Assembly (NCBI RefSeq): GCF_003855255.1
Contig: NZ_CP034072.1
Location: 4,893,208-4,957,207 of the forward strand
DNA from: Mycolicibacterium nivoides
GTDB lineage: Bacteria > Actinomycetota > Actinomycetes > Mycobacteriales > Mycobacteriaceae
DNA length: 64,000 nt
Direction: 5' to 3'
Shown: positions 1 to 64,000 of the stretch, piece by piece
Position numbering within the stretch: the stretch's first letter is position 1
Layout of the letters: every line of letters starts with the position of its first letter
Notes under the pieces: model-generated
Seen by the model: the letters and a program-made list of their open reading frames with translations, nothing else
Told to the model about the DNA's origin: nothing
The model's database searches: none
Translations under genes and position numbers: made by a program

Positions 1-868
<868 letters not shown>

Positions 869-878
<10 letters not shown>

Positions 879-2038
879 CCGCCGCCTAGCCCCGGCAACA
901 GGGGCACCTCGATCACCGGCGCTGCCGGTCCCTCCCCACCACGCCCGCTCGACGGGCCCTCGTGACCTGCGCCACTGCCGGTCTCCACGGGCGCAGCCTG
1001 CGTGGTGCGCACCGGCGGCGCCGACGGCACAGACGTGGGCTCCACCGCCGGTGCGACGGTCGTGGTGACCACCGGCGGTTCGGCCGCCGGAGCGGCCGAG
1101 GTGGTCGGCGCCGAGGTCGTGTGTGTCGCCGACGGCTGTGAGGCCGGCGACGACGGCGCCGTCGTCGGCTCGGCACTGCTCGACGGCGCCGGCGTGGCGG
1201 ACGAGGACGACGGTGTCGACGGCGCAGTGGTCGTCGGTTGCGACGTCGAGGTCTCCGACGGCGTGGATGTCGCGGCCGGGTTGGACGTCTCCGAGCCCGG
1301 TGTGGTCTCCGTCGGCGAGGTCGAAGGCCCGGTCGTCGGGGTGGACGTCGGAGTCTCCCCGGACGGGCTCTCGGACGGGGACGACGGCGTCACCGTCACC
1401 GTCACCTCGGGCAACACGACCGGCGGCGCATCGGGCGGCACGGTCGCGTTCGGGTCGCGGTTCTCGACCTTCACCGACAGCTGCTGCCACTGGTCGACGA
1501 GTTCCTGCTTGCGCTGCTCGTCACCGACGGTGGCGACCGTGGTGGTGAGGGTCTGCAGCTTCTGCTGCGCCTGCTCCCACTGCCCCTCGTCGATCAGCTG
1601 CTGCACTTGTTTGAGCTCACTCGACGCCAACTCGACGCCCACGTCGCGCGTCACCGGCGCCGATCCGAAGACCAGCCCGCGCACCCCGTAGAGCGGGTCG
1701 CCCGGGCCGGAGCCGTACACGGCCGCACCGAACCCGCCGAGGCACAGCACCGCGGCGGCCATCGAACCCACCAGCGCCATCGGGAAGCGCACCCGCCCCT
1801 GCCCGGTGGCCTTGTCGAGCGCCGCCACGGCCTCGCGCGGCGTAGCGATACCCGACATCGGGGTGCGTCGTGCGTCGTCGCGCCACCCGGCCAGCAGGAC
1901 GGCCAGTTCGGCTTCCTCCCGGTCGGTGGCATAGACCTGATGCTCGAGGGAGAGCGCCTCGATGAACTTCTCGGACCGGTTGATCTCGTTGAGAGACGGA
2001 TCACCACCGTTTGAGGTCCAGCGGCCGAAGTCAGGCAT
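869..2038 (-). CDS. rsdA: Anti-sigma-D factor RsdA, membrane-anchored
   Basis: RsdA binds and silences the ECF factor SigD; in mycobacteria release is linked to ClpP-dependent proteolysis (family knowledge). The 389-residue protein starts MPDFGRWTSNGGDPSLNEIN at ATG 2038. Residues ~1-100 form the cytosolic sigma-binding part, followed by one transmembrane helix (segment FPMALVGSMAAAVLCLGGFG, about residues 100-125). Then comes a short coiled/helical stretch (ELKQVQQLIDEGQWEQAQQK) and a long Thr/Ser/Pro-rich extracytoplasmic tail ending PLLPGLGGGQR. The start overlaps the sigD stop by 8 nt, which indicates translational coupling. The tail is low-complexity and likely fast-evolving. Confidence 0.92.
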
Positions 2039-2609
2039 GGTCGCGCCCCGTCGCCATGATCTCGTTCTTGAGCCGCGCCAGGGCACGGTGCTGCGCGACG
2101 CGCACCGCGCCGGCGGTGCTGCCGACCGCCTCGGCGGTCTCCTCGGCACTCATGCCGACCACGACACGCAGGATCAGGATCTCGCGCTGTTTTTCGGGCA
2201 GCACCGACAGCAGCCTGGCCATCCGTGCAGAAGACTCGCTGTCGAGCGCGGACTGCTCTGGCCCCGCGTCAAGGGAGAACCGCTCGGGCACCACATCCGT
2301 GGGCTCGGCACGATTCCTGGCCGCCGCGCGATGCGCGTCAGCAACCTTGTGCGCAGCGATGCCGTAGACAAAGGCCAGGAACGGACGTCCCTGATCCTTG
2401 TACCGCGGCAGCGCCGTTATGGCGGCCAAGCAAACCTCCTGCGCAACGTCATCAGCTGAGAGACCACTGCGCTCGGTCGCCCCGACCCTCGCACGGACAT
2501 ACCGAACGACGATCGGCCGAATGATCTCCAGCACTTCCGAGAGCGCGTTCCGATCACCTGCCACTGCCTCAGCAACGACAATGTCGAGACGGTCTCCCGA
2601 ACTTGTCAT
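2031..2609 (-). CDS. sigD: ECF RNA polymerase sigma factor SigD
   Basis: Alternative sigma factor of 192 residues. Region 2 covers roughly residues 25-95 (RPIVVRYVRARVG, ADDVAQEVCLAAITALPRYK, FLAFVYGIAAHKVADAHRAA). Region 4 covers ~130-185 (LLSVLPEKQREILILRVVVG, then the helix-turn-helix SAEETAEAVGSTAGAVRVAQ). The start is ATG 2609 with GGAGAG (2620-2625 on the minus strand) as ribosome-binding site. It is upstream of and overlapping rsdA, the standard sigma/anti-sigma operon. SigD is implicated in stationary-phase and starvation expression in mycobacteria (established for M. tuberculosis). A SigD-type -35 motif lies just upstream of the start codon. Confidence 0.95.
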   Translation of the reverse strand: MTSSGDRLDIVVAEAVAGDRNALSEVLEIIRPIVVRYVRARVGATERSGLSADDVAQEVCLAAITALPRYKDQGRPFLAFVYGIAAHKVADAHRAAARNRAEPTDVVPERFSLDAGPEQSALDSESSARMARLLSVLPEKQREILILRVVVGMSAEETAEAVGSTAGAVRVAQHRALARLKNEIMATGRDHA

Positions 2610-2633
2610 CGTGGGCGATCTCTCCAGCGTTAC
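2608..2633 (-). promoter_or_regulatory. SigD-type promoter motif overlapping the sigD start
   Basis: On the minus strand GTAACGCT occupies 2626-2633 and CGAT occupies 2608-2611, with 16 nt between GTAACG and CGAT. This matches the reported mycobacterial SigD consensus (-35 GTAACG, -10 CGAT). The -10 overlaps the annotated ATG, so a transcript from it would start inside the gene. It may be coincidental, or it may indicate a downstream translation start. Confidence 0.35.
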
Positions 2634-2709
2634 GTTGCACCGACACTCGCGGCGATTGGCTCAGCTAAACAATAACGATCGGGATGTGGTGACCGTGCCG
2701 GTGGCGGTT

Positions 2710-3507
2710 CTAGGCGCCGGCCCACACCCCGCCTCTGCGACGCACTGTATCGGCGCTGAGGTCACGGATCCGGCTTATTTGTGCGGCATCGTGCGCGGCG
2801 CTCCCGATGTCGGCAAGTACGCAGGCCGATGCCCAGCGCAGCGGGACCAACCCGGCTTTCTCGGTGGCCAGCAGTGCAGCGTCGGCGACCTCCCGGGCCG
2901 CGTCGTACTCGCCGGCGCTACACAGCGCCGCGGCCAGCACGACATCTGATTTGACGACGTGGCGCGTCGAGTTGTGACCGGTTGCCGCCGCGACTCCGCG
3001 TCGGGCATGTTCGACCGCCTCCGCACCGTCGCCCCGGACCATCGCCAGTTCGGCGCTCACCCACGACAGCCGGATCCGCCGGCGCGAATCGGCGGGGGTG
3101 TCGATTGCGCGCGCCCGGTCGAGCAGTCGGGCCGAGACGCCGAACCGGCCCATCCCGAGGGCATCGGCGGCCAACCCGACGAGCGCGTCGGCGGCTGCCT
3201 CGTCATCGTCGCCGCAGCGCGCCCAGGCCCGACCGTCGGCGCCACGCGCACGCGCATGACCGCCCAGCTGGCGAAGGAACGAGGCGCGCGTGCTGTACGC
3301 CAGCGACACCAACGAACCGGAGTCCTGGCACCGCAGAATCTCGGAGAGCTCGGCGAGGGCGCAGGCGTAGCGCCCCTGCCCGCCGGCGGCGACGGCCCGC
3401 AGCCAGCGTTCGTGCGGGGTGGTCGCCCCGGGCAGCGGCCACCGGCCGGGGTCGGCCCCGAAGGCGGCGTCAGCCAGGGCCGGAGCGGCCGCTGCGAGTG
3501 CAGTCAT
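2710..3507 (-). CDS. Conserved hypothetical helical-repeat protein (Rv3415c-like)
   Basis: A 265-residue cytosolic protein that is almost entirely alpha-helical and alanine-rich, with repeated helix pairs reminiscent of TPR units (examples: CALAELSEILRCQDSGSLVS, VSARLLDRARAIDTPADSRR, EYDAAREVADAALLATEKAG). It starts at ATG 3507. It lies between sigD and whiB3, as Rv3415c does in M. tuberculosis. No catalytic motif is visible. TPR-like architecture suggests protein binding, but no partner can be named. It is separated from sigD by 100 bp and reads in the same direction. Confidence 0.8.
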   Translation of the reverse strand: MTALAAAAPALADAAFGADPGRWPLPGATTPHERWLRAVAAGGQGRYACALAELSEILRCQDSGSLVSLAYSTRASFLRQLGGHARARGADGRAWARCGDDDEAAADALVGLAADALGMGRFGVSARLLDRARAIDTPADSRRRIRLSWVSAELAMVRGDGAEAVEHARRGVAAATGHNSTRHVVKSDVVLAAALCSAGEYDAAREVADAALLATEKAGLVPLRWASACVLADIGSAAHDAAQISRIRDLSADTVRRRGGVWAGA

Positions 3508-3943
3508 CGGTTCGCGACGCTATCAATACCGAGGGCATTGCAACCCGTCCGGGCAACCCGGTACCGGCGGATACGGGAATTTCACTTTGCTCCGCGATCA
3601 TTAGTTAACAATTGATGGCTTGAATGTTAATGGCATGTCAACTAACTATCGCCTGCCCGGAATTGCGTGCGACGCCCCGATGAGCCCGAACAGGGGAAAC
3701 CCGAGGACCCAGGCCAGATCCTTAACACTCATGTCTCAGTCAAGGCTTCACAACGATGAACGTGATGTAAATTCTCGACCTGCGGTTATGCCCTTTAGCA
3801 CACCGGTGGGCTATTGACGCGCTTTATTCAGTCCCCCTAGTTTGTGTGCACGAGCGGTCATCGGCGACATGAGCTCAGTTCGGTTCCACCGACTCAAACC
3901 CGCCCGCGTTGGCGAAATGGGCGAGCAGAGAGGGGTTTTCCAT
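3508..3943 (+). promoter_or_regulatory. Long whiB3 upstream region with inverted repeat
   Basis: This 436-bp divergent intergenic region separates the Rv3415c-like gene from whiB3 and is visibly richer in A+T than its surroundings. It contains an inverted repeat: TTAGTTAACA at 3601-3610 and TGTCAACTAA at 3636-3645 (9 of 10 positions pair, 25-nt spacer). A possible -10 hexamer TAAATT lies at 3768-3773. No convincing gene was found; the open frame at 3620-3817 lacks recognisable protein character. A long leader is consistent with complex control of whiB3. Confidence 0.5.
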
Positions 3944-4234
3944 ATGCCGCAGCCGCAGCAGCTTCCCGGACCCAATGCGGATATCTGGGATTGGCAAATG
4001 CAAGGACTTTGCCGTGGTGTCGATTCGTCGATGTTCTTCCACCCCGATGGTGAACGCGGACGCGCCCGGGCCCAGCGTGAGGTGCGCGCCAAGGAGATGT
4101 GCCGCAGCTGCCCGGTGATCACCCAGTGCCGTTCACACGCGCTGGCCGTCGGTGAGCCGTACGGTATCTGGGGTGGCCTGAGCGAGTCGGAGCGCGAGCT
4201 CTTGCTCAAGCGGGGCATCCGCCGCAGCGCCTGA
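3944..4234 (+). CDS. whiB3: Iron-sulfur redox regulator WhiB3
   Basis: WhiB-family transcription factor of 96 residues that holds a redox/NO-sensing [4Fe-4S] cluster and, in M. tuberculosis, works with SigA and controls lipid and redox metabolism. The ATG at 3944 gives MPQPQQLPGPNADIWDWQMQ, matching the known WhiB3 N-terminus; the open frame extends upstream but is not needed. Cluster cysteines are C23, C53, C56 and C62 (C-x29-C-x2-C-x5-C). The beta-turn GVWGG-type motif (GIWGG) and a basic C-terminus (LLLKRGIRRSA) are present. A strong terminator follows 28 bp downstream, so it is monocistronic. Confidence 0.95.
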   Translation: MPQPQQLPGPNADIWDWQMQGLCRGVDSSMFFHPDGERGRARAQREVRAKEMCRSCPVITQCRSHALAVGEPYGIWGGLSESERELLLKRGIRRSA

Positions 4235-4261
4235 GCTACGCAGCAAACTTCACACGCCGAG

Positions 4262-4302
4262 CTGAAAAGGGCTCCACCCCTCAAGGGGTGGGGCCTTTTC
4301 AG
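4262..4302 (+). terminator. Strong hairpin terminator after whiB3
   Basis: Near-perfect stem-loop: arms CTGAAAAGGGCTCCACCCCT and AGGGGTGGGGCCTTTTCAG pair over about 19 bp with a tiny CA loop. The A/T-rich ends can act on either strand, serving whiB3 and any minus-strand transcript from 4308-4499. Confidence 0.85.
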
Positions 4303-4307
4303 TTGGC

Positions 4308-4499
4308 TCAGCCCGCGACAAAGACTCCCAGTGACAGCACCGCGAGCACGAGGAACGCAGCGGGAAAAGCAATGTTGTAGAACAGATCTGCGATCCGGAC
4401 CGTTTGGCCTCGGTCGACGTGGCGTTGGCGGACTGACGCCCGGTGGGCGAACGTGGGCCTCCGGCGCGGAATTCGGCGAAATCGCGTACCGATACCCAC
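4308..4499 (-). CDS. Possible small one-helix membrane protein
   Basis: Weak candidate of 63 residues from GTG 4499. The first ~35 residues are basic and unremarkable. The C-terminus ([20 protein letters not shown], then SLGVFVAG) is a convincing hydrophobic helix. It ends next to the bidirectional terminator and is divergent from the OsmC gene. There is no clear ribosome-binding site and no family recognised, so it may not be expressed. Confidence 0.25.
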
Positions 4500-4549
4500 A
4501 CTCGGGGCACGATCCGTTCCTGAGTCATTTCACGGCGAAGGAGACCTGC

Positions 4550-4975
4550 ATGACCACCGACGTAACCGTGGCGGAGACCGGCGCGGGGACCTACACCCAG
4601 CAGATCACCGCCGGGCGCCACCAACTCATCGCCGACGAACCACTTCCCGTGGGAGGCGATGCCGGCCCCAATCCCTATGACCTGGTGCTGGCCGGCTTGG
4701 GCGCGTGTACGTCGATGACAGTGCGGATGTACGCCAACCGCAAGGGCTGGCCGCTTGAGCAAGTACGAGTGATATTGCGGCACTCACGCATTCACGCGAA
4801 AGACTGTGCCGACTGTGAGACCACCACGGGCATGCTCGATCACATCGATCGCGAGATCGAGTTGATCGGCGAGCTCGACGACAGTCAACGAGAACGACTG
4901 ATGGACATCGCCGAACGCTGCCCCGTGCATCAGACGCTGACCTCGTCGGTCCACATCACCACGACCGAGAGGTGA
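4550..4975 (+). CDS. OsmC/Ohr-family peroxiredoxin-like protein
   Basis: Cytosolic thiol peroxidase fold of 141 residues; OsmC-type proteins reduce organic hydroperoxides. The start is ATG 4550 ([20 protein letters not shown]) preceded by GGCGAAGGAGACC. The two redox cysteines are C53 in [20 protein letters not shown] and C124 in the [10 protein letters not shown] signature. An additional pair (CADC, ~residues 86-89) sits on the mid-protein loop, as in many YhfA/OsmC relatives. It is followed by the reductase gene at 5044 in the same direction, 68 bp away. Confidence 0.88.
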
Positions 4976-5043
4976 ATCGGCGGATTCCCGCGATTTCGTG
5001 ATCTGCGTGCACCGTCGCGATGGCCAGGCGTAGGAATTAAGCC

Positions 5044-5451
5044 ATGGCAGACAACTGGAATGACAACATCATCGCCGAGTTCCGCGCCAACGGCGGGAAG
5101 GTCGGAGGACCGTTCGAAGGTGCGACGCTGCTCCTGCTGCACACCACCGGCGCCAAGAGCGGCAAGGAACGGGTCAATCCGGTGATGGCGTTCGACCTCG
5201 ACGGAAAGCTCGCCATCGTCGGGTCTTACGCGGGCGCCGACGTCGACCCCGCGTGGTTGCACAACCTGCGCGCACATCCCGATGCCCACATCGAGATCGG
5301 CACCGACGCCTACGACGTGCACGCGCGGGAGATGCCGCTGGCCGAGCGCGACGCCGCCTATCCTCGCATCGTCGAGAAGGCCCCGGGATTCGGCGAATAC
5401 CAAACCAAGACCGACCGCGTCATCCCGGTCATCGAGCTGCAACGCCGCTGA
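5044..5451 (+). CDS. Deazaflavin-dependent nitroreductase family protein
   Basis: A 135-residue member of the F420-binding split beta-barrel family (DUF385; relatives include M. tuberculosis Ddn). Family signatures are visible: GATLLLLHTTGAKSGKERVN around residues 26-45, then VGSYAGADVDPAWLHNLRAH with the conserved P-x-W-x-x-N-L segment, and a C-terminal half rich in VIPVIEL-type strands. The role is presumably F420H2-dependent reduction of a quinone or nitro compound; the substrate is unknown. Start is ATG 5044. It may form a stress-related pair with the OsmC gene. Confidence 0.85.
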   Translation: MADNWNDNIIAEFRANGGKVGGPFEGATLLLLHTTGAKSGKERVNPVMAFDLDGKLAIVGSYAGADVDPAWLHNLRAHPDAHIEIGTDAYDVHAREMPLAERDAAYPRIVEKAPGFGEYQTKTDRVIPVIELQRR

Positions 5452-5466
5452 GCGCAGCCGACACCG

Positions 5467-5826
5467 TCAGCTGACCGCCGTCTGCGACCAGGCCGCCACG
5501 GGCAGGGTCAGATAGACGCCGATCTGACAGCCCGCACCGATCGCGGTCTGTGCGGCGGCCAGTACGGCGTCGGCACCGGCCTGCCGATCCTCAGCCCGGT
5601 CGGCAAAGAACTTCGACTTGACCTCGATCAGCACATCGAGGTCGAACCGATCGAACGGTCCGGCGTCGTGGAACCGGATCAGTACGTCCCCCGGCTGGAG
5701 GTTGCCATCGTAGGGTTCGTCGCCGCATGCGACGGCGATCGAGACCGCCGCCGGTAGCACTTCCGCCAGCTGCGATCGGACACTATCGGTGACCCGTGCC
5801 CCGCAGGTCACATCGATCAACGGCAC
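5467..5826 (-). CDS. Tautomerase-superfamily-like protein
   Basis: A 119-residue small protein beginning MPLIDVTCGARVTDSVRSQL, so Pro2 is at the amino terminus after methionine removal, as in 4-oxalocrotonate tautomerase relatives. Later segments (RFDLDVLIEVKSKFFADRAE) fit the alpha/beta fold, and length is close to CHMI-type members. No substrate can be assigned. It is convergent with the reductase at 5044-5451 (15-bp gap) and just downstream of the TetR gene on the same strand, 33 bp away, so the two are probably co-transcribed. Confidence 0.55.
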   Translation of the reverse strand: MPLIDVTCGARVTDSVRSQLAEVLPAAVSIAVACGDEPYDGNLQPGDVLIRFHDAGPFDRFDLDVLIEVKSKFFADRAEDRQAGADAVLAAAQTAIGAGCQIGVYLTLPVAAWSQTAVS

Positions 5827-5859
5827 TGGTTCAACCCCCGTCTCTTTTCGTTGGGAAGG

Positions 5860-6462
5860 CTATTCTTCCGCCCGCACGGCGGGCCAGAAAAGCTTGAACA
5901 AACGCTCCTCCCAACCGTCTTCGATGTCACCGATACGGGCGTGCTCGGCGATGTACGCACCGACCACCCCGTCTATCAGCGTCTCGGAATCGACGTCCGC
6001 ACGGATCGAACCGTCGGCTTTGGCGTCGTCGATCACGGCGGCCAGCGCCGCACGCTGGTCGATCAGGATCCGCCGGAACAGCGTGGTGAATTCGGGGTCA
6101 TCCTCGGTGAGCAAGGCCGCGAGTCCACCGAGTCCGATGCCGCCCTCGACCGTTGCGATCGCGTGGGTGATGAGCCACCGGAGCCGATCCGGGGCGCTCG
6201 CGCGGGGATCGAGTGGGCCAGGTGACGCGAGTCGCGACAGCGCGCCGGCCAACATGTCCCGCCGGTTGGGATGCCGTCGGTAGATCGTCGTCTTCGCGAT
6301 TCCCGAGTGCGCGGCAACAGCTTCGACGGTCACCGCCCGCGGCCCTCCAGTGCGCAACAGGTACAGCGTCGACTCAGCGATGCCGTCTTCGACCCGCCCT
6401 TGCGCCATCGGTCCCCTACCCGGTCCGTCCGTTGGTCGACGGGAATATCTCGGCCCCGCCAT
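5860..6462 (-). CDS. TetR-family transcriptional regulator
   Basis: A 200-residue TetR repressor. The N-terminal helix-turn-helix is at residues ~20-70 (VEDGIAESTLYLLRTGGPRA, then VEAVAAHSGIAKTTIYRRHP), followed by a ligand domain typical of TetR_C (DRLRWLITHAIATVEGGIGL ... LIDGVVGAYIAEHARIG). ATG 6462 lies only 4 bp from a palindrome, so a leaderless mRNA or the internal Met19 (6408) is possible. It is divergent from the membrane-protein gene at 6540, with two palindromes between them, indicating autoregulation and control of that neighbour. Confidence 0.88.
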   Translation of the reverse strand: MAGPRYSRRPTDGPGRGPMAQGRVEDGIAESTLYLLRTGGPRAVTVEAVAAHSGIAKTTIYRRHPNRRDMLAGALSRLASPGPLDPRASAPDRLRWLITHAIATVEGGIGLGGLAALLTEDDPEFTTLFRRILIDQRAALAAVIDDAKADGSIRADVDSETLIDGVVGAYIAEHARIGDIEDGWEERLFKLFWPAVRAEE

Positions 6463-6465
6463 GCG

Positions 6466-6506
6466 CTACGCTATACGTAGCAATCGCTACGCTACGCGTA
6501 GCGTAG
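6466..6506. promoter_or_regulatory. Two TetR-type palindromic operators
   Basis: A perfect 20-bp palindrome CTACGCTACGCGTAGCGTAG occupies 6487-6506. A second copy with the same arms (CTACG ... CGTAG around CTATA) occupies 6466-6480. Both lie in the 77-bp gap between the divergent TetR gene (start 6462) and the gene at 6540. Size and placement are classic for a TetR-family binding region. Confidence 0.75.
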
Positions 6507-6539
6507 TTTTACAGGTTCGAGTTCTCGTGAGGTGATCAC

Positions 6540-6944
6540 ATGCTGAAAGGCGTGGACCGTATTCCGGTTCCCAACATTGCGTACGTTCTGCTGCTCGTCG
6601 GGTTTGTGTCGCTCGGGCTTTTCGTCAGCGCCCTGGCATTGGGCAGTGAGCTTGCGCCGGTCGCCGGCATTGCGCTGATCGCGTGCCTGGGCGGTGCCGT
6701 GGCCGGTTTCCGCACCGGCGCCCGCAGACTGGCCCAAGCCCGGCAACCCGATGCCCCCGCCAACAACGTGAGCATCTTCTCCACGCCGCTGCGCCGGGAT
6801 GAAACGGATCGGTATCTGCGGAACTACCGCGGTGCGGGCGAAGACCGTGCCTCCTCTGACCGCGCAATGGCCGTGGTTCGCGACGACGAATCCAAGGCCG
6901 CCGAAGTGTCGTCAGCGCAGGCCGGCCACCGCCGCGCCGCCTGA
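6540..6944 (+). CDS. Small two-helix membrane protein of unknown function
   Basis: A 134-residue protein starting at ATG 6540 (RBS GTGAGGTGA). Two hydrophobic helices occupy residues ~12-36 (IAYVLLLVGFVSLGLFVSAL) and ~40-60 (LAPVAGIALIACLGGAVAGF). A hydrophilic, arginine-rich cytosolic tail follows with FSTPLRRDETDRYLRNYRGA. No family was recognised. Divergence from the TetR gene across shared palindromes makes it the likely regulated target; TetR targets are often transporters, but this protein is too small to transport alone. Confidence 0.7.
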   Translation: MLKGVDRIPVPNIAYVLLLVGFVSLGLFVSALALGSELAPVAGIALIACLGGAVAGFRTGARRLAQARQPDAPANNVSIFSTPLRRDETDRYLRNYRGAGEDRASSDRAMAVVRDDESKAAEVSSAQAGHRRAA

Positions 6945-6962
6945 CGAGCGGCGGCTCGGCCG

Positions 6963-7745
6963 CTACTTCGATGCCACCGACCAGTCCGGCGGGCGCTTGT
7001 CGACGAAGGCCTGCACTCCTTCGAGCGCGCTCGGTTCCATCATGTTGCAGGCCATCGTCGTGCCCGCGTCGGTGTAGGCAGACTCGATGTCGACGTCAAT
7101 CTGCCGGTAGAACAACGCCTTTCCCATCGCGACCGCGACGCGGGGCTTCGCCACGATGCTCGCGATCACGGCCTCGACCTCGTCGTCGAGGGCGTCCTCT
7201 GCCACCACCCGGTTGACCAGCCCCAACACCCGGGCCTGCTCGGCAGAGACGAATTCGCCGGTCACGAGCATCTCGAAGGCCGCCTTGCGGGGCACGTTGC
7301 GCGACAGTGCCACTCCCGGGGTCGCGCAGAACAACCCGACGTTGACACCGCTGACCGCGAAGCGCGCGTCATCACTTGCCACCGCGAGATCGCACATCGC
7401 GACGAGCTGGCAGCCCGCTGCCGTCGCGAGTCCTTGGACCCGCGCGATCACCGGCACCGGCAGCCGCTGAATCGACAGCATCATCGCGGTGCATTGGGCG
7501 AACAACCGCTGGTAGTACTCCAGCGACGGCTCAGCCCGCATTTCTTTTAGGTCATGCCCGGCGCAGAACGCCTTGCCGGAAGCCCCGAGGACCACAGCAC
7601 GCACCATGTCGTCCTGAGCCAGCGCATCGAAGGCGGCACCGAGCGCGGTCAGCATCGCCTCGGACAACGCATTGAAGGCCTGCGGGCGGTTCAATGTCAG
7701 CGTGACGACGCCGCGATCGTCGCGATCTTGAAGCAGCAGCGTCAT
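6963..7745 (-). CDS. Enoyl-CoA hydratase/isomerase family protein, ECHDC3-like
   Basis: Crotonase-fold protein of 260 residues. The first oxyanion-hole segment (GKAFCAGHDLKEM) and second (VQGLATAAGCQLVAMCDLAV) are intact. However, the region that normally carries a catalytic glutamate reads FAVSGVNVGLFCATPGVALS, with no Glu, as in the ECHDC3 subgroup. True hydratase activity is therefore doubtful; a thioesterase, isomerase or other acyl-CoA role is possible. Its ATG overlaps the stop of the upstream dehydrogenase gene by 4 nt (ATGA), so the two are translationally coupled. Confidence 0.88.
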   Translation of the reverse strand: MTLLLQDRDDRGVVTLTLNRPQAFNALSEAMLTALGAAFDALAQDDMVRAVVLGASGKAFCAGHDLKEMRAEPSLEYYQRLFAQCTAMMLSIQRLPVPVIARVQGLATAAGCQLVAMCDLAVASDDARFAVSGVNVGLFCATPGVALSRNVPRKAAFEMLVTGEFVSAEQARVLGLVNRVVAEDALDDEVEAVIASIVAKPRVAVAMGKALFYRQIDVDIESAYTDAGTTMACNMMEPSALEGVQAFVDKRPPDWSVASK

Positions 7746-8776
7746 GGCTCGATCAACACCTTGAGGGCCTCGCGGTCAGCCATCGCGCGGTAGCCGTCGG
7801 GGGTTTCGTCGAGACCGATGGTGCGGTCGAACACCCGCCCCGGTTCGATGGTGCCGTCGAGAACGTCGGGCATGAGTTCCTCGATGTAGGCACGGGCGGG
7901 CGCGACGCCGCCGGTGAGGGTGACGTTGCGGAAGAACGTCCCGAAACCCATTGGCACCTCGGTGTATTGAGATACCCCGAGCCGACTGACGCGGCCACCG
8001 GCACGGACCGCGTCAAGAGCGGTGGCTACCGAGGGCTCGGTCCCGACGCATTCGATCACCGCGTGGGTACCGTCACCGCCGGTCAGTTCACGGATCTTCT
8101 CGACGGCCTCGTCGCCGCGTTCGGCGACGACGTCGGTGGCGCCGAACTCACGCCCCAGGTCGGTCCGGACCGTGTGGCGACCATTCAGGATGATCTGCTC
8201 GGCACCCAACCGCTTGGCAGCCAGCACCGCACACAATCCCACCGCGCCGTCACCGATGACCGTCACCGACGATCCCGGACCCACCCCGGCGGTCACCACG
8301 CCGTGATGACCGGTACAGAACACATCCGACAGGGTCAACAGCGAAGGCATGAGCGCCGAATCCGCTGCCACCGGCAGCTTCACCAACGTGCCCTGCGCCT
8401 GGGGAACGCGCACGGCCTCGCCCTGGCCGGCATCGACGCCGGGGGCACCCCACCCGCCACCGTGGCGGCACGACGTCTGCAGCCCCTCCTTGCAGAAGTC
8501 ACACGTGTTGTCCGCCCAGACGAAGGGGGCCACAACCAGATCGCCGCGCCGGAATGCGGAGACATCCGCGCCGACGTCCTCCACGATGCCGATGAACTCA
8601 TGACCCATCCGGCGGCCACCGTCCTTGTGCGGCATCGACTGGTACGGCCACAGGTCGCTGCCGCAGATGCAGGCACGGGTGACGCGCACGATGGCGTCAG
8701 TCGGCTCCTTCACGATGGGGTCGGGCACGTTCTCGACGCGGACGTCGCCGGCCCCATACATCACGGTTGCTCGCAT
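7742..8776 (-). CDS. Zinc-dependent alcohol dehydrogenase (MDR family)
   Basis: A 344-residue medium-chain dehydrogenase. The start is ATG 8776 (MRATVMYGAGDVRVENVPDP). The N-terminal GroES-like domain has catalytic zinc ligands C38 (ACICGSDLWPY) and H59-E60 (RRMGHEFIG), and a partial structural-zinc lobe (NTCDFCKEGLQTSC). The Rossmann motif GPGSSVTVIGDGAVGLCAVL follows. The GGWGAPGVDAGQGEAVRVPQ insertion is seen in a mycobacterial subgroup acting on unknown alcohols. It is first gene of a two-gene operon with the ECH-like gene. Confidence 0.9.
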   Translation of the reverse strand: MRATVMYGAGDVRVENVPDPIVKEPTDAIVRVTRACICGSDLWPYQSMPHKDGGRRMGHEFIGIVEDVGADVSAFRRGDLVVAPFVWADNTCDFCKEGLQTSCRHGGGWGAPGVDAGQGEAVRVPQAQGTLVKLPVAADSALMPSLLTLSDVFCTGHHGVVTAGVGPGSSVTVIGDGAVGLCAVLAAKRLGAEQIILNGRHTVRTDLGREFGATDVVAERGDEAVEKIRELTGGDGTHAVIECVGTEPSVATALDAVRAGGRVSRLGVSQYTEVPMGFGTFFRNVTLTGGVAPARAYIEELMPDVLDGTIEPGRVFDRTIGLDETPDGYRAMADREALKVLIEP

Positions 8777-8905
8777 GCTCGGTTCCTTCACTCGTTCGGG
8801 TGGCAGTGAGACCCATCGCCTCGAGGCTAGGCCGCTGGGCGTGGTCTCGGGGCCGAAAGGGGACGCGGCGCCAGTGCCCTGGCGCGGAGGTTCAACACCT
8901 GACAT

Positions 8906-9417
8906 TTGTTCTGCAGGCCATATAGGGTTCGTGGCAACGAGCATGATCTCCCTGGGAACGGTTGCGTTGCTCCAACATCCAGACGTCTTCGAGCTTCTCG
9001 GCAGGACCGACGACACCGCCGTCGTCGCCAACATCGTCGAAGAGCTGATGCGCTATCTCACGATCGTGCACAGCCAGGTGGACCGGGTCGCGACGGAGGA
9101 CCTGACCCTCGGCGGCGAATTGATCCGCGCCGGCGACTTCCTGTTGATGAACCTTCCCGCCGGGAACTGGGATCCCGCGTTCGTCGACGATCCCGCCCTC
9201 CTCGACACCGACCGGAACACTCGTGGGCATTTGGGTTTCGGATTCGGGGTGCATCAGTGCATCGGGGCAGAACCTCGCCCGAGTCGAGATGCAGGTCGCG
9301 CTGTCCACGTTGGCCCGTCGACCGCCAGGACTCCGGTTGACCGCCCCTGTTGACGAACTACCGTTTCAGAACCAACAGGAAATCTATGGGATGGAAGAAC
9401 TTCCGGTCACGTGGTGA
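8906..9417 (+). pseudogene. Cytochrome P450 relic: 5' truncated and frameshifted
   Basis: Only the C-terminal third of a P450 remains. Recognisable parts are an I-helix remnant (SAGHIGFVATSMISLGTVAL), the ExxR helix (VEELMRYL), the segment ATEDLTLGGELIRAGDFLLM, and the heme loop GHLGFGFGVHQCIG. Immediately after the heme cysteine the frame breaks in the G-run at 9264-9267. One extra G moves the rest (QNLARVEMQVALSTLARRPP, then LRLTAPVDELPF ... MEELPVTW) into another frame, ending at 9417. No start or N-terminal two thirds are found upstream, where the dehydrogenase gene begins on the other strand. Not functional as sequenced. Confidence 0.85.
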
Positions 9418-9424
9418 GCAACGC

Positions 9425-10228
9425 CTACTTTCCTTGATCGACCCCGTCGAACTTTCCTTGATCGACCCCGTCGAAGACCTGCACGGCATAGTCGAGCAAT
9501 GCCGGCGTAACGCCGAGTTGCTGCCCGAACGGATGGTCCAGCCAGAAGATGAGGAACAGCAGAAGACCGAGCAGGATGGCGATCGCGCTCGACAGGATCA
9601 TGTGACTCACCGTATTGCTGAGGTGAGTGAAGCCGATGAGCCCGATGAGAAGGACCCCCCCGAACAGCAGACCGCTCCACAGCAGCCCCGGAATCCGGGG
9701 CTTCGCATCCAGAACTCTCGTGTTCCGTTGCGATGTCAAGACATTGAGCTGATCGCGGATCTCGGCGTTGACCGGATGGGCGTTGGGCGTCTGCTGACCC
9801 AGTACGCGGTACATGTCGGTGATCGCCCCCCGCGCCGCATCACTCGCGGCATCGCGTTGCCGTGCATCCCACTCGGCCTGCGCGGCGACAGTGTAGGTGC
9901 GCAGCAGTTCCCGCATCCGCACCTGTTCGGGCCCCGGCAGGCTCACCGTCTGCCGGTACATCGTCGCCAGAGTCGATGACTCATTGGTGACGTTCTCCTC
10001 TGCCGACGAGAACTGCTCCCACGCGACGACGACGGTGAAACCCAGCAGCGCACCGTAAACGAGGGCGACGGTGGTCAGAAAGGGCGACAGAGTCCCCGTC
10101 TGTCTTTTGGCGCCCGGCCGGTACACCGTCTTATTGGCAATCCACACGCTCCCGACAGCCAGTAGGACGGAAGCGACGAGGACCACGGCCAGGAACAACC
10201 ACAATCCCGGCAGGCTCAAGCCACCCAT
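9425..10228 (-). CDS. Bestrophin-like DUF4239 membrane protein
   Basis: A 267-residue integral membrane protein with four hydrophobic helices: residues ~7-28 (LWLFLAVVLVASVLLAVGSV), ~48-70 (LTTVALVYGALLGFTVVVAW), ~185-205 (GLLWSGLLFGGVLLIGLIGF) and ~212-232 (ILSSAIAILLGLLLFLIFWL). A polar loop of about 110 residues lies between helices 2 and 3. This layout matches DUF4239 (bestrophin-like), which may be ion channels, function unproven. The final 16 residues are FDGVDQGK twice, produced by a tandem 24-bp duplication, so the original protein probably ended 8 residues earlier. Confidence 0.82.
   Translation of the reverse strand: MGGLSLPGLWLFLAVVLVASVLLAVGSVWIANKTVYRPGAKRQTGTLSPFLTTVALVYGALLGFTVVVAWEQFSSAEENVTNESSTLATMYRQTVSLPGPEQVRMRELLRTYTVAAQAEWDARQRDAASDAARGAITDMYRVLGQQTPNAHPVNAEIRDQLNVLTSQRNTRVLDAKPRIPGLLWSGLLFGGVLLIGLIGFTHLSNTVSHMILSSAIAILLGLLLFLIFWLDHPFGQQLGVTPALLDYAVQVFDGVDQGKFDGVDQGK
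9427..9474. repeat. Perfect 24-bp tandem duplication at gene end
   Basis: Two identical 24-bp units, 9427-9450 and 9451-9474, each beginning ACTTTCCTTGATCGACCCCG. They encode the repeated C-terminal octapeptide FDGVDQGK of the DUF4239 gene on the minus strand. Length is a multiple of three, so the frame is kept. Confidence 0.95.
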
Positions 10229-10265
10229 CGCTCACCTCGGCTCCGGGTCGGCGGACATCAAACCA

Positions 10266-10628
10266 TCAGGGAGTCGCGGGAAGTCCGCAGCGCTGGCGGA
10301 AGTCTGCGCCGGGTTGCCTGATGCGCTCGAGATCCTGCTGAATGGCGGGATTGGCCTCCAGGTAGGTGCGGACCTGTTTTCCGATCTGGTCCTTGGGCTG
10401 CCCCTTGAGGCTGGTGAAGAAGTCGTTGACGTCGGGGTGGGCGGTCAGATAGTTCGAGGTCTCGAAGGAGACGCCGGACATCACGCGCGCCATCTCGGCG
10501 GCCGTGCACGGCGGTGGCACAGGTGGATCCGCCGCGGCCGCCGCGGCACTCATGAGTGTCAGGCCGATGAAGACGCCGGCGCCGATCGCCGCGCCGGCCG
10601 CGCGGTGTGTGAGACGAGAGGACGACAT
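10266..10628 (-). CDS. Hemophore-related secreted heme-binding protein (Rv0203-like)
   Basis: A 120-residue exported protein. The start is ATG 10628, supported by GAAGGAG six nt upstream; an upstream in-frame ATG at 10661 lacks this. The signal peptide covers residues 1 to ~32 (AAGAAIGAGVFIGLTLMSAA, cleavage after AAAAA). The mature domain has two cysteines (PPPCTAAEMARVMSG and FRQRCGLPATP) likely in a disulfide, and the segment SNYLTAHPDVNDFFTSLKGQ. This matches the mycobacterial hemophore-related family whose member Rv0203 binds heme. Here it lies 37 bp from the DUF4239 gene on the same strand. Confidence 0.8.
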   Translation of the reverse strand: MSSSRLTHRAAGAAIGAGVFIGLTLMSAAAAAADPPVPPPCTAAEMARVMSGVSFETSNYLTAHPDVNDFFTSLKGQPKDQIGKQVRTYLEANPAIQQDLERIRQPGADFRQRCGLPATP

Positions 10629-10673
10629 GTTGGCTCCTTCAGCAAGTTGTCCACGGTTCATGAACGCAGTTCC

Positions 10674-11006
10674 TCAGCGCGGTCTGATCCCGCCACCGCC
10701 ACCCGGACGGCCAGGGCCTCCGGGCCCGCCGGGCCCGCCCGGTCCGCCGGGTCGGCCCGGATCCCAGGCGACGTCGAGATCCCACCCGGTGTCGCAATAC
10801 CAGTCGTAATCACAGGGGTAGGGCACGACCGGTGTGGCTGCCCGTGGCACTCCATCGGCGCCGCGCACATCGCCCTGTGCACAGACCGTGGCATAGCCCG
10901 AGCTTGTGCACTCCGCCTTCGCCGGCGGTGCCATGGTGGTGACGATCCCGAACGGGAGTATCGCCGGTAGCAGTCCCAAAACCAGGTAGCGCTGTGGTGT
11001 TCGCAC
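10674..11006 (-). CDS. Secreted mycobacterial protein with collagen-like Gly-Gly-Pro tail
   Basis: A 110-residue exported protein starting at GTG 11006, with AAGGGGG seven nt upstream. The signal peptide (RYLVLGLLPAILPFGIVTTM, ending PPAKA) is followed by a small domain with four cysteines (AECTSSGYATVCAQGDVRGA; PYPCDYDWYCDTGWDLDVAW). The protein ends in repeated GGP units (PGRPGGPGGPGGPGGPGRPG, then GGGGIRPR). The domain type is common in mycobacteria as small secreted proteins of unknown role. It lies upstream of and co-directional with the hemophore-like gene (45-bp gap), possibly one operon of exported proteins. Confidence 0.75.
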   Translation of the reverse strand: MRTPQRYLVLGLLPAILPFGIVTTMAPPAKAECTSSGYATVCAQGDVRGADGVPRAATPVVPYPCDYDWYCDTGWDLDVAWDPGRPGGPGGPGGPGGPGRPGGGGGIRPR

Positions 11007-11279
11007 GCCCGCCCCCTTAGATAGTTCGGCCGGGGTCCAGCAACCCATACGTACGGATGTATACCGCACTACCAGCGAGTATGTGGAGTATTGACGCTCT
11101 TGCAGGCTATTTTGCCCCGACTCTTGTTGACTCGGAAAGCATTTCGAGCGCGCTTTCTCACGGCGACGAACGCTTTCCGGTCCACAACGCGGATCGTCCA
11201 TCGGACCGGTCTCGACGGATTTTCCGTTGCGGGAAGCGGGATTTTATGGCTTCGGCGGCGGGTGGTTAGCGTCGGATTC

Positions 11280-12731
11280 ATGGAGTGGAATTTTCGGTCG
11301 GCCGGCGAGTTGGCGGTCGCGATGCGCGCTGGTGAGGTGTCCTCGGCGGAGTTGACTGAGGCGGCGATCGCTGGGATCGAGCGGGATGACGGGGCGATCA
11401 ACGCCGTGTGCGTGCGCGACTTCGAGCGCGCGCGGGAGGCCGCGCGGCGTTCCGACCACGCGCGTGCCCGGGGTGAGGATCGGCCGCTGCTCGGTATTCC
11501 GTTGACGGTCAAGGAGTCCTACAACATCGCCGGGCTGCCGACGACCTGGGGCATGCCGCAGTTCCAAGATTTCGTGCCGGCCCAGGACGCGGTACAGGTG
11601 TCGCGGCTGAAGTCTGCCGGCGCGGTGGTGCTCGGTAAGACCAACGTGCCGTTCGGGCTGCAAGATGTGCAGAGCTTCAACGAAATCCACGGCACCACGA
11701 ACAATTCGTGGGATCACAGTCGTACCTCGGGCGGATCTTCGGGCGGATCGGCGGCCGCCCTGGCGTCCGGATTCGGTGCGCTGTCCATCGGTTCCGACCT
11801 CGCCGGTTCGCTGCGCACTCCCGCGCATTTCTGCGGCGTCTACGCGCACAAGCCAACACTCGGGCTGACAGCCACGCGCGGCATGACCCCGCCGCCCGCG
11901 CCCGCCTTGCCGACCGACGCCGACCTCGCTGTCGTCGGTCCGATGGCGCGCACTGCCCGCGACCTCACCCTCCTGCTCGACGTGATGGCCGGACCGGACC
12001 CGCTCACCCTCGGTGTGGCACACAAGATGGCGCTGCCGCCCCCGCGCCACGAGGAACTCGACGCCTTCCGGGTACTGGTGCTCGAGGAGCATCCGTTCAT
12101 TGCGACCGGTGCCGCCGTGCGCGCCGCCATAAACCGGGTGGCCGACGCCCTTGTCTCCAGCGGTGCCCGCATCGAACGACACAGCCCGTTGCTACCCGAC
12201 CTCGCCGAAGCCGCAGCGCTGTATACCCAGTTGCTGTTCTCCGGCTCCACGGCACGATTCCCGATCGACTCCTATGAGCAACTGCGGACCCGCGCCGCCG
12301 GCCTCGGTCCCGAGGACCAGACCCTCGACGCGGCACGGCTGCGCGGGATGGTGTTGAGCCACCGCGACTGGATCGAACTGAACAACCGTCGCGAGATCCA
12401 CCGCCAGGGCTGGCGACAACTGTTCGGCGAATTCGATGCTGTCGTCTGTCCGATCACCCCTACGTCCGCGTTCCCCCACGACCACAATCCGGATCTGTTG
12501 GCACGTCGGCTCGACATCGACGGCACCGACTACCCATATTTCGACCAGCTCGTCTGGGCCGGTCTGGCCACGATGCCGGGCCTGCCCGCCACCGCCATAC
12601 CAGCGGGGCAGTCCGCCGAAGGAATGCCGGTGGGTGTGCAGCTCATCGGTCCGATGTTCGAGGACCGCACGCCTTTGCGGCTGGCCGAACTGCTCGAACA
12701 GCAGATCGGCGGCTTCCAGGCACCGGCGTAA
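11280..12731 (+). CDS. Amidase, amidase-signature family
   Basis: Cytosolic amidase-signature hydrolase of 483 residues; family members hydrolyse carboxamides via a Ser-cisSer-Lys triad. Visible triad positions are K78 (LTVKESYNIAG), cis-Ser S153 in the Gly/Ser-rich motif GGSSGGS (151-157), and nucleophile S177 (GSDLAGSLRTPA). It starts at ATG 11280; the open frame extends upstream into the intergenic region but without family similarity. The 273-bp stretch before it is A/T-richer and carries divergent promoters for this gene and the secreted-protein gene. The substrate cannot be told. Confidence 0.9.
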   Translation: MEWNFRSAGELAVAMRAGEVSSAELTEAAIAGIERDDGAINAVCVRDFERAREAARRSDHARARGEDRPLLGIPLTVKESYNIAGLPTTWGMPQFQDFVPAQDAVQVSRLKSAGAVVLGKTNVPFGLQDVQSFNEIHGTTNNSWDHSRTSGGSSGGSAAALASGFGALSIGSDLAGSLRTPAHFCGVYAHKPTLGLTATRGMTPPPAPALPTDADLAVVGPMARTARDLTLLLDVMAGPDPLTLGVAHKMALPPPRHEELDAFRVLVLEEHPFIATGAAVRAAINRVADALVSSGARIERHSPLLPDLAEAAALYTQLLFSGSTARFPIDSYEQLRTRAAGLGPEDQTLDAARLRGMVLSHRDWIELNNRREIHRQGWRQLFGEFDAVVCPITPTSAFPHDHNPDLLARRLDIDGTDYPYFDQLVWAGLATMPGLPATAIPAGQSAEGMPVGVQLIGPMFEDRTPLRLAELLEQQIGGFQAPA

Positions 12732-12734
12732 GAC

Positions 12735-13322
12735 CTAGGTGTCCAGAGGATTTGCCCTGATGCGTTCGGCACCATTGTTGGCCACCGACGCGGCCGCGGC
12801 GCCACCCGGTTTGCGTCTCGCCTGATCCTCGAAGCACGTAATGAACTCGGTGCCGAACCCTCGCCTCGGATAGCGAGCGAGTATGTCGGCCCTCACTGCG
12901 GTGGGAAACTCCTCTGGTCGTCGTCCGACGACGTCCCAGGCCGTGGCCACCTGCAAGAGGTGTGACTCGGGATCGGCCGCCGCCGAAACGTCGTCGCGCA
13001 TGTGCAACACGATGATCTCCGTCGCCCTGGCTGACCGGTCGGCAGGCCAGCCGGCCGCCACCCCGAACACCCAGGCCAGATCCCCACCCGCCTCCTCGAA
13101 CGACACCCGGTGACTGTCGAACGGGTCGGTCAGAGCGATGTCGTGCAGCAACGCCGAGACGTAATAGAGCTCGTCGTCGAAAGCGATGCCGTGTGCCGCT
13201 GCGTACGTCGCACCCCACAGATACGAACGGATGCAGTGATTGAGCAACGCGGGCGAGTAGAAGCGCGTTGCCACTGCAAGGGCCGCTGTAGCCGCCGGTG
13301 TCCGCGGAGCCATCTCGTCCAT
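12735..13322 (-). CDS. HD-domain phosphohydrolase-like protein
   Basis: A 195-residue protein starting ATG 13322 (MDEMAPRTPAATAALAVATR; GAGAAGG upstream). It contains an HD-type metal site: an early histidine (LLNHCIRSYLWG), the HD pair in YYVSALLHDIALTDPFDSHR, and later aspartates. This arrangement resembles cyanamide-hydratase-like HD proteins common in actinobacteria, often annotated as metal-dependent phosphohydrolases. The reaction is unknown. It is convergent with the amidase (4-bp gap). Confidence 0.75.
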   Translation of the reverse strand: MDEMAPRTPAATAALAVATRFYSPALLNHCIRSYLWGATYAAAHGIAFDDELYYVSALLHDIALTDPFDSHRVSFEEAGGDLAWVFGVAAGWPADRSARATEIIVLHMRDDVSAAADPESHLLQVATAWDVVGRRPEEFPTAVRADILARYPRRGFGTEFITCFEDQARRKPGGAAAASVANNGAERIRANPLDT

Positions 13323-13410
13323 CGCGCCTTCTCTCCCAGAGCCCATGATCAAGATAACGCCGCGCGGCGCGCGTTCCGTCCATACGCGGGTGGAACCGAG
13401 CACGGCTACG

Positions 13411-14868
13411 TCAAAAGTTCAGGCCCGAGAACATGATCCGGCCCGGGTCATACTTCTGTCGGGTGGCGGCCAGCCGGGATAGGTTGGCCCCGAAATATCG
13501 CGATGCCGGCTGGTTCGCCTCGAGATAGTTGACGTAACCGCCCACCGAATACGGCGCGACCGCTTGGTGGGCGGTGTTGAGCCACTGGGACGCCGCCGCC
13601 GGAGAGCCGGAGTTCTCGACGTACCACTGCACCAATGCGGACTGTCGCCGCCACGGAAAGGCGGTGTCCGCCGGCCCCACGGTTGCGAGTGCGCCGTCGA
13701 GCGCGTGCATGATCACCAACGGACGGCCGGCTCCACTGGGAAAAGCGTTGAACGCCGCGGCGATCCCCTGGGCGACGGCCGGGGTGATCGACTGGAAAAC
13801 GTCAGATCCGCCGACATAGCCGAGCGGCGACGGGTTGAGGTTGTTGACGGCCAGGTATTGCACCAGGTCCAGGTAATTGAACGTGTGCCTGTCCACCCCG
13901 ATGGGTTGCAGCCCGACCGCTTTGGTGACGCCGGCCGCGACGGCGTCACCTGATCCCGCCAGGCAGGTCGCAAGGATGCGGCAGCGCGCGCCTCCCGGGT
14001 CGGTGACGGTGTCGGCCAGTGCCCAGGTGCTGCGGTCGGCGGTACGCAGCCAGGCCTGCCAGCCGACCAGAACCTGCGCGAATGACTGCAGCGGGAAGTT
14101 GAGGCTCACGGCATCCACGTCGCTGGTCGGGAAGGTGGCGAAGGTCAGCGCCGTCGTCACTCCGAAGTTGCCACCGCCCCCGCCGCGCAACGCCCAGAAC
14201 AGGTCAGGGTTCTCGTTGGCCGAGGCGGTGACGGCCCCGCCACCGGGTAGCACCACCGTCGCCGACACCAGTTGATCGGACATCAGGCCCGCATGGCGCG
14301 ACTGGGCGCCCAACCCGCCTCCCAGGGCATGGCCGGCCGCGCCGACCGACGGACAGGTACCTGTCGGGATTCCCCGGCCGGCTCCCGCGAGCGCCTGGTG
14401 GATCGCATACAGACCGGTCGCAGGGGTCACGGTGACATACCCGGTACCGGCGTCGTAGTTGATGTCTCCGGGCAATTGGCGCAGGTCAAGGACCATGGTG
14501 CCGTTCGCCGTCGACGCGCCCACATACGAGTGCCCACCGCCGCGTGGAGCAACTTTGAGATTGTTGTTGGCCGCGAAGGCCATTGCCCTCTGAACGTCCG
14601 CCACCGAACTCGGGGCGACGACTGCCGCGGGCGCCAGGCCATTGAAGTTGGTGTTGAAAACCGCCTTGGCCGAGGCGAATTGCCCACCGCTGTCCGGCAG
14701 TATCACCTGCCCCCTGATGGCGGCGGCCAGATCAGCCCAGCCGGAGGCCCTGGGATCGGCACTGGCCCGGGTCGACCCGAACACCGTTCCCACGGCCAAT
14801 GCCCCGGCGGCGCCCCGAAGGAACGTCTGACGTGAGATACCACGCGGTGACTCCCGCGGTTCCGTCAT
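13411..14868 (-). CDS. Exported FAD-linked oxidoreductase, BBE-like
   Basis: Flavoprotein of the berberine-bridge-enzyme/VAO type, about 485 residues. From ATG 14868 the FAD-attachment His113 lies in APRGGGHSYVGAS and Cys172 in GIPTGTCPSVGAAGHALGGG, so bicovalent FAD is likely. The BBE C-terminal segment (NYLEANQPASRYFGANLSRL, QKYDPGRIMFSGLNF) is present. The N-terminus resembles a Tat signal (GISRQTFLRGAAGALAVGTV, cleavage near ASA), but the twin arginine is R-Q. GTG 14886 is an alternative start. Likely oxidises a sugar, alcohol or amine outside the membrane; the substrate is unknown. Confidence 0.87.
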   Translation of the reverse strand: MTEPRESPRGISRQTFLRGAAGALAVGTVFGSTRASADPRASGWADLAAAIRGQVILPDSGGQFASAKAVFNTNFNGLAPAAVVAPSSVADVQRAMAFAANNNLKVAPRGGGHSYVGASTANGTMVLDLRQLPGDINYDAGTGYVTVTPATGLYAIHQALAGAGRGIPTGTCPSVGAAGHALGGGLGAQSRHAGLMSDQLVSATVVLPGGGAVTASANENPDLFWALRGGGGGNFGVTTALTFATFPTSDVDAVSLNFPLQSFAQVLVGWQAWLRTADRSTWALADTVTDPGGARCRILATCLAGSGDAVAAGVTKAVGLQPIGVDRHTFNYLDLVQYLAVNNLNPSPLGYVGGSDVFQSITPAVAQGIAAAFNAFPSGAGRPLVIMHALDGALATVGPADTAFPWRRQSALVQWYVENSGSPAAASQWLNTAHQAVAPYSVGGYVNYLEANQPASRYFGANLSRLAATRQKYDPGRIMFSGLNF

Positions 14869-15020
14869 GTCCGCATTGTGAGTCACTCAGCATCAAAAGC
14901 CGCCGTGTAGCAGGGCGTGTCGCGCCGGGAGTCGCACAACCGATTCACCACCGTCCGAGGCTACGATCGCCCCGCGGGCAGATTCGCCCGGTTCCGACAA
15001 CACATCTGGAGGCCAGCGCC

Positions 15021-15686
15021 GTGAGCGCACCGTCGAACCCGAACGTGATCCCTGCCTACGCCACGCTCCCCGACCTCCCGTTGGACGACGAAGACCGCGC
15101 CACACTCACCTCCGAGATCTGGGGCATGTTGGTCACCGGAAACGACGACGTAGAGGAGTTCCTCGAGATCTACGCCGAGGACTACGAACTCTCCGAGGAC
15201 CAGCTCACCAACGCCTTCACCGCGTTGCGCGAGGCGAGACTGCGCCAACAGGCCGAGATCGGCGACTACCGGTCGCGGACCCGCGCGGCGTTCGACGAGT
15301 TGAACGCCAACGGCGTGATCGCCCGCGCTGACTTCTCCTGCTGCGGCACCTGCGCCTCCGCCGAGATCGGCGACGAGCGCGACGACAGCCGCCACTGGAG
15401 CGGCTTCATCTACTTCCACAGCCAGGACACCGACAGGCTGGTCGAGGACGGCAGTACCTACGTCGGCTATGGAGCGTTCGAGCCGGAGAACTTCGACGAG
15501 GAGGCGTACAACCAGCTCAGCGATCAGGCGAAGGAGGACCTGTACTTCAGCGACGTCGTCCGGATGCTCGACGAGACCGTGTTCCCCATCGTGCGGCGCC
15601 ACGGCATCGAGCCGGAGTGGAACCGCGACCTGGGGACGCGGGTGCTGCTCACCAACGCCGACTGGTACGCGCCGATCGAGAGCTGA
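15021..15686 (+). CDS. DUF6891-like conserved protein
   Basis: A 221-residue acidic protein starting at GTG 15021, with CTGGAGG ten nt upstream. The N-terminal ~70 residues are helical (LTSEIWGMLVTGNDDVEEFL, ALREARLRQQAEI). The C-terminal domain has FSCCGTCASAEIGDER, SGFIYFHSQDTDRLVEDGST and RRHGIEPEWNRDLGTRVLLT. The CC-x-x-C cluster could bind metal. I place it in the DUF6891 group from the CCGTC and HxxDT features with moderate certainty. Function unknown; it stands alone. Confidence 0.75.
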   Translation: MSAPSNPNVIPAYATLPDLPLDDEDRATLTSEIWGMLVTGNDDVEEFLEIYAEDYELSEDQLTNAFTALREARLRQQAEIGDYRSRTRAAFDELNANGVIARADFSCCGTCASAEIGDERDDSRHWSGFIYFHSQDTDRLVEDGSTYVGYGAFEPENFDEEAYNQLSDQAKEDLYFSDVVRMLDETVFPIVRRHGIEPEWNRDLGTRVLLTNADWYAPIES

Positions 15687-15721
15687 GGATGTAACCACCC
15701 CGTTTTTCGTTGTTGACAGCG

Positions 15722-15748
15722 TTCTCGATTCGGCTCCAGAATTGAGAA
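15722..15748. promoter_or_regulatory. Inverted repeat upstream of the Ser-rich secreted protein
   Basis: TTCTCGATT at 15722-15730 and AATTGAGAA at 15740-15748 form an imperfect inverted repeat (8 of 9 pairs) with a 9-nt centre. It lies 76 bp upstream of the likely start at 15824 and just after a TTGACA at 15713-15718, so it may be an operator for the downstream gene. Confidence 0.35.
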
Positions 15749-15769
15749 CTACTGTTAGCTACGTCACAC

Positions 15770-17197
15770 TTGATCTCCGCTGCCAGTGGCCAAATAAATG
15801 ACGTCCACTGCAAGGAGACCGCGATTCCCACACGTTTTCACCTGCTTACGGGTGCGTGCCTGGTGGCCGCCGTACTCGTTATCAGCAGCGTGAGCGGTGC
15901 GGTCCCTCTGGTGCACGCCGACGGCGATTCTTCGTCAAATTCGAATCAGGGCACCAGCGGCTCGGACAACGACGGCGATACCGCCTCGTCCACGAACAGC
16001 AGCGGGTCGACCTCCTCGAACACCCCCGACGCGCCACACAACGCGACCAGCACTTCCGATACCGGCCAGAGCGGCGATCGGCCCCATTCGACCGTCTCCG
16101 CTCAAACGAATACCGGGGTCAGCGGGACCACCTCAGAGACCACGTCGAGTTCTTCCGACGACCCGAGTGACACGAAATCCGAGCCCGCGGTGACCGGGAC
16201 ACTCGGGAGTCTCGTTGATTCGACCGACCCGCAGATCCCGACCACCTTGAATCTGGATCCCGTAGTGGTCGATCTCCCGGCACCGTCGGCCTCCGGCGCC
16301 GCCCCGACAGAGTCCGAGTCGACATCCGGCTCGGACACCGTCGAAAACTCAGCGCCCGCGGCTGCCCAGAGCACGAGCGAACCGACATCGCACGTCGAGA
16401 GCACCAGCACCACCTCAAACTCAGCGACGACCCAGGATGCTGCGTCGAGCGCTGCCCCTGTGAATGCCCCCGACACCGTGGCCGCCACGGATGCTGCGCC
16501 TGCCGCAAACCCGGCGGCAACGGCGGCCTTGGCGTCAGAACAGCCGGCTACGCAGACCACGACACCCGAGGTCCGGCATGTCATCGTCTACCTCTTGAGG
16601 ATGCTGGCGTCGTCGACGGTCGACGCCGTGATTCGACTGGCGACAGCGATCTGCGACATGTTCAGCGTCTCGTGGGCTACGCCCGCTGCCGGCGCCGTGC
16701 AGTCACTGACCGCACTTTCGTACAACTCGATCGTCACTCTCCTGAAGAAGATCCTGGCAAGTTCGTCGTCGACAAAAGTCGGATCACCCACACCCGCAGA
16801 AGCCCTGGCGTCGGACTTCAGCCTCGACAAGATCATCACTTCGTTGACCTCGATGCTGCAGGTCGCCGCCCCGGCGCTCGCCGATGCATGGCGTCCCTTC
16901 AGCGCGAAGGCCACGCCGGCCCAGAAAGCGGTCACTGCCCTTGTGGCCATGTCACTGTGGGCGCTGATCTCCGCGGCGTTGCCCGGGCTCGGCGGCCTGT
17001 TCGCCGTGGGGGCGACAGGCGTGCGCATTGGTTACCGTCAGGCGAAAGCGGGAATCACCTTGCGCACAACGGAATTAGCACGTTTCGCCAAGTCTGGACC
17101 GATTGGAACGGTGTGTACGGGCTCGCTGGTGTCCGTCCACTCGCGCACCGCAGCCGACCACACTCCCGCGCGCCCGCACCTGCGACTCGTGTCCTGA
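15770..17197 (+). CDS. Secreted Ser/Thr-rich surface protein with C-terminal hydrophobic domain
   Basis: Exported protein of up to 475 residues. The frame opens at TTG 15770, but the best translation signal is AAGGAG (15812-15817) six nt before ATT 15824. That start places a signal peptide right at the N-terminus (PTRFHLLTGACLVAAVLVIS, cleavage near VHA). Residues ~50-260 are low-complexity Ser/Thr/Asp/Ala sequence. The C-terminal ~200 residues are ordered with amphipathic and hydrophobic helices (VIVYLLRMLASSTVDAVIRL; VTALVAMSLWALISAALPGL). This layout is typical of mycobacterial cell-surface serine-rich proteins. No enzymatic motif is seen. Confidence 0.78.
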   Translation: MISAASGQINDVHCKETAIPTRFHLLTGACLVAAVLVISSVSGAVPLVHADGDSSSNSNQGTSGSDNDGDTASSTNSSGSTSSNTPDAPHNATSTSDTGQSGDRPHSTVSAQTNTGVSGTTSETTSSSSDDPSDTKSEPAVTGTLGSLVDSTDPQIPTTLNLDPVVVDLPAPSASGAAPTESESTSGSDTVENSAPAAAQSTSEPTSHVESTSTTSNSATTQDAASSAAPVNAPDTVAATDAAPAANPAATAALASEQPATQTTTPEVRHVIVYLLRMLASSTVDAVIRLATAICDMFSVSWATPAAGAVQSLTALSYNSIVTLLKKILASSSSTKVGSPTPAEALASDFSLDKIITSLTSMLQVAAPALADAWRPFSAKATPAQKAVTALVAMSLWALISAALPGLGGLFAVGATGVRIGYRQAKAGITLRTTELARFAKSGPIGTVCTGSLVSVHSRTAADHTPARPHLRLVS

Positions 17198-17354
17198 TCC
17201 TCGATCCGCGATTTGACCGACGCACCGTAGCCGCGCACCGGCACTGATCTGCAGCTTTACCCGGGCGGGCGGCTTCGGGTAACTCCTGCGGGGTACGCGC
17301 CGAAATACAGTTCAGTGGATCGACCCACGCCGAAGCTCGAGGAGGGATACCGCG

Positions 17355-17867
17355 ATGCCGAACAGTTGCCGCCGTGCGATAACCGCCATCGGTGCCGCCA
17401 CGGCCGCGCTCGTCGTCCCGGCAGTTCTGAATGTCGCGCCGGCCCACGGGGATCCGCTGCCCGGTTTCTGCGTACCGCCCAGCGTTGTCGACAATGTCTG
17501 CACAGCCCGGCTGACCTCGGTGACCGCCGATGTCGTCGACGGCACGATCACCGGGACGCCGGATGGTGGCGGGGCTGCTGTCACGCTTGCCGGGCCGGCA
17601 GACGCGTACCTGAAATCGGCGGGATTCGGAGACGCACCACCGGAGGCGGTTCAACGCTGGGACGCCGAGATCGACAACGTCAGCAACCTCGACACATCCC
17701 CCGCCGACCCCAACTGGTACGGCAATGCCAAGGCCAAGGTGTTCCTGCCCAGGACGCTGAATGAGCTGGCCACCAAGTTTCCGCCCGGCAGTCTCGTCGT
17801 CCGATTCACACCCGACGACGCCCGGCCCGACGCGTTCCGGCTGGTGTCGATTCAGCCGACGCGCTAG
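17355..17867 (+). CDS. Secreted protein of unknown function
   Basis: A 170-residue exported protein starting at ATG 17355 (GAGGAGGGATACCGCG upstream). The signal peptide is residues 1-31 (ITAIGAATAALVVPAVLNVA, cleavage near PAHG). The mature part has two cysteines in a small N-terminal loop (GFCVPPSVVDNVCTARLTSV) and no other recognisable motif. The C-terminus SLVVRFTPDDARPDAFRLVS is beta-rich. No family recognised. It is convergent with the SRPBCC gene (5-bp gap). Confidence 0.75.
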   Translation: MPNSCRRAITAIGAATAALVVPAVLNVAPAHGDPLPGFCVPPSVVDNVCTARLTSVTADVVDGTITGTPDGGGAAVTLAGPADAYLKSAGFGDAPPEAVQRWDAEIDNVSNLDTSPADPNWYGNAKAKVFLPRTLNELATKFPPGSLVVRFTPDDARPDAFRLVSIQPTR

Positions 17868-17872
17868 TCGGA

Positions 17873-18352
17873 CTACGCCCGGCCCTGTGCCAGCCCGGCG
17901 AGGTGCTTGAGCGAGTTGTCCAGGTGCTGCCGGTCGAACGGCGGGAACTCGATGTGTTCGCGAGTGGCCGCCGGCACCGCCGACCAGTCGTACGTCAGGG
18001 TGACCTCCGTCCGGTCCTCGCCGAGCGGCTTGAGGTCGTAGCGCCAGATCCAGCCGCCGAAGTCGAGGTGGGCGTCGTCAGCGCCCTGGCCCGGCAGCCA
18101 CGCGATCGCGTGCGGCGGCTCGAATACCTCAACCCGGTTGGCCATCTCGTAGTGCATGCCCCCATAGTTGTCGTGGTACATCGCCATCCGGAAAATCTGG
18201 CCGGTGTCGGTCAGCTGCTTGCCGTCGAGCGATTCCCGCACCCAGCCGGTGCCGTCGATCGCCTGATGGGTGGTCGGGTCGGCAAGCACCGCGAACACGG
18301 TCTCGGCGGACGCGGCAATGGTGCATGCGGCGCTCATGGTGTCGTCAGTCAT
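17873..18352 (-). CDS. SRPBCC-family (polyketide cyclase/START-like) protein
   Basis: A 159-residue helix-grip lipid/hydrophobic-ligand binding fold. The protein opens with the usual strand-helix (MSAACTIAASAETVFAVLAD), then HQAIDGTGWVRESLDGKQLT, NRVEVFEPPHAIAWLPGQGA, WRYDLKPLGEDRTEVTLTYD, and ends in the long C-terminal helix (DRQHLDNSLKHLAGLAQGRA). ATG 18352 is the start. SRPBCC proteins bind diverse small molecules; no ligand is indicated. It is downstream of, and separated by a repeat copy from, the adenylate cyclase gene. Confidence 0.82.
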   Translation of the reverse strand: MTDDTMSAACTIAASAETVFAVLADPTTHQAIDGTGWVRESLDGKQLTDTGQIFRMAMYHDNYGGMHYEMANRVEVFEPPHAIAWLPGQGADDAHLDFGGWIWRYDLKPLGEDRTEVTLTYDWSAVPAATREHIEFPPFDRQHLDNSLKHLAGLAQGRA

Positions 18353-18388
18353 ACCCGTACCGACCGAAGGCGGCGCACAAACTCATCG

Positions 18389-18472
18389 AGACTGCGCGTA
18401 GATCATCGAGCCTGCGCCCAGATCGCTTTTTCGCCGAAAACCGCGATCTCAGCGCAGACTCGGCACGGTGGG
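18389..18472. repeat. Intergenic repeat copy A (cyclase 3' side)
   Basis: An ~84-bp element beginning AGACTGCGCGTAGATCATCG and ending near CGGTGGG, strongly similar to 20028-20113. Its two ends are imperfect inverted repeats (AGACTGCGCGTAGATC against GATCTCAGCGCAGACT), so the RNA or DNA can fold. It fills the gap between the SRPBCC gene and the cyclase stop. Confidence 0.85.
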
Positions 18473-18473
18473 A

Positions 18474-19970
18474 CTACAGGTTGAGGCCGAAAACCTTCAC
18501 GGCAGCCGACTTTCCTTTCAGCTCGTGCAGCCCCCGGTCGGCGAGTCCGGGTGGGGGCGTATCCAAGGCGTCGACGGTCGGCTGGGTCAGCAGGATCGAG
18601 TCACCCGTCATCTTGGTGAGCTGTTCGACACGGGCCGCCACGTTGACGGTGTCACCGATCAAGGTGAACTCAAGCTTGCCTCCGCCGCCGATGGTGCCCG
18701 CGATCACCACACCGGTGTTGATGCCGATGCCGATTCGCAGCGCCCCCTCGAAGCGTTCGGCAACCAGTCGCTGCATCAGCATCGCGGCGCTCACCGCGGC
18801 ATCGGCATGATTCGCAAGGTCGTTCGGCGCCCCGAAGACAGCCAAAGCGCCGTCGCCGAGGAACTTGTTCACATGCCCACCGGCCTCGACCACAGCGGGC
18901 ACCACGATTTCGAACAGCGCGTTGAGCCGGGCGACGGTGTCTTCGGCGGTGTTCGCCTCGGCGAACGGCGTGAAGTCGCGGATGTCGACGAACATGACCG
19001 TCACCTCGCGGCGCTCGCCGGTGAACACATCGTCCCCCTGCTCGAGCAGCCGCGCCGCCAAAGCCGGATCGACATACGTCCCGAACGCGGCCTGAAGCCG
19101 TTGCCGCTCAGCCAAACCCGCCTGCATGCGGTTGAAGGAAGCAGATAGGGCACCCAGGTCGTCGTCCTGGACTACGGGCAGGCGCCGGCCGTAGTCACCG
19201 TCGGCAACGCGTTCAGTCCCCTGTGCGAGGTCGCGAATCGGTCGCAAGAACGGCGCGGTCACCACGACTGCGAGTTGCCCTGAGACGAGCGCCAATACGC
19301 CCCCGATCACGACGGAGACGACGGGATCCTCGCGGGCACGATCGATCATCGCTGCCAGGATCGCGCCCGACGTGGCGAACACGAACGCCACCGCGAGCAT
19401 GGACATCTTGGACCACGTGGCAAAGGTCGGGCGGGAGCGCGGCAGCGAGTCACCGATACCGGTGTCACCGGCCACGGCAGCCCTCACCGGGCGCATCGCG
19501 CCCTCGACGAAACTGTGCATGTTGATCACCCCGACGGCAGCGGCGTACGCGGCACCGAGAACGCCGTACTGGACCAGCCGCCAGCCGGTCGCCCCGGCGA
19601 TCCCACCGACAACGACGCCGAGCAGCGGGGCCCACATCACATCGGTCACGAGCGTTCGGATAGTCGTCTTCCGCGCGTAGGTGAACGTGGCCTGAAGTGC
19701 CGTTGTCGGATCGACCTCGCTGCCCGCCGCCCACTTTTCGATCAGGCGCAACTCCTTCGAGCGCGGAAGGACCAGCACGTAAACCCGCACCAGCACCGCG
19801 ACAGCGGTGACGATGGCCGCGTCGACGAAACGACCAGACCTTTCGAAAGCGACAACCGTGAACGAATAGCCGAGATAGATGAGCAGCCCTGGCGGGTAGA
19901 TGAGGGCACAGATCGCCCAGGAGTACGCGGGCCCGTACCGATCCCACACCCACTGAAAGATCCGGTCCAT
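18474..19970 (-). CDS. Membrane adenylate cyclase (class III) with HAMP domain
   Basis: Converts ATP to cAMP at the inner face of the membrane. The 498-residue protein has six transmembrane helices in residues ~1-250, then a HAMP linker (PFLRPIRDLAQGTERVADGD), then the class III catalytic domain (~305-480). Metal aspartates are visible in VTVMFVDIRDFTPFAE and in HVNKFLGDGALAVFG, whose lysine binds adenine. The transition-state Asn/Arg pair is in TVNVAARVEQLTKMTG. The layout matches the mycobacterial Rv1318c-Rv1320c/Rv3645 group. It is monocistronic, and both flanks carry copies of the same repeat. Confidence 0.93.
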   Translation of the reverse strand: MDRIFQWVWDRYGPAYSWAICALIYPPGLLIYLGYSFTVVAFERSGRFVDAAIVTAVAVLVRVYVLVLPRSKELRLIEKWAAGSEVDPTTALQATFTYARKTTIRTLVTDVMWAPLLGVVVGGIAGATGWRLVQYGVLGAAYAAAVGVINMHSFVEGAMRPVRAAVAGDTGIGDSLPRSRPTFATWSKMSMLAVAFVFATSGAILAAMIDRAREDPVVSVVIGGVLALVSGQLAVVVTAPFLRPIRDLAQGTERVADGDYGRRLPVVQDDDLGALSASFNRMQAGLAERQRLQAAFGTYVDPALAARLLEQGDDVFTGERREVTVMFVDIRDFTPFAEANTAEDTVARLNALFEIVVPAVVEAGGHVNKFLGDGALAVFGAPNDLANHADAAVSAAMLMQRLVAERFEGALRIGIGINTGVVIAGTIGGGGKLEFTLIGDTVNVAARVEQLTKMTGDSILLTQPTVDALDTPPPGLADRGLHELKGKSAAVKVFGLNL

Positions 19971-20027
19971 GCCGCGAGGCTAGATGGCCGCACCGGTTGA
20001 ACTGCGGCTATTGGCGCAGATCCAGCC

Positions 20028-20113
20028 AGACTGCGCATAGATCATCGAGAGTGCGCATAGAGCGTCATTTCGCCGGGAATCGCGATCTCAGCGCAGACTC
20101 GGCGCGCGGTGGG
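20028..20113. repeat. Intergenic repeat copy B (cyclase 5' side)
   Basis: An ~86-bp copy of the element at 18389-18472, in the same orientation. The best-conserved parts are TAGATCATCGAG, TTTCGCCG and a 20-nt run starting CGCGATCTCAGCGCAGACTC. It lies between the cyclase start and the groEL1 terminator, so cyclase promoter sequences must overlap or flank it. Confidence 0.85.
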
Positions 20114-20126
20114 CCAACTCGGACGA

Positions 20127-20160
20127 AAACACCCCCGGCCCAAGCGGACCGGGGGTGTTT
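20127..20160 (-). terminator. Terminator downstream of groEL1
   Basis: A perfect 12-bp stem (AAACACCCCCGG and CCGGGGGTGTTT) with a 10-nt loop, ending 10 bp past the groEL1 stop. On the minus strand the stem is followed by a short T run. Confidence 0.88.
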
Positions 20161-20170
20161 CGTATTACTT

Positions 20171-21799
<1,629 letters not shown>

Positions 21800-21817
21800 T
21801 CATGACTCCTAACGCAT

Positions 21818-21865
21818 ACCGCCCCGGAAACCGCCCGTGCTGAACACGGGGATCTCCGGGGCGGT
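21818..21865 (-). promoter_or_regulatory. Large stem-loop in the groES-groEL1 spacer
   Basis: ACCGCCCCGGA (21818-21828) pairs perfectly with TCCGGGGCGGT (21855-21865), and an inner stem CCCGTG/CACGGG (21834-21839, 21845-21850) stacks inside. There is no U run, so it is more likely an RNA-processing or attenuation structure than a full terminator. Confidence 0.75.
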
Positions 21866-21886
21866 TACACGAGGTCCTTTACGGAA

Positions 21887-22186
21887 CTACTTTGCAACGA
21901 CAGCCAGCACGTCGCGTGCCGACAGGATCAGGTACTCCTCGCCGTTGTACTTGATCTCGGTGCCGCCGTACTTGCTGTAGATGACGGTGTCGCCCTCGGC
22001 AACGTCCAGGGGGATCCGCTTCTCGCCATCCTCATCCCAGCGGCCGGGGCCAACTGCGACGACGGTGCCTTCCTGCGGCTTTTCCTTGGCGGTGTCCGGG
22101 ATGACCAGACCGGAAGCGGTCGTGGTCTCGGCCGCGTTGGCCTGAACGAGGATCTTGTCCTCGAGTGGCTTGATGTTGACTGCCAC
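21887..22186 (-). CDS. groES: Co-chaperonin GroES
   Basis: 10-kDa heptameric lid of the chaperonin, 99 residues. The start is GTG 22186 ([20 protein letters not shown]) with GGAGGG upstream; the longer open frame is not real protein. The mobile loop ([20 protein letters not shown]) and the roof hairpin ([13 protein letters not shown]) are present, as is the C-terminal [15 protein letters not shown]. It is the first gene of the groES-groEL1 operon, with a CIRCE operator 133-159 bp upstream of the start. Confidence 0.97.
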
Positions 22187-22318
22187 GATGGAAGCCCTCC
22201 ACTTTTCGGGGTTTGGATCCGGGGGGATCCCCAGATGCCGGTTACCAGGTGTTCGGCAAGCGTCCGTGCCCTTGCTCCGTCGTCGCGGGTGCCGGCGCTG
22301 GGTTTGGCCGCATGCCAC

Positions 22319-22345
22319 CTAGCACTCTATACATGCGAGTGCTAG
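22319..22345 (-). promoter_or_regulatory. CIRCE operator for HrcA
   Basis: CTAGCACTC, 9-nt spacer, GAGTGCTAG. This is a perfect inverted repeat that differs from the CIRCE consensus (TTAGCACTC-N9-GAGTGCTAA) only at the outermost bases. A further CACTC follows. It is upstream of groES, so HrcA heat-shock repression of groES-groEL1 is expected. Confidence 0.95.
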
Positions 22346-22365
22346 CACTCAAGGGTGGCCTCTGA

Positions 22366-22806
22366 TTACCGGCCGAAAGCGCTCGGATCCATCATGAGGT
22401 GGTCAGACACGTTCCCGACCATCTCGACCTCGACTTGGCGCTCGGTGAAATACCAGTCGTTTTCGTCACGGGCGAACACATCGGCGTAGCGCCCGACCAC
22501 GATCGGCTGTAGCGGCACGGTGTCGGTGTTCTGCACGACACAGAACGTCGAGCGAGCGGATGCACGCTCACCGTCGACGTCGACGATCGGGTTGAGCACC
22601 AAATGCCTGGTCCGTGGAGTGTTGCCGTGCTCGGGGAACCGGCGCGTCGTCGACGCGAACAGCTTGGCGATCGCCGAGGCTCCTGCCACCCCCATAAACG
22701 AGCCGCGTCCGAGCAGCTCCCCGACCCCGTCGAAGTCGCCGGCGTCGATCAGCTCGGCATAGCGGTACAGCAGCTCGGTGACCTCAAGCTTGTCTTCGAC
22801 TGTCAT
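22366..22806 (-). CDS. SnoaL-like (NTF2-fold) protein
   Basis: A 146-residue protein of the SnoaL/NTF2 superfamily, whose cone fold serves as small-molecule isomerase, dehydratase or binding domain. The start is ATG 22806 (MTVEDKLEVTELLYRYAELI), with AGGAGAGG ideally placed. Family features are ELLYRYAELIDAGDFDGVGE, TRHLVLNPIVDVDGERASAR, and NDWYFTERQVEVEMVGNVSD. The substrate is unknown. It sits between groES and tsaD on the same strand, and its 87-bp distance to tsaD suggests a separate unit. Confidence 0.82.
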   Translation of the reverse strand: MTVEDKLEVTELLYRYAELIDAGDFDGVGELLGRGSFMGVAGASAIAKLFASTTRRFPEHGNTPRTRHLVLNPIVDVDGERASARSTFCVVQNTDTVPLQPIVVGRYADVFARDENDWYFTERQVEVEMVGNVSDHLMMDPSAFGR

Positions 22807-22893
22807 CCGGCTACCTCTCCTGGCGAACAGACACAAATGTCCCCGACACGCCGCGGCGGAGCGAACATTCGCGTCTGCTCGCGCAAGCTAAGT

Positions 22894-23916
22894 TCACGCA
22901 ACCTGCCCCTTGACCACCGGCAGGCCTGGATCGCTGGCCGCATCCAGCGGCGACGGGTCCGCGCCGGCCGCGATCAGGTGCGCGGCGAACGAGGCGATCA
23001 TCGCGCCGTTGTCGGTGCACAACCGCGGCCGCGGCACCCGCAGGGTCAGCCCTGCCGCCGCGCAGCGTTCCTCGGCGAGTTCACGGAGCCGGGAGTTGGC
23101 CGCCACACCGCCCGCGATCAACAGGGTGGACACCCCGAGGTCGGTGGCCGCCCGCACGGCCTTGGCGGTCAGCACGTCGGCGACGGCCTCCTGGAAGCCG
23201 GCCGCCACGTCGGCCTGTGAGGCCTCCGGGTGGGCCTCGACGTAGCGGGCCACCGCGGTCTTGAGACCGGAGAAGCTGAACACGTACGGGTCGTCCCGCG
23301 GCCCGGTCATCCCGCGCGGGAACACGATGGCGTCGCGATCACCGGTGCGGGCCAACTCGTCGAGCACCCGGCCGCCCGGATATCCGAGTCCGAGGAGTCG
23401 GGCCACCTTGTCGTAGGCCTCACCGGCGGCGTCGTCGACGGTGCTGCCCAGCTCGATGATCGGCTCCCCCAGCGACCGGACATGCAGCAGATGAGTGTGC
23501 CCGCCCGAGACCAGCAGGCCCACGCTCTCGGGCAGCGGCCCGTGGTCGTACACGTCGGCGGCCAGGTGCCCGCCCAGATGGTTGACCCCGTAGAACGGGA
23601 CGTCCCACCCGGCCGCGTACGCCTTGGCGGCGGCCACCCCGACCAGCAGCGCGCCGGCCAGCCCGGGTCCTATGGTGGCGGCGACGACGTCGGGCCGCTC
23701 GATGCCCGCGGTGTCCAGGGCCCGGCGCATGGTCGGCCCCAGTGCTTCCAGGTGCGCGCGCGAAGCGATCTCGGGAACGACACCGCCGTATCGGGCGTGC
23801 TCGTCGACGCTGGAGGCGACTTCGTCGGCGAGCAGCCGCACCGTCCCATCTTCGGCGAGGTCGGCAATGCCGACTCCTGTTTCGTCACAAGAACTTTCGA
23901 TGGCCAAGATGATCAC
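22894..23916 (-). CDS. tsaD: tRNA N6-threonylcarbamoyladenosine transferase TsaD
   Basis: Transfers threonylcarbamoyl from TC-AMP to A37 of ANN-decoding tRNAs (t6A), acting with TsaB and TsaE. The 340-residue ASKHA-fold protein begins [16 protein letters not shown]. The metal-binding H-x3-H is H113/H117 ([12 protein letters not shown]). Other family motifs are [15 protein letters not shown] and [15 protein letters not shown]. Its ATG overlaps the rimI stop by 4 nt, and the preceding genes are all chained by 4-nt overlaps, a coupled t6A operon. Confidence 0.96.
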
Positions 23917-24374
23917 TTCGGGTCCCCTTGGGGAAGGCGTTGCATGGTGTAGGCGTCGGCCCCGCTGGCACGGTAGTACCGCTTGCGCAGGCCGATGTTG
24001 ACGAATCCGACGCTCTCGTACAGCGCGATGGCCGGTTCGTTGTCGGTGCGAACCTCCAGGAAAACCGTTCCGCCCGAAGCGAAGTGGAGCAAGTCGTCGA
24101 GCAGCCGACGCCCGATCCCCTGCCCCTGGAACTCGGGGTCCACGCCGATGGTGTGAATCTCGTACTCGTACGGGCGCATTCGGCCCAGCCGGGAGATACC
24201 GGCATAGCCGACCAGCACCCCCTCGCTACGGGCCGCGATGTAGCGATTGTGCTTGGCGTCGAGTTCGGCCAGGAAGGCGCTTGCCGGCCAGGGATCGTCG
24301 CCGACGAACAGCTTGGCTTCCAGCTCCGCGCACCGCGCGGCGTCGGCACGGGTCAGCGCATCGAACACGGTCAT
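23913..24374 (-). CDS. rimI: Ribosomal-protein-alanine N-acetyltransferase RimI
   Basis: GNAT acetyltransferase of 153 residues; RimI acetylates the N-terminal alanine of ribosomal protein S18 in E. coli and is often encoded with tsaB/tsaD. The acetyl-CoA loop is [20 protein letters not shown], followed by [20 protein letters not shown], which contains the N-x-x-A-x-x-L-Y signature, and [11 protein letters not shown]. Start ATG 24374 overlaps the tsaB stop by 4 nt. Confidence 0.94.
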
Positions 24375-25009
24375 TTCCGGGCCGCCACAGAAGGTTTCGC
24401 GTCGGGCCGACGCAGATACAGCGGAACCAGCGGCTGCGGGTCATCCCAATCGGCGACGGCGCGCACCAGGCCCGCGGGCGTCGGGTACACCACATCGAGC
24501 CGGGGCAGGGTGAACAGTGCGGCGTGCTCGGGCGAACCGGCCACCGCCGCGACTGAGCTCTGCAGCACGGCCGCCACATCGGCGGGTGCGTTGACGGAGG
24601 GGCCGTCGACCCGGACTCCGTCGCGGTAGTGCGCCCAGTACACCTCGCGCCGCCGCGCATCGGTGACCACCAAAACGTCGCCGTCGGTGTGGATTCCGAT
24701 GGCGTCCAGGCTGCACACCCCGTGCACCGGAACGCCCAGCGCATGAGCGAACGCCGCGGCGCTGGCCATCCCCACCCGCAGCCCGGTGAACGGGCCGGGT
24801 CCGCAGCCGACGACGACCGCGTCGAGATCGGCAACCGTGATCCCGGCATCGGACACGGCGCCGAGTACGTTCGGCGTGAGCTGTTCGGCGTGGGCGCGGG
24901 CGTCCACCGTCACCCGTTCGGCGAGGGGGTCGACCGTGCCGTCCTCGGCACGACGGACCACGCCGGCGCTCACCGCCGGGGTCGCGGTGTCGATGGTCAA
25001 CACGTTCAT
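24371..25009 (-). CDS. tsaB: t6A biosynthesis protein TsaB
   Basis: ASKHA-fold partner of TsaD, 212 residues, required for t6A37 formation as scaffold for the TsaB-TsaD-TsaE complex. It starts ATG 25009 (MNVLTIDTATPAVSAGVVRR). Recognisable motifs are ARAHAEQLTPNVLGAVSDAG and VVGCGPGPFTGLRVGMASAA. The C-terminus (DPQPLVPLYLRRPDAKPSVA) is the family's Y-x-R-x-P/D end. It overlaps tsaE by 4 nt upstream and rimI by 4 nt downstream. Confidence 0.95.
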   Translation of the reverse strand: MNVLTIDTATPAVSAGVVRRAEDGTVDPLAERVTVDARAHAEQLTPNVLGAVSDAGITVADLDAVVVGCGPGPFTGLRVGMASAAAFAHALGVPVHGVCSLDAIGIHTDGDVLVVTDARRREVYWAHYRDGVRVDGPSVNAPADVAAVLQSSVAAVAGSPEHAALFTLPRLDVVYPTPAGLVRAVADWDDPQPLVPLYLRRPDAKPSVAARK

Positions 25010-25473
25010 GGGGCGCTCCACTGCCAGATCACCGTGCGCGTCTCGGTTTCGGTGTCCCGCTCGATACGGATGTCCAGGTGATGTTCGGATAGACGTTCGG
25101 CCAGACCCTCGCCCCACTCGACCACCACCACGGCGTCGTCCAGATCGGTGTCGAGGTCGAGCGCGTCGAGTTCTCCCAGCAGGTCGACGCCGGGATGGTC
25201 GAGCAAGCGGTACATGTCCACGTGCACCATCGCCGGACGGCCGGCCTGCCGGGCGCGATGCACGCGGGCCAGCACGAACGTCGGCGAGACCACCGGTCCG
25301 TCCACATCCATGGCCTGGGCGATGCCCTTGGCCATCACCGTCTTGCCCGCCCCGAGCGGGCCCGACAACACCACCACGTCACCGGCCTTCAGCCCGGCAC
25401 CCAGCGTCGCGCCCAGGGCAATGGTGTCCTCGGTGGTGGCCAACTCGGCCGTGCCGGCGCTGCGTTCAGCCAC
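25006..25473 (-). CDS. tsaE: t6A biosynthesis ATPase TsaE
   Basis: P-loop ATPase of 155 residues needed for the bacterial t6A cycle. Walker A is GPLGAGKT (residues 38-45); the following VDGPVVSPTFVLARVHRA is the switch region, and VVVVEWGEGLAERL holds the Walker B-like acidic residues typical of YjeE/TsaE. Its GTG start region overlaps the end of the alpha/beta hydrolase gene by 8 nt. Confidence 0.95.
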   Translation of the reverse strand: MAERSAGTAELATTEDTIALGATLGAGLKAGDVVVLSGPLGAGKTVMAKGIAQAMDVDGPVVSPTFVLARVHRARQAGRPAMVHVDMYRLLDHPGVDLLGELDALDLDTDLDDAVVVVEWGEGLAERLSEHHLDIRIERDTETETRTVIWQWSAP

Positions 25474-26554
25474 GGAACCGGACCCGGTCGCGGACCCGGC
25501 GGGTCAGGGTGACCAGTTTGGAGGGGGTGGCCCGCTCCACCAGACGGACCAGTGCGTCGTCGATCACCACGGGCTCCTCAAGCTGGACCAGATGACCCGC
25601 TCCCCCGACGATCACCAGTTCGGAGCGGGGTAGCTGTGCGGCCATGGCCTTTGAGTATTCCATTGGGGTGAGCAGGTCACGGTCACCGCAGGCGATCAGT
25701 GTCGGCACTTTCGCCAGCACCCGTAGGGCCCCGGCCTCGTCGTGGACCTCGAGGGCATGCAGGAACTCGACCAGCGTGGTGACCGAGGTTCCGTGCATCA
25801 TCCGCTGGGAGAACTCGACCACGCTGGGGCTGACCGCCTCGTCGCCGTAGGACGCCGCGCGCAGGACCGGCCCGATCACCGACCGGGCCGCGCCGCGGGT
25901 GCGATGCACCGCGCCGGGGGCATAGCGGGCCAGGAACCTCGCCGCCTCCAGCGCCGGGTTGCGCAGGATCTCGCCCAACGGCGAACGGGCCACACCCTCG
26001 ACTGCCGAGGAGATCACCGCGGCACCGACGATCTGTTTCGGATAGCGGTGCGGGAACTGCCGCGCATGCGAGAGCACCGTCATACCGCCCATCGAATGGC
26101 CGACCAGTACCGCGGGCCCACGCGGAACCGTCACAGCCAGAACGGCTTCCAGGTCGCGTCCGAGTTGCTCGACGGTGTAGGTGTCCGGCGACGCGGCCCC
26201 GGACTGACCGTGGCCCCGCTGGTCGTAGAACACCATCCGCACCTGCGGACCCCACTGTTCGGCCAGCCGGGTGCGCTGAAAGTAGAAGGCCCCCATGCGC
26301 AGACAGAAACCGTGCGCGAACACCACCGTCAGCGGTGCGTCGTTGGGGCCGACCTCACGAACTGCCAGCGGCACCCCGTCCTCGGTCGTCACCACGGAGC
26401 TGCGGTCGGCATCGAGGCGCTCGAAATCCTCACCCAGGTAAGGATCCTCGCCGGCCCTGCGGCGGGTCAGCGACCGCGCCACCGACCTGCCCGCCACCGT
26501 GCCCACAGCGGTGAGCCCGGCGGCACCGGCCAGCCACTGAGCATTGCGACTCAA
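25466..26554 (-). CDS. Alpha/beta hydrolase (between alr and tsaE)
   Basis: A 362-residue serine hydrolase. The oxyanion segment is [16 protein letters not shown], the nucleophile elbow GHSMGGM (in [20 protein letters not shown]), the acid is in [20 protein letters not shown], and the catalytic His in [11 protein letters not shown]. An N-terminal hydrophobic stretch with basic residues ([20 protein letters not shown]) may be an anchor. It overlaps alr upstream (4 nt) and tsaE downstream (8 nt), so it belongs to the cotranscribed unit, but its role in t6A or cell-wall supply is not apparent. Confidence 0.88.
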
Positions 26555-27720
26555 CGCCCGCGACCTGCCTGCAGATAGGTGCGGGTGATCCGCCCGCGCG
26601 GACTGGTGACCACCTCGTAGTTGATGGTGCCGAGCAGTTCGGCCCAGTCCTGGGCGGTCTGTTCGCCCTGGGTGCCGGGGCCGAACAGGATCGCTTCATC
26701 ACCTTCGGTGACGTCGGTGACGTCCGGGCCGAGGTCGACGACGAACTGGTCCATACAGATCCGTCCGACGGCCGGGCGGCGCCTGTCGTTGATCAGCACC
26801 TCGATCTTCCCGCTCAACGAGCGGAAGATGCCGTCGGCGTAGCCCACCGGCAGCAGCGCCAGGGTGGTGTCCCGGTCGGCGATCCACCGGTGGCCGTAGG
26901 ACACCCCGTCGCCGGCGTGCACCGAACGCACCAGCGCGACAGGGCATTTCAAGGTCATGGCGGGAACCAGCCCCATGTCGCCACGCTCGGGGATGGGGCT
27001 AAGGCCGTAGACCGCGATGCCGGGCCGCACCATGTCGAAGGCCAGATCCGGACGGGTCATCGCCGCAGGCGAATTGGACAGGTGGGCCAGCTCGAACACC
27101 ACGCCCTGGGCGGCGGCCTGCTCACGCATCGTGGTGAGCCGCTTGCCCTGCAGGTCGTTGAACGGATTGTCCGGCTCGTCGCCGTGCACCAGGTGGCTCA
27201 TGATGCCGCGCACCTGGATGACGCCGTCGGCCTGGGCACGGCCCAGCGCGGCGATCACGTCGGGAAAATCGGCGGGGCTGACACCGTTGCGGCTCAGCCC
27301 GGTGTCGACCTTCACGGTCACGGTCGCGGTGCGGCCGGTCTGCCGCGCGGCCGCCACCACATCGCCGAGCTGGCGCACCGAGGACACCGCGATCTGCACA
27401 TCGGCCTCGAGCGCCGGGGCGAAGTCGGTGCCCGGCGGGTGCAGCCAGCACAGCACGGGAGCGGTGATCCCGCCGGCCCGCAGCGCCACCGCCTCGGCGA
27501 TGGTCACCACCCCGAGTTCGGCCGCGCCGGCGGCCAGGGCGGCGCGGCCCACCTCGACGGCGCCGTGCCCGTAGCCGTCGGCTTTGACCACCGCCATCAC
27601 CCTGGCGCCGCCGGCATGTTCGCGCAGCAGGCGGACGTTGTGGCCGATCGCGCCGAGATCCACCATCGCCTGCGGCGATGCGTGCGGGTTCAGCGATGTC
27701 TCGAGTTCGGTCGTCTGCAT
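26551..27720 (-). CDS. alr: Alanine racemase Alr
   Basis: PLP enzyme that makes D-alanine for peptidoglycan, and the target of D-cycloserine. The 389-residue protein has PLP-lysine K46 in [11 protein letters not shown] and the second catalytic base tyrosine in [15 protein letters not shown]-binding arginine/serine segments include [20 protein letters not shown]. The C-terminal beta domain has [13 protein letters not shown]. Start is ATG 27720. It heads the coupled alr-hydrolase-tsaE-tsaB-rimI-tsaD chain. Confidence 0.96.
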
Positions 27721-27789
27721 GTCATATCACCGCCGACCATTGTCCCAGAGCCAGGTATCGGGGAAGATCAGCGGACCGGTAGGCGCCTT

Positions 27790-29172
27790 TTAGTGCGCAA
27801 ACGGCTGCAGGTCGTTGAATGCGCCGCTCGGCTTGAGCTTGTCGAGTCGCTGGAGCACGGTGATCGTGTCCTCCTTGAGCGCGCGGGCCAGATCGGCCGA
27901 GAACCCCTCGCGCACGACGACCCGCAGTACCACGACGTCGGTGGCGCCCTCGGGCATGGTGTAGGCCGGCACCTGCCAGCCGAAGGAGCGCAACCCCTCC
28001 GATACATCGAACTCGGTGTAGCCCGGTTTGCCCTTGAGCCGGAAGCTGACGACGGGGATGGCCGAACCATCGGTGATCAGCTCGAAGTGCTCACTGTCGC
28101 GCAGCTCGTCCCCCAGCCAGCGCGCCGTCTGCGACAGGCACTGCATCACCTGGGTGTATCCGGCCCGGCCCAGCCGAAGGAAGTTGTAGTACTGGCCCAC
28201 GACCTGGTTGCCGGGCCGCGAGAAGTTGAGGGTGAACGTCGGCATGTCCCCGCCGAGGTAGTTGACCCGGAACACCAGGTCTTCGGGCAGGTACTCCTTG
28301 CTGCGCCACACCACGAACCCGATGCCCGGGTAGGTCAGCCCGTACTTGTGGCCGCTGACGTTGATCGACACCACGCGGGGCAGCCGGAAATCCCACTCCA
28401 GGTCGGGGTGCAGGAACGGGACGACGAATCCGCCGCTGGCGGCGTCGACGTGGACCGGAATGTCCAGACCCTTGTCTTGAACGAGCTGGTCGAGCGCCGC
28501 GCAGATCTCGGCGATCGGCTCCAGCTCCCCGGTGTAGGTGGTGCCCAGGATCGCGACGACGCCGATGGTGTCCTCGTCGACCGCGTCGAGCACCTGCTCG
28601 GGGGTGATGACGTAGCGCCCCTCCTCCATCGGGAGGTAGCGCGGCTCGACATCGAAGTAGCGGCAGAACTTCTCCCACACCACCTGGACGTTGGACCCCA
28701 TCACGAGGTTGGGGGTCCGCCCCTTCCAGTCCTTACCGACCTTCTCGCGCCACCGCCATTTCATCGCCAGGCCGCCCAGCATCACCGCCTCGCTGGAGCC
28801 GATGGTCGAGACTCCGCATGCGGCCGATGAATCCTCGTCGCTCAGGTCCTCGGCGTGGAACAGGTCGGCGACCATGCTGACGCAGCGCGCTTCGATCGCG
28901 GCGGTGGCCGGGTACTCGTCCTTGTCGATCATGTTCTTGTCGAACGTCTCGGCCATCAGCTTCTCGGCTTCGGGGTCCATCCACGTGGTGACGAACGTCG
29001 CCAGGTTCAACCGCGAGCTGCCGTCGAGCATCAACTCGTCGTGGATGAAGCGATACGCCGCATCGGGATCCATCGACTTGTCAGGCAGGCGCAGCGACGG
29101 AACCGGGGACATCGCCAGCCTGCCGGTGTAGGCCGGCGAGATATGCGGGGTGCGAGGGTGCTTGTGCGGCAT
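27790..29172 (-). CDS. gadB: Glutamate decarboxylase GadB
   Basis: PLP-dependent decarboxylase that turns glutamate into GABA while consuming a proton. The 460-residue length is standard for GadB. Characteristic segments are SRLNLATFVTTWMDPEAEKL, DKDEYPATAAIEARCVSMVA and SSEAVMLGGLAMKWRWREKV. The PLP-lysine lies in SINVSGHKYGLTYPG. It starts at ATG 29172 (AAAGGA upstream), 14 bp after the nnr stop, so the two are cotranscribed. GABA made here could feed the class III aminotransferase at 44852. Confidence 0.95.
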   Translation of the reverse strand: MPHKHPRTPHISPAYTGRLAMSPVPSLRLPDKSMDPDAAYRFIHDELMLDGSSRLNLATFVTTWMDPEAEKLMAETFDKNMIDKDEYPATAAIEARCVSMVADLFHAEDLSDEDSSAACGVSTIGSSEAVMLGGLAMKWRWREKVGKDWKGRTPNLVMGSNVQVVWEKFCRYFDVEPRYLPMEEGRYVITPEQVLDAVDEDTIGVVAILGTTYTGELEPIAEICAALDQLVQDKGLDIPVHVDAASGGFVVPFLHPDLEWDFRLPRVVSINVSGHKYGLTYPGIGFVVWRSKEYLPEDLVFRVNYLGGDMPTFTLNFSRPGNQVVGQYYNFLRLGRAGYTQVMQCLSQTARWLGDELRDSEHFELITDGSAIPVVSFRLKGKPGYTEFDVSEGLRSFGWQVPAYTMPEGATDVVVLRVVVREGFSADLARALKEDTITVLQRLDKLKPSGAFNDLQPFAH

Positions 29173-29186
29173 GGAGATCCTTTTCG

Positions 29187-30635
29187 TTACAGCGCGGCGA
29201 TCGCGGCGCGGACATGGGCGAGGATGCGTGACGCCGAAGTCGGCGCCGGGTTGGGACCGGGATCGGCCGCCGACAGGTTGGCGGCGCGGGCATGGACGAA
29301 GGCTGCCGCAGCCGCGGCTTCGCCGGCGGGCAGTCCGGCCGCCAGCAGGGCGCCGATGATCCCGGACAGCACATCGCCGGATCCGGCTGTGGCAGCCCAG
29401 GATTGGCCGGCCGGGTTGAGATACGTGGTGGTGCCTGATCCCCCGGTCGCTCCGCTCCTGCCCGCCGAACCAGGCGAGGCGATCACGGTGACGTTGCCTT
29501 TGAGCAGCACGGTCGCGCCGAGTCGGTCGGCCAGGCCGCGGGTGGCAGCAACGCGGTCGGCGCCCGGTGGGTCACCGGCCAGCCGTTGGTATTCGCCGGC
29601 ATGCGGGGTGAGCACGGTCGGTGCGCTGCGCCCACTGAGCAGCCCGGGGTCGGCGGCCAGCAGCGTGAGAGCGTCGGCGTCGACGATCACCGGCAGATCG
29701 GATTCGAGCGCGAACCGCAGTGCGGCCTTCGCCGTGTCGTCGGTGCCCAGTCCGGGCCCGACCACCCAGGCCTGGACCCGGCCGGCCTCCTGCGGGCTGG
29801 GCGCGGCGATCACCTCGGGCCAGTGTGAAAGTACCTGCGGTCCAGCACTTCCCGTATACCGGACCATGCCGGAGGTGGCGGCCACCGCGGCTCCGGTGCT
29901 CAACACCGCCGCACCGGGATAGGTCGCCGACCCGGACAGCACACCTGTCACTCCCTGGGTGTACTTGTCGTCGTGCGGGCCCGGGATCGGCCAGCGGGCC
30001 CGGACATCGGCCACCTCGAACCCGGCCAGGTCGCTGGGTGCCAGGTCCAGGCCGATGTCGATGAGTTCGACGCGACCGCATTCGCCCAGTGCGTGTACGG
30101 GTTTCAGACCGCCGAATGTGACAGTCAGGGCAGCACGCACATGCGGGCCGTCGGCGGCCCCGGTCTGCACGTCGAGGCCGCTGGGGATGTCGACGGCGAC
30201 GACGGGTGCGGTGTTCGCCTCGAATACCGCCGCGGCGTTGGGACGCAGCGGCCCGCGCCCGGAGATACCGACTACTCCGTCGATCACCAGATCGGTTGCG
30301 GCGGCGATACCGGCCACCACGCGGCCCCCGGCGCGCCGGAAGGCGGCCAGGCCCTTGGCGTGAGTCTTGTCCGGATTGAGCAAGACGGCGTCGGCGGCCG
30401 CTCCGCGGCGGCGCAGGAACGTCGCCGCCCACAGGGCGTCGCCGCCGTTGTCACCGGAGCCCACCACCGCACATATGCGCCGGCCTGCAACACCACCGGT
30501 ACGCAGCTTCAGTTCGGTCGCGATCGCTGTCGCCAGCCCGTAGGCGGCGCGGCTCATCAGCACACCGTCGGGCAGCGATGCCAGCAGTGGGGCCTCGGCG
30601 GCACGGATCGCATCGGCCGAGTAGTAGTACCGCAT
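29187..30635 (-). CDS. nnr: Bifunctional NAD(P)HX epimerase/dehydratase
   Basis: Repairs hydrated NAD(P)H. The 482-residue protein has an N-terminal YjeF_N epimerase domain (residues ~1-210: RICAVVGSGDNGGDALWAAT, AVDIPSGLDVQTGAADG, ALTVTFGGLKPVHALGECGR) and a C-terminal ADP-dependent dehydratase domain (~225-480: VVGPGLGTDDTAKAALRFAL, APTVLTPHAGEYQRLAGD, SWAATAGSGDVLSGIIGALL). The start ATG 30635 (MRYYYSADAIRAAEAPLLAS) matches mycobacterial homologues; GTG 30650 is less likely. Fusion of both domains is normal in bacteria. Confidence 0.93.
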   Translation of the reverse strand: MRYYYSADAIRAAEAPLLASLPDGVLMSRAAYGLATAIATELKLRTGGVAGRRICAVVGSGDNGGDALWAATFLRRRGAAADAVLLNPDKTHAKGLAAFRRAGGRVVAGIAAATDLVIDGVVGISGRGPLRPNAAAVFEANTAPVVAVDIPSGLDVQTGAADGPHVRAALTVTFGGLKPVHALGECGRVELIDIGLDLAPSDLAGFEVADVRARWPIPGPHDDKYTQGVTGVLSGSATYPGAAVLSTGAAVAATSGMVRYTGSAGPQVLSHWPEVIAAPSPQEAGRVQAWVVGPGLGTDDTAKAALRFALESDLPVIVDADALTLLAADPGLLSGRSAPTVLTPHAGEYQRLAGDPPGADRVAATRGLADRLGATVLLKGNVTVIASPGSAGRSGATGGSGTTTYLNPAGQSWAATAGSGDVLSGIIGALLAAGLPAGEAAAAAAFVHARAANLSAADPGPNPAPTSASRILAHVRAAIAAL

Positions 30636-30754
30636 CAGCTCCCGTTCCACTCGAGATGTGTTCGACTTTGCCGCGCGCCAACAGGTTACGTGTGTTTGCT
30701 CGGCACGGTCACAGATTCGCCCCGACCAGGCCGCTGGTGTTGCCGGGCGGCACC

Positions 30755-30809
30755 GAAAGTGACGCTGTGGCTGTTACCGACGCGCAGGAACGACCACTGC
30801 GTCACTTTC
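30755..30809. repeat. Hairpin element at the 3' end of the MocR gene
   Basis: GAAAGTGACGC (30755-30765) pairs perfectly with GCGTCACTTTC (30799-30809), with TGTGG/CCACT extending inside. The element overlaps the last codons of the MocR gene, and its arm supplies the TGA stop. It could be a terminator-like hairpin or a dispersed intergenic repeat unit. Confidence 0.75.
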
Positions 30810-32214
30810 GCGCGATCCGGGCGATGGTGGCTGCGGCTTCGCGCAACCGGTCGGGTGGATGCGATGCGTACCCGAGGACCAGGCCGGGTGGTCCTGGTAG
30901 CCGCCGGTGCCACGACACGGGATGCACGAGAACACCGGCTGCACGTAGATCGTCGGCCAGCGCGGCATCGTCGACACTGTCGGGCAGCGTCACGAGCAGG
31001 TGCAGACCGGCGGCAACACCGCTCACCTTCGCGGCAGGCATGGCGACCGACAACACGTCCAGCAGCGCGTCGCGCCGGGCCCGGTGCCGCGTGCGCATCA
31101 GCCGGACATGCCGGTCGTACTCGCCCGATTCCAGTAACCGGGCGAGCACCAGCTGCGGCAGCGTCGGGCTGCCGAGGTCAGTCGCATGCTTGGCCGCCAC
31201 CAGGTCCGGGCGGCGCCGCGAGGGCGCGATCACCCAACCCAGGCGCAGCGCGGGCGCCAGGCTCTTCGAGGTGCTGCCGGCATACGCGATGCGATCGGGC
31301 GCCGACGGATGCAGGGCCGGCACGGGTGCCCGGTCATAGCGATATTCGGCGTCGTAGTCGTCTTCGATGATCAGCTCCCCGTCCCACTCCAGCAGCTCCC
31401 GGCGCCGGTGCGGGCCGAGCACCACGCCCGTCGGGAACTGATGCGCCGGAGTCAGGAAGACCGTGGGTGCGCCGGTGGCGGCAAGCTCCGTGACGCGGAT
31501 GCCGTCGTCGTCGACGGGGACAGGCACAGGGCGCAGACCCCAGTACTCGAGTTCGTCGACCGCCCCGCGCGAGCCGGGATCCTCGACGGCGATCGCGTCG
31601 AGGCCTTCGCCGCACAGCTGCCGGGCGAGAAGGGCGACGGCCTGGGCGACGCCCGCGACCACCAGGATGTCGTCGGGTTCGATCCGCAGGCCGCGGGTCC
31701 GGGCCAGCCACGGCGCGAGTGCCGCCCGCAACCGCGGATGACCGCGGGGATCTCCGTAGCCGAGGTCTTCCGGCGAGGTCGCGGCCAGCACCGCGCGCTC
31801 GGCGCGCAGCCAGGTGCTGCGCGGGAATGCCGACAGATCGGGCACACCTGGCGAGAGATCGATTCCTTCACCGGCAGGAAGGCGGGGCCGCGGCAGACGC
31901 GACACCGCCGACGGCGGCGCCGGGGGTTCTGCCCGGGGCCGCCGGACCGGCTGCGCGAGAACGTGGGTGCCCCCACCCGCGTGCCCGCTGACCAGACCCT
32001 CGTCGGCAAGGCGCCGATAGGCCTCGACGACCACACCGCGGGACACCGCGAGTTCGCCGGCCAGCAACCGGGTCGGCGGAAAGCGGGTGCCCGGGGTGAG
32101 CCTCCCGTCAGCGATCGCAGTGCGCAGCGCATCCGCGAGCCAGTCGGTGAGTCCGCGCGTCGGGGCGGTCGCCGGGTCGAGCTGCAGAAAGTCTGCGCCT
32201 GCAATTTGGTCCAT
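30802..32214 (-). CDS. MocR/PdxR-type GntR-aminotransferase regulator
   Basis: A 470-residue transcription factor. Residues ~15-85 are a winged helix of the GntR type (RTAIADGRLTPGTRFPPTRL, ELAVSRGVVVEAYRRLADEG, VSGHAGGGTHVLAQP). The remainder is an aminotransferase class I fold that binds PLP: VAGVAQAVALLARQLCGEGL, IAVEDPGSRGAVDELEYWGL, IIEDDYDAEYRYDR, and the Schiff-base lysine in YAGSTSKSLAPALRLGW. It may sense PLP, GABA or another amine. It is divergent from an EamA transporter gene across 57 bp containing TTGGWCCA boxes. Start is ATG 32214. Confidence 0.92.
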   Translation of the reverse strand: MDQIAGADFLQLDPATAPTRGLTDWLADALRTAIADGRLTPGTRFPPTRLLAGELAVSRGVVVEAYRRLADEGLVSGHAGGGTHVLAQPVRRPRAEPPAPPSAVSRLPRPRLPAGEGIDLSPGVPDLSAFPRSTWLRAERAVLAATSPEDLGYGDPRGHPRLRAALAPWLARTRGLRIEPDDILVVAGVAQAVALLARQLCGEGLDAIAVEDPGSRGAVDELEYWGLRPVPVPVDDDGIRVTELAATGAPTVFLTPAHQFPTGVVLGPHRRRELLEWDGELIIEDDYDAEYRYDRAPVPALHPSAPDRIAYAGSTSKSLAPALRLGWVIAPSRRRPDLVAAKHATDLGSPTLPQLVLARLLESGEYDRHVRLMRTRHRARRDALLDVLSVAMPAAKVSGVAAGLHLLVTLPDSVDDAALADDLRAAGVLVHPVSWHRRLPGPPGLVLGYASHPPDRLREAAATIARIARK

Positions 32215-32256
32215 GACAGATGTCCAAACTTGGATCTACTTGTTGGACCATATTGG
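32206..32256. promoter_or_regulatory. MocR operator boxes in the divergent gap
   Basis: TTGGTCCA (32206-32213, overlapping the regulator's own start) and TTGGACCA (32243-32250) are near-identical direct boxes. GTCCAA (32222-32227) and TTGGAC (32243-32248) form an inverted pair. The right box continues into CCATATTGG (32248-32256). Confidence 0.6.
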
Positions 32257-32271
32257 CGCCAGCATGGGAGC

Positions 32272-33270
32272 ATGTCCAGCCCCACCCGCGCCGGCCTGTC
32301 CGGTGCACTCGGCATGACGTTCGTCGGCGGCAGCGTGGCCGTCTCGGGTGCGCTCGCCGACGCGCCACTGCACACCGCGCAGGCACTGCGCTACGCCATT
32401 GCGTGCGTGCTGTTACTCGCGTGGGTCCGACTGACCCGCCGGCCCCTGCGTCGCCCGCAGGGCACGGAGTGGCTCTGGCTGCTGGGTGTCACCGTCACCG
32501 GCCTGGTGCTGTTCAACGTGGCCCTCGTATACGGATCGCGCCACGCCGAGCCCGCGGTCCTGGCAGTCGCGGTGGCATGCGTGCCGTTGGCACTGGCCGC
32601 CCTCGGCCCCCTACTCGAAGGCCACCGCGCCCGGACCCGGGTGCTGACCGCCGCTGTGATCGTCAGCGTCGGGGCGGTCATCGTCGAAGGACTGGGCCGC
32701 GCCGACGCCATCGGACTGCTCTGGGCAGTGGTCGTTTTCGGGTGCGAGGCCGGCTTCACGCTGCTGGCTGTACCGGTGCTGTCCTCGCACGGCGCGGCCG
32801 GTGTATCGGTGCACACCACCTGGATGGCCGCCGCGATGTTCGGCGTGCTCGCGCTGAGCACCGAAGGGTGGAGAGCGGCAAGCACTTTCGATACCGGCGA
32901 GATCCTGGCGATCGGCTACCTGGCCGTGTGCGTCACCGCCGTCGCGTTCGTCCTCTGGTACACCTGCGTGCGCACGCTGGGCGCCGGGCGGGCCGGCCTG
33001 CTCACCGGAGTGGCGCCGGTAGCAGCCGCCGTGATCGGCATACCCGTCACCGGCACCCTGCCCGCGGGACCGGTGTGGGCGGGCATCGGCTTGATCGCCG
33101 CAGGGCTCGCATCGGGCCTGGGCGACGGACCGCGCCGTCAGACCGACGCTGTGGCAGCGGCAGGCTCGACCGTCACCTTGATGGCCTCACCGTTCTGCAC
33201 GATCGAGAAGGCGTCGAGCACATCGTCGAGCGGGATATGGCGCGTGATGAGGTCCTTCACGGGCACCTGA
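32272..33270 (+). CDS. EamA-family (DMT) exporter
   Basis: Ten-helix drug/metabolite transporter of 332 residues with the internal repeat of two EamA domains. Helices are visible at RYAIACVLLLAWVRL, WLWLLGVTVTGLVLFNVALV, VLAVAVACVPLALAALGPLL, VLTAAVIVSVGAVIVEGLGR, and in the second half up to AGIGLIAAGLASGLG. Start ATG 32272 lies 57 bp from the divergent MocR gene that presumably controls it. The last ~45 codons (to 33270) are antisense to the convergent dehydrogenase gene (133-bp overlap) and carry no EamA similarity. Confidence 0.88.
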   Translation: MSSPTRAGLSGALGMTFVGGSVAVSGALADAPLHTAQALRYAIACVLLLAWVRLTRRPLRRPQGTEWLWLLGVTVTGLVLFNVALVYGSRHAEPAVLAVAVACVPLALAALGPLLEGHRARTRVLTAAVIVSVGAVIVEGLGRADAIGLLWAVVVFGCEAGFTLLAVPVLSSHGAAGVSVHTTWMAAAMFGVLALSTEGWRAASTFDTGEILAIGYLAVCVTAVAFVLWYTCVRTLGAGRAGLLTGVAPVAAAVIGIPVTGTLPAGPVWAGIGLIAAGLASGLGDGPRRQTDAVAAAGSTVTLMASPFCTIEKASSTSSSGIWRVMRSFTGT

Positions 33271-34217
33271 CCGGTCGAGATGTACTGGAGCGCACGCTTG
33301 TTGTGCTCCGGCGCGGAGCCGTTGGCACCGTGGATGTGCAACTGCCGGTAGTGGACCACATTCGAATCGCAGGTGATGGTCGGGTTGGTCTTGGGCAGTC
33401 CACCGAAGAACGAGATGCGCCCGTTTCGGGCCGCCATGGCGATGGCCTGCTCCTGGGTGACGTTGGCCGCGGTGGCGGTGATGACGATGTCGGCGCCGCG
33501 GCCGCCGGTCAGTTCCATCACCTTCTCGACGACGTCGACCTCCGCCGCGTTGATCACCTCATCGGGATGCACGGCGTCGGCAGAGATCTTGAGCCGGCTG
33601 GCGTTGACGTCGACGAGATAGACCGGGCCGCAGTTGTGTACACCGCGCGCGATGCGGATGTGCATGCAGCCGATGGGACCGGCACCGAAAACCATGACGG
33701 TGTCGCCCTCTTCGATACCGAGCAGATCCTGCGCGTTGATCGCGCACGCGAACGGTTCGGCCGCCGACGCCTCGTCGTAGCCGACGTTGTCCGGAATCCG
33801 GTTCAGCCCATCGACTTTGAGCACTTGGCGCGGAACGATCATGTACTCGGCGAACCCGCCGTCGTACTGATAGCCCATCGATGTCTGGTTCTGACACACG
33901 GCCATCCAGCCCTTGCGGCACTCGTGACATTCTCCGCACGGGACCGCCGCGATCACCTGAACTCGGTCACCCTCTGCCCAATCGGTGCCGTAGGAGGAAT
34001 TCACGTCGGCCCCCACCTCGACGATGTCACCGGCGATCTCATGGCCGATCGTGCGCGGTGGGGTCAGGTTCTGGTGCCCGTTGTGCAGGATCTTGACGTC
34101 GGTACCGCAGGTGGAGCAGTTGCGCACCCGGATCTTCACCTCGTCGGGGCCGCACTGCGGCTCCGGCACATCCTCCAGGCGGACGTCCTCTGGGGCGTAG
34201 TAGCGCAGGGCTTTCAT
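33138..34217 (-). CDS. Zinc-dependent polyol-type dehydrogenase (MDR family)
   Basis: A 359-residue medium-chain dehydrogenase of the sorbitol/threonine dehydrogenase branch. The catalytic zinc site is C37 region (RNCSTCGTDVKILHNG) with GHE (RTIGHEIAGDIVEVGAD), and structural-zinc cysteines lie in AAVPCGECHECRKGWMAVCQ. The nucleotide-binding fold has GDTVMVFGAGPIGCMHIRIA and VYLVDVNASRLKIS. Divergence from a mannitol-type PTS gene suggests it oxidises a polyol or polyol phosphate, replacing the missing MtlD. Start ATG 34217. Confidence 0.88.
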   Translation of the reverse strand: MKALRYYAPEDVRLEDVPEPQCGPDEVKIRVRNCSTCGTDVKILHNGHQNLTPPRTIGHEIAGDIVEVGADVNSSYGTDWAEGDRVQVIAAVPCGECHECRKGWMAVCQNQTSMGYQYDGGFAEYMIVPRQVLKVDGLNRIPDNVGYDEASAAEPFACAINAQDLLGIEEGDTVMVFGAGPIGCMHIRIARGVHNCGPVYLVDVNASRLKISADAVHPDEVINAAEVDVVEKVMELTGGRGADIVITATAANVTQEQAIAMAARNGRISFFGGLPKTNPTITCDSNVVHYRQLHIHGANGSAPEHNKRALQYISTGQVPVKDLITRHIPLDDVLDAFSIVQNGEAIKVTVEPAAATASV

Positions 34218-34304
34218 GGTGGTCCTCTCGACTCACAGGGACTAGGTCACCGGGTTGGTATCAGCACCCTAACGCCAATTCGGTCACAAAACCACAGTTT
34301 CTAA

Positions 34305-34344
34305 TGCCCATTTGAGTCCGATTGCTTGCAATAGTGCCCACTTG
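34305..34344. promoter_or_regulatory. Direct repeats in the dehydrogenase-mtlA gap
   Basis: TGCCCATTTG (34305-34314) and TGCCCACTTG (34335-34344) are 9/10 identical and exactly 30 bp apart, about three helical turns. They lie midway in the 192-bp divergent promoter region and are candidates for binding of the adjacent DeoR-type regulator. Confidence 0.5.
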
Positions 34345-34364
34345 TGCGGTGTACTGGGTGTGCA

Positions 34365-34380
34365 TGTGACCGGCGTCACC
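34365..34380 (+). promoter_or_regulatory. CRP-like binding site upstream of mtlA
   Basis: TGTGACCGGCGTCACC matches the TGTGA-N6-TCACA cAMP-CRP consensus at nine of ten specified positions. It ends 29 bp before the mtlA start codon, close to the transcript start or leader. Confidence 0.55.
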
Positions 34381-34409
34381 CAGCAGCCGGCAAGATCGGA
34401 GGTCGTCAG

Positions 34410-36392
34410 ATGTCCACTGTCGAAGCGCCACGCCCCGGGGTTCGGGTGCACGTGCAGAAGCTGGGCACCTCGCTGTCGAACATGGTGATGCCGAACATCG
34501 GCGCCTTCATCGCCTGGGGCCTGATCACGGCCCTGTTCATCGAGCAGGGCTGGCTACAGGCCATCTTCTCCGGGCTCAAGGACCCCGACGGCTGGGTGGC
34601 CAGGATCGGCGGCTGGGGCAGCTATGACGGCGCGGGCATCGTCGGCCCGATGATCACCTACCTGCTGCCCGTCCTGATCGGATACACCGGTGGCCGGATG
34701 ATCCACGGCAACCGCGGCGCCGTCGTCGGCGCGATCGCCACCATGGGGGTGGTCGCCGGCGCCGATGTCCCGATGTTCATGGGCGCGATGATCATGGGGC
34801 CCCTGGGCGGCTGGGCGATGAAGAAGGCAGACGCGCTGTGGGAAGGCAAGATCCGGCCCGGCTTCGAGATGCTCGTCGACAACTTCTCCGCGGGCATCCT
34901 GGGCATGCTGCTGGCCATCTTCGGCTTCTTCGGTGTCGGACCGATCGTGTCATCGTTCACCCGCGCCGCCGGGAACGCGGTGGACTTCCTGGTCAGAAAT
35001 GACCTGCTGCCCCTGACCTCATTGCTCATCGAACCGGCGAAGGTGCTGTTCCTCAACAACGCCATCAACCACGGTGTGCTGACACCGCTGGGCACCACCC
35101 AGGCATTGGACACCGGCAAGTCGATTCTGTTCCTGCTTGAGACCAACCCCGGTCCCGGCCTGGGAGTCCTGCTGGCGTTCATGGTGTTCGGTCGCGGCGC
35201 GGCCCGCGCCTCGGCACCGGGCGCCGCGATCATCCAGTTCTTCGGTGGCATCCACGAGATCTACTTCCCGTACGTGCTGATGAAGCCCAAGCTGATCGCC
35301 GCCACCATCCTCGGCGGCATGACCGGCGTCTTCGTCAACGTGCTGTTCGGTTCCGGTTTGCGGGCCCCGGCCGCACCGGGTTCGATCATCGCGATCTACG
35401 CGCAGACCGCCGGCGGCAGCTTTCTCGGCGTGACGTTGTCCGTGCTCGGAGCCACCGCCGTCTCGTTCGCCGTCGCCTCACTGCTGCTCAAGACCGATCG
35501 TGCCGGTGACGAGCCCGATCTCGCTGCGGCGACCGCCGAGATGGAGGCACTCAAGGGCAAGAAGTCCAGCGTGGCTTCCGCCCTGGTCGGTGCGCCCCGG
35601 GGTCCGGTGAGCAGCATCGTGTTCGCCTGTGACGCCGGTATGGGGTCCTCGGCGATGGGAGCCTCGGTGCTGCGCAAGAAGATCCGTTCCGCCGGATTCG
35701 GCGACATCGCCGTGACCAACCAATCGATCGCGAATCTCACCGACACCTACGACCTGGTGGTCACACACCGCGACCTGACCGACCGGGCCCGACTGAAAAC
35801 CGGTTCGGCCGTTCATGTCTCGGTGGAGGACTTCATGAGTTCACCCCGCTACGACGAGATCGTCGAGATGCTCGGTGACACGAACTCCGCTGGGGATGAG
35901 CGCTCGCGCGAAGACCAGACGGGTGGAGATGCAGCGGTGGTGGAACAGCCCGTGAGCAAAGCAGACGACGTGCTACCCCTCGAATCGATCGTGCTGGCCG
36001 GCACCGCCACCTCAGCGGACACCGCCATCGACGAGGCCGGTGCCCTGTTGGTCGCGGCGGACGCCGTCGAGCCGGCCTACGTGGATGCCATGCACGAGCG
36101 GGAGAAGTCGGTGTCGACCTACATGGGCAACGGTCTGGCCATCCCGCACGGCACCAACGAGGCCAAGACCGCGATCCGCCGCACCGGGATCTCGTTCGTG
36201 CGCTACCCCGAACCGATCGACTGGAACGGCAAGCCCGCCGAGTTCGTCGTCGGCATCGCCGGGCTGGGCAACGACCACATGGCCCTGCTGACCAAGATCG
36301 CGCACGTGTTCCTCGACAAGGACGAGGTGGCCCGGCTGCGGGCGGCGACCAGCGCCGACGACGTGCGCGCAGTGCTTTCCGACAGCAAATAA
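34410..36392 (+). CDS. mtlA: Mannitol-type PTS permease EIICBA
   Basis: Phosphotransferase-system permease that imports and phosphorylates mannitol or a related hexitol using phosphate from HPr. The 660-residue protein has an N-terminal membrane IIC domain (residues ~1-360: SNMVMPNIGAFIAWGLITAL, LLPVLIGYTGGRMIHGNRGA, FFGGIHEIYFPYVLMKPKLI), with the GIHEIYFPY signature. A IIB domain follows (~390-480) with phospho-cysteine C407 (IVFACDAGMGSSAMG), then a linker, then a C-terminal IIA domain (~515-660) with phospho-histidine H580 (GLAIPHGTNEAK). Start ATG 34410 has GGAGG upstream. EI and HPr are not in the window. Confidence 0.94.
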   Translation: MSTVEAPRPGVRVHVQKLGTSLSNMVMPNIGAFIAWGLITALFIEQGWLQAIFSGLKDPDGWVARIGGWGSYDGAGIVGPMITYLLPVLIGYTGGRMIHGNRGAVVGAIATMGVVAGADVPMFMGAMIMGPLGGWAMKKADALWEGKIRPGFEMLVDNFSAGILGMLLAIFGFFGVGPIVSSFTRAAGNAVDFLVRNDLLPLTSLLIEPAKVLFLNNAINHGVLTPLGTTQALDTGKSILFLLETNPGPGLGVLLAFMVFGRGAARASAPGAAIIQFFGGIHEIYFPYVLMKPKLIAATILGGMTGVFVNVLFGSGLRAPAAPGSIIAIYAQTAGGSFLGVTLSVLGATAVSFAVASLLLKTDRAGDEPDLAAATAEMEALKGKKSSVASALVGAPRGPVSSIVFACDAGMGSSAMGASVLRKKIRSAGFGDIAVTNQSIANLTDTYDLVVTHRDLTDRARLKTGSAVHVSVEDFMSSPRYDEIVEMLGDTNSAGDERSREDQTGGDAAVVEQPVSKADDVLPLESIVLAGTATSADTAIDEAGALLVAADAVEPAYVDAMHEREKSVSTYMGNGLAIPHGTNEAKTAIRRTGISFVRYPEPIDWNGKPAEFVVGIAGLGNDHMALLTKIAHVFLDKDEVARLRAATSADDVRAVLSDSK

Positions 36393-36418
36393 CCGACGCC
36401 GCACCCGGGTGCCCCAGA

Positions 36419-37186
36419 ATGGCAAGGGTGGATTCAGATACCCGCCAGAGTCGCATCGTCGAGTTCGCGCGCAGCCGGGGCCGCGTCGATGTGCTGACGC
36501 TGGCCGAGGAACTCGACGTCGCGGCCGAGACCATCCGCCGCGACCTCAAGGCACTGGCCGGGAGACGACTGCTCAAACGTGTGCACGGCGGCGCGATCCC
36601 ACTGGAGACCGCGGCGTTCGAATCCACCGTCGAATACCGCAGCCAGGTAGACCTGGCCCAGAAGCACCGCATCGCTGCCGCGGCGGCACACCTGTTGCAC
36701 GGCGCCGAAACCGTCTACCTGGACGAGGGTTTCACGCCACGGCTGATCGCCGAACAGCTCGCCGATCAGGAACTGACCGTGGTCACATCATCGCTGCTGG
36801 CCGCCGAGGCGCTGGCACACAGCGAGACCGTCACCGTCCTGATGATCGGTGGGCGTATGCGAGGGCGCACCCTGGCCACCGTCGACCAGTGGGCGGTGGA
36901 GCGACTCAACAGCCTGGTGATCGACATCGCCTTTCTGGGCACCAACGGGATCACGGTCGAACATGGCCTCACCACACCGGATCCCGCGGTGGCTGCGGTG
37001 AAGCAGACAGCGGTCAAGGTCGCGCAACGGTGCGTGTTGGTGGCGGCGCATTCCAAGTTCGGGGAGACGAGTTTCTGCCGGTTCGCGCACGTCTCCGATT
37101 TCGAGTCGATCGTCACGGGCACCGAGTTGCCCGCAGAGGAAGCACAGCGCTACGAAGCGCTGGGGCCATCGGTGATCCGCACCTGA
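36419..37186 (+). CDS. DeoR-family sugar/polyol operon regulator
   Basis: A 255-residue DeoR repressor. The winged helix occupies residues ~5-60 (RIVEFARSRGRVDVLTLAEE, DVAAETIRRDLKAL, RRLLKRVHGGAIP). The sensor domain resembles ribose-5-phosphate isomerase (YLDEGFTPRLIAEQLAD, TVTVLMIGGRMRGRTLATVD, DIAFLGTNGITVEHGLTTPD, VLVAAHSKFGETSFCRFAHV). It starts at ATG 36419, or GTG 36428, 26 bp after mtlA, so it is cotranscribed. The likely effector is a phosphorylated polyol. It overlaps the convergent hydrolase by 37 bp. Confidence 0.92.
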   Translation: MARVDSDTRQSRIVEFARSRGRVDVLTLAEELDVAAETIRRDLKALAGRRLLKRVHGGAIPLETAAFESTVEYRSQVDLAQKHRIAAAAAHLLHGAETVYLDEGFTPRLIAEQLADQELTVVTSSLLAAEALAHSETVTVLMIGGRMRGRTLATVDQWAVERLNSLVIDIAFLGTNGITVEHGLTTPDPAVAAVKQTAVKVAQRCVLVAAHSKFGETSFCRFAHVSDFESIVTGTELPAEEAQRYEALGPSVIRT

Positions 37187-38103
37187 AGACCGTCCCAGAA
37201 CCGGCCCGCCCGTTGGGCAATCTCATCCGGGTATTCGCCGTTGATGGCGTGAGAAGCGTCGGACCAGAGCTCGATCTCACCGTGCACCAACAGCTCTCGC
37301 GCCCGCGCGACGGCGCGCGTCGGGTTGAGCATGACGCTGCGGCCCGCGATCAACGCCAGCACCGGCACGTCGATCCCCCGTAGTTGCTCGTCGCTGAACA
37401 GCTTCGGCATCGGCGTGCGCAGCGTGAAATCCGTTGAACCGGCGGAGATCAGCGCGGCCTCCATCTCGGCGGCATCCACATCGGCACCCCCGGCAATCCA
37501 GCTCTGCACCCGCCTGCGCAAGCGCTCGGGCACGCCCGGCGCGAACAGTGCCACCGAGGCCAGCATCGCCTTGACCGGAATGCCGGTGAAGGTGAACACC
37601 GGATCCAACAGGGTGAGCGACGCGATCCGGCCGGTCCGGTGCACCGCACCGTTGGTGGCCGTCCAGCCGCCCATCGACACCCCGAGCAGGTGGGCCTTGT
37701 CCAGCCCGAGTCCGGCCAGCGTCTCATCCAGCCACTGCGCCTGATCGCAAGCATCACGAATCACCTTGTGCTGCACCGACAGGCCGGCCTCACCGAGCAG
37801 GTCTATGCCGTACACGGTGCGACGCTCCAGCAACGGTCCGAGGTTGGTTTCATACATCGGCGTCGACGCATTGCGGCCCGGAAGCAGCACCACCGGCACA
37901 CCGGCGTCCGGCCCGGCGAACCGGTAGGCCCGCACCGTGCCGAACGACGTGGGCACGTCGAACAGTTCGAACGGCGGCAAGGCCGCCATCCCGGCCCGGT
38001 AGGTGCCCAGGAAATGCTCGAACGCCGCGTCGGAAACGAATGCTCCGAGCGCGTTCCGGTCCCACCGCCCAGCGATGTTGACCGTCGGAACCCGCAGATC
38101 CAC
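37150..38103 (-). CDS. Alpha/beta hydrolase downstream of glmS
   Basis: A 317-residue serine hydrolase. The oxyanion region is GVPVVLLPGRNASTPMYETN, the nucleophile elbow GVSMGGW (LLGVSMGGWTATNGAVHRTG), the acid segment VPVLALIAGRSVMLNPTRAV, and the catalytic His in LWSDASHAINGEYPDE. The start GTG 38103 shares one base with the glmS stop (TAGTG), so translation is coupled to glmS. Substrate unknown. Confidence 0.85.
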   Translation of the reverse strand: MDLRVPTVNIAGRWDRNALGAFVSDAAFEHFLGTYRAGMAALPPFELFDVPTSFGTVRAYRFAGPDAGVPVVLLPGRNASTPMYETNLGPLLERRTVYGIDLLGEAGLSVQHKVIRDACDQAQWLDETLAGLGLDKAHLLGVSMGGWTATNGAVHRTGRIASLTLLDPVFTFTGIPVKAMLASVALFAPGVPERLRRRVQSWIAGGADVDAAEMEAALISAGSTDFTLRTPMPKLFSDEQLRGIDVPVLALIAGRSVMLNPTRAVARARELLVHGEIELWSDASHAINGEYPDEIAQRAGRFWDGLQVRITDGPSAS

Positions 38104-39980
38104 TATTCGACGGTGACGGACTTGGCCAGGTTGCGCGGCTTGTCGACGTCGTACCCTCGCGCCCGGGCCACCCCGGCCGCGAACACCTGCAGCGGGATGG
38201 TCGACAGCAACGGCTGGAACAGCGTTGACACCGCCGGGATCTCGATCAGGTGATCGGCGTACGGCCGCACCGTGTCGTCACCCTCCTCGGCGATCACGAT
38301 GGTCACCGCGCCGCGGGCCTGGATCTCGCGGATGTTGGACAGCAGCTTGGCGTGCAGCATCTGCGCGTTCTTGGGCGACGGCATCACCACGATGACCGGC
38401 AGGTCCTCGTCGATCAGAGCGATCGGACCGTGCTTGAGCTCACCGGCGGCGAAGCCCTCGGCGTGCATGTAAGCCAGCTCCTTGAGCTTGAGCGCGCCCT
38501 CGAGCGCCACCGGGTAGCCGACGTGCCGGCCCAGGAACAGGATCGTGGGCGACGTCGCGAACCGCTGCGCCAGCTGGAACACCGGCTCGATCCCGGCCAG
38601 TACCCGGCTGACCATGTCCGGCATGGCTTCCAGCTCGCTGTACTCGCGCTCGACCTCGTCGGGGTACTTGGTTCCACGGGCCTGCGCGAGGGCCAGCCCC
38701 ACCAGGTAGTTCGCGGCGATCTGCGCCAGGAACGTCTTGGTGGCGGCCACACCGATCTCCGGCCCGGCCCGGGTGTAGAGGACCGCGTCGGCTTCGCGCG
38801 GGATCTGGCTGCCGTTGGTGTTGCAGATCGCCAGCACCTTGGCCTTCTGCGTCTTGGCGTGCCGCACCGCCTCCAGCGTGTCGGCGGTCTCGCCGGACTG
38901 CGAGATGGCGATCACCAACGTGCTGCGGTCCAGCACCGGGTCGCGGTACCGGAACTCGCTGGCCAGCTCGACCTCGACCGGCAACCGGGTCCAGTGCTCG
39001 ATGGCGTATTTGGCCAGCAGGCCGGAGTGGTACGCGGTGCCGCAGGCGACGATGAAGACCTTGTCGATCTCGCGCAGTTCCTGATCGGAAAGGCGCTGCT
39101 CGTCGAGCACGATGCGACCGTCGACGAAATGCCCCAGCAGGGTGTCGGCGACCGCGGCGGGCTGCTCGGCGATCTCCTTGAGCATGAAGTAGTCGTAGCC
39201 ACCCTTTTCGGCGGCGTCGAGATCCCAGTCGATGTGGAATTCCCGGTAGTCCCGGCCGGCCTGCAGATCGTCCCGGCCGAAGAAGTCGGTGATCCGGTAG
39301 CCGTCGGCGGTCAGCACCACCGCCTGGTCCTGGCCGAGCTCCACGGCGTGCCGGGTGTGCTCGATGAACGCCGCCACGTCGGAGCCGACGAACATCTCGT
39401 TCTCACCGATGCCGACGACGAGCGGGGTGGACCGGCGAGCGGCCACGATCGTGCCCGGATCGTCGGCGCTGGCGAACACCAGGGTGAAGTGGCCTTCCAG
39501 GCGCTGCAGTACGGCCAGGACGGACGCCGGGAAGTCGCCGGCGGTGTCACCGTTGGCGTACTGACGGGCCACCAGGTGGACGGCCACCTCGGAGTCGGTG
39601 TCGCTGGCGAACTCGACCCCGTCGGCTTCCAGCTCGGCGCGAAGGCCGGCGAAGTTCTCGATGATGCCGTTGTGGACGACGGCGATCTTGCCCGCGGCGT
39701 CGCGGTGCGGGTGCGCGTTGCGGTCGGTGGGCCGTCCGTGGGTGGCCCACCGGGTGTGGCCCAGGCCGGTCGTGCCGGTAAGCACGCCGTCGTCGGTCTC
39801 GGCGAGGGCGGCCTCCAGGTTGGCCAGGCGTCCGGCGCGTCGACGTACCGTCAACCCGCCGTTGTCGTCGATCAGCGCGATTCCCGCGGAGTCGTAACCC
39901 CGGTATTCCATCCGGCGCAGCGCGTCGACGACGATGCCGCGGGCCGGGCGCGCCCCGACGTAGCCGACGATTCCACACAT
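38103..39980 (-). CDS. glmS: Glutamine--fructose-6-phosphate aminotransferase GlmS
   Basis: Makes glucosamine-6-phosphate from fructose-6-phosphate and glutamine, the entry to UDP-GlcNAc and peptidoglycan. The 625-residue enzyme begins MCGIVGYVGARPARG, with nucleophile Cys2, and its glutaminase domain (1-~240) has RMEYRGYDSAGIAL and TGLGHTRWATHGRPTDRNAH. The two SIS domains follow (DKVFIVACGTAYHSGLLAKY, LVIAISQSGETADTLEAVRH, LFLGRHVGYPVALEGALKLK). The C-terminus DVDKPRNLAKSVTVE is conserved. No glmS ribozyme-like leader is apparent in the 141 bp upstream. Confidence 0.97.
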   Translation of the reverse strand: MCGIVGYVGARPARGIVVDALRRMEYRGYDSAGIALIDDNGGLTVRRRAGRLANLEAALAETDDGVLTGTTGLGHTRWATHGRPTDRNAHPHRDAAGKIAVVHNGIIENFAGLRAELEADGVEFASDTDSEVAVHLVARQYANGDTAGDFPASVLAVLQRLEGHFTLVFASADDPGTIVAARRSTPLVVGIGENEMFVGSDVAAFIEHTRHAVELGQDQAVVLTADGYRITDFFGRDDLQAGRDYREFHIDWDLDAAEKGGYDYFMLKEIAEQPAAVADTLLGHFVDGRIVLDEQRLSDQELREIDKVFIVACGTAYHSGLLAKYAIEHWTRLPVEVELASEFRYRDPVLDRSTLVIAISQSGETADTLEAVRHAKTQKAKVLAICNTNGSQIPREADAVLYTRAGPEIGVAATKTFLAQIAANYLVGLALAQARGTKYPDEVEREYSELEAMPDMVSRVLAGIEPVFQLAQRFATSPTILFLGRHVGYPVALEGALKLKELAYMHAEGFAAGELKHGPIALIDEDLPVIVVMPSPKNAQMLHAKLLSNIREIQARGAVTIVIAEEGDDTVRPYADHLIEIPAVSTLFQPLLSTIPLQVFAAGVARARGYDVDKPRNLAKSVTVE

Positions 39981-40121
39981 AGGGTCCCAGGGTAGTGCAG
40001 TCGGAGCCCTGGCCCGATTCTGCGCGACGACGTTTGACGGATATCACCGCGAAAGCCCGGGCGCGCCTCAGGCTCAATTGGCGCGCTCACGCGCCGCGGC
40101 GCGCTGCGATACGGTCAACGC

Positions 40122-40973
40122 GTGGCCAGCACAAAGAAGCTCTTCGCAGGGTTGACCCGCCGCGGACCGTATCGGGTTCTGCGCGGTGACCTGGCGTTCG
40201 CCGGCATGCCGGGCGTGGTGTACACGCCGGAGTCCGGCCTGAACCTGCCCGGAGTGGTGTTCGGCCACGAGTGGATGACGCAGGCGGACAACTACACGCA
40301 CACCCTGGAGCACCTGGCCTCCTGGGGCATCGTGGCGGCGGCCCCCAACACCGAGACGGGCCTGGCGCCGTCGGTGCTCAATTTCGCCTTCGACCTGGGC
40401 GCGGCCCTCGAGATCATCACCGGGGTGCGGCTGGGGACCGGCAAGATCAGCGTGCACCCGGGCAAGCGGGGTGTGGTCGGGCACGGTTTCGGCGGCTCGG
40501 CCGCGGTGTTCGCCGCCGCGGGCATGGGCGGCGATCCGCACCGCCCGAAGGCTGTGGTGTCGCTGTTCCCGACGGTTACCAAGCCGCCGGCCGAGCAACC
40601 GGCGTCGACGCTGCAGGTACCCGGCCTGGTCCTGACCGCCCCCGGCGATCCGATGACCCTGCGTTCGAACGCCGTGGAGCTGGCCCGGGCCTGGGAGGGC
40701 GCGACGCTACGCACGGTGAGCAAGGCGCAGGCCGGCGGTCTGGTCGAGGGCCGCCGACTGGCCCGGTTCATCGGGCTGCCCGGCGCCGACCGGAGCACCC
40801 AGAAGACCGTTCGCGGCCTTCTCACCGGCTACCTGCTGGCCACGTTGACCGGCGACAAGACCTACCGCGCCTTTGCCGACCCCGAGGGCGACCTGCCGCA
40901 CACCGAGCCGGCCGACCCGAACGCCGATCCGGTCGCTCTCGAGGACAAGGTGGTCGCGCTGCTCAAGCCGTGA
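40122..40973 (+). CDS. Dienelactone-hydrolase-like alpha/beta hydrolase (Rv3438-like)
   Basis: A 283-residue cytosolic protein starting at GTG 40122. The alpha/beta hydrolase core shows LPGVVFGHEWMTQADNYTHT, GIVAAAPNTETGLAPSVLNF, a nucleophile-elbow-like turn VVGHGFGGSAAVFAA, and a late segment PGLVLTAPGDPMTLRSNAVE. The elbow carries Gly-His-Gly-Phe-Gly-Gly, without the usual Ser/Cys, so catalysis is doubtful. Its location next to glmS corresponds to the M. tuberculosis gene Rv3438. It overlaps the convergent CoA-transferase gene by 11 bp. Confidence 0.75.
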   Translation: MASTKKLFAGLTRRGPYRVLRGDLAFAGMPGVVYTPESGLNLPGVVFGHEWMTQADNYTHTLEHLASWGIVAAAPNTETGLAPSVLNFAFDLGAALEIITGVRLGTGKISVHPGKRGVVGHGFGGSAAVFAAAGMGGDPHRPKAVVSLFPTVTKPPAEQPASTLQVPGLVLTAPGDPMTLRSNAVELARAWEGATLRTVSKAQAGGLVEGRRLARFIGLPGADRSTQKTVRGLLTGYLLATLTGDKTYRAFADPEGDLPHTEPADPNADPVALEDKVVALLKP

Positions 40974-42102
40974 CGCCGGCGGGGTCGCCGAGCAGGTGCT
41001 CTCCCAGTCGGGGCGGTGCACTGCGGTACTGCACCGGCGTCGCCGACAGCGACACCGGATTGGCGACCTGAGGGGTGCTGCTGCCGGGCACCGGGACGGT
41101 CGCGGCCAAGCCCAGCTTCTCGGCGAAGGCGAACGCCTCGGCCATGTCGTTGATGGGCCCGGCCGGCACCCCCACAGCAGTGAGGACGCCATACCAGTAA
41201 TCGGCTCCGTGATTGCTGAACTCGGCCTCCAACAGAGCACACAGCTCATCTCGGTGACGCACGCGTAGCGCGTTCGAGCTGAAGCGTTCGTCGTCGGCGA
41301 GCCCGTCGAGCCCAAGCGCGGTGACCAACAACCGGAACTGCTTGTCGTTGCCGACGGCCAGCGCGATGGGCCGATCCGCGGTGTTGAAGGTTTGGTAGGG
41401 CGCGATGCTCGGGTGGCGATTTCCCATCATCGTCGGGACGCTGCCGGCGCCCAGGAATCCCGAGGCCTGATTGACCATGGAGGACAACAACACTGACAAC
41501 AGGTCGGTGTCGACGCGTTGTCCCTGACCGGTGCGGTCGCGGTGAGCCAGTGCCACCAGGATGCCCGTGATGGCGTGCATGCCGGTGAGCACGTCGACCA
41601 TCGCCACCCCGACCTTCGTTGGGTCGCCGGGTTCGGTTCCGGTGATGCTCATCAGCCCGCCGACGGCTTGGACCAGCAGATCGTAGCCGGGCAGGTCGGC
41701 GCCGCCGTCCCGGCCGAATCCGGTGATGGCGCAATAGATCAGGTCTGGTTTGACCTCGCGGAGCGTGTCGTAGCCCAGACCGAGTTTGTCCATGGTTCCG
41801 GGCCGGAAGTTCTCGACCACGATGTCGGCGCGGCTGACCAACTCGCGGGCACGGGCGACGTCGCCGGGATCGGTGAGATCGAGCACCAGAGAACGCTTGT
41901 TGCGGTTGACGGCGTTGAAATACGTTGCCACGCCGTCCGCGTCATACGGCGGTCCCCACTCGCGGGTGTCGTCCCCGACGCCGGGCCGCTCAATCTTGAT
42001 GACGTCGGCCCCGAAGTCGCCGAGCATCATGGTGGCGTACGGGCCGGCCAGTACGCGGCTGAAGTCGATGACGGTGATTCCGTCGAGCGCACCGGCGTTC
42101 AT
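40963..42102 (-). CDS. CaiB/BaiF CoA-transferase, probable glutarate CoA-transferase (GcdG-like)
   Basis: Class III CoA-transferase of 379 residues. The N-terminal motif IDFSRVLAGPYATMMLGDFG binds CoA. The catalytic aspartate is D141 in LPGYDLLVQAVGG. GNRHPSIAPYQTF is the usual C-terminal-half signature. Next to acyl-CoA and semialdehyde dehydrogenases it most likely moves CoA from succinyl-CoA to glutarate (as GcdG in Pseudomonas and SUGCT in animals); this is inferred from context. ATG overlaps the aldehyde dehydrogenase stop by 4 nt. It is the last gene of the four-gene operon. Confidence 0.85.
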   Translation of the reverse strand: MNAGALDGITVIDFSRVLAGPYATMMLGDFGADVIKIERPGVGDDTREWGPPYDADGVATYFNAVNRNKRSLVLDLTDPGDVARARELVSRADIVVENFRPGTMDKLGLGYDTLREVKPDLIYCAITGFGRDGGADLPGYDLLVQAVGGLMSITGTEPGDPTKVGVAMVDVLTGMHAITGILVALAHRDRTGQGQRVDTDLLSVLLSSMVNQASGFLGAGSVPTMMGNRHPSIAPYQTFNTADRPIALAVGNDKQFRLLVTALGLDGLADDERFSSNALRVRHRDELCALLEAEFSNHGADYWYGVLTAVGVPAGPINDMAEAFAFAEKLGLAATVPVPGSSTPQVANPVSLSATPVQYRSAPPRLGEHLLGDPAGVTA

Positions 42103-43571
42103 GCTCTCGCCTGCCCGCCGCGCAGGTACACCGTGGTGGTGTGGGTGAAGAATTCCCTGGCAGCGCCGCCCTGTTCCTTGGGGCCCAGCCCGCTCTTCTT
42201 GGCGCCCCCGAACGGCACGTGCGGATCGGCGCCTGCCGACTCGGAGTTCACGTGCAGCACGCCCACGTCGATCTGCTCGACGGCCTGCAGGGCCCGGGTC
42301 AGATCCTGGGTGAAAACCGCTGCCGAGAGCCCGAATTCGCTGTCGTTGGCCATGGCGAACGCGGCGTCAGCATCGGCGGCCCGCCGGACGGCCAGGACCG
42401 GGCCGAACAGCTCCTCGGTCCACACGTCGGCCGGTGCCCCGTTGAGTTCGACGACGGTCGGCGCGATGAAGTAGCCCTCGGCCAGCGGGCCGTCGGCATA
42501 TGCCCGTCCGCCGGCCAGGACTGTCGCTCCCTGGGCCCGCGCGGTTTCGACGCCGGTCGTGATCGTCTTGTACGCCGACTCACTGACGACCGGACCCATC
42601 TGGGTGGCCTCGTGAACCGGGTCGCCCACGACGAGCGCCTCGGCACGGTCAGCGAGCGCCTCTAGGAAACGGTCGGCGATCTTCTCGGTGAGGATCAACC
42701 GGGATGTGGCCGTGCACTTTTGGCCGGTCGAACGGAACGCACCCATCATCACCTGCTCGACCGCCAGGTCCAGATCTGCATCGTCGAGCACGACAGCGGC
42801 GTTCTTGCCACCCATCTCGGCTTGCGCCGGAACCCCGCGGGCGGCGGCCATACTCGCGATCCGCCGCCCGATGCCGGTGGAGCCGGTGAATGTGACGGCG
42901 TCGACGTCGGGATGGTTGACGATCCCGTCGCCGATGGCCGAGCTCCCGATGAGCAAGTTGAGCACGCCCGCGGGCAGGCCGGCGCTGTCGAGCGCGCGCG
43001 CCAGGTGCATCGCCAGCAGCGGCACCGTACTGGCGGGCTTCCACACCACCGAGTTCCCGTAAATCAGGGCCGGAGCGATCTTCCAGGCCGGGATGGCGAT
43101 GGGAAAGTTGAACGGGGTGATCACCCCGACCACGCCAACCGGCTTGCGGGTGACCAGGATCTGCTCACCGGCCCGCGGCGAGGCATAGATCTCGCCGGCC
43201 TGCCGGTCCCCCTCGTTGCCGTAGTAGCGCAGGATCTGGGCCGCGCGACGCACTTCACCGACGCCTTCGGCCAGCGTCTTACCTTCTTCTACCGACAGAT
43301 CGCGTCCCCACTCGCCGGCCTTGTCGTCGAGGATCTCGGCAGCGGCCAGCAGCACACCACCGCGAGTGGCCATCGGGGTGGCCGCCCATGCGCGAACCGA
43401 CTCGCCGGCGGCGGCCACCGCCGCCTCGAGATGGTCCGCGCTCGCGGCGCCGCCTTCGGCGACGACCGACTGTGGCCGCGAAGGATCGACACTGCGGACG
43501 CCATCACCCTCGCCGGAAATCCATTGCCCGGCAATGAGGTGCTGAAGCCGTGCCGGTGTATGCGTAGTCAT
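42099..43571 (-). CDS. Semialdehyde dehydrogenase, probable glutarate/succinate semialdehyde (DavD/GabD-like)
   Basis: NAD(P)-dependent aldehyde dehydrogenase of 490 residues. It starts at ATG 43571 (MTTHTPARLQHLIAGQWISG). The general base is E252 (QAEMGGKNAAVVLDDADLDL) and the catalytic thiol C286 (FRSTGQKCTATSRLIL). FNFPIAIPAWKIAPALIYGN and NDSEFGLSAAVFTQDLTRAL are standard family parts. Context between an acyl-CoA dehydrogenase and a CoA-transferase points to a C5 or C4 semialdehyde made by the upstream aminotransferase. Confidence 0.88.
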   Translation of the reverse strand: MTTHTPARLQHLIAGQWISGEGDGVRSVDPSRPQSVVAEGGAASADHLEAAVAAAGESVRAWAATPMATRGGVLLAAAEILDDKAGEWGRDLSVEEGKTLAEGVGEVRRAAQILRYYGNEGDRQAGEIYASPRAGEQILVTRKPVGVVGVITPFNFPIAIPAWKIAPALIYGNSVVWKPASTVPLLAMHLARALDSAGLPAGVLNLLIGSSAIGDGIVNHPDVDAVTFTGSTGIGRRIASMAAARGVPAQAEMGGKNAAVVLDDADLDLAVEQVMMGAFRSTGQKCTATSRLILTEKIADRFLEALADRAEALVVGDPVHEATQMGPVVSESAYKTITTGVETARAQGATVLAGGRAYADGPLAEGYFIAPTVVELNGAPADVWTEELFGPVLAVRRAADADAAFAMANDSEFGLSAAVFTQDLTRALQAVEQIDVGVLHVNSESAGADPHVPFGGAKKSGLGPKEQGGAAREFFTHTTTVYLRGGQARA

Positions 43572-43599
43572 CCGATTGCTCCAATCAGGTTGCGGCGGC

Positions 43600-44817
43600 T
43601 CAGCGGAAGGCTGCCTGGCCGGTGAGTGCCTTGCCGATGGACAGTAGATGCATCTCGGAGGTGCCTTCGTAGGTGAGCACGGATTCGAGGTTGTTGGCGT
43701 GGCGCAGTGGTGAGTATTCGAGGGTGATTCCGCTGCCGCCCAACAGGGTCCGGCATTCGCGCGCGATGGCCAGGGCTTCGCGGACGTTGTTGAGCTTGCC
43801 CAGGCTGATCTGCTCGGGCCGAGCGCCGTCGGCATCCTTGATCCGGCCCAGGTGGATGGCCAGCAGCATTCCCTTACCGAGTTCGACAGTCATGTTGGCC
43901 AGCTTCTCCTGGGTGAGCTGGTAGCTGGTCAACGGCTTGTCGAACACCTCACGCGAACCCGCGTAGTCGATCGCGGTCTCCAGGCTGTCGCGGGCCGCAC
44001 CCAGGGCACCGAACACGATGCCGAACCGGGCCTCGTTCAGGCACGACAGCGGGGCCGACAATCCCTGGGCCAAAGGCAGTTGCGCCGAGGCCGGCAGCCG
44101 CACGTTGTCCAGCACGAGCTCGGAGGTCACCGACGCCCGCAGGGACAGCTTGCGATGGATCTCGTTGGCGGTGAACCCAGGGGTGTCGGTGGGCACCACA
44201 AAGCCCCGGATGCCGTCATCGGTCTGGGCCCAGACCGTGGCCACATCGGCGAGGTTGCCGTTGGTGATCCACATCTTGGTGCCATTGAGCACCCAGTCCG
44301 CGTTTTCTCCGGCGCCGTCGCGGCGGGCCCGGGTGCGCATGCCCGCGGGGTTGGAGCCGAAGTCGGGCTCGGTCAGGCCAAAGCAGCCGATCGCCTCCCC
44401 GGCCGCCAGCCGGGGCAGCCACTGGTTCTTCTGTTCCTCAGATCCGTACCGGTAGATCGAGAACATCGACAGCGAGCCCTGCACGGAGACAAAACTGCGG
44501 AACCCGCTGTCGCCGGCTTCCAGCTCCATACACGCCAGGCCGTAGCTCACAGCGTTGGTGCCCGCACACCCATAACCCTGCAGATGCATGCCCAACACCC
44601 CGAGCTTGCCGAACTCCCTGGCCAACTCTTTGGGCAACGTGGCCTCTTCGAACCACTCGCCGACGTTGGGCCGCAGCCGGGTATCGACGAACTGCCGCAC
44701 CGTCGCGGCGATGTCACGCTCGTCGTCATCGAGCAACCGATCAGTGTCGAACAGCTCCAGCGGCCGGTAAGCGGACTTCTTGGCAGCCGGTGCGGCGGCG
44801 GCGGCGGTCAGCGTCAT
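43600..44817 (-). CDS. Acyl-CoA dehydrogenase, probable glutaryl-CoA dehydrogenase (GcdH-like)
   Basis: FAD-dependent acyl-CoA dehydrogenase of 405 residues starting ATG 44817. The FAD/substrate signature is AIGCFGLTEPDFGSNPAGMR, with WVLNGTKMWITNGNLADVAT. The catalytic base is E384 in SVLTYEGTSEMHLLSIGKAL. The glutaryl-CoA dehydrogenase subgroup shares YGCAGTNAVSYGLACMELEA and DSGFRSFVSVQGSLSMFSIY, which this protein closely resembles. It would decarboxylate glutaryl-CoA to crotonyl-CoA. It lies 34 bp downstream of the aminotransferase gene. Confidence 0.88.
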   Translation of the reverse strand: MTLTAAAAAPAAKKSAYRPLELFDTDRLLDDDERDIAATVRQFVDTRLRPNVGEWFEEATLPKELAREFGKLGVLGMHLQGYGCAGTNAVSYGLACMELEAGDSGFRSFVSVQGSLSMFSIYRYGSEEQKNQWLPRLAAGEAIGCFGLTEPDFGSNPAGMRTRARRDGAGENADWVLNGTKMWITNGNLADVATVWAQTDDGIRGFVVPTDTPGFTANEIHRKLSLRASVTSELVLDNVRLPASAQLPLAQGLSAPLSCLNEARFGIVFGALGAARDSLETAIDYAGSREVFDKPLTSYQLTQEKLANMTVELGKGMLLAIHLGRIKDADGARPEQISLGKLNNVREALAIARECRTLLGGSGITLEYSPLRHANNLESVLTYEGTSEMHLLSIGKALTGQAAFR

Positions 44818-44851
44818 GAGGTAACTCCTAGGCGAGATTCGGTGAGGTGAA

Positions 44852-46210
44852 TTAGAGCGCGGCAAAGGCATCGCGTACGACGCTCAATGCTTCGACGAGT
44901 AGGTCATCCGAGATCGACAGCGGCGGCAGGAAGCGCAGCACATTGCCGAAGGTTCCGGCGGTCAGCGTGAGCACGCCGTTGTCCAGGCAGTGGCGGCTGA
45001 CGGCGGCCACGGCCTCACGGTTGGGGGTGCGAGTACCGGCGACGACGAGTTCAGCGGCGATCATCGCGCCGCGGCCGCGGATATCACCGAGAATGTCTGT
45101 CGCGCTGGCGATCCCGCGCAATTCGCGCACCAGAATGTCTCCGATGGCTTGCGCGCGGTCGAGCAATCGATGCTGCTCGATCTCGTCGAAGACGCCCAGG
45201 GCGGCCGCGCAGGCCACCGGATTGCCGCTGTAAGTGCCTCCGATGCCGCCGGGATGCGCGGCGTCCATGACGTCGGCGCGACCGGTGACCGCGGCCAGCG
45301 GCATGCCACCGGCCAGCCCCTTGGCGGTGACGACCATGTCAGGCACCAAACCGTCGTGCTCACTCGCGAACCACGTTCCGGTGCGGGCGATTCCGGCCTG
45401 CACCTCGTCGGCGATCAGCAGGATGCCGCGGTCGCGGCAAAATTCGGCTACCGCGGGCAGGAATCCTTCGGCGGGAACGATGAATCCGCCTTCGCCCTGG
45501 ATGGGTTCGACCACGACGCAGGCCACCGCGTCGGCGCCGATCTGGGCGTCGATGAGTTGGGCGAACTGGCCGAACGCTTCGGCGGCGCAATTCTCCGGAC
45601 CGGACGGCCAGCGGTACGGGTAGGCCATCGGCGCGCGATACACCTCGGGAGCGAACGGCCCGAAACTGTGCTTGTAAGGCTGGTTCTTGGCGGTCATGGT
45701 CATCGTCAGCAGCGAACGGCCGTGGAAGGCGTGGTCGAACACCACGACCGCGGGCCGCTTGGTGGCGGCGCGGGCGTACTTCACGGCGTTCTCGACGGCT
45801 TCGCTGCCGGTGTTGAACAGTGCGGTGCGCTTGTCGTGCGTTCCGGGGGCGAGCTGGTTGAGCTTTTCGGCCACCTCGATGTACGGCTCGTACGGGGTGG
45901 CCAGGAAACAGGTGTGGGTGTAGCGGGCCAGCTGATCGGTTGCGCGCGCGACGACCGCGGGCGCAGCGTTGCCCACGGTGGTGACCGCGATGCCACTACC
46001 CATGTCGATGAACGAGTTGCCATCGACATCGACGATCACGCCGCCGCCGGCGCCGGCAGCGTAGATCGGCGCGCCGCTGGACAATCCCGCGGGCAGGGCG
46101 CCGGCGCGGCGGGCAGCCAATTCGCGAGAGCGGGGCCCAGGCACCTCAGTAACCAGTCGGCGTTCCTGACGCAGTTCCGGACCGCCGACCACTGTGTCGA
46201 GCATCGTCAT
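44852..46210 (-). CDS. Class III omega-amino acid aminotransferase (DavT/GabT-like)
   Basis: PLP aminotransferase of 452 residues, start ATG 46210 (GGAAGGAA upstream). Family motifs are YTHTCFLATPYEPYIEVAEK, LFNTGSEAVENAVKYARAAT, and FHGRSLLTMTMTAKNQPYKH. The PLP aspartate is in GILLIADEVQAGIARTGTWF and the PLP-lysine in VVTAKGLAGGMPLAAVTGRA. GabT/DavT enzymes move the omega-amino group of GABA or 5-aminovalerate to 2-oxoglutarate, producing glutamate. First gene of the operon leading to GcdG, and divergent from the glutamate dehydrogenase gene, which would regenerate 2-oxoglutarate. Confidence 0.9.
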   Translation of the reverse strand: MTMLDTVVGGPELRQERRLVTEVPGPRSRELAARRAGALPAGLSSGAPIYAAGAGGGVIVDVDGNSFIDMGSGIAVTTVGNAAPAVVARATDQLARYTHTCFLATPYEPYIEVAEKLNQLAPGTHDKRTALFNTGSEAVENAVKYARAATKRPAVVVFDHAFHGRSLLTMTMTAKNQPYKHSFGPFAPEVYRAPMAYPYRWPSGPENCAAEAFGQFAQLIDAQIGADAVACVVVEPIQGEGGFIVPAEGFLPAVAEFCRDRGILLIADEVQAGIARTGTWFASEHDGLVPDMVVTAKGLAGGMPLAAVTGRADVMDAAHPGGIGGTYSGNPVACAAALGVFDEIEQHRLLDRAQAIGDILVRELRGIASATDILGDIRGRGAMIAAELVVAGTRTPNREAVAAVSRHCLDNGVLTLTAGTFGNVLRFLPPLSISDDLLVEALSVVRDAFAAL

Positions 46211-46279
46211 CTTGCTCGTTCCTTCCGTCGATGTGGGCGCCAGCCTATGAACCACCCCGCGCATCCACCGATGGCCGAG

Positions 46280-46314
46280 TTGGACAACTTTTTCCTTCCT
46301 ATTGTCCATATTGG
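46280..46314. promoter_or_regulatory. Inverted repeat operator between aminotransferase and glutamate dehydrogenase genes
   Basis: TTGGACAA (46280-46287) and TTGTCCAT (46302-46309) form an inverted repeat (7 of 8 pairs) with a 14-nt spacer. The right arm runs into CCATATTGG (46306-46314), the same nonamer found in the MocR/EamA gap at 32248-32256. It sits in the 176-bp divergent promoter region. Confidence 0.55.
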
Positions 46315-46386
46315 AGATTCCCGATCGTCGGTGAAGTCCTCGACACTGTGGGCCTCGAACAGCAGCACGTATGGAGAGACACTGTG

Positions 46387-49300
46387 ATGACCTGTGACGC
46401 CCACACCGCCGGGCGGCTTGACCCCGACACGATCGCCGATGCACTCGACCGGATGCAGTCGTCGGACCTGCCGCCGCGCGAACAGATGATCTTCATCGAC
46501 TCTGGCGCGGCACGGACACCTCGCGCTGTCGTGGCCTGGGCGGACCCGGTGCCGTTGCTCACGGAGGCCTGTGCCCTGTTCGAGCACTTCGGCCTTCAGG
46601 TGGCGGACCAGCATCCAGTCACAACGCCCGGTCATCCGTTGACCGTGTCAGTCTTCGATTTCGTCGCCCCGGACGATTGGCGTGCCGGTAGCGAGAAGAA
46701 GCTGGCCGATGCGTTCGCCGCGCGCAGCGCCCATGGTTTCCTGATCGATGACTATGCGCGCCTGGTCATTTCGGCAGGCGTCACGTGGCGCGAGGTTGTT
46801 CTGGTGCGATCGGTCAGCCGGTTCGTGCGCCAATCGGGGTTGGCCATGTCGGACAGCTACGTCCTCGACACCTTGACGGACCACTCCGACTTTGTTGCCA
46901 CCCTGGTCGAACTGTTCGCGGCACGTTTCGACCCCCAACTGTGTGATCGGGAATCACGGGTCGCCGACCTACAGAGCCGGGTGGAGAGCCTCATCGAGGC
47001 GACCACGTCGGTCGACGAGGACCGGATCCTGCGGGCGTTCGCCTCCTTCGTGTCGGCAACTTTGCGCACCAACTGGTTTCAGTGCGATCCCGACGGTCGC
47101 CCCAAACGTCACGCCTCGTTTCTGATCGACTCCTCGAAGCTCCATCCGCGCGGGCCAATCGTGCCGTTCCGAGAGATCTTCGTCGACAGTGACGACGTCG
47201 AGGGGATCCACGCCCGAAGTGGTCCGGTCGCGCGCGGCGGGCTTCGGTTCTCTGACCGCCCTGAGGACTACCGCACCGAGGTCCTGGGGCTGATGAAGAC
47301 GCAGACCGTCAAGAACTCACCGATCGTTCCGGTCGGCGCCAAAGGCGCGTTCGTGCGCAAGAACCCGAGAGTCAGCGTGGAACAGTGCTACCGCATCTTC
47401 GTCGCCGGCCTTCTCGACCTCACCGACAACCTGCTCGACGATCGTGTCTGCCCGCCCGAACATACGGTCACCTACGGTGGAGTCGACACCTACCTGGTGG
47501 TGGCCGCCGACAAAGGCACTGCCCGATTCTCTGATGTCGCCAACGAGTTGGCGGTAAACCGCGGATTCTGGTTGGCGGACGCCTTCGCGTCTGGTGGTTC
47601 GGCGGGATACGACCACAAGAAGATGGGTATCACCGCCCGCGGAGCATGGGTATCGGTGCGTGCGCACTTCGCCGACCTCGGCCGCGACGCCGACGCCGAT
47701 CTCATCACCGTGGTGGGTATCGGCGACATGTCGGGCGACGTCTTCGGCAACGGAATGCTGTTGTCGTCCAACCTCAAACTGGTGGCGGCCTTCGATCACC
47801 GCCACATCTTCATCGACCCGGATCCCGACCCACGGGCGGGCTATGCCGAGCGAACCCGGCTCGCCACAATGGCGACCAGCAGCTGGGACGACTACGACCG
47901 CACTGCCCTGTCCCCAGGTGGTGGGGTCTGGTCGCGCAACCTCAAACGAATCGACTTGCCCTTGATGGCCCGCAAGGCGCTCGGGATCACCGCTGACACG
48001 GTTACCCCCAACGACGTCATCCGGGCCATCCTCACCGCGGATGCGGATCTACTGTGGAACGGCGGCATCGGCACCTACGTGAAGTCCGCGCGCGAAAACG
48101 ACACCGACGCAGCAGATCCAGCCAACGATGCCATCCGCGTCAACGCCGACCAGCTACGGGTGACTGTGATCGGCGAGGGCGGGAACCTCGGACTGACACA
48201 ACGTGCCCGGATCGACTATGCCTTGGCCGGCGGGCGCGTCAACGCCGACTTCATCGACAACGCCGCGGGCGTGGCCTCCTCCGACCGAGAAGTCAACCTC
48301 AAGATCGCCCTCCAATCGGCCCTACGCGCGGACCGCGTCAGCGCTGCCGGACGCGACGAAATGCTGGCCGACTGCCAGGAGGAGGTCGCCACCGCGGTGC
48401 TGCGCGGCTGTGAGAACCAGGTGCTGGCCATCGGTCTGGCCGAAGCCCAAGCCTCTCGGCTGCTCAATCGCCACGAACGACTGATCGAGAACCTCGAGCA
48501 GGTATCCGGTATCAGCCGCGCCGCCGAAATGCTGCCCAGCAGGGCCGAACTCGTCTCCCGCACCCGTGCCGGCAGCGGATTGACGCGTCCGGAGATCGCG
48601 GTGCTGCTGGCGCATTCCAAGAACGTCGTGCGCGACGAGCTGCTGGCCTCCGAGGTACCCGACGATCCGATCTTCTCCACCGCGTTGCGCGATTACTTCC
48701 CCACGCCGTTCCGCATCCACCTCGATGCCGATATCGCTTGCCATCGGCTTGCCCGGGAGATCATCGCGACTCAGATCGCCGACGACCTGATCAACCACGT
48801 CGGTCCCGGCTTGATCTATCAACTCGACGAACGCCTGGGTGTACCTACCCCTACGGTCGCAGCGGCCTACACCGTGGTGCGGCACCTCTTCGGGATCGAT
48901 GAGATGTGGCGCGCGGCGCTGGAGCAGACCGCAGGCGGCCCGGCACAGCGCAGGGTGGCGCTTCACTCGGTACAGCACTTCATCGAGCACACCGCGGGGC
49001 GCTTGTTGCGCCGACACAGCGGCAACCTCGACATCGGCACCACCATCGCGGCCTACCGGCGACACGTCGACACCCTGCACCACCACCGCCATGACTTCGG
49101 CGACCGTTGGCCGCGGCTGCGCCCGGACTCATTGGACCTCAGCCGAACCGCCACCAGAATGGGTGTCGATATCACCGTGGTGGCCGGCGTGTTCCTCGCG
49201 ATCGATGACCAACTCGACCTGGACTGGATCGAACGCGGACTGCGGGCGCACACCACGTCGACCTGGTGGGACGCCATGGGTACCAGCGCTATCCGCGACC

Positions 49301-49527
49301 AGTTCGCCGACACCCATCATCAGCTGACGGCCGCGGTGCTGAGTCTGGCCGCCGACCCCGAGGAAGCCCTGCGTGCGTGGCGGAACGGCGCGGCGACGGC
49401 GCTGGCGCGATTCGACCAGATGCGGGCCGAACTGGGCCGCGACAGCGTCATCGACGTTGCCCGCGGGGCCAGTGTCCTAGCCGAACTCGCGCTACTCCTT
49501 CGCCACACCGACTGCCTGGTCCGCTGA
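46387..49527 (+). CDS. NAD-specific glutamate dehydrogenase, short form of the large class
   Basis: Deaminates glutamate to 2-oxoglutarate and ammonia with NAD. The 1046-residue protein starts at ATG 46387 (or GTG 46384). The catalytic core begins near residue 270 with ARSGPVARGGLRFSDRPEDY, followed by LMKTQTVKNSPIVPVGAKGA. VVAADKGTARFSDVANELAV and ITVVGIGDMSGDVFGNGMLL form the dinucleotide-binding domain. The helical C-terminal region extends to the end. The ~180-kDa mycobacterial Rv2476c-type enzyme has ~1600 residues, so ~550 N-terminal residues are absent here. It is divergent from the aminotransferase operon and probably co-regulated. Confidence 0.88.
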   Translation: MTCDAHTAGRLDPDTIADALDRMQSSDLPPREQMIFIDSGAARTPRAVVAWADPVPLLTEACALFEHFGLQVADQHPVTTPGHPLTVSVFDFVAPDDWRAGSEKKLADAFAARSAHGFLIDDYARLVISAGVTWREVVLVRSVSRFVRQSGLAMSDSYVLDTLTDHSDFVATLVELFAARFDPQLCDRESRVADLQSRVESLIEATTSVDEDRILRAFASFVSATLRTNWFQCDPDGRPKRHASFLIDSSKLHPRGPIVPFREIFVDSDDVEGIHARSGPVARGGLRFSDRPEDYRTEVLGLMKTQTVKNSPIVPVGAKGAFVRKNPRVSVEQCYRIFVAGLLDLTDNLLDDRVCPPEHTVTYGGVDTYLVVAADKGTARFSDVANELAVNRGFWLADAFASGGSAGYDHKKMGITARGAWVSVRAHFADLGRDADADLITVVGIGDMSGDVFGNGMLLSSNLKLVAAFDHRHIFIDPDPDPRAGYAERTRLATMATSSWDDYDRTALSPGGGVWSRNLKRIDLPLMARKALGITADTVTPNDVIRAILTADADLLWNGGIGTYVKSARENDTDAADPANDAIRVNADQLRVTVIGEGGNLGLTQRARIDYALAGGRVNADFIDNAAGVASSDREVNLKIALQSALRADRVSAAGRDEMLADCQEEVATAVLRGCENQVLAIGLAEAQASRLLNRHERLIENLEQVSGISRAAEMLPSRAELVSRTRAGSGLTRPEIAVLLAHSKNVVRDELLASEVPDDPIFSTALRDYFPTPFRIHLDADIACHRLAREIIATQIADDLINHVGPGLIYQLDERLGVPTPTVAAAYTVVRHLFGIDEMWRAALEQTAGGPAQRRVALHSVQHFIEHTAGRLLRRHSGNLDIGTTIAAYRRHVDTLHHHRHDFGDRWPRLRPDSLDLSRTATRMGVDITVVAGVFLAIDDQLDLDWIERGLRAHTTSTWWDAMGTSAIRDQFADTHHQLTAAVLSLAADPEEALRAWRNGAATALARFDQMRAELGRDSVIDVARGASVLAELALLLRHTDCLVR

Positions 49528-49553
49528 GCCGGCGCAACCGGTCAGCCGGCCAC

Positions 49554-50309
49554 TCACAAAGTGCCGCTCAGCGACACCAACGACCATGGTGTCGCTGAAA
49601 CCGGCAGCGCCGTGGCAGAACTCGGGTTCTCCAGCTTGGATCCAGCGACGTGCTCGGCGTCGTTGGCGACGATCACCCGGCCCTCCGAGTTGGTGAGCGC
49701 CAGCGGCGTGCGATGCGCGGCGAACGTCGGCAACAGTGCGGCGTCCAGTCGGGCCACCGGCACATCGGCCCCTGCCACGCCGATGAATTTCCCACGCTCG
49801 GAGGTCACCGGGACGGCGAACGTACACACGTACAGATCGACGCCGGTGTAGTCCAGGTACGGCCCGTACACCCACCGGGTGTCACGGTCGCGGGGCCCGG
49901 AATACCACTCCATCGTGGAGTAGTCGTAGAAGTACTCGCTGCCCGGATTGAGATCCAGTTCGAGTCGTTGTGCCTCTCCACCGGTTTTGGGATTTGGCTG
50001 CCACCACTCGAGGTACCGAGGGACGTCGGCCAACGCGCCGTCTGCGACGACGAATCCGACCCCGTTCACCAAATGTGCTTGCCGACGCAATTCAGCGATC
50101 ACCGGGTCGCGGAGCGCCGCGAGGTCAGTCGAGGTCGGCCTGGCACCCGAGTCTTCGATGCGGTCCCACAGTGCGCGGGTTGCGACTGCGACCGTGCTCA
50201 GCGAGGCGAAGATGTCCTCGACGAGTGAGGTCACCGCCGCGGACACCAACTCGAGCGCCGCATCGCCGTTCTCGGCGCGAAACGACCCGTCCGTTCCGTT
50301 CGCCATCAT
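49554..50309 (-). CDS. Soluble Cache (PDC)-type sensor protein
   Basis: A 251-residue protein whose middle resembles a Cache/PDC ligand-binding domain: ELRRQAHLVNGVGFVVADGA, YLEWWQPNPKTGGEAQRLEL, EYFYDYSTMEWYSGPRDRDT, TRWVYGPYLDYTGVDLYVCT, TSERGKFIGVAGADVPVARL. Cache domains usually sit outside the membrane in receptors for amino acids or amines, yet no signal peptide or transmembrane helix is present here. It follows the FadR-type regulator gene by 76 bp on the same strand, so it may be an intracellular ligand sensor for it. Start ATG 50309 or 50306. Confidence 0.75.
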   Translation of the reverse strand: MMANGTDGSFRAENGDAALELVSAAVTSLVEDIFASLSTVAVATRALWDRIEDSGARPTSTDLAALRDPVIAELRRQAHLVNGVGFVVADGALADVPRYLEWWQPNPKTGGEAQRLELDLNPGSEYFYDYSTMEWYSGPRDRDTRWVYGPYLDYTGVDLYVCTFAVPVTSERGKFIGVAGADVPVARLDAALLPTFAAHRTPLALTNSEGRVIVANDAEHVAGSKLENPSSATALPVSATPWSLVSLSGTL

Positions 50310-50385
50310 CTCGAATGCCCTTCCGTCTGTATCGGCGTCAGCCTCGGCACCGGCGCCCGGCAGGATGCCGGATCGATCTGCGGAC

Positions 50386-51138
50386 TCATGCTCTGGCGAG
50401 CTCCATCCGCAGGCCGATGAGCCGCCGGATGGTCAGCGCGCCGTACTCCTCTGCCAATGATCGCGCGGCCGCCTCATCCCCGGCCTCGATCGCGTCGACG
50501 AGACGGTGATGCGTGGCCGCCTCAACCGCGGGGTCCAACCCCAGCCGCGGCAACCAGACCATCGCCGCCAGTTCAGCCTGAATGTTCACCTCTGCGCGGG
50601 TGAGGCGAGCGGATTGCGAGCACACCGCGATCTCGATCTGGAATCGGCTGTCCGCGCGGCGGCTGGCGATCGCGTCCTCGCTGACAGCAAGACGATCCGC
50701 CAACGCCCGAAGGCGAGCGACGTCGGCTGCGACGGCACGGCGGGTCGCGAGAACCGCGGTGGCACCGGCGACCGCGAAGTGCTCGTCCCCGAGATCACGC
50801 AACCCCTCGACGGTCAGCTCCTGCAGCAGTGCCAACGATCGAGTGTGCACGTCTTCAGCTGAGGCACGCACGAAGCTTCCGCCGCCGCGCCCTCTCTTCG
50901 TCACCACCAGCCCCTGCTCGCGCAAGATGGCCAGCGCTTCCCGCAAAGTCATGGTCGATACGCCCAGTTGGGTGGCCAGATCGATCTCGCTCGGAAGCTG
51001 CTCCCCGTCGGAGATCACCCCGAGGCCGATCGCGGCAGAGATCCGCGCCACCACGGCATCCGTGCGTGGGCCGCTGCCCGCCAGCGGCGACAACACAGCC
51101 CCCACCGCGGTCAGGCCGCGCAACTGTTCGACCGCCAC
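50386..51138 (-). CDS. GntR/FadR-family transcriptional regulator
   Basis: A 250-residue regulator starting at GTG 51138, with a perfect AGGAGG five nt upstream. The winged helix spans ~28-95 (VVARISAAIGLGVISDGEQL, EIDLATQLGVSTMTLREALA, REQGLVVTKRGRGGGSFV). The C-terminal FCD/FadR helical domain spans ~110-245 (ARLRALADRLAVSEDAIASR, DSRFQIEIAVCSQSARLTRA, THHRLVDAIEAGDEAAARSL). It is divergent from the permease operon at 51250 and likely represses it until an amine or organic acid is bound. Confidence 0.9.
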   Translation of the reverse strand: MAVEQLRGLTAVGAVLSPLAGSGPRTDAVVARISAAIGLGVISDGEQLPSEIDLATQLGVSTMTLREALAILREQGLVVTKRGRGGGSFVRASAEDVHTRSLALLQELTVEGLRDLGDEHFAVAGATAVLATRRAVAADVARLRALADRLAVSEDAIASRRADSRFQIEIAVCSQSARLTRAEVNIQAELAAMVWLPRLGLDPAVEAATHHRLVDAIEAGDEAAARSLAEEYGALTIRRLIGLRMELARA

Positions 51139-51184
51139 TGTTCCTCCTGCCAGGGCAATTTCGACGATAGTACGCGATAAGGCT

Positions 51185-51212
51185 TGAACTATGAACTATG
51201 GTCCTTTATGTT
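51185..51212 (+). promoter_or_regulatory. Promoter of the amine operon with tandem AACTATG repeats
   Basis: TTGAAC (51185-51190) and TATGTT (51207-51212) with a 16-nt spacer resemble a housekeeping promoter. Two adjacent copies of AACTATG (51187-51193, 51194-51200) fill the spacer and are a candidate FadR-type operator. Confidence 0.5.
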
Positions 51213-51249
51213 TTAATTCTATGGCTTGCCTCACAGCCCGCCCCTGAAC

Positions 51250-52788
51250 ATGGCCCCTGACACAGAAAGCCGGCCGCCTATGTCGACATCTCCCGACCCG
51301 CACGACGAGGACCACGCGCAACTCGCCGCGCTCGGCTTCCAGTCCGAGTTCAAGCGAGACATGAGCCTTTGGGCCAACTTCTCGCTCGGCTTCACCTATC
51401 TCTCGCCGGTCGTCGGCATCTACACCGTCTTCGCATTCGCGCTCGCCGCGGCCGGCCCGCCGATGATCTGGAGTCTGTTGATCGCCGGCGTCGGCCAGCT
51501 GCTGGTCGCGCTGGTGTTCAGCGAGATCGTCGCCCAATTCCCCGTCGCCGGCGGCGTGTACCCGTGGGCCCGCCGACTGTGGGGCCGCAAATGGGCATGG
51601 ATGACCGGTTGGGTGTACATCTTCGCGCTGCTGGCCACCATCGCCGGCGTGGCCTACGGCGCAGGACCGTTCGTGGCGACCGTCTTCGGTTTCACCTCAA
51701 CGGTTTACACCACCGTCGTATGCGCACTGATCGTGCTGGTGCTGGCCACCGTCATCAATCTCACCGGCACCAAGATGCTGAGCTATTTCGCGATCTTCGG
51801 CTTCACCGCCGAGCTGATCGGCGCGCTGATCGTCGGCGGGTGGCTGTTGCTCACGCAACGCCACCACGGGTTGGGCGTGCTGTTCGACAGCTTCGGAGCA
51901 CAGGGCGAGCACAGCTTCCTCTACGCGTTTCTCGCGGCCAGCCTGATCGGCGTCTTCCAGTACTACGGATTCGAGGCCTGCGGTGACGTCGCCGAGGAGG
52001 TCCGCAACCCCGGAGTGCAGATCCCGAAGTCGATGCGACGGACGATCTACATCGGCGGCGCCGCAGCCACTTTCGTCTGCCTCAGCCTGGTTCTGTCGGT
52101 CGTGGACATCGGCGCCGTGATCCGCGGCGAGGACGTCGATCCGATCTCGACCGTGCTGGCCACGGCCTTCGGCCCGGTCGGATCCAAGATCGTGCTCTGC
52201 ATCGTGCTGATTTCGTTCGTGTCCTGCGCTCTGAGCCTGCAGGCCGCGGCCAGCCGACTGCTCTACTCGTACGGCCGTGACGGCATGATCGTCGGCTCCA
52301 AGCTGTGGGCCCGATTCGACAAGAAACGCCACGTGCCCCCATATGCGTTGCTCGCCGCGGCGGTCGTCCCCGCTGCCCTCATCATCGGATCGATCGTCTC
52401 CACCGACGCGCTGACCAAGCTCATCAGCTTCGGCTCGGTCGGCATCTACATCGCTTTCCAGATGGTCGTGTTCGCCGCCTTGCGGGCACGCATCAAAGGA
52501 TGGAACCCGAGTGGGAAGTACCGCCTCGGCCGATGGGGAATGCTGGTCAACGTTGGCGCCCTGGTCTACGGAGTGGCAGCCATCATCAACATCTGTTGGC
52601 CCCGGACGCCCGAAGCGCCCTGGTACGACAACTACATCGTGCTGCTGATGTCAGGCATCGTCATCGGGCTGGGTCTGCTCTACATGGCCATCGTCCGCTC
52701 CCATTCCAACGGCACCACGCCACACGCCGACGCGATCCCTGGGCCGGCTAGCTCACCGGATAAACCCGTTGTGGCGCAGCCTGTTTAG
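51250..52788 (+). CDS. APC-family amino acid/amine permease
   Basis: Membrane transporter of about 512 residues with 12 predicted helices, such as LWANFSLGFTYLSPVVGIYT, MIWSLLIAGVGQLLVALVFS, MTGWVYIFALLATIAGVAYG, and IVLCIVLISFVSCALSLQAA. The consensus FSEIVAQFPVAGGVYPWARR and EACGDVAEEVRNPGVQIPKS are typical of APC amine/amino acid importers (GABA permease and PuuP relatives). ATG 51250 or 51280 could be the start. First gene of the plus-strand catabolic operon, so it most likely imports the substrate. Confidence 0.9.
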   Translation: MAPDTESRPPMSTSPDPHDEDHAQLAALGFQSEFKRDMSLWANFSLGFTYLSPVVGIYTVFAFALAAAGPPMIWSLLIAGVGQLLVALVFSEIVAQFPVAGGVYPWARRLWGRKWAWMTGWVYIFALLATIAGVAYGAGPFVATVFGFTSTVYTTVVCALIVLVLATVINLTGTKMLSYFAIFGFTAELIGALIVGGWLLLTQRHHGLGVLFDSFGAQGEHSFLYAFLAASLIGVFQYYGFEACGDVAEEVRNPGVQIPKSMRRTIYIGGAAATFVCLSLVLSVVDIGAVIRGEDVDPISTVLATAFGPVGSKIVLCIVLISFVSCALSLQAAASRLLYSYGRDGMIVGSKLWARFDKKRHVPPYALLAAAVVPAALIIGSIVSTDALTKLISFGSVGIYIAFQMVVFAALRARIKGWNPSGKYRLGRWGMLVNVGALVYGVAAIINICWPRTPEAPWYDNYIVLLMSGIVIGLGLLYMAIVRSHSNGTTPHADAIPGPASSPDKPVVAQPV

Positions 52789-52826
52789 CCGACCAGCCAG
52801 ATTACGATCTCCAAAGGAGAGTCACC

Positions 52827-54038
52827 ATGACTCCGAACACCATCACCGCCAACACTGACACCGAGGCCCCGCGCCTGAACGTGACCGATCCCTCGTTCTC
52901 GATCACCTCGGCCCTGGTCCACGAGGCCCGGGAAGTCAGCTGGTTCGCCCATACCGAGTACGGGATCGCCGTCCTGCGTTACGACGAGGTCAGCGAGCTC
53001 ATGCACCATCCGAGCCTGCGTCAGGGCAGTGTGCACTGGCCGGCCCACAACGGGGTGACAGACGGCCCGTTCCTCGACTGGTGGAACAGCTGGATCCTGA
53101 ACAAAGAAGGCCAAGAGCACCGGCGGCTGCGTACCCTGCTCAACCCGGCGTTCTCCAAGCGGTTGATCAAGGGCCTGGTACCTCGATTTCAGGCACTGGC
53201 AGGCGAACTCATCGACGCCTTCGCCGACAAGGGTGAGTGTGAGTTTATCGGCGAGTTCGCCGACCCGTACGCCGCTCGCGTCATCGCCATCATGCTCGGG
53301 CTGCCCGAGTCGGAATGGCAGGTCATCGCCCGCGAGTCCGCCACCATCGGACTGGCGATGGGCATCACGTTCAATCAGGAGCTGCCGCGGATCGAGGCCG
53401 CCCTGGCCACGCTTTTCGAGTACGCCGACGCCGTGATCGCCGACCGCGAGGCCAACCCGCGCGATGATTTCACGACGACGCTGGTGCAGGCGAAGAACGA
53501 TGGTGGGCTGTCCGCCGACGAACTGCGCGATGCCTTCGTCCTGATGATCTTCGGCGGTTACGACACCACCCGTAACCAACTGGGCCTGGCGATGCAGAGC
53601 TTCATCGACAACCCAGCTCAGTGGGATCTGCTCGCGCAGAACCCCGCTCTGGGCGGCAAGGCCGTCGAGGAGGTGATGCGGACCAACCCCACGGTCCGCT
53701 GGGTCACCCGCGAGGCAACCGAGGACTTCGAATACCAAGGACTGGCGATCAGCGCCGGAACCACCGTCCACCTGTTCAGCGAGTCATCCGGTACCGATCC
53801 ACGGGTGTTCGGGCCGCCCAGCTTCGACATCGCCGCGGAACGCAAGCCGCACTTCGGGTTCGGTGGCGGGGCGCACCATTGCCTGGGGCACTTCGTCGCC
53901 CGGGCCGACATGGCCGAGGCGCTGCCGCTGCTGGCCCGCCGGCTCCGCGACCCGAAGATGCTCGACGGTGCCGACTGGATGCCCGACTCAGGCAACACCG
54001 GCGCGAACAAGCTCCCGATCAGCTTCACCCCGGCCTGA
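52827..54038 (+). CDS. Cytochrome P450 of the amine operon
   Basis: Soluble bacterial P450 monooxygenase of 403 residues. The I-helix is MIFGGYDTTRNQ (G243-T248 region), the ExxR motif is EEVMR in AVEEVMRTNPTVRWVTREAT, and the heme loop FGFGGGAHHCLGHFVAR has thiolate C352. Conserved EGQEHRRLRTLLNPAFSKRL binds heme propionate. Start ATG 52827 follows CAAAGGAGAG. Encoded between a permease and a glutamine-synthetase-like ligase, it resembles in context the cyclic-amine P450s (PipA/MorA, CYP151) of mycobacteria; the substrate is inferred. The reductase at 57713 is the only redox partner in the operon. Confidence 0.9.
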   Translation: MTPNTITANTDTEAPRLNVTDPSFSITSALVHEAREVSWFAHTEYGIAVLRYDEVSELMHHPSLRQGSVHWPAHNGVTDGPFLDWWNSWILNKEGQEHRRLRTLLNPAFSKRLIKGLVPRFQALAGELIDAFADKGECEFIGEFADPYAARVIAIMLGLPESEWQVIARESATIGLAMGITFNQELPRIEAALATLFEYADAVIADREANPRDDFTTTLVQAKNDGGLSADELRDAFVLMIFGGYDTTRNQLGLAMQSFIDNPAQWDLLAQNPALGGKAVEEVMRTNPTVRWVTREATEDFEYQGLAISAGTTVHLFSESSGTDPRVFGPPSFDIAAERKPHFGFGGGAHHCLGHFVARADMAEALPLLARRLRDPKMLDGADWMPDSGNTGANKLPISFTPA

Positions 54039-54087
54039 GCGGGCCATCCATCCCACCAACCACACTCATCCCGAAAGGTCCGCGTCC

Positions 54088-55473
54088 ATGAGCACAACAG
54101 CGCTCGACCAACACCGTGACGCCAATTCCGCACCCGGAGCCCTCGACGCCGCGCTCGCGGCGATCGAGGAATACGGCGTGGAGTTCGTCTACTTCCAGGC
54201 CGTCACGATCACCGCGAGAGTGGTCGGAAAGGTCATTCCCGCAGACCAATTCGCCCGGCTGGCGACGCGCGGGGTCATGCAGCACCGCACCGCCATCGCC
54301 AACCTGCAGACCACCCGCGAAGGCGTGCTGCTCGGGGGTGGCGTCGGGGCACCCGAGTACTGCGCCGTGCCCGACCTCGATACCTTCTCGGTGCTGCCCT
54401 GGGACCACAAGACCGCACGCGTCTTCTGCAGCCTTTACGAGCCCGACCACGTGATGGTCGATCCCGGCGCTCCCCTACCGACCGACACCCGCGGCCTGAT
54501 GAAGCGACTGCATGCCGCCTTCACCGATCGCACCGGGCTGGAGCTGCGCACTGGGACCGAGCCCGAGATGACCTGGGAAGGACCAGGTTTCACCACGTCG
54601 TCGCGGCCGGACTCAAGCCCCGCCTATCACATCGAGCACCTGGAGCGGTATCGCGCGATCTATCAGAAGGTGATCGCCTACGCGAAGTTCATGGGCTTCC
54701 AGATGGTCGAAGGTGACTTCGAGGACGCCGGCCAGGTCGAGCTCAACTGGATGTACGACCACAGCGACGCAACGGCCGACCGGCTGATGACCTACCGGCA
54801 GATCTGCAAGCAGGTCGCCCGGGAGCTCGGCATTGAGGCGAGCTTCATGCCCAAACCCGGTCAGGGTTACATGGGTAACGGCTGCCACCACAACTTCAGC
54901 CTCTGGCGCGGCGACGTCAACATCCTGGCCGACGAAGGTCGCCACGACCTGCACCTCACCGAGGAGGGGCAGTACGCCCTCGGCGGGCTGCTCACCCATA
55001 CCCCGGGCGCGATGCTGATCATGGGGTCAACGGTCAACTCCTACAAGCGATACTGGGACTCGGGTCAGTTCGCCCCGTCGAAGATCAACTGGGGGCTCGA
55101 CAACAAGACCTGCACGGTGCGCCTGTCGGCCAACGGCCGGCTCGAGTACAAGCTTCCCGATGCCGCATGCAACCCGTACCTGACCCACGCGGCGATGCTG
55201 GCCTCCATCGACGACGGCCTGAAGAACCAGATCAGTCCCGGCGCACCCACTGTCGGCTCGAGCTATGAGTCCACGGAACCCGAATTGTTCGGAGAACTGC
55301 CGCTCACCCTCGGCGATGCGCTGGCCGCGTTCAAGGCCGACGACTACCTGATCAATGCGCTGGGCGCTCCGCTGGGGAACCTGTTGCTGGAGTACAAGAC
55401 CGACGAGTGGGCGCGCTTCAACAGCTCGATCACCGACTGGGAGCGCACGATGTACTGGGAGGACACCCCGTGA
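54088..55473 (+). CDS. Glutamine-synthetase-like gamma-glutamyl-amine ligase
   Basis: ATP-dependent ligase of the GlnA superfamily, 461 residues, likely joining the gamma-carboxyl of glutamate to an amine. Metal and substrate residues are visible in LELRTGTEPEMTWEGP, VEGDFEDAGQVELNWM, the ATP/glutamate loop YMGNGCHHNFSLW, and NKTCTVRLSANGRLEYKLPD with the R-x-E. The N-terminal grasp is short and lacks the adenylylation site of true GlnA. Relatives include PuuA and IpuC. Start ATG 54088. Two gamma-glutamyl hydrolase-fold genes lie downstream. Confidence 0.88.
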   Translation: MSTTALDQHRDANSAPGALDAALAAIEEYGVEFVYFQAVTITARVVGKVIPADQFARLATRGVMQHRTAIANLQTTREGVLLGGGVGAPEYCAVPDLDTFSVLPWDHKTARVFCSLYEPDHVMVDPGAPLPTDTRGLMKRLHAAFTDRTGLELRTGTEPEMTWEGPGFTTSSRPDSSPAYHIEHLERYRAIYQKVIAYAKFMGFQMVEGDFEDAGQVELNWMYDHSDATADRLMTYRQICKQVARELGIEASFMPKPGQGYMGNGCHHNFSLWRGDVNILADEGRHDLHLTEEGQYALGGLLTHTPGAMLIMGSTVNSYKRYWDSGQFAPSKINWGLDNKTCTVRLSANGRLEYKLPDAACNPYLTHAAMLASIDDGLKNQISPGAPTVGSSYESTEPELFGELPLTLGDALAAFKADDYLINALGAPLGNLLLEYKTDEWARFNSSITDWERTMYWEDTP

Positions 55474-56171
55474 CCGAGCCGCTGCGACTCGCCTGCATCG
55501 ACGCCGACGCACCACCGCTGTTCGGGCTCGCGTCGTCCCCCGGCGGCCGGGCCGGATACGAGCCGGCCGTCGCCGAACTCCTTGCGGCCGAACTGGACCG
55601 GGAACTCGAATGGGTCATCATGGCATGGGGCGACATGCTGCCCGCCGCCCGCGACCATCAGGTGGACGGCGTCCTGTGCGGCCAGGGCATCATCCCCGCC
55701 CGCCTGGAGCAGGCCGATTTCACCCGGCCGTACGGGATCTTCCACGAAGGCATCCTGATGCGCCGTGGCGAGGCGGTTCCCGACCCATCGGGTCTGGCGG
55801 GCAAGAGGATCGCCGCGATCCGCGCCTCGGCGAACTACAACCTGGCGTCGTCGTTCACCGGTGCCGAGGTAGTCGAGTTCGAGTCGGAGCACGTCTACGA
55901 GGACATGCTCGCCGCACTGCGCTCGGGCGAGGTCGACGCCGTCTGTGACGACGACGTCGTGTTCGTCCCGCTCGGCGACGCCGACCCGGACTTCGAGCTT
56001 GCGTTCGTCGTCAAGACGAACAACCCATGGGGCATCGCCGTCGCCAAGGACCGACCCGAAACCCTTGCGGCCCTTGATGGTGCACTGTCGAGGATCATCG
56101 CCGACGGGCGGCTGAAGTCCGTGTGGGCGCAATGGCTGCCGACGCTGGACTACCCCTTCGAGGTGAGCTGA
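55470..56171 (+). CDS. Solute-binding (SBP family 3)-like protein without signal peptide
   Basis: A 233-residue protein with the fold signature of amino-acid ABC transporter binding proteins: YEPAVAELLAAELDRELEWV, LPAARDHQVDGVLCGQGIIP, EQADFTRPYGIFHEGILMRR, GKRIAAIRASANYNLASSFT, ALRSGEVDAVCDDDVVFVPL, and AVAKDRPETLAALDGALSRI. It begins at GTG 55470 (overlapping the ligase stop, GTGA) directly with the first beta strand. No signal peptide, lipobox or membrane anchor is present, and no ABC permease or ATPase is nearby. It probably acts inside the cell, as sensor, chaperone or divergent enzyme. Confidence 0.82.
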   Translation: MTEPLRLACIDADAPPLFGLASSPGGRAGYEPAVAELLAAELDRELEWVIMAWGDMLPAARDHQVDGVLCGQGIIPARLEQADFTRPYGIFHEGILMRRGEAVPDPSGLAGKRIAAIRASANYNLASSFTGAEVVEFESEHVYEDMLAALRSGEVDAVCDDDVVFVPLGDADPDFELAFVVKTNNPWGIAVAKDRPETLAALDGALSRIIADGRLKSVWAQWLPTLDYPFEVS

Positions 56172-56172
56172 C

Positions 56173-56889
56173 ATGCGACCACTGATCGCGGTGCCGGGCC
56201 GGCGCGCCGCCCGCGTGCCGATCCTGCGCTTCAGCGCGACGCTGGCCGCAGAGGCCATCTGCGAGGCCGTGTGGGCCGGTGGCGGTGAGCCGGTTGTACT
56301 GCACGGTCCCGGCGGCAATCCGGCCGCCGAGCTGGCCGACCGGCTGGCCCGGTTCGACGGCATCTGCATGCCCGGAGGGGCAGACATGGACCCGCGTCAC
56401 TACGGCCAGGCGCCCGTCGCCGAGACCGAAGACCCGGTCGCGCACCAGGATGCGTTCGACATGGCGGTCATGTCTTGCGCATTGAGCCTCGGCATCCCGA
56501 CCCTGGCGATCTGCCGCGGAATGCAGATCCTCAACGTGGTGCAGGGCGGCGATCTGGTCCAGCACCTCCCGCCGAGCAGCGTCGGACACGGCAACGCCGT
56601 ACACGACGTGACGGTGGCCGAGGGCAGTCGGCTGATCCAGGTAGTGGGGTCCACTCGGGTCCCGGTGTCGTCGTATCACCATCAGGCGGTCGGTGTCATC
56701 GGTGCTAACCTGCGGGTCGCCGCCACCGCAGACGACGGGTGTGTGGAAGCTCTCGAACACACCGGCGGGAATCTGCTTGCCGTGCAATGGCATCCCGAGG
56801 ATCTCCACGCGTCTTCCTCCAGCGATGCCGCACTCTTCGCCGACCTCTCCGAACGAGCCGCAAAATCCAGGATGGAGGCTTTGGTATGA
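56173..56889 (+). CDS. Class I glutamine-amidotransferase-like gamma-glutamyl hydrolase (first copy)
   Basis: PuuD-like peptidase C26 protein of 238 residues that would hydrolyse gamma-glutamyl amides to release glutamate. The catalytic triad is complete: nucleophile C114 in LAICRGMQILNVVQGG, H207 and E209 in LLAVQWHPED. GICMPGGADMDPRHYGQ is the usual substrate-loop motif. It starts at ATG 56173, one base after the previous stop, and its own stop overlaps the next gene by 4 nt. Confidence 0.9.
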   Translation: MRPLIAVPGRRAARVPILRFSATLAAEAICEAVWAGGGEPVVLHGPGGNPAAELADRLARFDGICMPGGADMDPRHYGQAPVAETEDPVAHQDAFDMAVMSCALSLGIPTLAICRGMQILNVVQGGDLVQHLPPSSVGHGNAVHDVTVAEGSRLIQVVGSTRVPVSSYHHQAVGVIGANLRVAATADDGCVEALEHTGGNLLAVQWHPEDLHASSSSDAALFADLSERAAKSRMEALV

Positions 56890-57716
56890 ACAACCCCGTC
56901 GTCCTGCGCGACGAGGTCGAACCGTCCGGCACGCGCACCCGGGAGCCAGGACGGCCGCACATCGCCGTGCTGCTGTCCCTCAACTTCCCCGATCTCACCG
57001 AGCCGGTGGCGGCACTGCACCGGCGCTTCACCCGCACCGCCCTGACGGCACTGGCGGAGCTCGATGCCAGCTTCGAGCTGGTGGACACCTCCGAACCCGG
57101 ATCCGTCGACGTGGTCGTCGACGCCGACGGTCTGCTGGTGCTCGGCGGCGGCGACATCGCCGCAGCCTGCTATGGCGGACCGGACGGAGCGGTGCCGAAC
57201 TCCTACGGGGTCGACGCGGAAGCGGACCGAGTCAGCCTGAAGTTGATCCGGGGCTATGTCGACGCTGGCCGGCCGGTGCTGGGAATCTGCCGCGGCTCAC
57301 AACTGATCAACGTCTGCTACGGCGGCACGATCATCGGTGACATCACCGACTACCAGCTCCACCGCGGCGGGCCGGGCGAACACCTTTTCATCGACGAGAA
57401 GGTCGAAGTACTACCCGAGACCCGGCTGGCCGTCATTCTCGGTGCCGGACCCCTCGTCGTCCGGTCCGGCCACCACCAGGCCGTCGACGACGTGGCAGAT
57501 GAGCTCGCCGTCGCCGCCCGGGCCCTCGACGGCATCGTCGAAGCCGTTGAGCACCCGACGGACTGGGTGCTGGGTGTGCAGTTCCACCCCGAAGATGACG
57601 ACGGGCCGCTGGAACCGCTGTACCAGCTGCTCGCCGGCTTCATCGCCGCCGGCCATCGGCCATCGGCCATGCGATCTTCAGCGCCAGCCGACCAGCCTGG
57701 ACCGGGAGCCCAATGA
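56886..57716 (+). CDS. Class I glutamine-amidotransferase-like gamma-glutamyl hydrolase (second copy)
   Basis: Second peptidase C26/PuuD-like protein, 276 residues. The triad is C135 (LGICRGSQLINVCYGG), H234 and E236 (LGVQFHPEDDDG). Sequence around GLLVLGGGDIAAACYGGPDG differs clearly from the first copy (MPGGADMDPRHYG), so this is an old divergence, not a recent duplication. An extra N-terminal ~25 residues and a Pro/Ala-rich tail are present. It overlaps both neighbours by 4 nt (ATGA). The two may act on different gamma-glutamyl intermediates, or one may be non-hydrolytic. Confidence 0.88.
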   Translation: MNNPVVLRDEVEPSGTRTREPGRPHIAVLLSLNFPDLTEPVAALHRRFTRTALTALAELDASFELVDTSEPGSVDVVVDADGLLVLGGGDIAAACYGGPDGAVPNSYGVDAEADRVSLKLIRGYVDAGRPVLGICRGSQLINVCYGGTIIGDITDYQLHRGGPGEHLFIDEKVEVLPETRLAVILGAGPLVVRSGHHQAVDDVADELAVAARALDGIVEAVEHPTDWVLGVQFHPEDDDGPLEPLYQLLAGFIAAGHRPSAMRSSAPADQPGPGAQ

Positions 57717-58672
57717 TGGAAAACAGCATCGTGGTCCGTATCGCCGAGATCCAGGTCGAGACACCGGATATCCGAGGTTTGCGCCTGGAGCAGCTCGACG
57801 GGTCCCCCTTCAGCGAGTGGCGTTCCGGCGCCCACATCGACGTGACCGGCCCCACCGGTGTGCTTCGCCAGTACTCACTGGCCGGATCACCGAAAGACGA
57901 TTCGTCGATGTGGGTCGCGGTGAAAAAAGAAGGGTCGAAAGGTGGCTCAGCCGCCATGCACGAACTCAAGGTCGGCGACCACCTCAAGATCAGCAAGCCA
58001 CGCAACATGCTCGGCATCGCCCCAGAAGCGACCAAGCACATCCTGATCGCCGGCGGTATCGGCCTCACCCCGTTGATGAGCATGGCGTTCGAGCTGTACA
58101 GCTGGGGCGCCGACTTCGAGCTGCACTACTTCGCGCGGTCACGAGAGGAGATGGCGTTCGACGACTTCCTCACCGAACGAGTCGAATACCGAGACTTCGT
58201 CACTTTGCATATCGGCGTGCCGCGCACCGAGCAACCCGCGCTGTTCCAGCGAATGGCATCGGACACTTCGGCTGATACACACGTATACACCTGCGGCCCT
58301 GAGGGTTTCATGGACCAGGTGGTTGCCGCGTTCAGCCCCGCGATCGGCGCGGACCGCATCCACCTGGAGGCGTTCACGCCGAAGGAAGTCGATACTTCCG
58401 GCGACCGGGCGTTCACGGTCGAACTGAGTACCGGTGAAGTTTTCGAGATCCCGGCCGACCGCTCGATTCTCGACGTACTCGAGGAAGCCGGGTGCGACGT
58501 GTTCAGATCGTGCGGGGAGGGCATCTGCGGATCCTGCGTCTCCGGTGTCGTCGAGGGCATTCCGGATCACCGCGACAACTGCCTGTCGGCAACCGTCAAG
58601 GCCAACAACGAGGAAATGGCGCTGTGCGTATCCCGCTCTCTCAGCGAAAAACTCGTCATCGAACTCTACTGA
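57713..58672 (+). CDS. PDR/VanB-type oxidoreductase with [2Fe-2S] domain
   Basis: A 319-residue NAD(P)H-dependent reductase. The flavin-binding barrel (residues ~1-100) has VLRQYSLAGSPKDDS. The nicotinamide domain has HILIAGGIGLTPLMSMAF and TCGPEGFMDQVV. The C-terminal plant-type ferredoxin domain has cluster ligands C267, C272, C275 and C305 (SCGEGICGSC ... ALCVSR). It can pass electrons from NAD(P)H to an oxygenase without a separate ferredoxin. As the only redox protein in the operon it is the likely partner of the P450 at 52827. It starts with an ATG overlapping the previous stop. Confidence 0.9.
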   Translation: MMENSIVVRIAEIQVETPDIRGLRLEQLDGSPFSEWRSGAHIDVTGPTGVLRQYSLAGSPKDDSSMWVAVKKEGSKGGSAAMHELKVGDHLKISKPRNMLGIAPEATKHILIAGGIGLTPLMSMAFELYSWGADFELHYFARSREEMAFDDFLTERVEYRDFVTLHIGVPRTEQPALFQRMASDTSADTHVYTCGPEGFMDQVVAAFSPAIGADRIHLEAFTPKEVDTSGDRAFTVELSTGEVFEIPADRSILDVLEEAGCDVFRSCGEGICGSCVSGVVEGIPDHRDNCLSATVKANNEEMALCVSRSLSEKLVIELY

Positions 58673-58694
58673 CCACACAGACTGGAGAACTCCA

Positions 58695-60041
58695 ATGAGC
58701 CTGTATCTCGTGACCGACCCGGCCACCGGCGACATCGTCAAAAAGTACCCGACCGCCACCGACGCCGCGATCGGCAATGCCTTGTCGTATGCAGTGACAG
58801 CAAACAAGACGTGGGCACGCGAGACGACCGTAGCCGAGCGCGCGGCCCTCGTCCGTCGCGTCGGCCGGCTGCATGCCGAGCGCGCAGACGAACTCGGCGC
58901 GATCATCGTGCGTGAGATGGGCAAACCGCTCGCCGCCGCGATCGGCGAAGTCAAGTTCAGTGCCTCGATCTACGAGTACTACGCCGACAATGCCGAGGTG
59001 CTACTGAGCGACCAGCCGATCGAATTGCTCGACGGCACTGGCGAAGCGCTGATCAAGAGCAGTCCCTATGGCGTCCTTCTCGGGATCATGCCGTGGAACT
59101 TCCCGGCCTACCAGGTGGCCAGGTTCGCCGGGCCCAACCTGTGTGTCGGCAATACAATCCTGCTCAAACACGCCCCGCAGTGTCCGGAATCGGCCGCCGC
59201 TATCCAGCAGATCTTCGACGACGCCGGCTTCCCAGCCGGGGCGTACGTCAACATCTACGCCACCAACGAGCAGGTGGCCAGGCTCATCGAACACCCACGG
59301 GTGGCCGGGGTTTCGCTGACCGGTTCCGAGCGGGCCGGCGCGGCCGTCGCCGAAATCGCCGGGCGCAACCTGAAGAAGGTCGTCCTCGAACTGGGTGGTT
59401 CCGACCCGTTCATCCTGTTGTCCACGGACGATCTCGATGACACTGTCGCCAAGGCCGCGGCGGCTCGCCTCGACAACACCGGGCAGGCGTGCAACGCGGC
59501 GAAGCGGTTCATCGTGGCCGACGAACTCTACGACACGTTCCTGGAGAAGTTCACCGCCGCCGTGCTCTCCGCCGCCGAGGACATCACGCCGCTGTCCTCG
59601 ATCCTGGCCGCCGACCGGTTGCAGGAGCAGGTCGACAGCGCCGTCGAACAGGGCGCGACGCTGACCAGCGCCGGGGGGCGCAACGGCGCGTACTTCCCGA
59701 CCGGCGTGCTGACGAACGTGAAACCCGACAACGACGTCTACTACCAAGAACTGTTCGGTCCCATCGCGATGGTCTTCAAGGCCGCGTCGGAAGACGAGGC
59801 GCTGGAGCTGGCGAATGACACCCCGTTCGGTCTGGGCTCCTACGTCTTCACCACCGACGCGGAGCAAGCCGCGCGGGTCGCGGCGAAGATTGATGCCGGC
59901 ATGGTCTTCATCAACGGAGTCCAGGCCGACGGTGTGGAGCTGCCCTTCGGCGGCATCAAGCGTTCCGGCTTCGGCCGCGAGCTCGGCACGCTCGGCATCG
60001 GCGAATTCGTCAACAAGAAGCTGATCCGAACGGTCACGTGA
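58695..60041 (+). CDS. NAD(P)-dependent aldehyde dehydrogenase (SSADH-like)
   Basis: A 448-residue aldehyde dehydrogenase, start ATG 58695 (GGAGAACTCCA upstream). Base E232 is in VVLELGGSDPFILLSTDDLD and thiol C266 in RLDNTGQACNAAKRFIV. IMPWNFPAYQVARFAGPNLC and LPFGGIKRSGFGRELGTLGI are typical of the short succinate-semialdehyde dehydrogenase branch. In context it would oxidise an amino-aldehyde or gamma-glutamylamino-aldehyde made after P450 ring opening. Last gene of the operon; no obvious terminator follows in the 197-bp gap. Confidence 0.9.
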   Translation: MSLYLVTDPATGDIVKKYPTATDAAIGNALSYAVTANKTWARETTVAERAALVRRVGRLHAERADELGAIIVREMGKPLAAAIGEVKFSASIYEYYADNAEVLLSDQPIELLDGTGEALIKSSPYGVLLGIMPWNFPAYQVARFAGPNLCVGNTILLKHAPQCPESAAAIQQIFDDAGFPAGAYVNIYATNEQVARLIEHPRVAGVSLTGSERAGAAVAEIAGRNLKKVVLELGGSDPFILLSTDDLDDTVAKAAAARLDNTGQACNAAKRFIVADELYDTFLEKFTAAVLSAAEDITPLSSILAADRLQEQVDSAVEQGATLTSAGGRNGAYFPTGVLTNVKPDNDVYYQELFGPIAMVFKAASEDEALELANDTPFGLGSYVFTTDAEQAARVAAKIDAGMVFINGVQADGVELPFGGIKRSGFGRELGTLGIGEFVNKKLIRTVT

Positions 60042-60238
60042 GGCGCGGTATGTCACTCCCGGCTTGGGTTGATGGTCGGGAATGCGCCACCGCCGGGCTC
60101 CAGCCCGCCGTCGATCAGTAGCTGGGTCACCGCGCCGGCGGTCGCTGTCATGGCAGCAGCGTCGTGACGGGCCGCTCATGTAATCGAGCAATCGATCACA
60201 TAGGCCCGCTTCGTCCCGCCTCAGTACACTGAATTCCC

Positions 60239-61135
60239 GTGACCGACAGCGAGATCGAGATCACCGCAGATCTTGTCCGCGACCTGCTGCAGGAGCAACA
60301 TCCAGACCTCGCAGGGCTGACCATCCGCGAGGTGGCGGGCGGCTGGGGCAACCAAATGTGGCGTCTCGGGGACGAATTGGCCGTACGCATGCAGCACATG
60401 GACCGAACCCCGGAACTCCAGCTCAAGGAGCGCCGCTGGTTACCGGTGTTGGCCCCTCGCCTGCCGCTACCCGTACCGACTCCGGTGCGGTTCGGAGAAC
60501 CCTCCGAGCGCTTCCCTAAGCACTGGACGGTGATGACATGGGTTCCCGGCGAGCCGCTGGACCACGGCACGATCAGCCGCGGCGTCCATGCAGCCGACAC
60601 GCTGGCGGGCTTTCTCCGGGCGCTCCATGTGGACGCGCCCGCTGAGGCGCCGATCGCGGTAGACCGCGGAACCCATCCGAGGGACTGCACCGCCGGCTTC
60701 GAACACTTCTTCCAGGCCGTTGTCCCCGACGACATCGCTGCCGATGTCCGGACCGTCTGGAGTGACGCCGTTGCGGCCCCAGCGTGGGAGGGCCCGCCGG
60801 TGTGGGTGCACGGCGACCTCCATCCCGCGAACGCCATCGTCTCGAATGGGACGCTTGCGGGCGTCGTCGACTTCGGTGACATGTACGCCGGCGATCCCGC
60901 GTGGGATCTCGCTGCCGCGTGGGTGCTGCTACCCGCGGGCACCGCCTCACGGTTCTTTGACAGGTACGCGCAAGCAGATGAGGCAGCGAGACGACGCGCC
61001 CGCGGGCTGGCCGCCATGAAGAGTCTCTTCCTCATGCTCATGGGACAGAACGGAGCTCGGGGCCTCCCCGGCGGCAAGCCGAACTGGGGTCCGATAGGCC
61101 GCGCAGCACTTGATCGTGTTCTGACGGTCGATTGA
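60239..61135 (+). CDS. Aminoglycoside-phosphotransferase-family kinase
   Basis: A 298-residue protein-kinase-like phosphotransferase. The nucleotide loop is IREVAGGWGNQMWRLGDELA and the catalytic loop VWVHGDLHPANAIVSNG, with Asp and Asn in HGD-x4-N, followed by the metal motif VVDFGD. MGQNGARGLPGGKPNWGPIG is near the C-terminus. Start GTG 60239. Such genes phosphorylate diverse alcohols, and only some confer antibiotic resistance; no drug-class signature is seen here. It is 45 bp from the amidase gene and not evidently part of the amine operon. Confidence 0.82.
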   Translation: MTDSEIEITADLVRDLLQEQHPDLAGLTIREVAGGWGNQMWRLGDELAVRMQHMDRTPELQLKERRWLPVLAPRLPLPVPTPVRFGEPSERFPKHWTVMTWVPGEPLDHGTISRGVHAADTLAGFLRALHVDAPAEAPIAVDRGTHPRDCTAGFEHFFQAVVPDDIAADVRTVWSDAVAAPAWEGPPVWVHGDLHPANAIVSNGTLAGVVDFGDMYAGDPAWDLAAAWVLLPAGTASRFFDRYAQADEAARRRARGLAAMKSLFLMLMGQNGARGLPGGKPNWGPIGRAALDRVLTVD

Positions 61136-61180
61136 CGCGCTCGTTCGAAGGGCCCGCGCCAGGACGGGCAGCTACGTATC

Positions 61181-62020
61181 GTGACCACGATGGACCCGCA
61201 GCCAAGCCGTGGACCAGGGGCGCAGAGTGACGCCCTGACTCGTCGGCGGCTGCTGCAGATCAGTGGCAGCCTCGGGTTGGCCGCGACGCTCGGTGCTTGC
61301 GCCGATAACACCGATTCAACTTCGGCGCCCACCGCCCCGTCAACGAACGCCACGCCGGCTCCACTCCCTCAACCGGCCGCCGTCACTGCGCTGCCGCAGG
61401 AGCCGGCCCCGGCCACGACGATGGCCAGTGGGCAGCCAATGGTCCAGATCTGCCGACAGGCGTGGGGTGCGGCACCGGCCCGACCCGGCGGACGTCCGCA
61501 CACCATCACGCGAATGACGTTGCACCACAGCGCTGTTGTTCTCGGCGAGAATCGACTTGCCCCCAGCCGGCTACGGCAGCACCAGCGCTACCACCAGCAT
61601 GACCATGGGTGGATCGACATCGCCTACCACGTCGGCGTCGATCGCAACGGCAACATCTACGAACTACGCACCCCCGAACTCGCCGGCGACACCGCGACCA
61701 ACTACGACCCCGCCGGGCACTTCCTCGTCCTATGCGAGGGCGACTTCGACCAAGAACCCGTCACCGACGCCCAACTCACGGGTGCGGCAACAGCATTCGC
61801 CTGGGCAGCCCAACAATTTCATCTGGCCAGCGGGACTCTCGGCGGGCACCGGGACTTCGCCGACACCTCCTGCCCCGGCGCCAACCTCTACGCCCATCTC
61901 AGCTCGGGTGACCTGCACACACGTATCGATGCCCTCGTCGCCGCCGGGCCCGTCGACCTGCAACGGCTCTGCGGAGAAGAGGCTGCCACCAAAGTCGCGG
62001 GCATCGAAGCAGGTGGGTGA
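61181..62020 (+). CDS. Exported N-acetylmuramoyl-L-alanine amidase-like lipoprotein
   Basis: Peptidoglycan-recognition/amidase_2 domain protein, 279 residues. The N-terminus is both a Tat signal (LTRRRLLQISGSLGLAATLG) and a lipobox (LGAC, C40), so it should be Tat-exported and lipidated. A Thr/Pro/Ala linker (residues ~41-85) precedes the catalytic domain, whose zinc ligands are H115 (RMTLHHSAVV), H223 and C231 (GGHRDFADTSCPGANLY). GWIDIAYHVGVDRNGNIYEL is the family core. It probably cleaves stem peptides from muramic acid. Start GTG 61181 (ATG 61190 alternative). Confidence 0.9.
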   Translation: MTTMDPQPSRGPGAQSDALTRRRLLQISGSLGLAATLGACADNTDSTSAPTAPSTNATPAPLPQPAAVTALPQEPAPATTMASGQPMVQICRQAWGAAPARPGGRPHTITRMTLHHSAVVLGENRLAPSRLRQHQRYHQHDHGWIDIAYHVGVDRNGNIYELRTPELAGDTATNYDPAGHFLVLCEGDFDQEPVTDAQLTGAATAFAWAAQQFHLASGTLGGHRDFADTSCPGANLYAHLSSGDLHTRIDALVAAGPVDLQRLCGEEAATKVAGIEAGG

Positions 62021-62647
62021 CACAGCTGGTGTCGAGATGCCCAGCACTTCCTTCGGAAGTCTAGGCATCGATGAGGTGACCAAGATCGGCCATGGACTCG
62101 ACGATAAGGTGGAGGCACTGTTGCAGTTCCTCGGCGTCGAAGTCTCGATTCGGCCAGCCCTCTGGCGGCCCCGACTATCGGACGCGGGCCCCGTCGTGGC
62201 GCGGGATCGATTACGGCGCGCTGTCACCGGAGCTATGCAGCGCACAATCGTGACGCAGCTATTCACACGCCGCCCACGGTGACACTTCTATCCAGACCTC
62301 AAGAGGTCCAATCACGAGCGCGCAAGGCGCGAGACCAACTGGAGTCGGGCGCTCAGGCTCACCCGAGGGTTCTGAGAAATCTAGTTGGGACGTAGGAAAC
62401 CACACCGCTTGGTGCAGAAATGGACACCGAGCACGTTCGTCGCCTTCGATTATCGGGCCAGCACCCACCGTGCAGCTCAGGCACGCCATCTTGGCGACCA
62501 ATATTGCCCGCGTGCCGCATCACCGCATACACCGCGCAACATCTGGGCACGGTCGCCGGCTGCATATAGGTCGGTCCCACACACCGACTCGTCTCGATTC
62601 ATAAGCGGCAAGGAGGTCACGCACACATATTTCGTTGATGCATCCGC
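62021..62647. other. Poorly coding intergenic stretch
   Basis: About 630 bp with no gene that can be supported on either strand. Base composition is more even in G/C and A/T than the neighbours, and the open frames present have no recognisable protein character. An isolated AAGGAGGTCAC Shine-Dalgarno-like motif near 62610 precedes no convincing start. It may be decayed sequence or an insertion scar. Confidence 0.5.
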
Positions 62648-63055
62648 TCACACGGATGGCCATACGAACAGTCGGGCGTCGCGAACAAGGGTGGACCGAA
62701 ATCGGACGTGGGCTGTCTTCATTTGCGACAAGACATCGGTTATGCCCAGATCCGTCCGAAGAATCTTGGTGACGCAGAGGGCCTCTTGACTGGTGTCCTG
62801 GGCCGGTGCACTGCGGCGCCGCTCAGGCTGTTTGACGTCCCATTCACGCAAATCGACGGCGTACACCGCCAACCCGGAGCGTCCTCCTGGTCCGGAGCAG
62901 GCGTGCAGATCCACCGCAACGACAGCCCAGCGCGTCTGGTCCAGTCCCACCAATTCCTCGAACGAAGTCCCGTGCGCAATGTCTTGAAGCATCACCGCTG
63001 TACCAGACCAATCGTAGAAGGCCGGCAAACCAGCTATCTCCGTCAGTTCTTCCAT
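62648..63055 (-). CDS. Small hypothetical protein
   Basis: A 135-residue protein starting at ATG 63055 (MEELTEIAGLPAFYDWSGTA). Amino acid composition and regular third-position bias look like real coding sequence, with ordered segments VGLDQTRWAVVAVDLHACSG and GRSGLAVYAVDLREWDVKQP. No family was recognised and no catalytic motif is visible. A run with few charged residues at the end (RDARLFVWPSV) may be a genuine terminus. It is downstream of the ChoD-like gene on the same strand, 43 bp away. Confidence 0.5.
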   Translation of the reverse strand: MEELTEIAGLPAFYDWSGTAVMLQDIAHGTSFEELVGLDQTRWAVVAVDLHACSGPGGRSGLAVYAVDLREWDVKQPERRRSAPAQDTSQEALCVTKILRTDLGITDVLSQMKTAHVRFRSTLVRDARLFVWPSV

Positions 63056-63098
63056 CAGTCCCCACTATCGTCACACCACACCAGGTCTGAATGCATCG

Positions 63099-64000
63099 CT
63101 ATTTCACAACCCGTAGATTGGGCCCAGAGGCAAGGAGTCGCAAACCCAACACACCCGGCGCGCCGGCGGGCACGGTGGGGCTCTCCGGCTGAATCGGTGC
63201 GAGCTGTTTGTAGGGCTGCCCCTGGGCTGGCCGCACGTCGTCCTGCCCCTTATTGGGCCATAGTGACGCCGCCCGTTCGGCCTGCGCGGCGATCGAAAGT
63301 GCCGGATTTACCCCGAGATTCGCAGAAATCGCCGCACCGTCCACGACGTAGAGAGTCGGGTAGTTGTACACGCGGTGATAGGGATCGATCACGCCGGTCT
63401 CGGCACTGTCACCGATCGCCGCACCACCGAGGAAGTGCGCGGTCAGCGGGATGTTGAACAGCTCGCCCCAGCTGCCGACGGCAATGCCGCCGACCTTCTG
63501 CGCCATCTGCCGCGTCGCCTCGTTGCCGACCGGAATCCATGTCGGGTTGGGCCCGCCGTGCCCCTGCTTCGAGGACATGATCCGGATGCCCCCCGGCCCG
63601 CGCTTGGTGAACGTGGTGATCGAGTTGTCCAGGTGCTGCATCACCAGGGCGATCAGGGTTCGCTCGCTCCACCGTCTCGGGATCAGCATATTGAGCAGCT
63701 CAGCCGGCCGGGCACGGCCTTGGCTCAGAAACTGCTTCCACCGCGGCGCGTCGGTGCCCCCTGGGCCGGCGCCGTCGGTCATCAGCGTCTGCAGCAGGCC
63801 CATCGCGTTGGAGCCCTTGCCGTACCGCACGGGTTCGATGTGGGTGTCCGGCGTCGGGTGAATCGACGAGGTGATGGCTACGCCATGTGTGAGATCCATG
63901 TCGGTGGGCACCGTCTTGGTCTGCGCACCGACGATCGACTCGGAGTTGGTCCGGGTCAGCACGCCCAGACGATCGGACAGCTTCGTCAGCTTGCCGGTGT
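63099..64000 (-). CDS. ChoD-like GMC oxidoreductase, C-terminal part (runs off right edge)
   Basis: The C-terminal ~300 residues of a GMC flavin oxidase of the mycobacterial cholesterol-oxidase ChoD type. Recognisable parts are LTRTNSESIVGAQTKTVPTD, LVMQHLDNSITTFTKRGPGG, SWGELFNIPLTAHFLGGAAI, VIDPYHRVYNYPTLYVVDGA and AISANLGVNPALSIAAQAER, the last two being the GMC signature near the active-site histidine/asparagine. The frame is open up to base 64000, so the N-terminal FAD domain lies outside. In M. tuberculosis choD is beside guaB3-guaB2. Here guaB2 is at the opposite end of the window, so this may be a paralogue or a rearranged copy. Confidence 0.88.
   Translation of the reverse strand, partial: TGKLTKLSDRLGVLTRTNSESIVGAQTKTVPTDMDLTHGVAITSSIHPTPDTHIEPVRYGKGSNAMGLLQTLMTDGAGPGGTDAPRWKQFLSQGRARPAELLNMLIPRRWSERTLIALVMQHLDNSITTFTKRGPGGIRIMSSKQGHGGPNPTWIPVGNEATRQMAQKVGGIAVGSWGELFNIPLTAHFLGGAAIGDSAETGVIDPYHRVYNYPTLYVVDGAAISANLGVNPALSIAAQAERAASLWPNKGQDDVRPAQGQPYKQLAPIQPESPTVPAGAPGVLGLRLLASGPNLRVVK

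Follow-up and report, generated by a model that had tools for sequence, protein, structure and literature searches.

An operon in the 64,000-nt stretch of Mycolicibacterium nivoides DNA analysed here (the window) most likely degrades ring-shaped amines by a P450-catalysed oxidation combined with transient glutamylation, as judged from sequence. That it serves the catabolism of cyclic or secondary amines is highly probable, and overall it is probably best explained as a variant form of the pip/mor (CYP151-type) pathway by which mycobacteria degrade cyclic secondary amines such as pyrrolidine, piperidine or morpholine. The distinctive trait of its clade is that ferredoxin has been lost and a PDR-type reductase gained in 11/11 members, alongside a candidate operator with a single genomic match. 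Since the [3Fe-4S]-type ferredoxin expected beside the P450 of a pip/mor locus, with or without a FAD reductase, is absent, we file the operon as a variant.

The operon is complete (51184-60041), with eight plus-strand genes, open and intact, and two divergent minus-strand genes for FadR and Cache. The first-pass annotation had described eight co-directional genes with 1-49 bp gaps or 4-nt overlaps, which was borne out when spacing was re-measured with preferred starts. The APC-family permease (502 aa, 51280..52788; Pfam AA_permease_2) comes first, its start taken from alignment; ATG at 51280 is the most likely one, because the relative L049 carries an indel just upstream. A pip/mor-like (CYP151-type) cytochrome P450 (403 aa, 52827..54038; Pfam p450) follows after 38 nt. 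Another 49 nt on, with a corrected start at 54088, lies a glutamine-synthetase (GS)-like ligase (461 aa, 54088..55473; Pfam Gln-synt_C), predicted from PDB relatives and active-site columns to be a gamma-glutamyl-amine ligase. Its end overlaps by 4 nt an SBP_bac_3 solute-binding protein (SBP) gene without a signal peptide (233 aa, GTG start, 55470..56171; Pfam). One nucleotide separates this from C26 hydrolase a (238 aa, 56173..56889; Pfam Peptidase_C26, 163.9 bits), which has its Cys in ICRGMQ and a WHPED motif. Hydrolase a overlaps by 4 nt with C26 hydrolase b (276 aa, 56886..57716; Peptidase_C26, 130 bits; ICRGSQ and FHPED), and b by 4 nt with the PDR-type reductase (319 aa, 57713..58672; flavin, NAD and C-terminal 2Fe-2S), which was assigned from Pfam Fer2 and NAD_binding_1 and from the neighbourhood of relatives. 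The aldehyde dehydrogenase (ALDH; 448 aa, 58695..60041, corrected start 58695; Pfam Aldedh, 395 bits) ends the series after 22 nt. On the minus strand are the FadR-type GntR regulator (250 aa, 50386..51138; Pfam GntR and FCD) and a stand-alone Cache (dCache) protein (251 aa, 49554..50309; Pfam MCP-like_PDC_1 above and dCache_1 below cut-off).

The P450 is 71% identical to P0129 of M. smegmatis, which groups with pip-like loci and which, from species and family, we take to be PipA; its nearest paralog in its own genome is at 33%. In a 40-row tree, the window clade comprises 8 rows (SH-aLRT 100) and joins the P450 of Gordonia plasmid pGKT2 at a support of 84, not starred. Together they lie inside a 25-row group (support 99) to which M. 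smegmatis and M. goodii also belong. The tree left out L067 and L078, whose P450 is in two frames, the near copies L071 and L088, and matches below 45%. By this identity and tree position, the P450 belongs at the sequence level to the PipA/MorA family, so that the phylogenetic check suggested earlier places it with the pip-type P450s of M. smegmatis and M. goodii. The account in PMC9477822 links the P450 gene (pipA) and morA to piperidine and morpholine use. The earlier proposal of P450- and gamma-glutamylation-type amine catabolism is supported by the P450 identity and by the best fold matches of the Cache model, which are amine receptors. Kinship with pip/mor gains further support from the tree position, the ligase 49 nt 3′ of the P450 and the FadR-type regulator, and a cyclic secondary amine stands as the best substrate guess.

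The gene order recurs at 79-100% protein identity in seven named Mycolicibacterium/Mycobacterium genomes. It also recurs in 11/11 clade members of a genus sample that overlaps these seven (396 genomes searched for P450 relatives, 44 positive, 46 P450 places), and therefore the arrangement is not chance. SBP is present at 46/46 P450 places, FadR at 45/46, APC at 44/46 and Cache at 43/46 (including the window's own, which lay beyond the edge of the fetched stretch), and at least two C26 genes occur within 9.5 kb at 44/46. This recurrence rules out the layout as unique. The gene-order check for ligase, two C26 hydrolases, SBP and P450, run in the genus, found the combination at nearly all relatives of this P450. 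The layout had been put forward as not recognised from earlier descriptions; this fails for the two hydrolases and the internal SBP, which are near-universal among P450 relatives. The distinctive trait is the absence of free ferredoxin, with a PDR-type reductase instead. Within their accounts of the loci, the published pip/mor descriptions that we found list no components beyond P450, ferredoxin(s), reductase, ligase and regulator.

The pip locus of M. smegmatis (PipA CYP151, PipR) shares with the window a close P450, a FadR-type regulator and a GS-like ligase. A sister-species pip-like locus, L076 (taken as M. goodii), additionally carries genes for APC, Cache and SBP, a pair of C26 genes and, adjoining APC, an ALDH. 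Unlike the pip locus, the window has no ferredoxin, a PDR-type reductase, ALDH last, APC first in the operon and another operator. The mor operon of Mycobacterium sp. HE5 shares the P450 type and the ligase association, but its electrons come from a FAD reductase and a ferredoxin rather than a single PDR-type protein. In Gordonia sp. KTR9, the pGKT2 cluster beside xplA/xplB shares with the window a single run of genes for FadR, Cache, a P450 (70%) and a ligase (81%). However, its ligase runs into XplB in one 814-aa frame, and no SBP, C26, PDR or ALDH homolog was found beside it. The Puu pathway (PuuA, PuuC, PuuD) has the same logic of glutamylation, aldehyde oxidation and hydrolysis; the window differs in P450 entry and two hydrolases, and its ligase and hydrolases score far below curated Puu family cut-offs. 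GcoAB (PMC6021390) likewise combines a P450 with a single reductase of three domains that is related to those of dioxygenases, although the 2Fe-2S domain is N-terminal in GcoB and C-terminal (PDR order) in the window.

No membrane segment is predicted in the Cache protein, and among its relatives (n = 26) the highest 19-residue hydropathy is 2.0, as against 2.46-2.79 for APC permeases. The gene is single copy in its genome. For the AF2 model (pLDDT 87.9), VIA Z placed PctD, PacA, TlpQ, MkcA, McpX, TlpQ and McpU as the top seven entries (20.3-21.0), and McpU with putrescine was Foldseek rank 1. In a profile search with the Cache alignment (L009, L070 and L071 left out), the amino-acid receptor PctA (1.1e-6) came as high as the amine receptor McpX (1.7e-6), so that structure and the published class are the basis of the amine reading. 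Against the PctD motif (R103, D133, W155, F188, Y189, M215, S217, D235), an aromatic pair at 135/136, Tyr151, a hydrophobic residue at 161, Thr163 for Ser and Asp182 line up; no counterpart was assigned to W155 or to the cap residues. Pairs of a stand-alone intracellular dCache_1AM protein and a transcription factor are described for Actinobacteria including Mycobacterium (PMC10104139), and the window likewise has a stand-alone Cache beside a GntR gene in a mycobacterium. Unlike in the window, that description gives its dCache_1AM-GntR pairs no catabolic-operon link, and its ten tested targets (sensor kinases, chemoreceptors, phosphatases, cyclases) include none of the stand-alone intracellular type. 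PipR is classed as FadR-like in PMC2018728. Going by the model, Cache is likely an intracellular amine sensor that partners FadR.

A candidate operator, TTGAACTATGAACTAT (51184..51199, plus strand), contains the direct repeat GAACTAT twice within a promoter-like TTGAAC-N17-TATGTT. With up to two mismatches allowed, it is the sole match in the 6.9-Mb genome (0 for a reversed-pattern control), and it is exact in seven named clade loci and in the more distant L077, L085 and G1128. An inverted-repeat search of the window's FadR-APC gap yielded nothing but a 10-nt site at the start codon of APC, and a generic sigma-70 scan returned 0 promoters and 1 terminator-like site on the minus strand, below shuffles. 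The proposal of this candidate is made on conservation and the direct repeat. It would add to what is known of intracellular amine sensors a defined catabolic target with one predicted operator.

The 49-nt gap between P450 and ligase leaves no room for a ferredoxin gene, and none was seen elsewhere in the operon. In the genus sample, ferredoxin beside the P450 is absent in 11/11 clade members but present at 24/35 places outside the clade, and a PDR-type reductase (>60% identity) is found at 11/11 versus 0/35. Sorted by redox type, the 46 places have ferredoxin only (16), ferredoxin with FAD reductase (8), PDR (11) or none of these beside the P450 (11); at eight of the last 11, no ferredoxin was found nearby either. 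In five of these eight, which are relatives of the L068 type (G034, G096, G121, G940, G949), a PDR-like gene at 35-37% lies within 9.5 kb, on the other strand. In L068 itself this gene has a Metal_hydrol gene for neighbour, and a TetR gene and an integrase intervene; it was therefore not counted. In the window's reductase, Pfam places NAD_binding_1 at residues 111-203 and Fer2 at 240-308, and the flavin motif RQYS was read from the sequence, the flavin domain not being a Pfam match. Its nearest relatives outside the clade adjoin ring-hydroxylating-dioxygenase or SDR genes. Because 11 relatives have no ferredoxin beside the P450 and no close PDR, and the genome holds 12 other ferredoxin matches, such P450s can do without an electron donor encoded nearby, and the role of the PDR-type reductase is a predicted one; it is probably the electron donor of the P450.

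The best solved relative of the ligase is a glutamate-methylamine ligase, with the true GS 8ool scoring nearly equal (E 1e-52 vs 6e-55 for amine ligases). Curated cut-offs are not reached, as the ligase scores 186.2 bits vs 650 for gamma-glutamylputrescine synthetase and 265.5 vs 469.6 for its best NCBIfam model, type III glutamate-ammonia ligase. In 31/31 ligases of these loci (31 rows, including L080, which has its P450 at a distance of about 9 kb), the E327 position is Phe and the D50 position Thr/Ser; the genome's true-GS-like paralog L001 has Glu and Asp there. E327 is Trp in GMAS-type 9qur and 7cql and Glu in true GS 8ool and 4lnf. Since Phe/Trp is also found in the paralogs L003, L005 and L007, none P450-linked, only the D50 change is special to these ligases, whereas methylamine ligases retain the Asp. 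Our literature search found no report of this absence in ligases of these loci. The Thr/Ser marker makes the role of the pip/mor GS-like gene directly testable. An E212 change suspected by eye was ruled out, as the alignment (L002, L004, L006 and L008 of eight own GS paralogs left out) keeps Glu.

No signal peptide was found in the SBP members examined. The N-terminus is not hydrophobic, with a best 15-residue mean of 0.77 vs 2.05-2.85 in four paralogs (L114, L115 and L117 left out), and no ABC permease or ATPase gene is in the operon. The SBP_bac_3 fold has amino-acid pocket residues, as R78 and D161 (the Arg and Asp of amino-acid binders) are kept in 28/28 aligned sequences. Lacking a signal peptide and having this Arg and Asp, SBP may be a cytosolic protein whose ligand is glutamate or a gamma-glutamyl amide, for which we see about an even chance; it does not appear to be a transport component. 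The literature search found no report of a signal-less SBP in these loci. With SBP at all P450 places, the reason for its presence becomes directly testable.

Beside what is directly seen (gene content, conservation, family relationships, the swapped reductase, the single operator, the lost signal peptide, the changed ligase residues), we infer the substrate, reaction order, electron flow and the Cache and SBP roles as follows. The amine would be imported by the APC permease and bound by cytosolic Cache, which with FadR would relieve repression at the candidate operator. The P450, with electrons from the PDR-type reductase alone, would hydroxylate the nitrogen-adjacent carbon, leading to ring opening and an amino-aldehyde. 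The ligase would add gamma-glutamate to the freed amine, so that the ring could not re-close. ALDH would convert the aldehyde to the acid, and one or both C26 hydrolases would free the glutamate along with GABA, 5-aminovalerate or, from morpholine, the equivalent amino acid, with cytosolic SBP binding glutamate or the gamma-glutamyl intermediate. More tentatively, SBP could be a former transport receptor that binds the gamma-glutamyl amide and holds, hands over or reports it between ligase and hydrolases. With intracellular Cache, two extracytoplasmic folds would then be reused inside the cell, and the electron supply of the P450 would have switched to a reductase acquired from a Rieske dioxygenase system.

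The PDR-type reductase might instead serve another oxygenase, the P450 borrowing a genome ferredoxin. The 12 ferredoxin matches and the eight relatives whose operons contain no ferredoxin and no close PDR favor borrowing, but PDR lies between C26b (4-nt overlap) and ALDH in 11/11 clade members and the P450 is the operon's only oxygenase gene, making this somewhat unlikely. As for the ligase, we lean slightly toward action after ring opening. If it glutamylated the intact cyclic amine first, the conjugate would be the P450 substrate; the D50 loss, unlike in methylamine ligases, could suit a secondary amine, and SBP with its amino-acid pocket would fit the conjugate as a central intermediate. 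This order is unlikely, however, because MorA and PipA act on free amines, alpha-hydroxylation and ring opening are harder next to an amide nitrogen, and the ALDH and C26 order suits amino-aldehyde trapping. A GS assimilating ammonia released by the pathway would agree with the best NCBIfam model, though below its cut-off, and with the 8ool score. It is very unlikely given the D50 and E327 residues in 31/31, the 12 GS-fold genes already in the genome (including L001) and the two gamma-glutamyl-hydrolase-type genes downstream.

An acyclic substrate (N-alkylamine, dialkylamine or diamine), dealkylated by the P450 with the remainder Puu- or Ipu-like, would account for APC, ligase, ALDH and C26 being the Puu set and for the nearest Cache folds being choline, betaine, histamine and putrescine receptors. 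Yet the P450 groups with pip-type P450s and a plain diamine needs no P450, so that we judge it quite unlikely beside the cyclic amines. Database labels of its relatives (ABC transporter or glutamine-binding proteins) would suit SBP as a normal secreted part of an ABC system, exported by a route that escaped recognition. The non-hydrophobic N-terminus, the start overlapping the ligase stop and the operon without an ABC permease or ATPase gene make this reading highly improbable.

On plasmid p2 of Paracoccus sp. TOH, a cluster has a P450 of the window type, two ligases, ALDH and two C26-like genes; unlike in the window, this P450 forms one 970-aa fusion protein with a flavodoxin/FAD/NAD reductase. 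Plasmid and literature leads yielded no substrate for it. One P450 family thus has at least five electron-supply arrangements (ferredoxin; ferredoxin with FAD reductase; PDR-type; fused flavodoxin-type reductase; none nearby), a range useful for enzyme design. Incidentally, a NAD-glutamate dehydrogenase-type gene (1098 aa, 46231..49527, plus strand; Pfam Bac_GDH_CD), whose tie to the operon is uncertain and which possibly recycles glutamate, adjoins the operon in 8/11 clade members, the window counted.

The operon (window 51184-60041) is of the pip/mor kind, that is, of the mycobacterial loci with a CYP151-type P450 and a glutamine synthetase (GS)-like ligase for piperidine, pyrrolidine and morpholine, from which it departs by a PDR-type reductase in place of ferredoxin and by a replaced operator. 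We favor catabolism of a cyclic secondary amine with gamma-glutamyl trapping as its function. By family scan, the regulator was assigned to GntR+FCD, the product of the Cache gene to Cache, the permease to AA_permease_2, the P450 to p450, the ligase to Gln-synt_C, the solute-binding protein (SBP) to SBP_bac_3, the two hydrolases to Peptidase_C26 twice, the PDR-type reductase to Fer2 + NAD_binding_1, and the aldehyde dehydrogenase (ALDH) to Aldedh. None of these proteins reached a curated NCBIfam cut-off among the matches listed (for ALDH, the best 25 of 42). The intergenic gaps and overlaps described in the first-pass annotation were borne out by the measured spacing.

The genome is 6.9 Mb in one contig, and by its relatives the window belongs to Mycolicibacterium. 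All ten genes are also found in seven named genomes (houstonense, porcinum, senegalense, CBMA 247, frederiksbergense, peregrinum and Mycobacterium sp. DL99), where the regulator, the Cache protein and the eight operon proteins are 79-100% identical to the window's. An NAD-glutamate dehydrogenase-type gene (1098 aa, window 46231-49527), which may serve glutamate recycling, adjoins the operon in 8 of the 11 clade members including the window, and a 60% relative of it is also nearby at a further locus (L085).

Gene content was examined using the M. smegmatis P450 (P0129) as query against 396 genomes of the genus group (E <= 1e-150), which gave 46 P450 places in 44 positive genomes, and homologs were counted within 9.5 kb of the P450 at all 46. 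An SBP homolog is near the P450 in every place (46/46), FadR in 45, APC in 44, at least two C26 genes on any strand in 44, and Cache in 42, or 43 when the window's own, lying outside the stretch fetched, is counted. Electron supply beside the P450 is by ferredoxin only in 16 places, ferredoxin with FAD reductase in 8 and PDR (>60% identity) in 11, with none in the remaining 11. The window clade coincides with the 11 PDR places, every one of which (11/11) carries the operator sequence (candidate FadR site, window 51184-51199). Two other places (G109 and G1128), with ferredoxin and FAD reductase, share this operator. Among the 11 places with none, three (G033b, G041b and G920) have a ferredoxin elsewhere in the cluster, in front of the ligase; at the other eight, the six gaps measured are 20-41 nt, with no room for a ferredoxin. 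At E <= 1e-110 and with the own genome included, P450 relatives occur in 5/397 genomes of the wider order sample and in 3/396 of the wider phylum sample.

Relatives of the PDR-type reductase occur in 8/146 genus genomes (E <= 1e-60), and the closest ones outside the operon clade are 50%, 50% and 46% identical. A Ring_hydroxyl_B gene precedes the relative in two of these three (L096 and L100), and an SDR gene precedes it at L096 and L097 by Pfam, L100 having one by sequence only. Because the closest outside relatives adjoin such genes, the operon reductase probably came from a ring-hydroxylating-dioxygenase system. A known precedent for a P450 served by a single three-domain reductase is GcoAB, which its report presents as a new two-component class with a reductase similar to BenC (PMC6021390). 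Of two weaker relatives, one has an FMO-like gene as its neighbor (L098, 45%) and the other a P450 (L099, 39%).

The best solved relative of the ligase is 9qur, a glutamate-methylamine ligase (6.3e-55), followed by 7cql, named a type III glutamate-ammonia ligase and taken by us to be methylamide synthetase, and a true glutamine synthetase, 8ool, stands behind both (1.1e-52). In glutamine synthetase, E327 shields ammonium and aids deprotonation, and D50 takes part in ammonium binding. The E327 position is Glu in true synthetases, Trp in 9qur and 7cql, and Phe in 31/31 ligases of loci like the window's operon; the D50 position is Asp in 9qur and 7cql, and Thr (30) or Ser (1) in the same 31. At the four alphaproteobacterial P450 loci examined, both companion ligases have Trp at E327, and the D50 position is Ser/Thr in one and Asp in the other. 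Since three own-genome paralogs (L003, L005 and L007) have Phe or Trp at E327 yet keep Asp at D50, it is the D50 change that marks P450-linked ligases. The residue comparison favors a substrate other than ammonia and an altered amine pocket for the operon-type ligase. The own genome has 12 GS-fold genes.

The operon P450 is the sole copy of its kind in its genome, because the next best P450 there is only 33% identical. Among solved structures, 3p3l, presumably AurH of CYP151, comes closest to it (E 3.6e-74), and its identity to P0129 is 71%. In a tree of 40 rows built by a quick method, eight window-clade rows form one clade (SH-aLRT 100), joined by the P450 of Gordonia pGKT2 with SH-aLRT 84, which is not starred, and all of these fall into a 25-row group (SH-aLRT 99) that also holds other pip-like loci, among them those of M. 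smegmatis and M. goodii. According to PMC9477822, piperidine induces M. smegmatis pipA, and morpholine is oxidised by MorA with its reductase and ferredoxin.

On Gordonia sp. KTR9 pGKT2, a GS-like ligase 81% identical to the window's continues in frame into an XplB-type reductase (L009:13331-15775, 814 aa), adjoining an xplA-type P450 gene; the RDX cluster there seems to be derived from an amine operon like the window's. Paracoccus sp. TOH p2 has a P450 of the window's type fused to a flavodoxin-type reductase (L087:10001-12913, 970 aa), with two ligases, an ALDH and two C26-like genes nearby. Two Streptomyces plasmids (L089 and L090) have a P450 of 48% identity, accompanied by ferredoxin and FAD reductase, inside a cluster for ectoine biosynthesis (ectB, ectA, ectoine synthase). 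The P450 gene is split over two frames at L067 and L078, by real loss or sequencing error. Within the window, a P450-like stretch at 8943-9269 (+), 31% identical to residues 251-355 of the operon P450 and inside an open frame of 249 aa, is perhaps a shortened P450 gene.

In 28 aligned SBP sequences, R78, D160, D161 and C70-G71-Q72-G73-I74 are invariant. R78 and D161 align with the Arg and Asp of glutamate- and arginine-binding proteins, the residues that in this family, as in HisJ/LAO, bind the alpha-carboxylate and the alpha-amino group. The proteins start a few residues ahead of the first strand, and the window's lacks the hydrophobic N-terminal stretch present in the four readable own-genome paralogs. 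Among 120 listed of 620 database relatives (E <= 1e-20), with lengths of 223-252, 2-24 residues precede the first-strand Cys in 112, the other 8 being outside the search pattern; the Arg motif is found in 119/120 and the DD(D/E)V motif in 120/120. The AF2 model (pLDDT 90.4) matches amino-acid and opine-type binders whose scores lie within 1 Z of each other, and structures with bound glutamate or deoxyfructosylglutamine are among them. Because a gamma-glutamyl amide retains the free alpha-amino and alpha-carboxyl groups held by pockets of this kind, we conceived that the SBP could be a cytosolic carrier or sensor of this amide. For the SBP, the ligase marker and the PDR swap, no earlier report was found in the open-licence papers searched.

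Downstream of the operon lie a gene for an Amidase_2 protein (window 61181-62020, +) and a GMC_oxred_C-type fragment (window 63099-63962, -).
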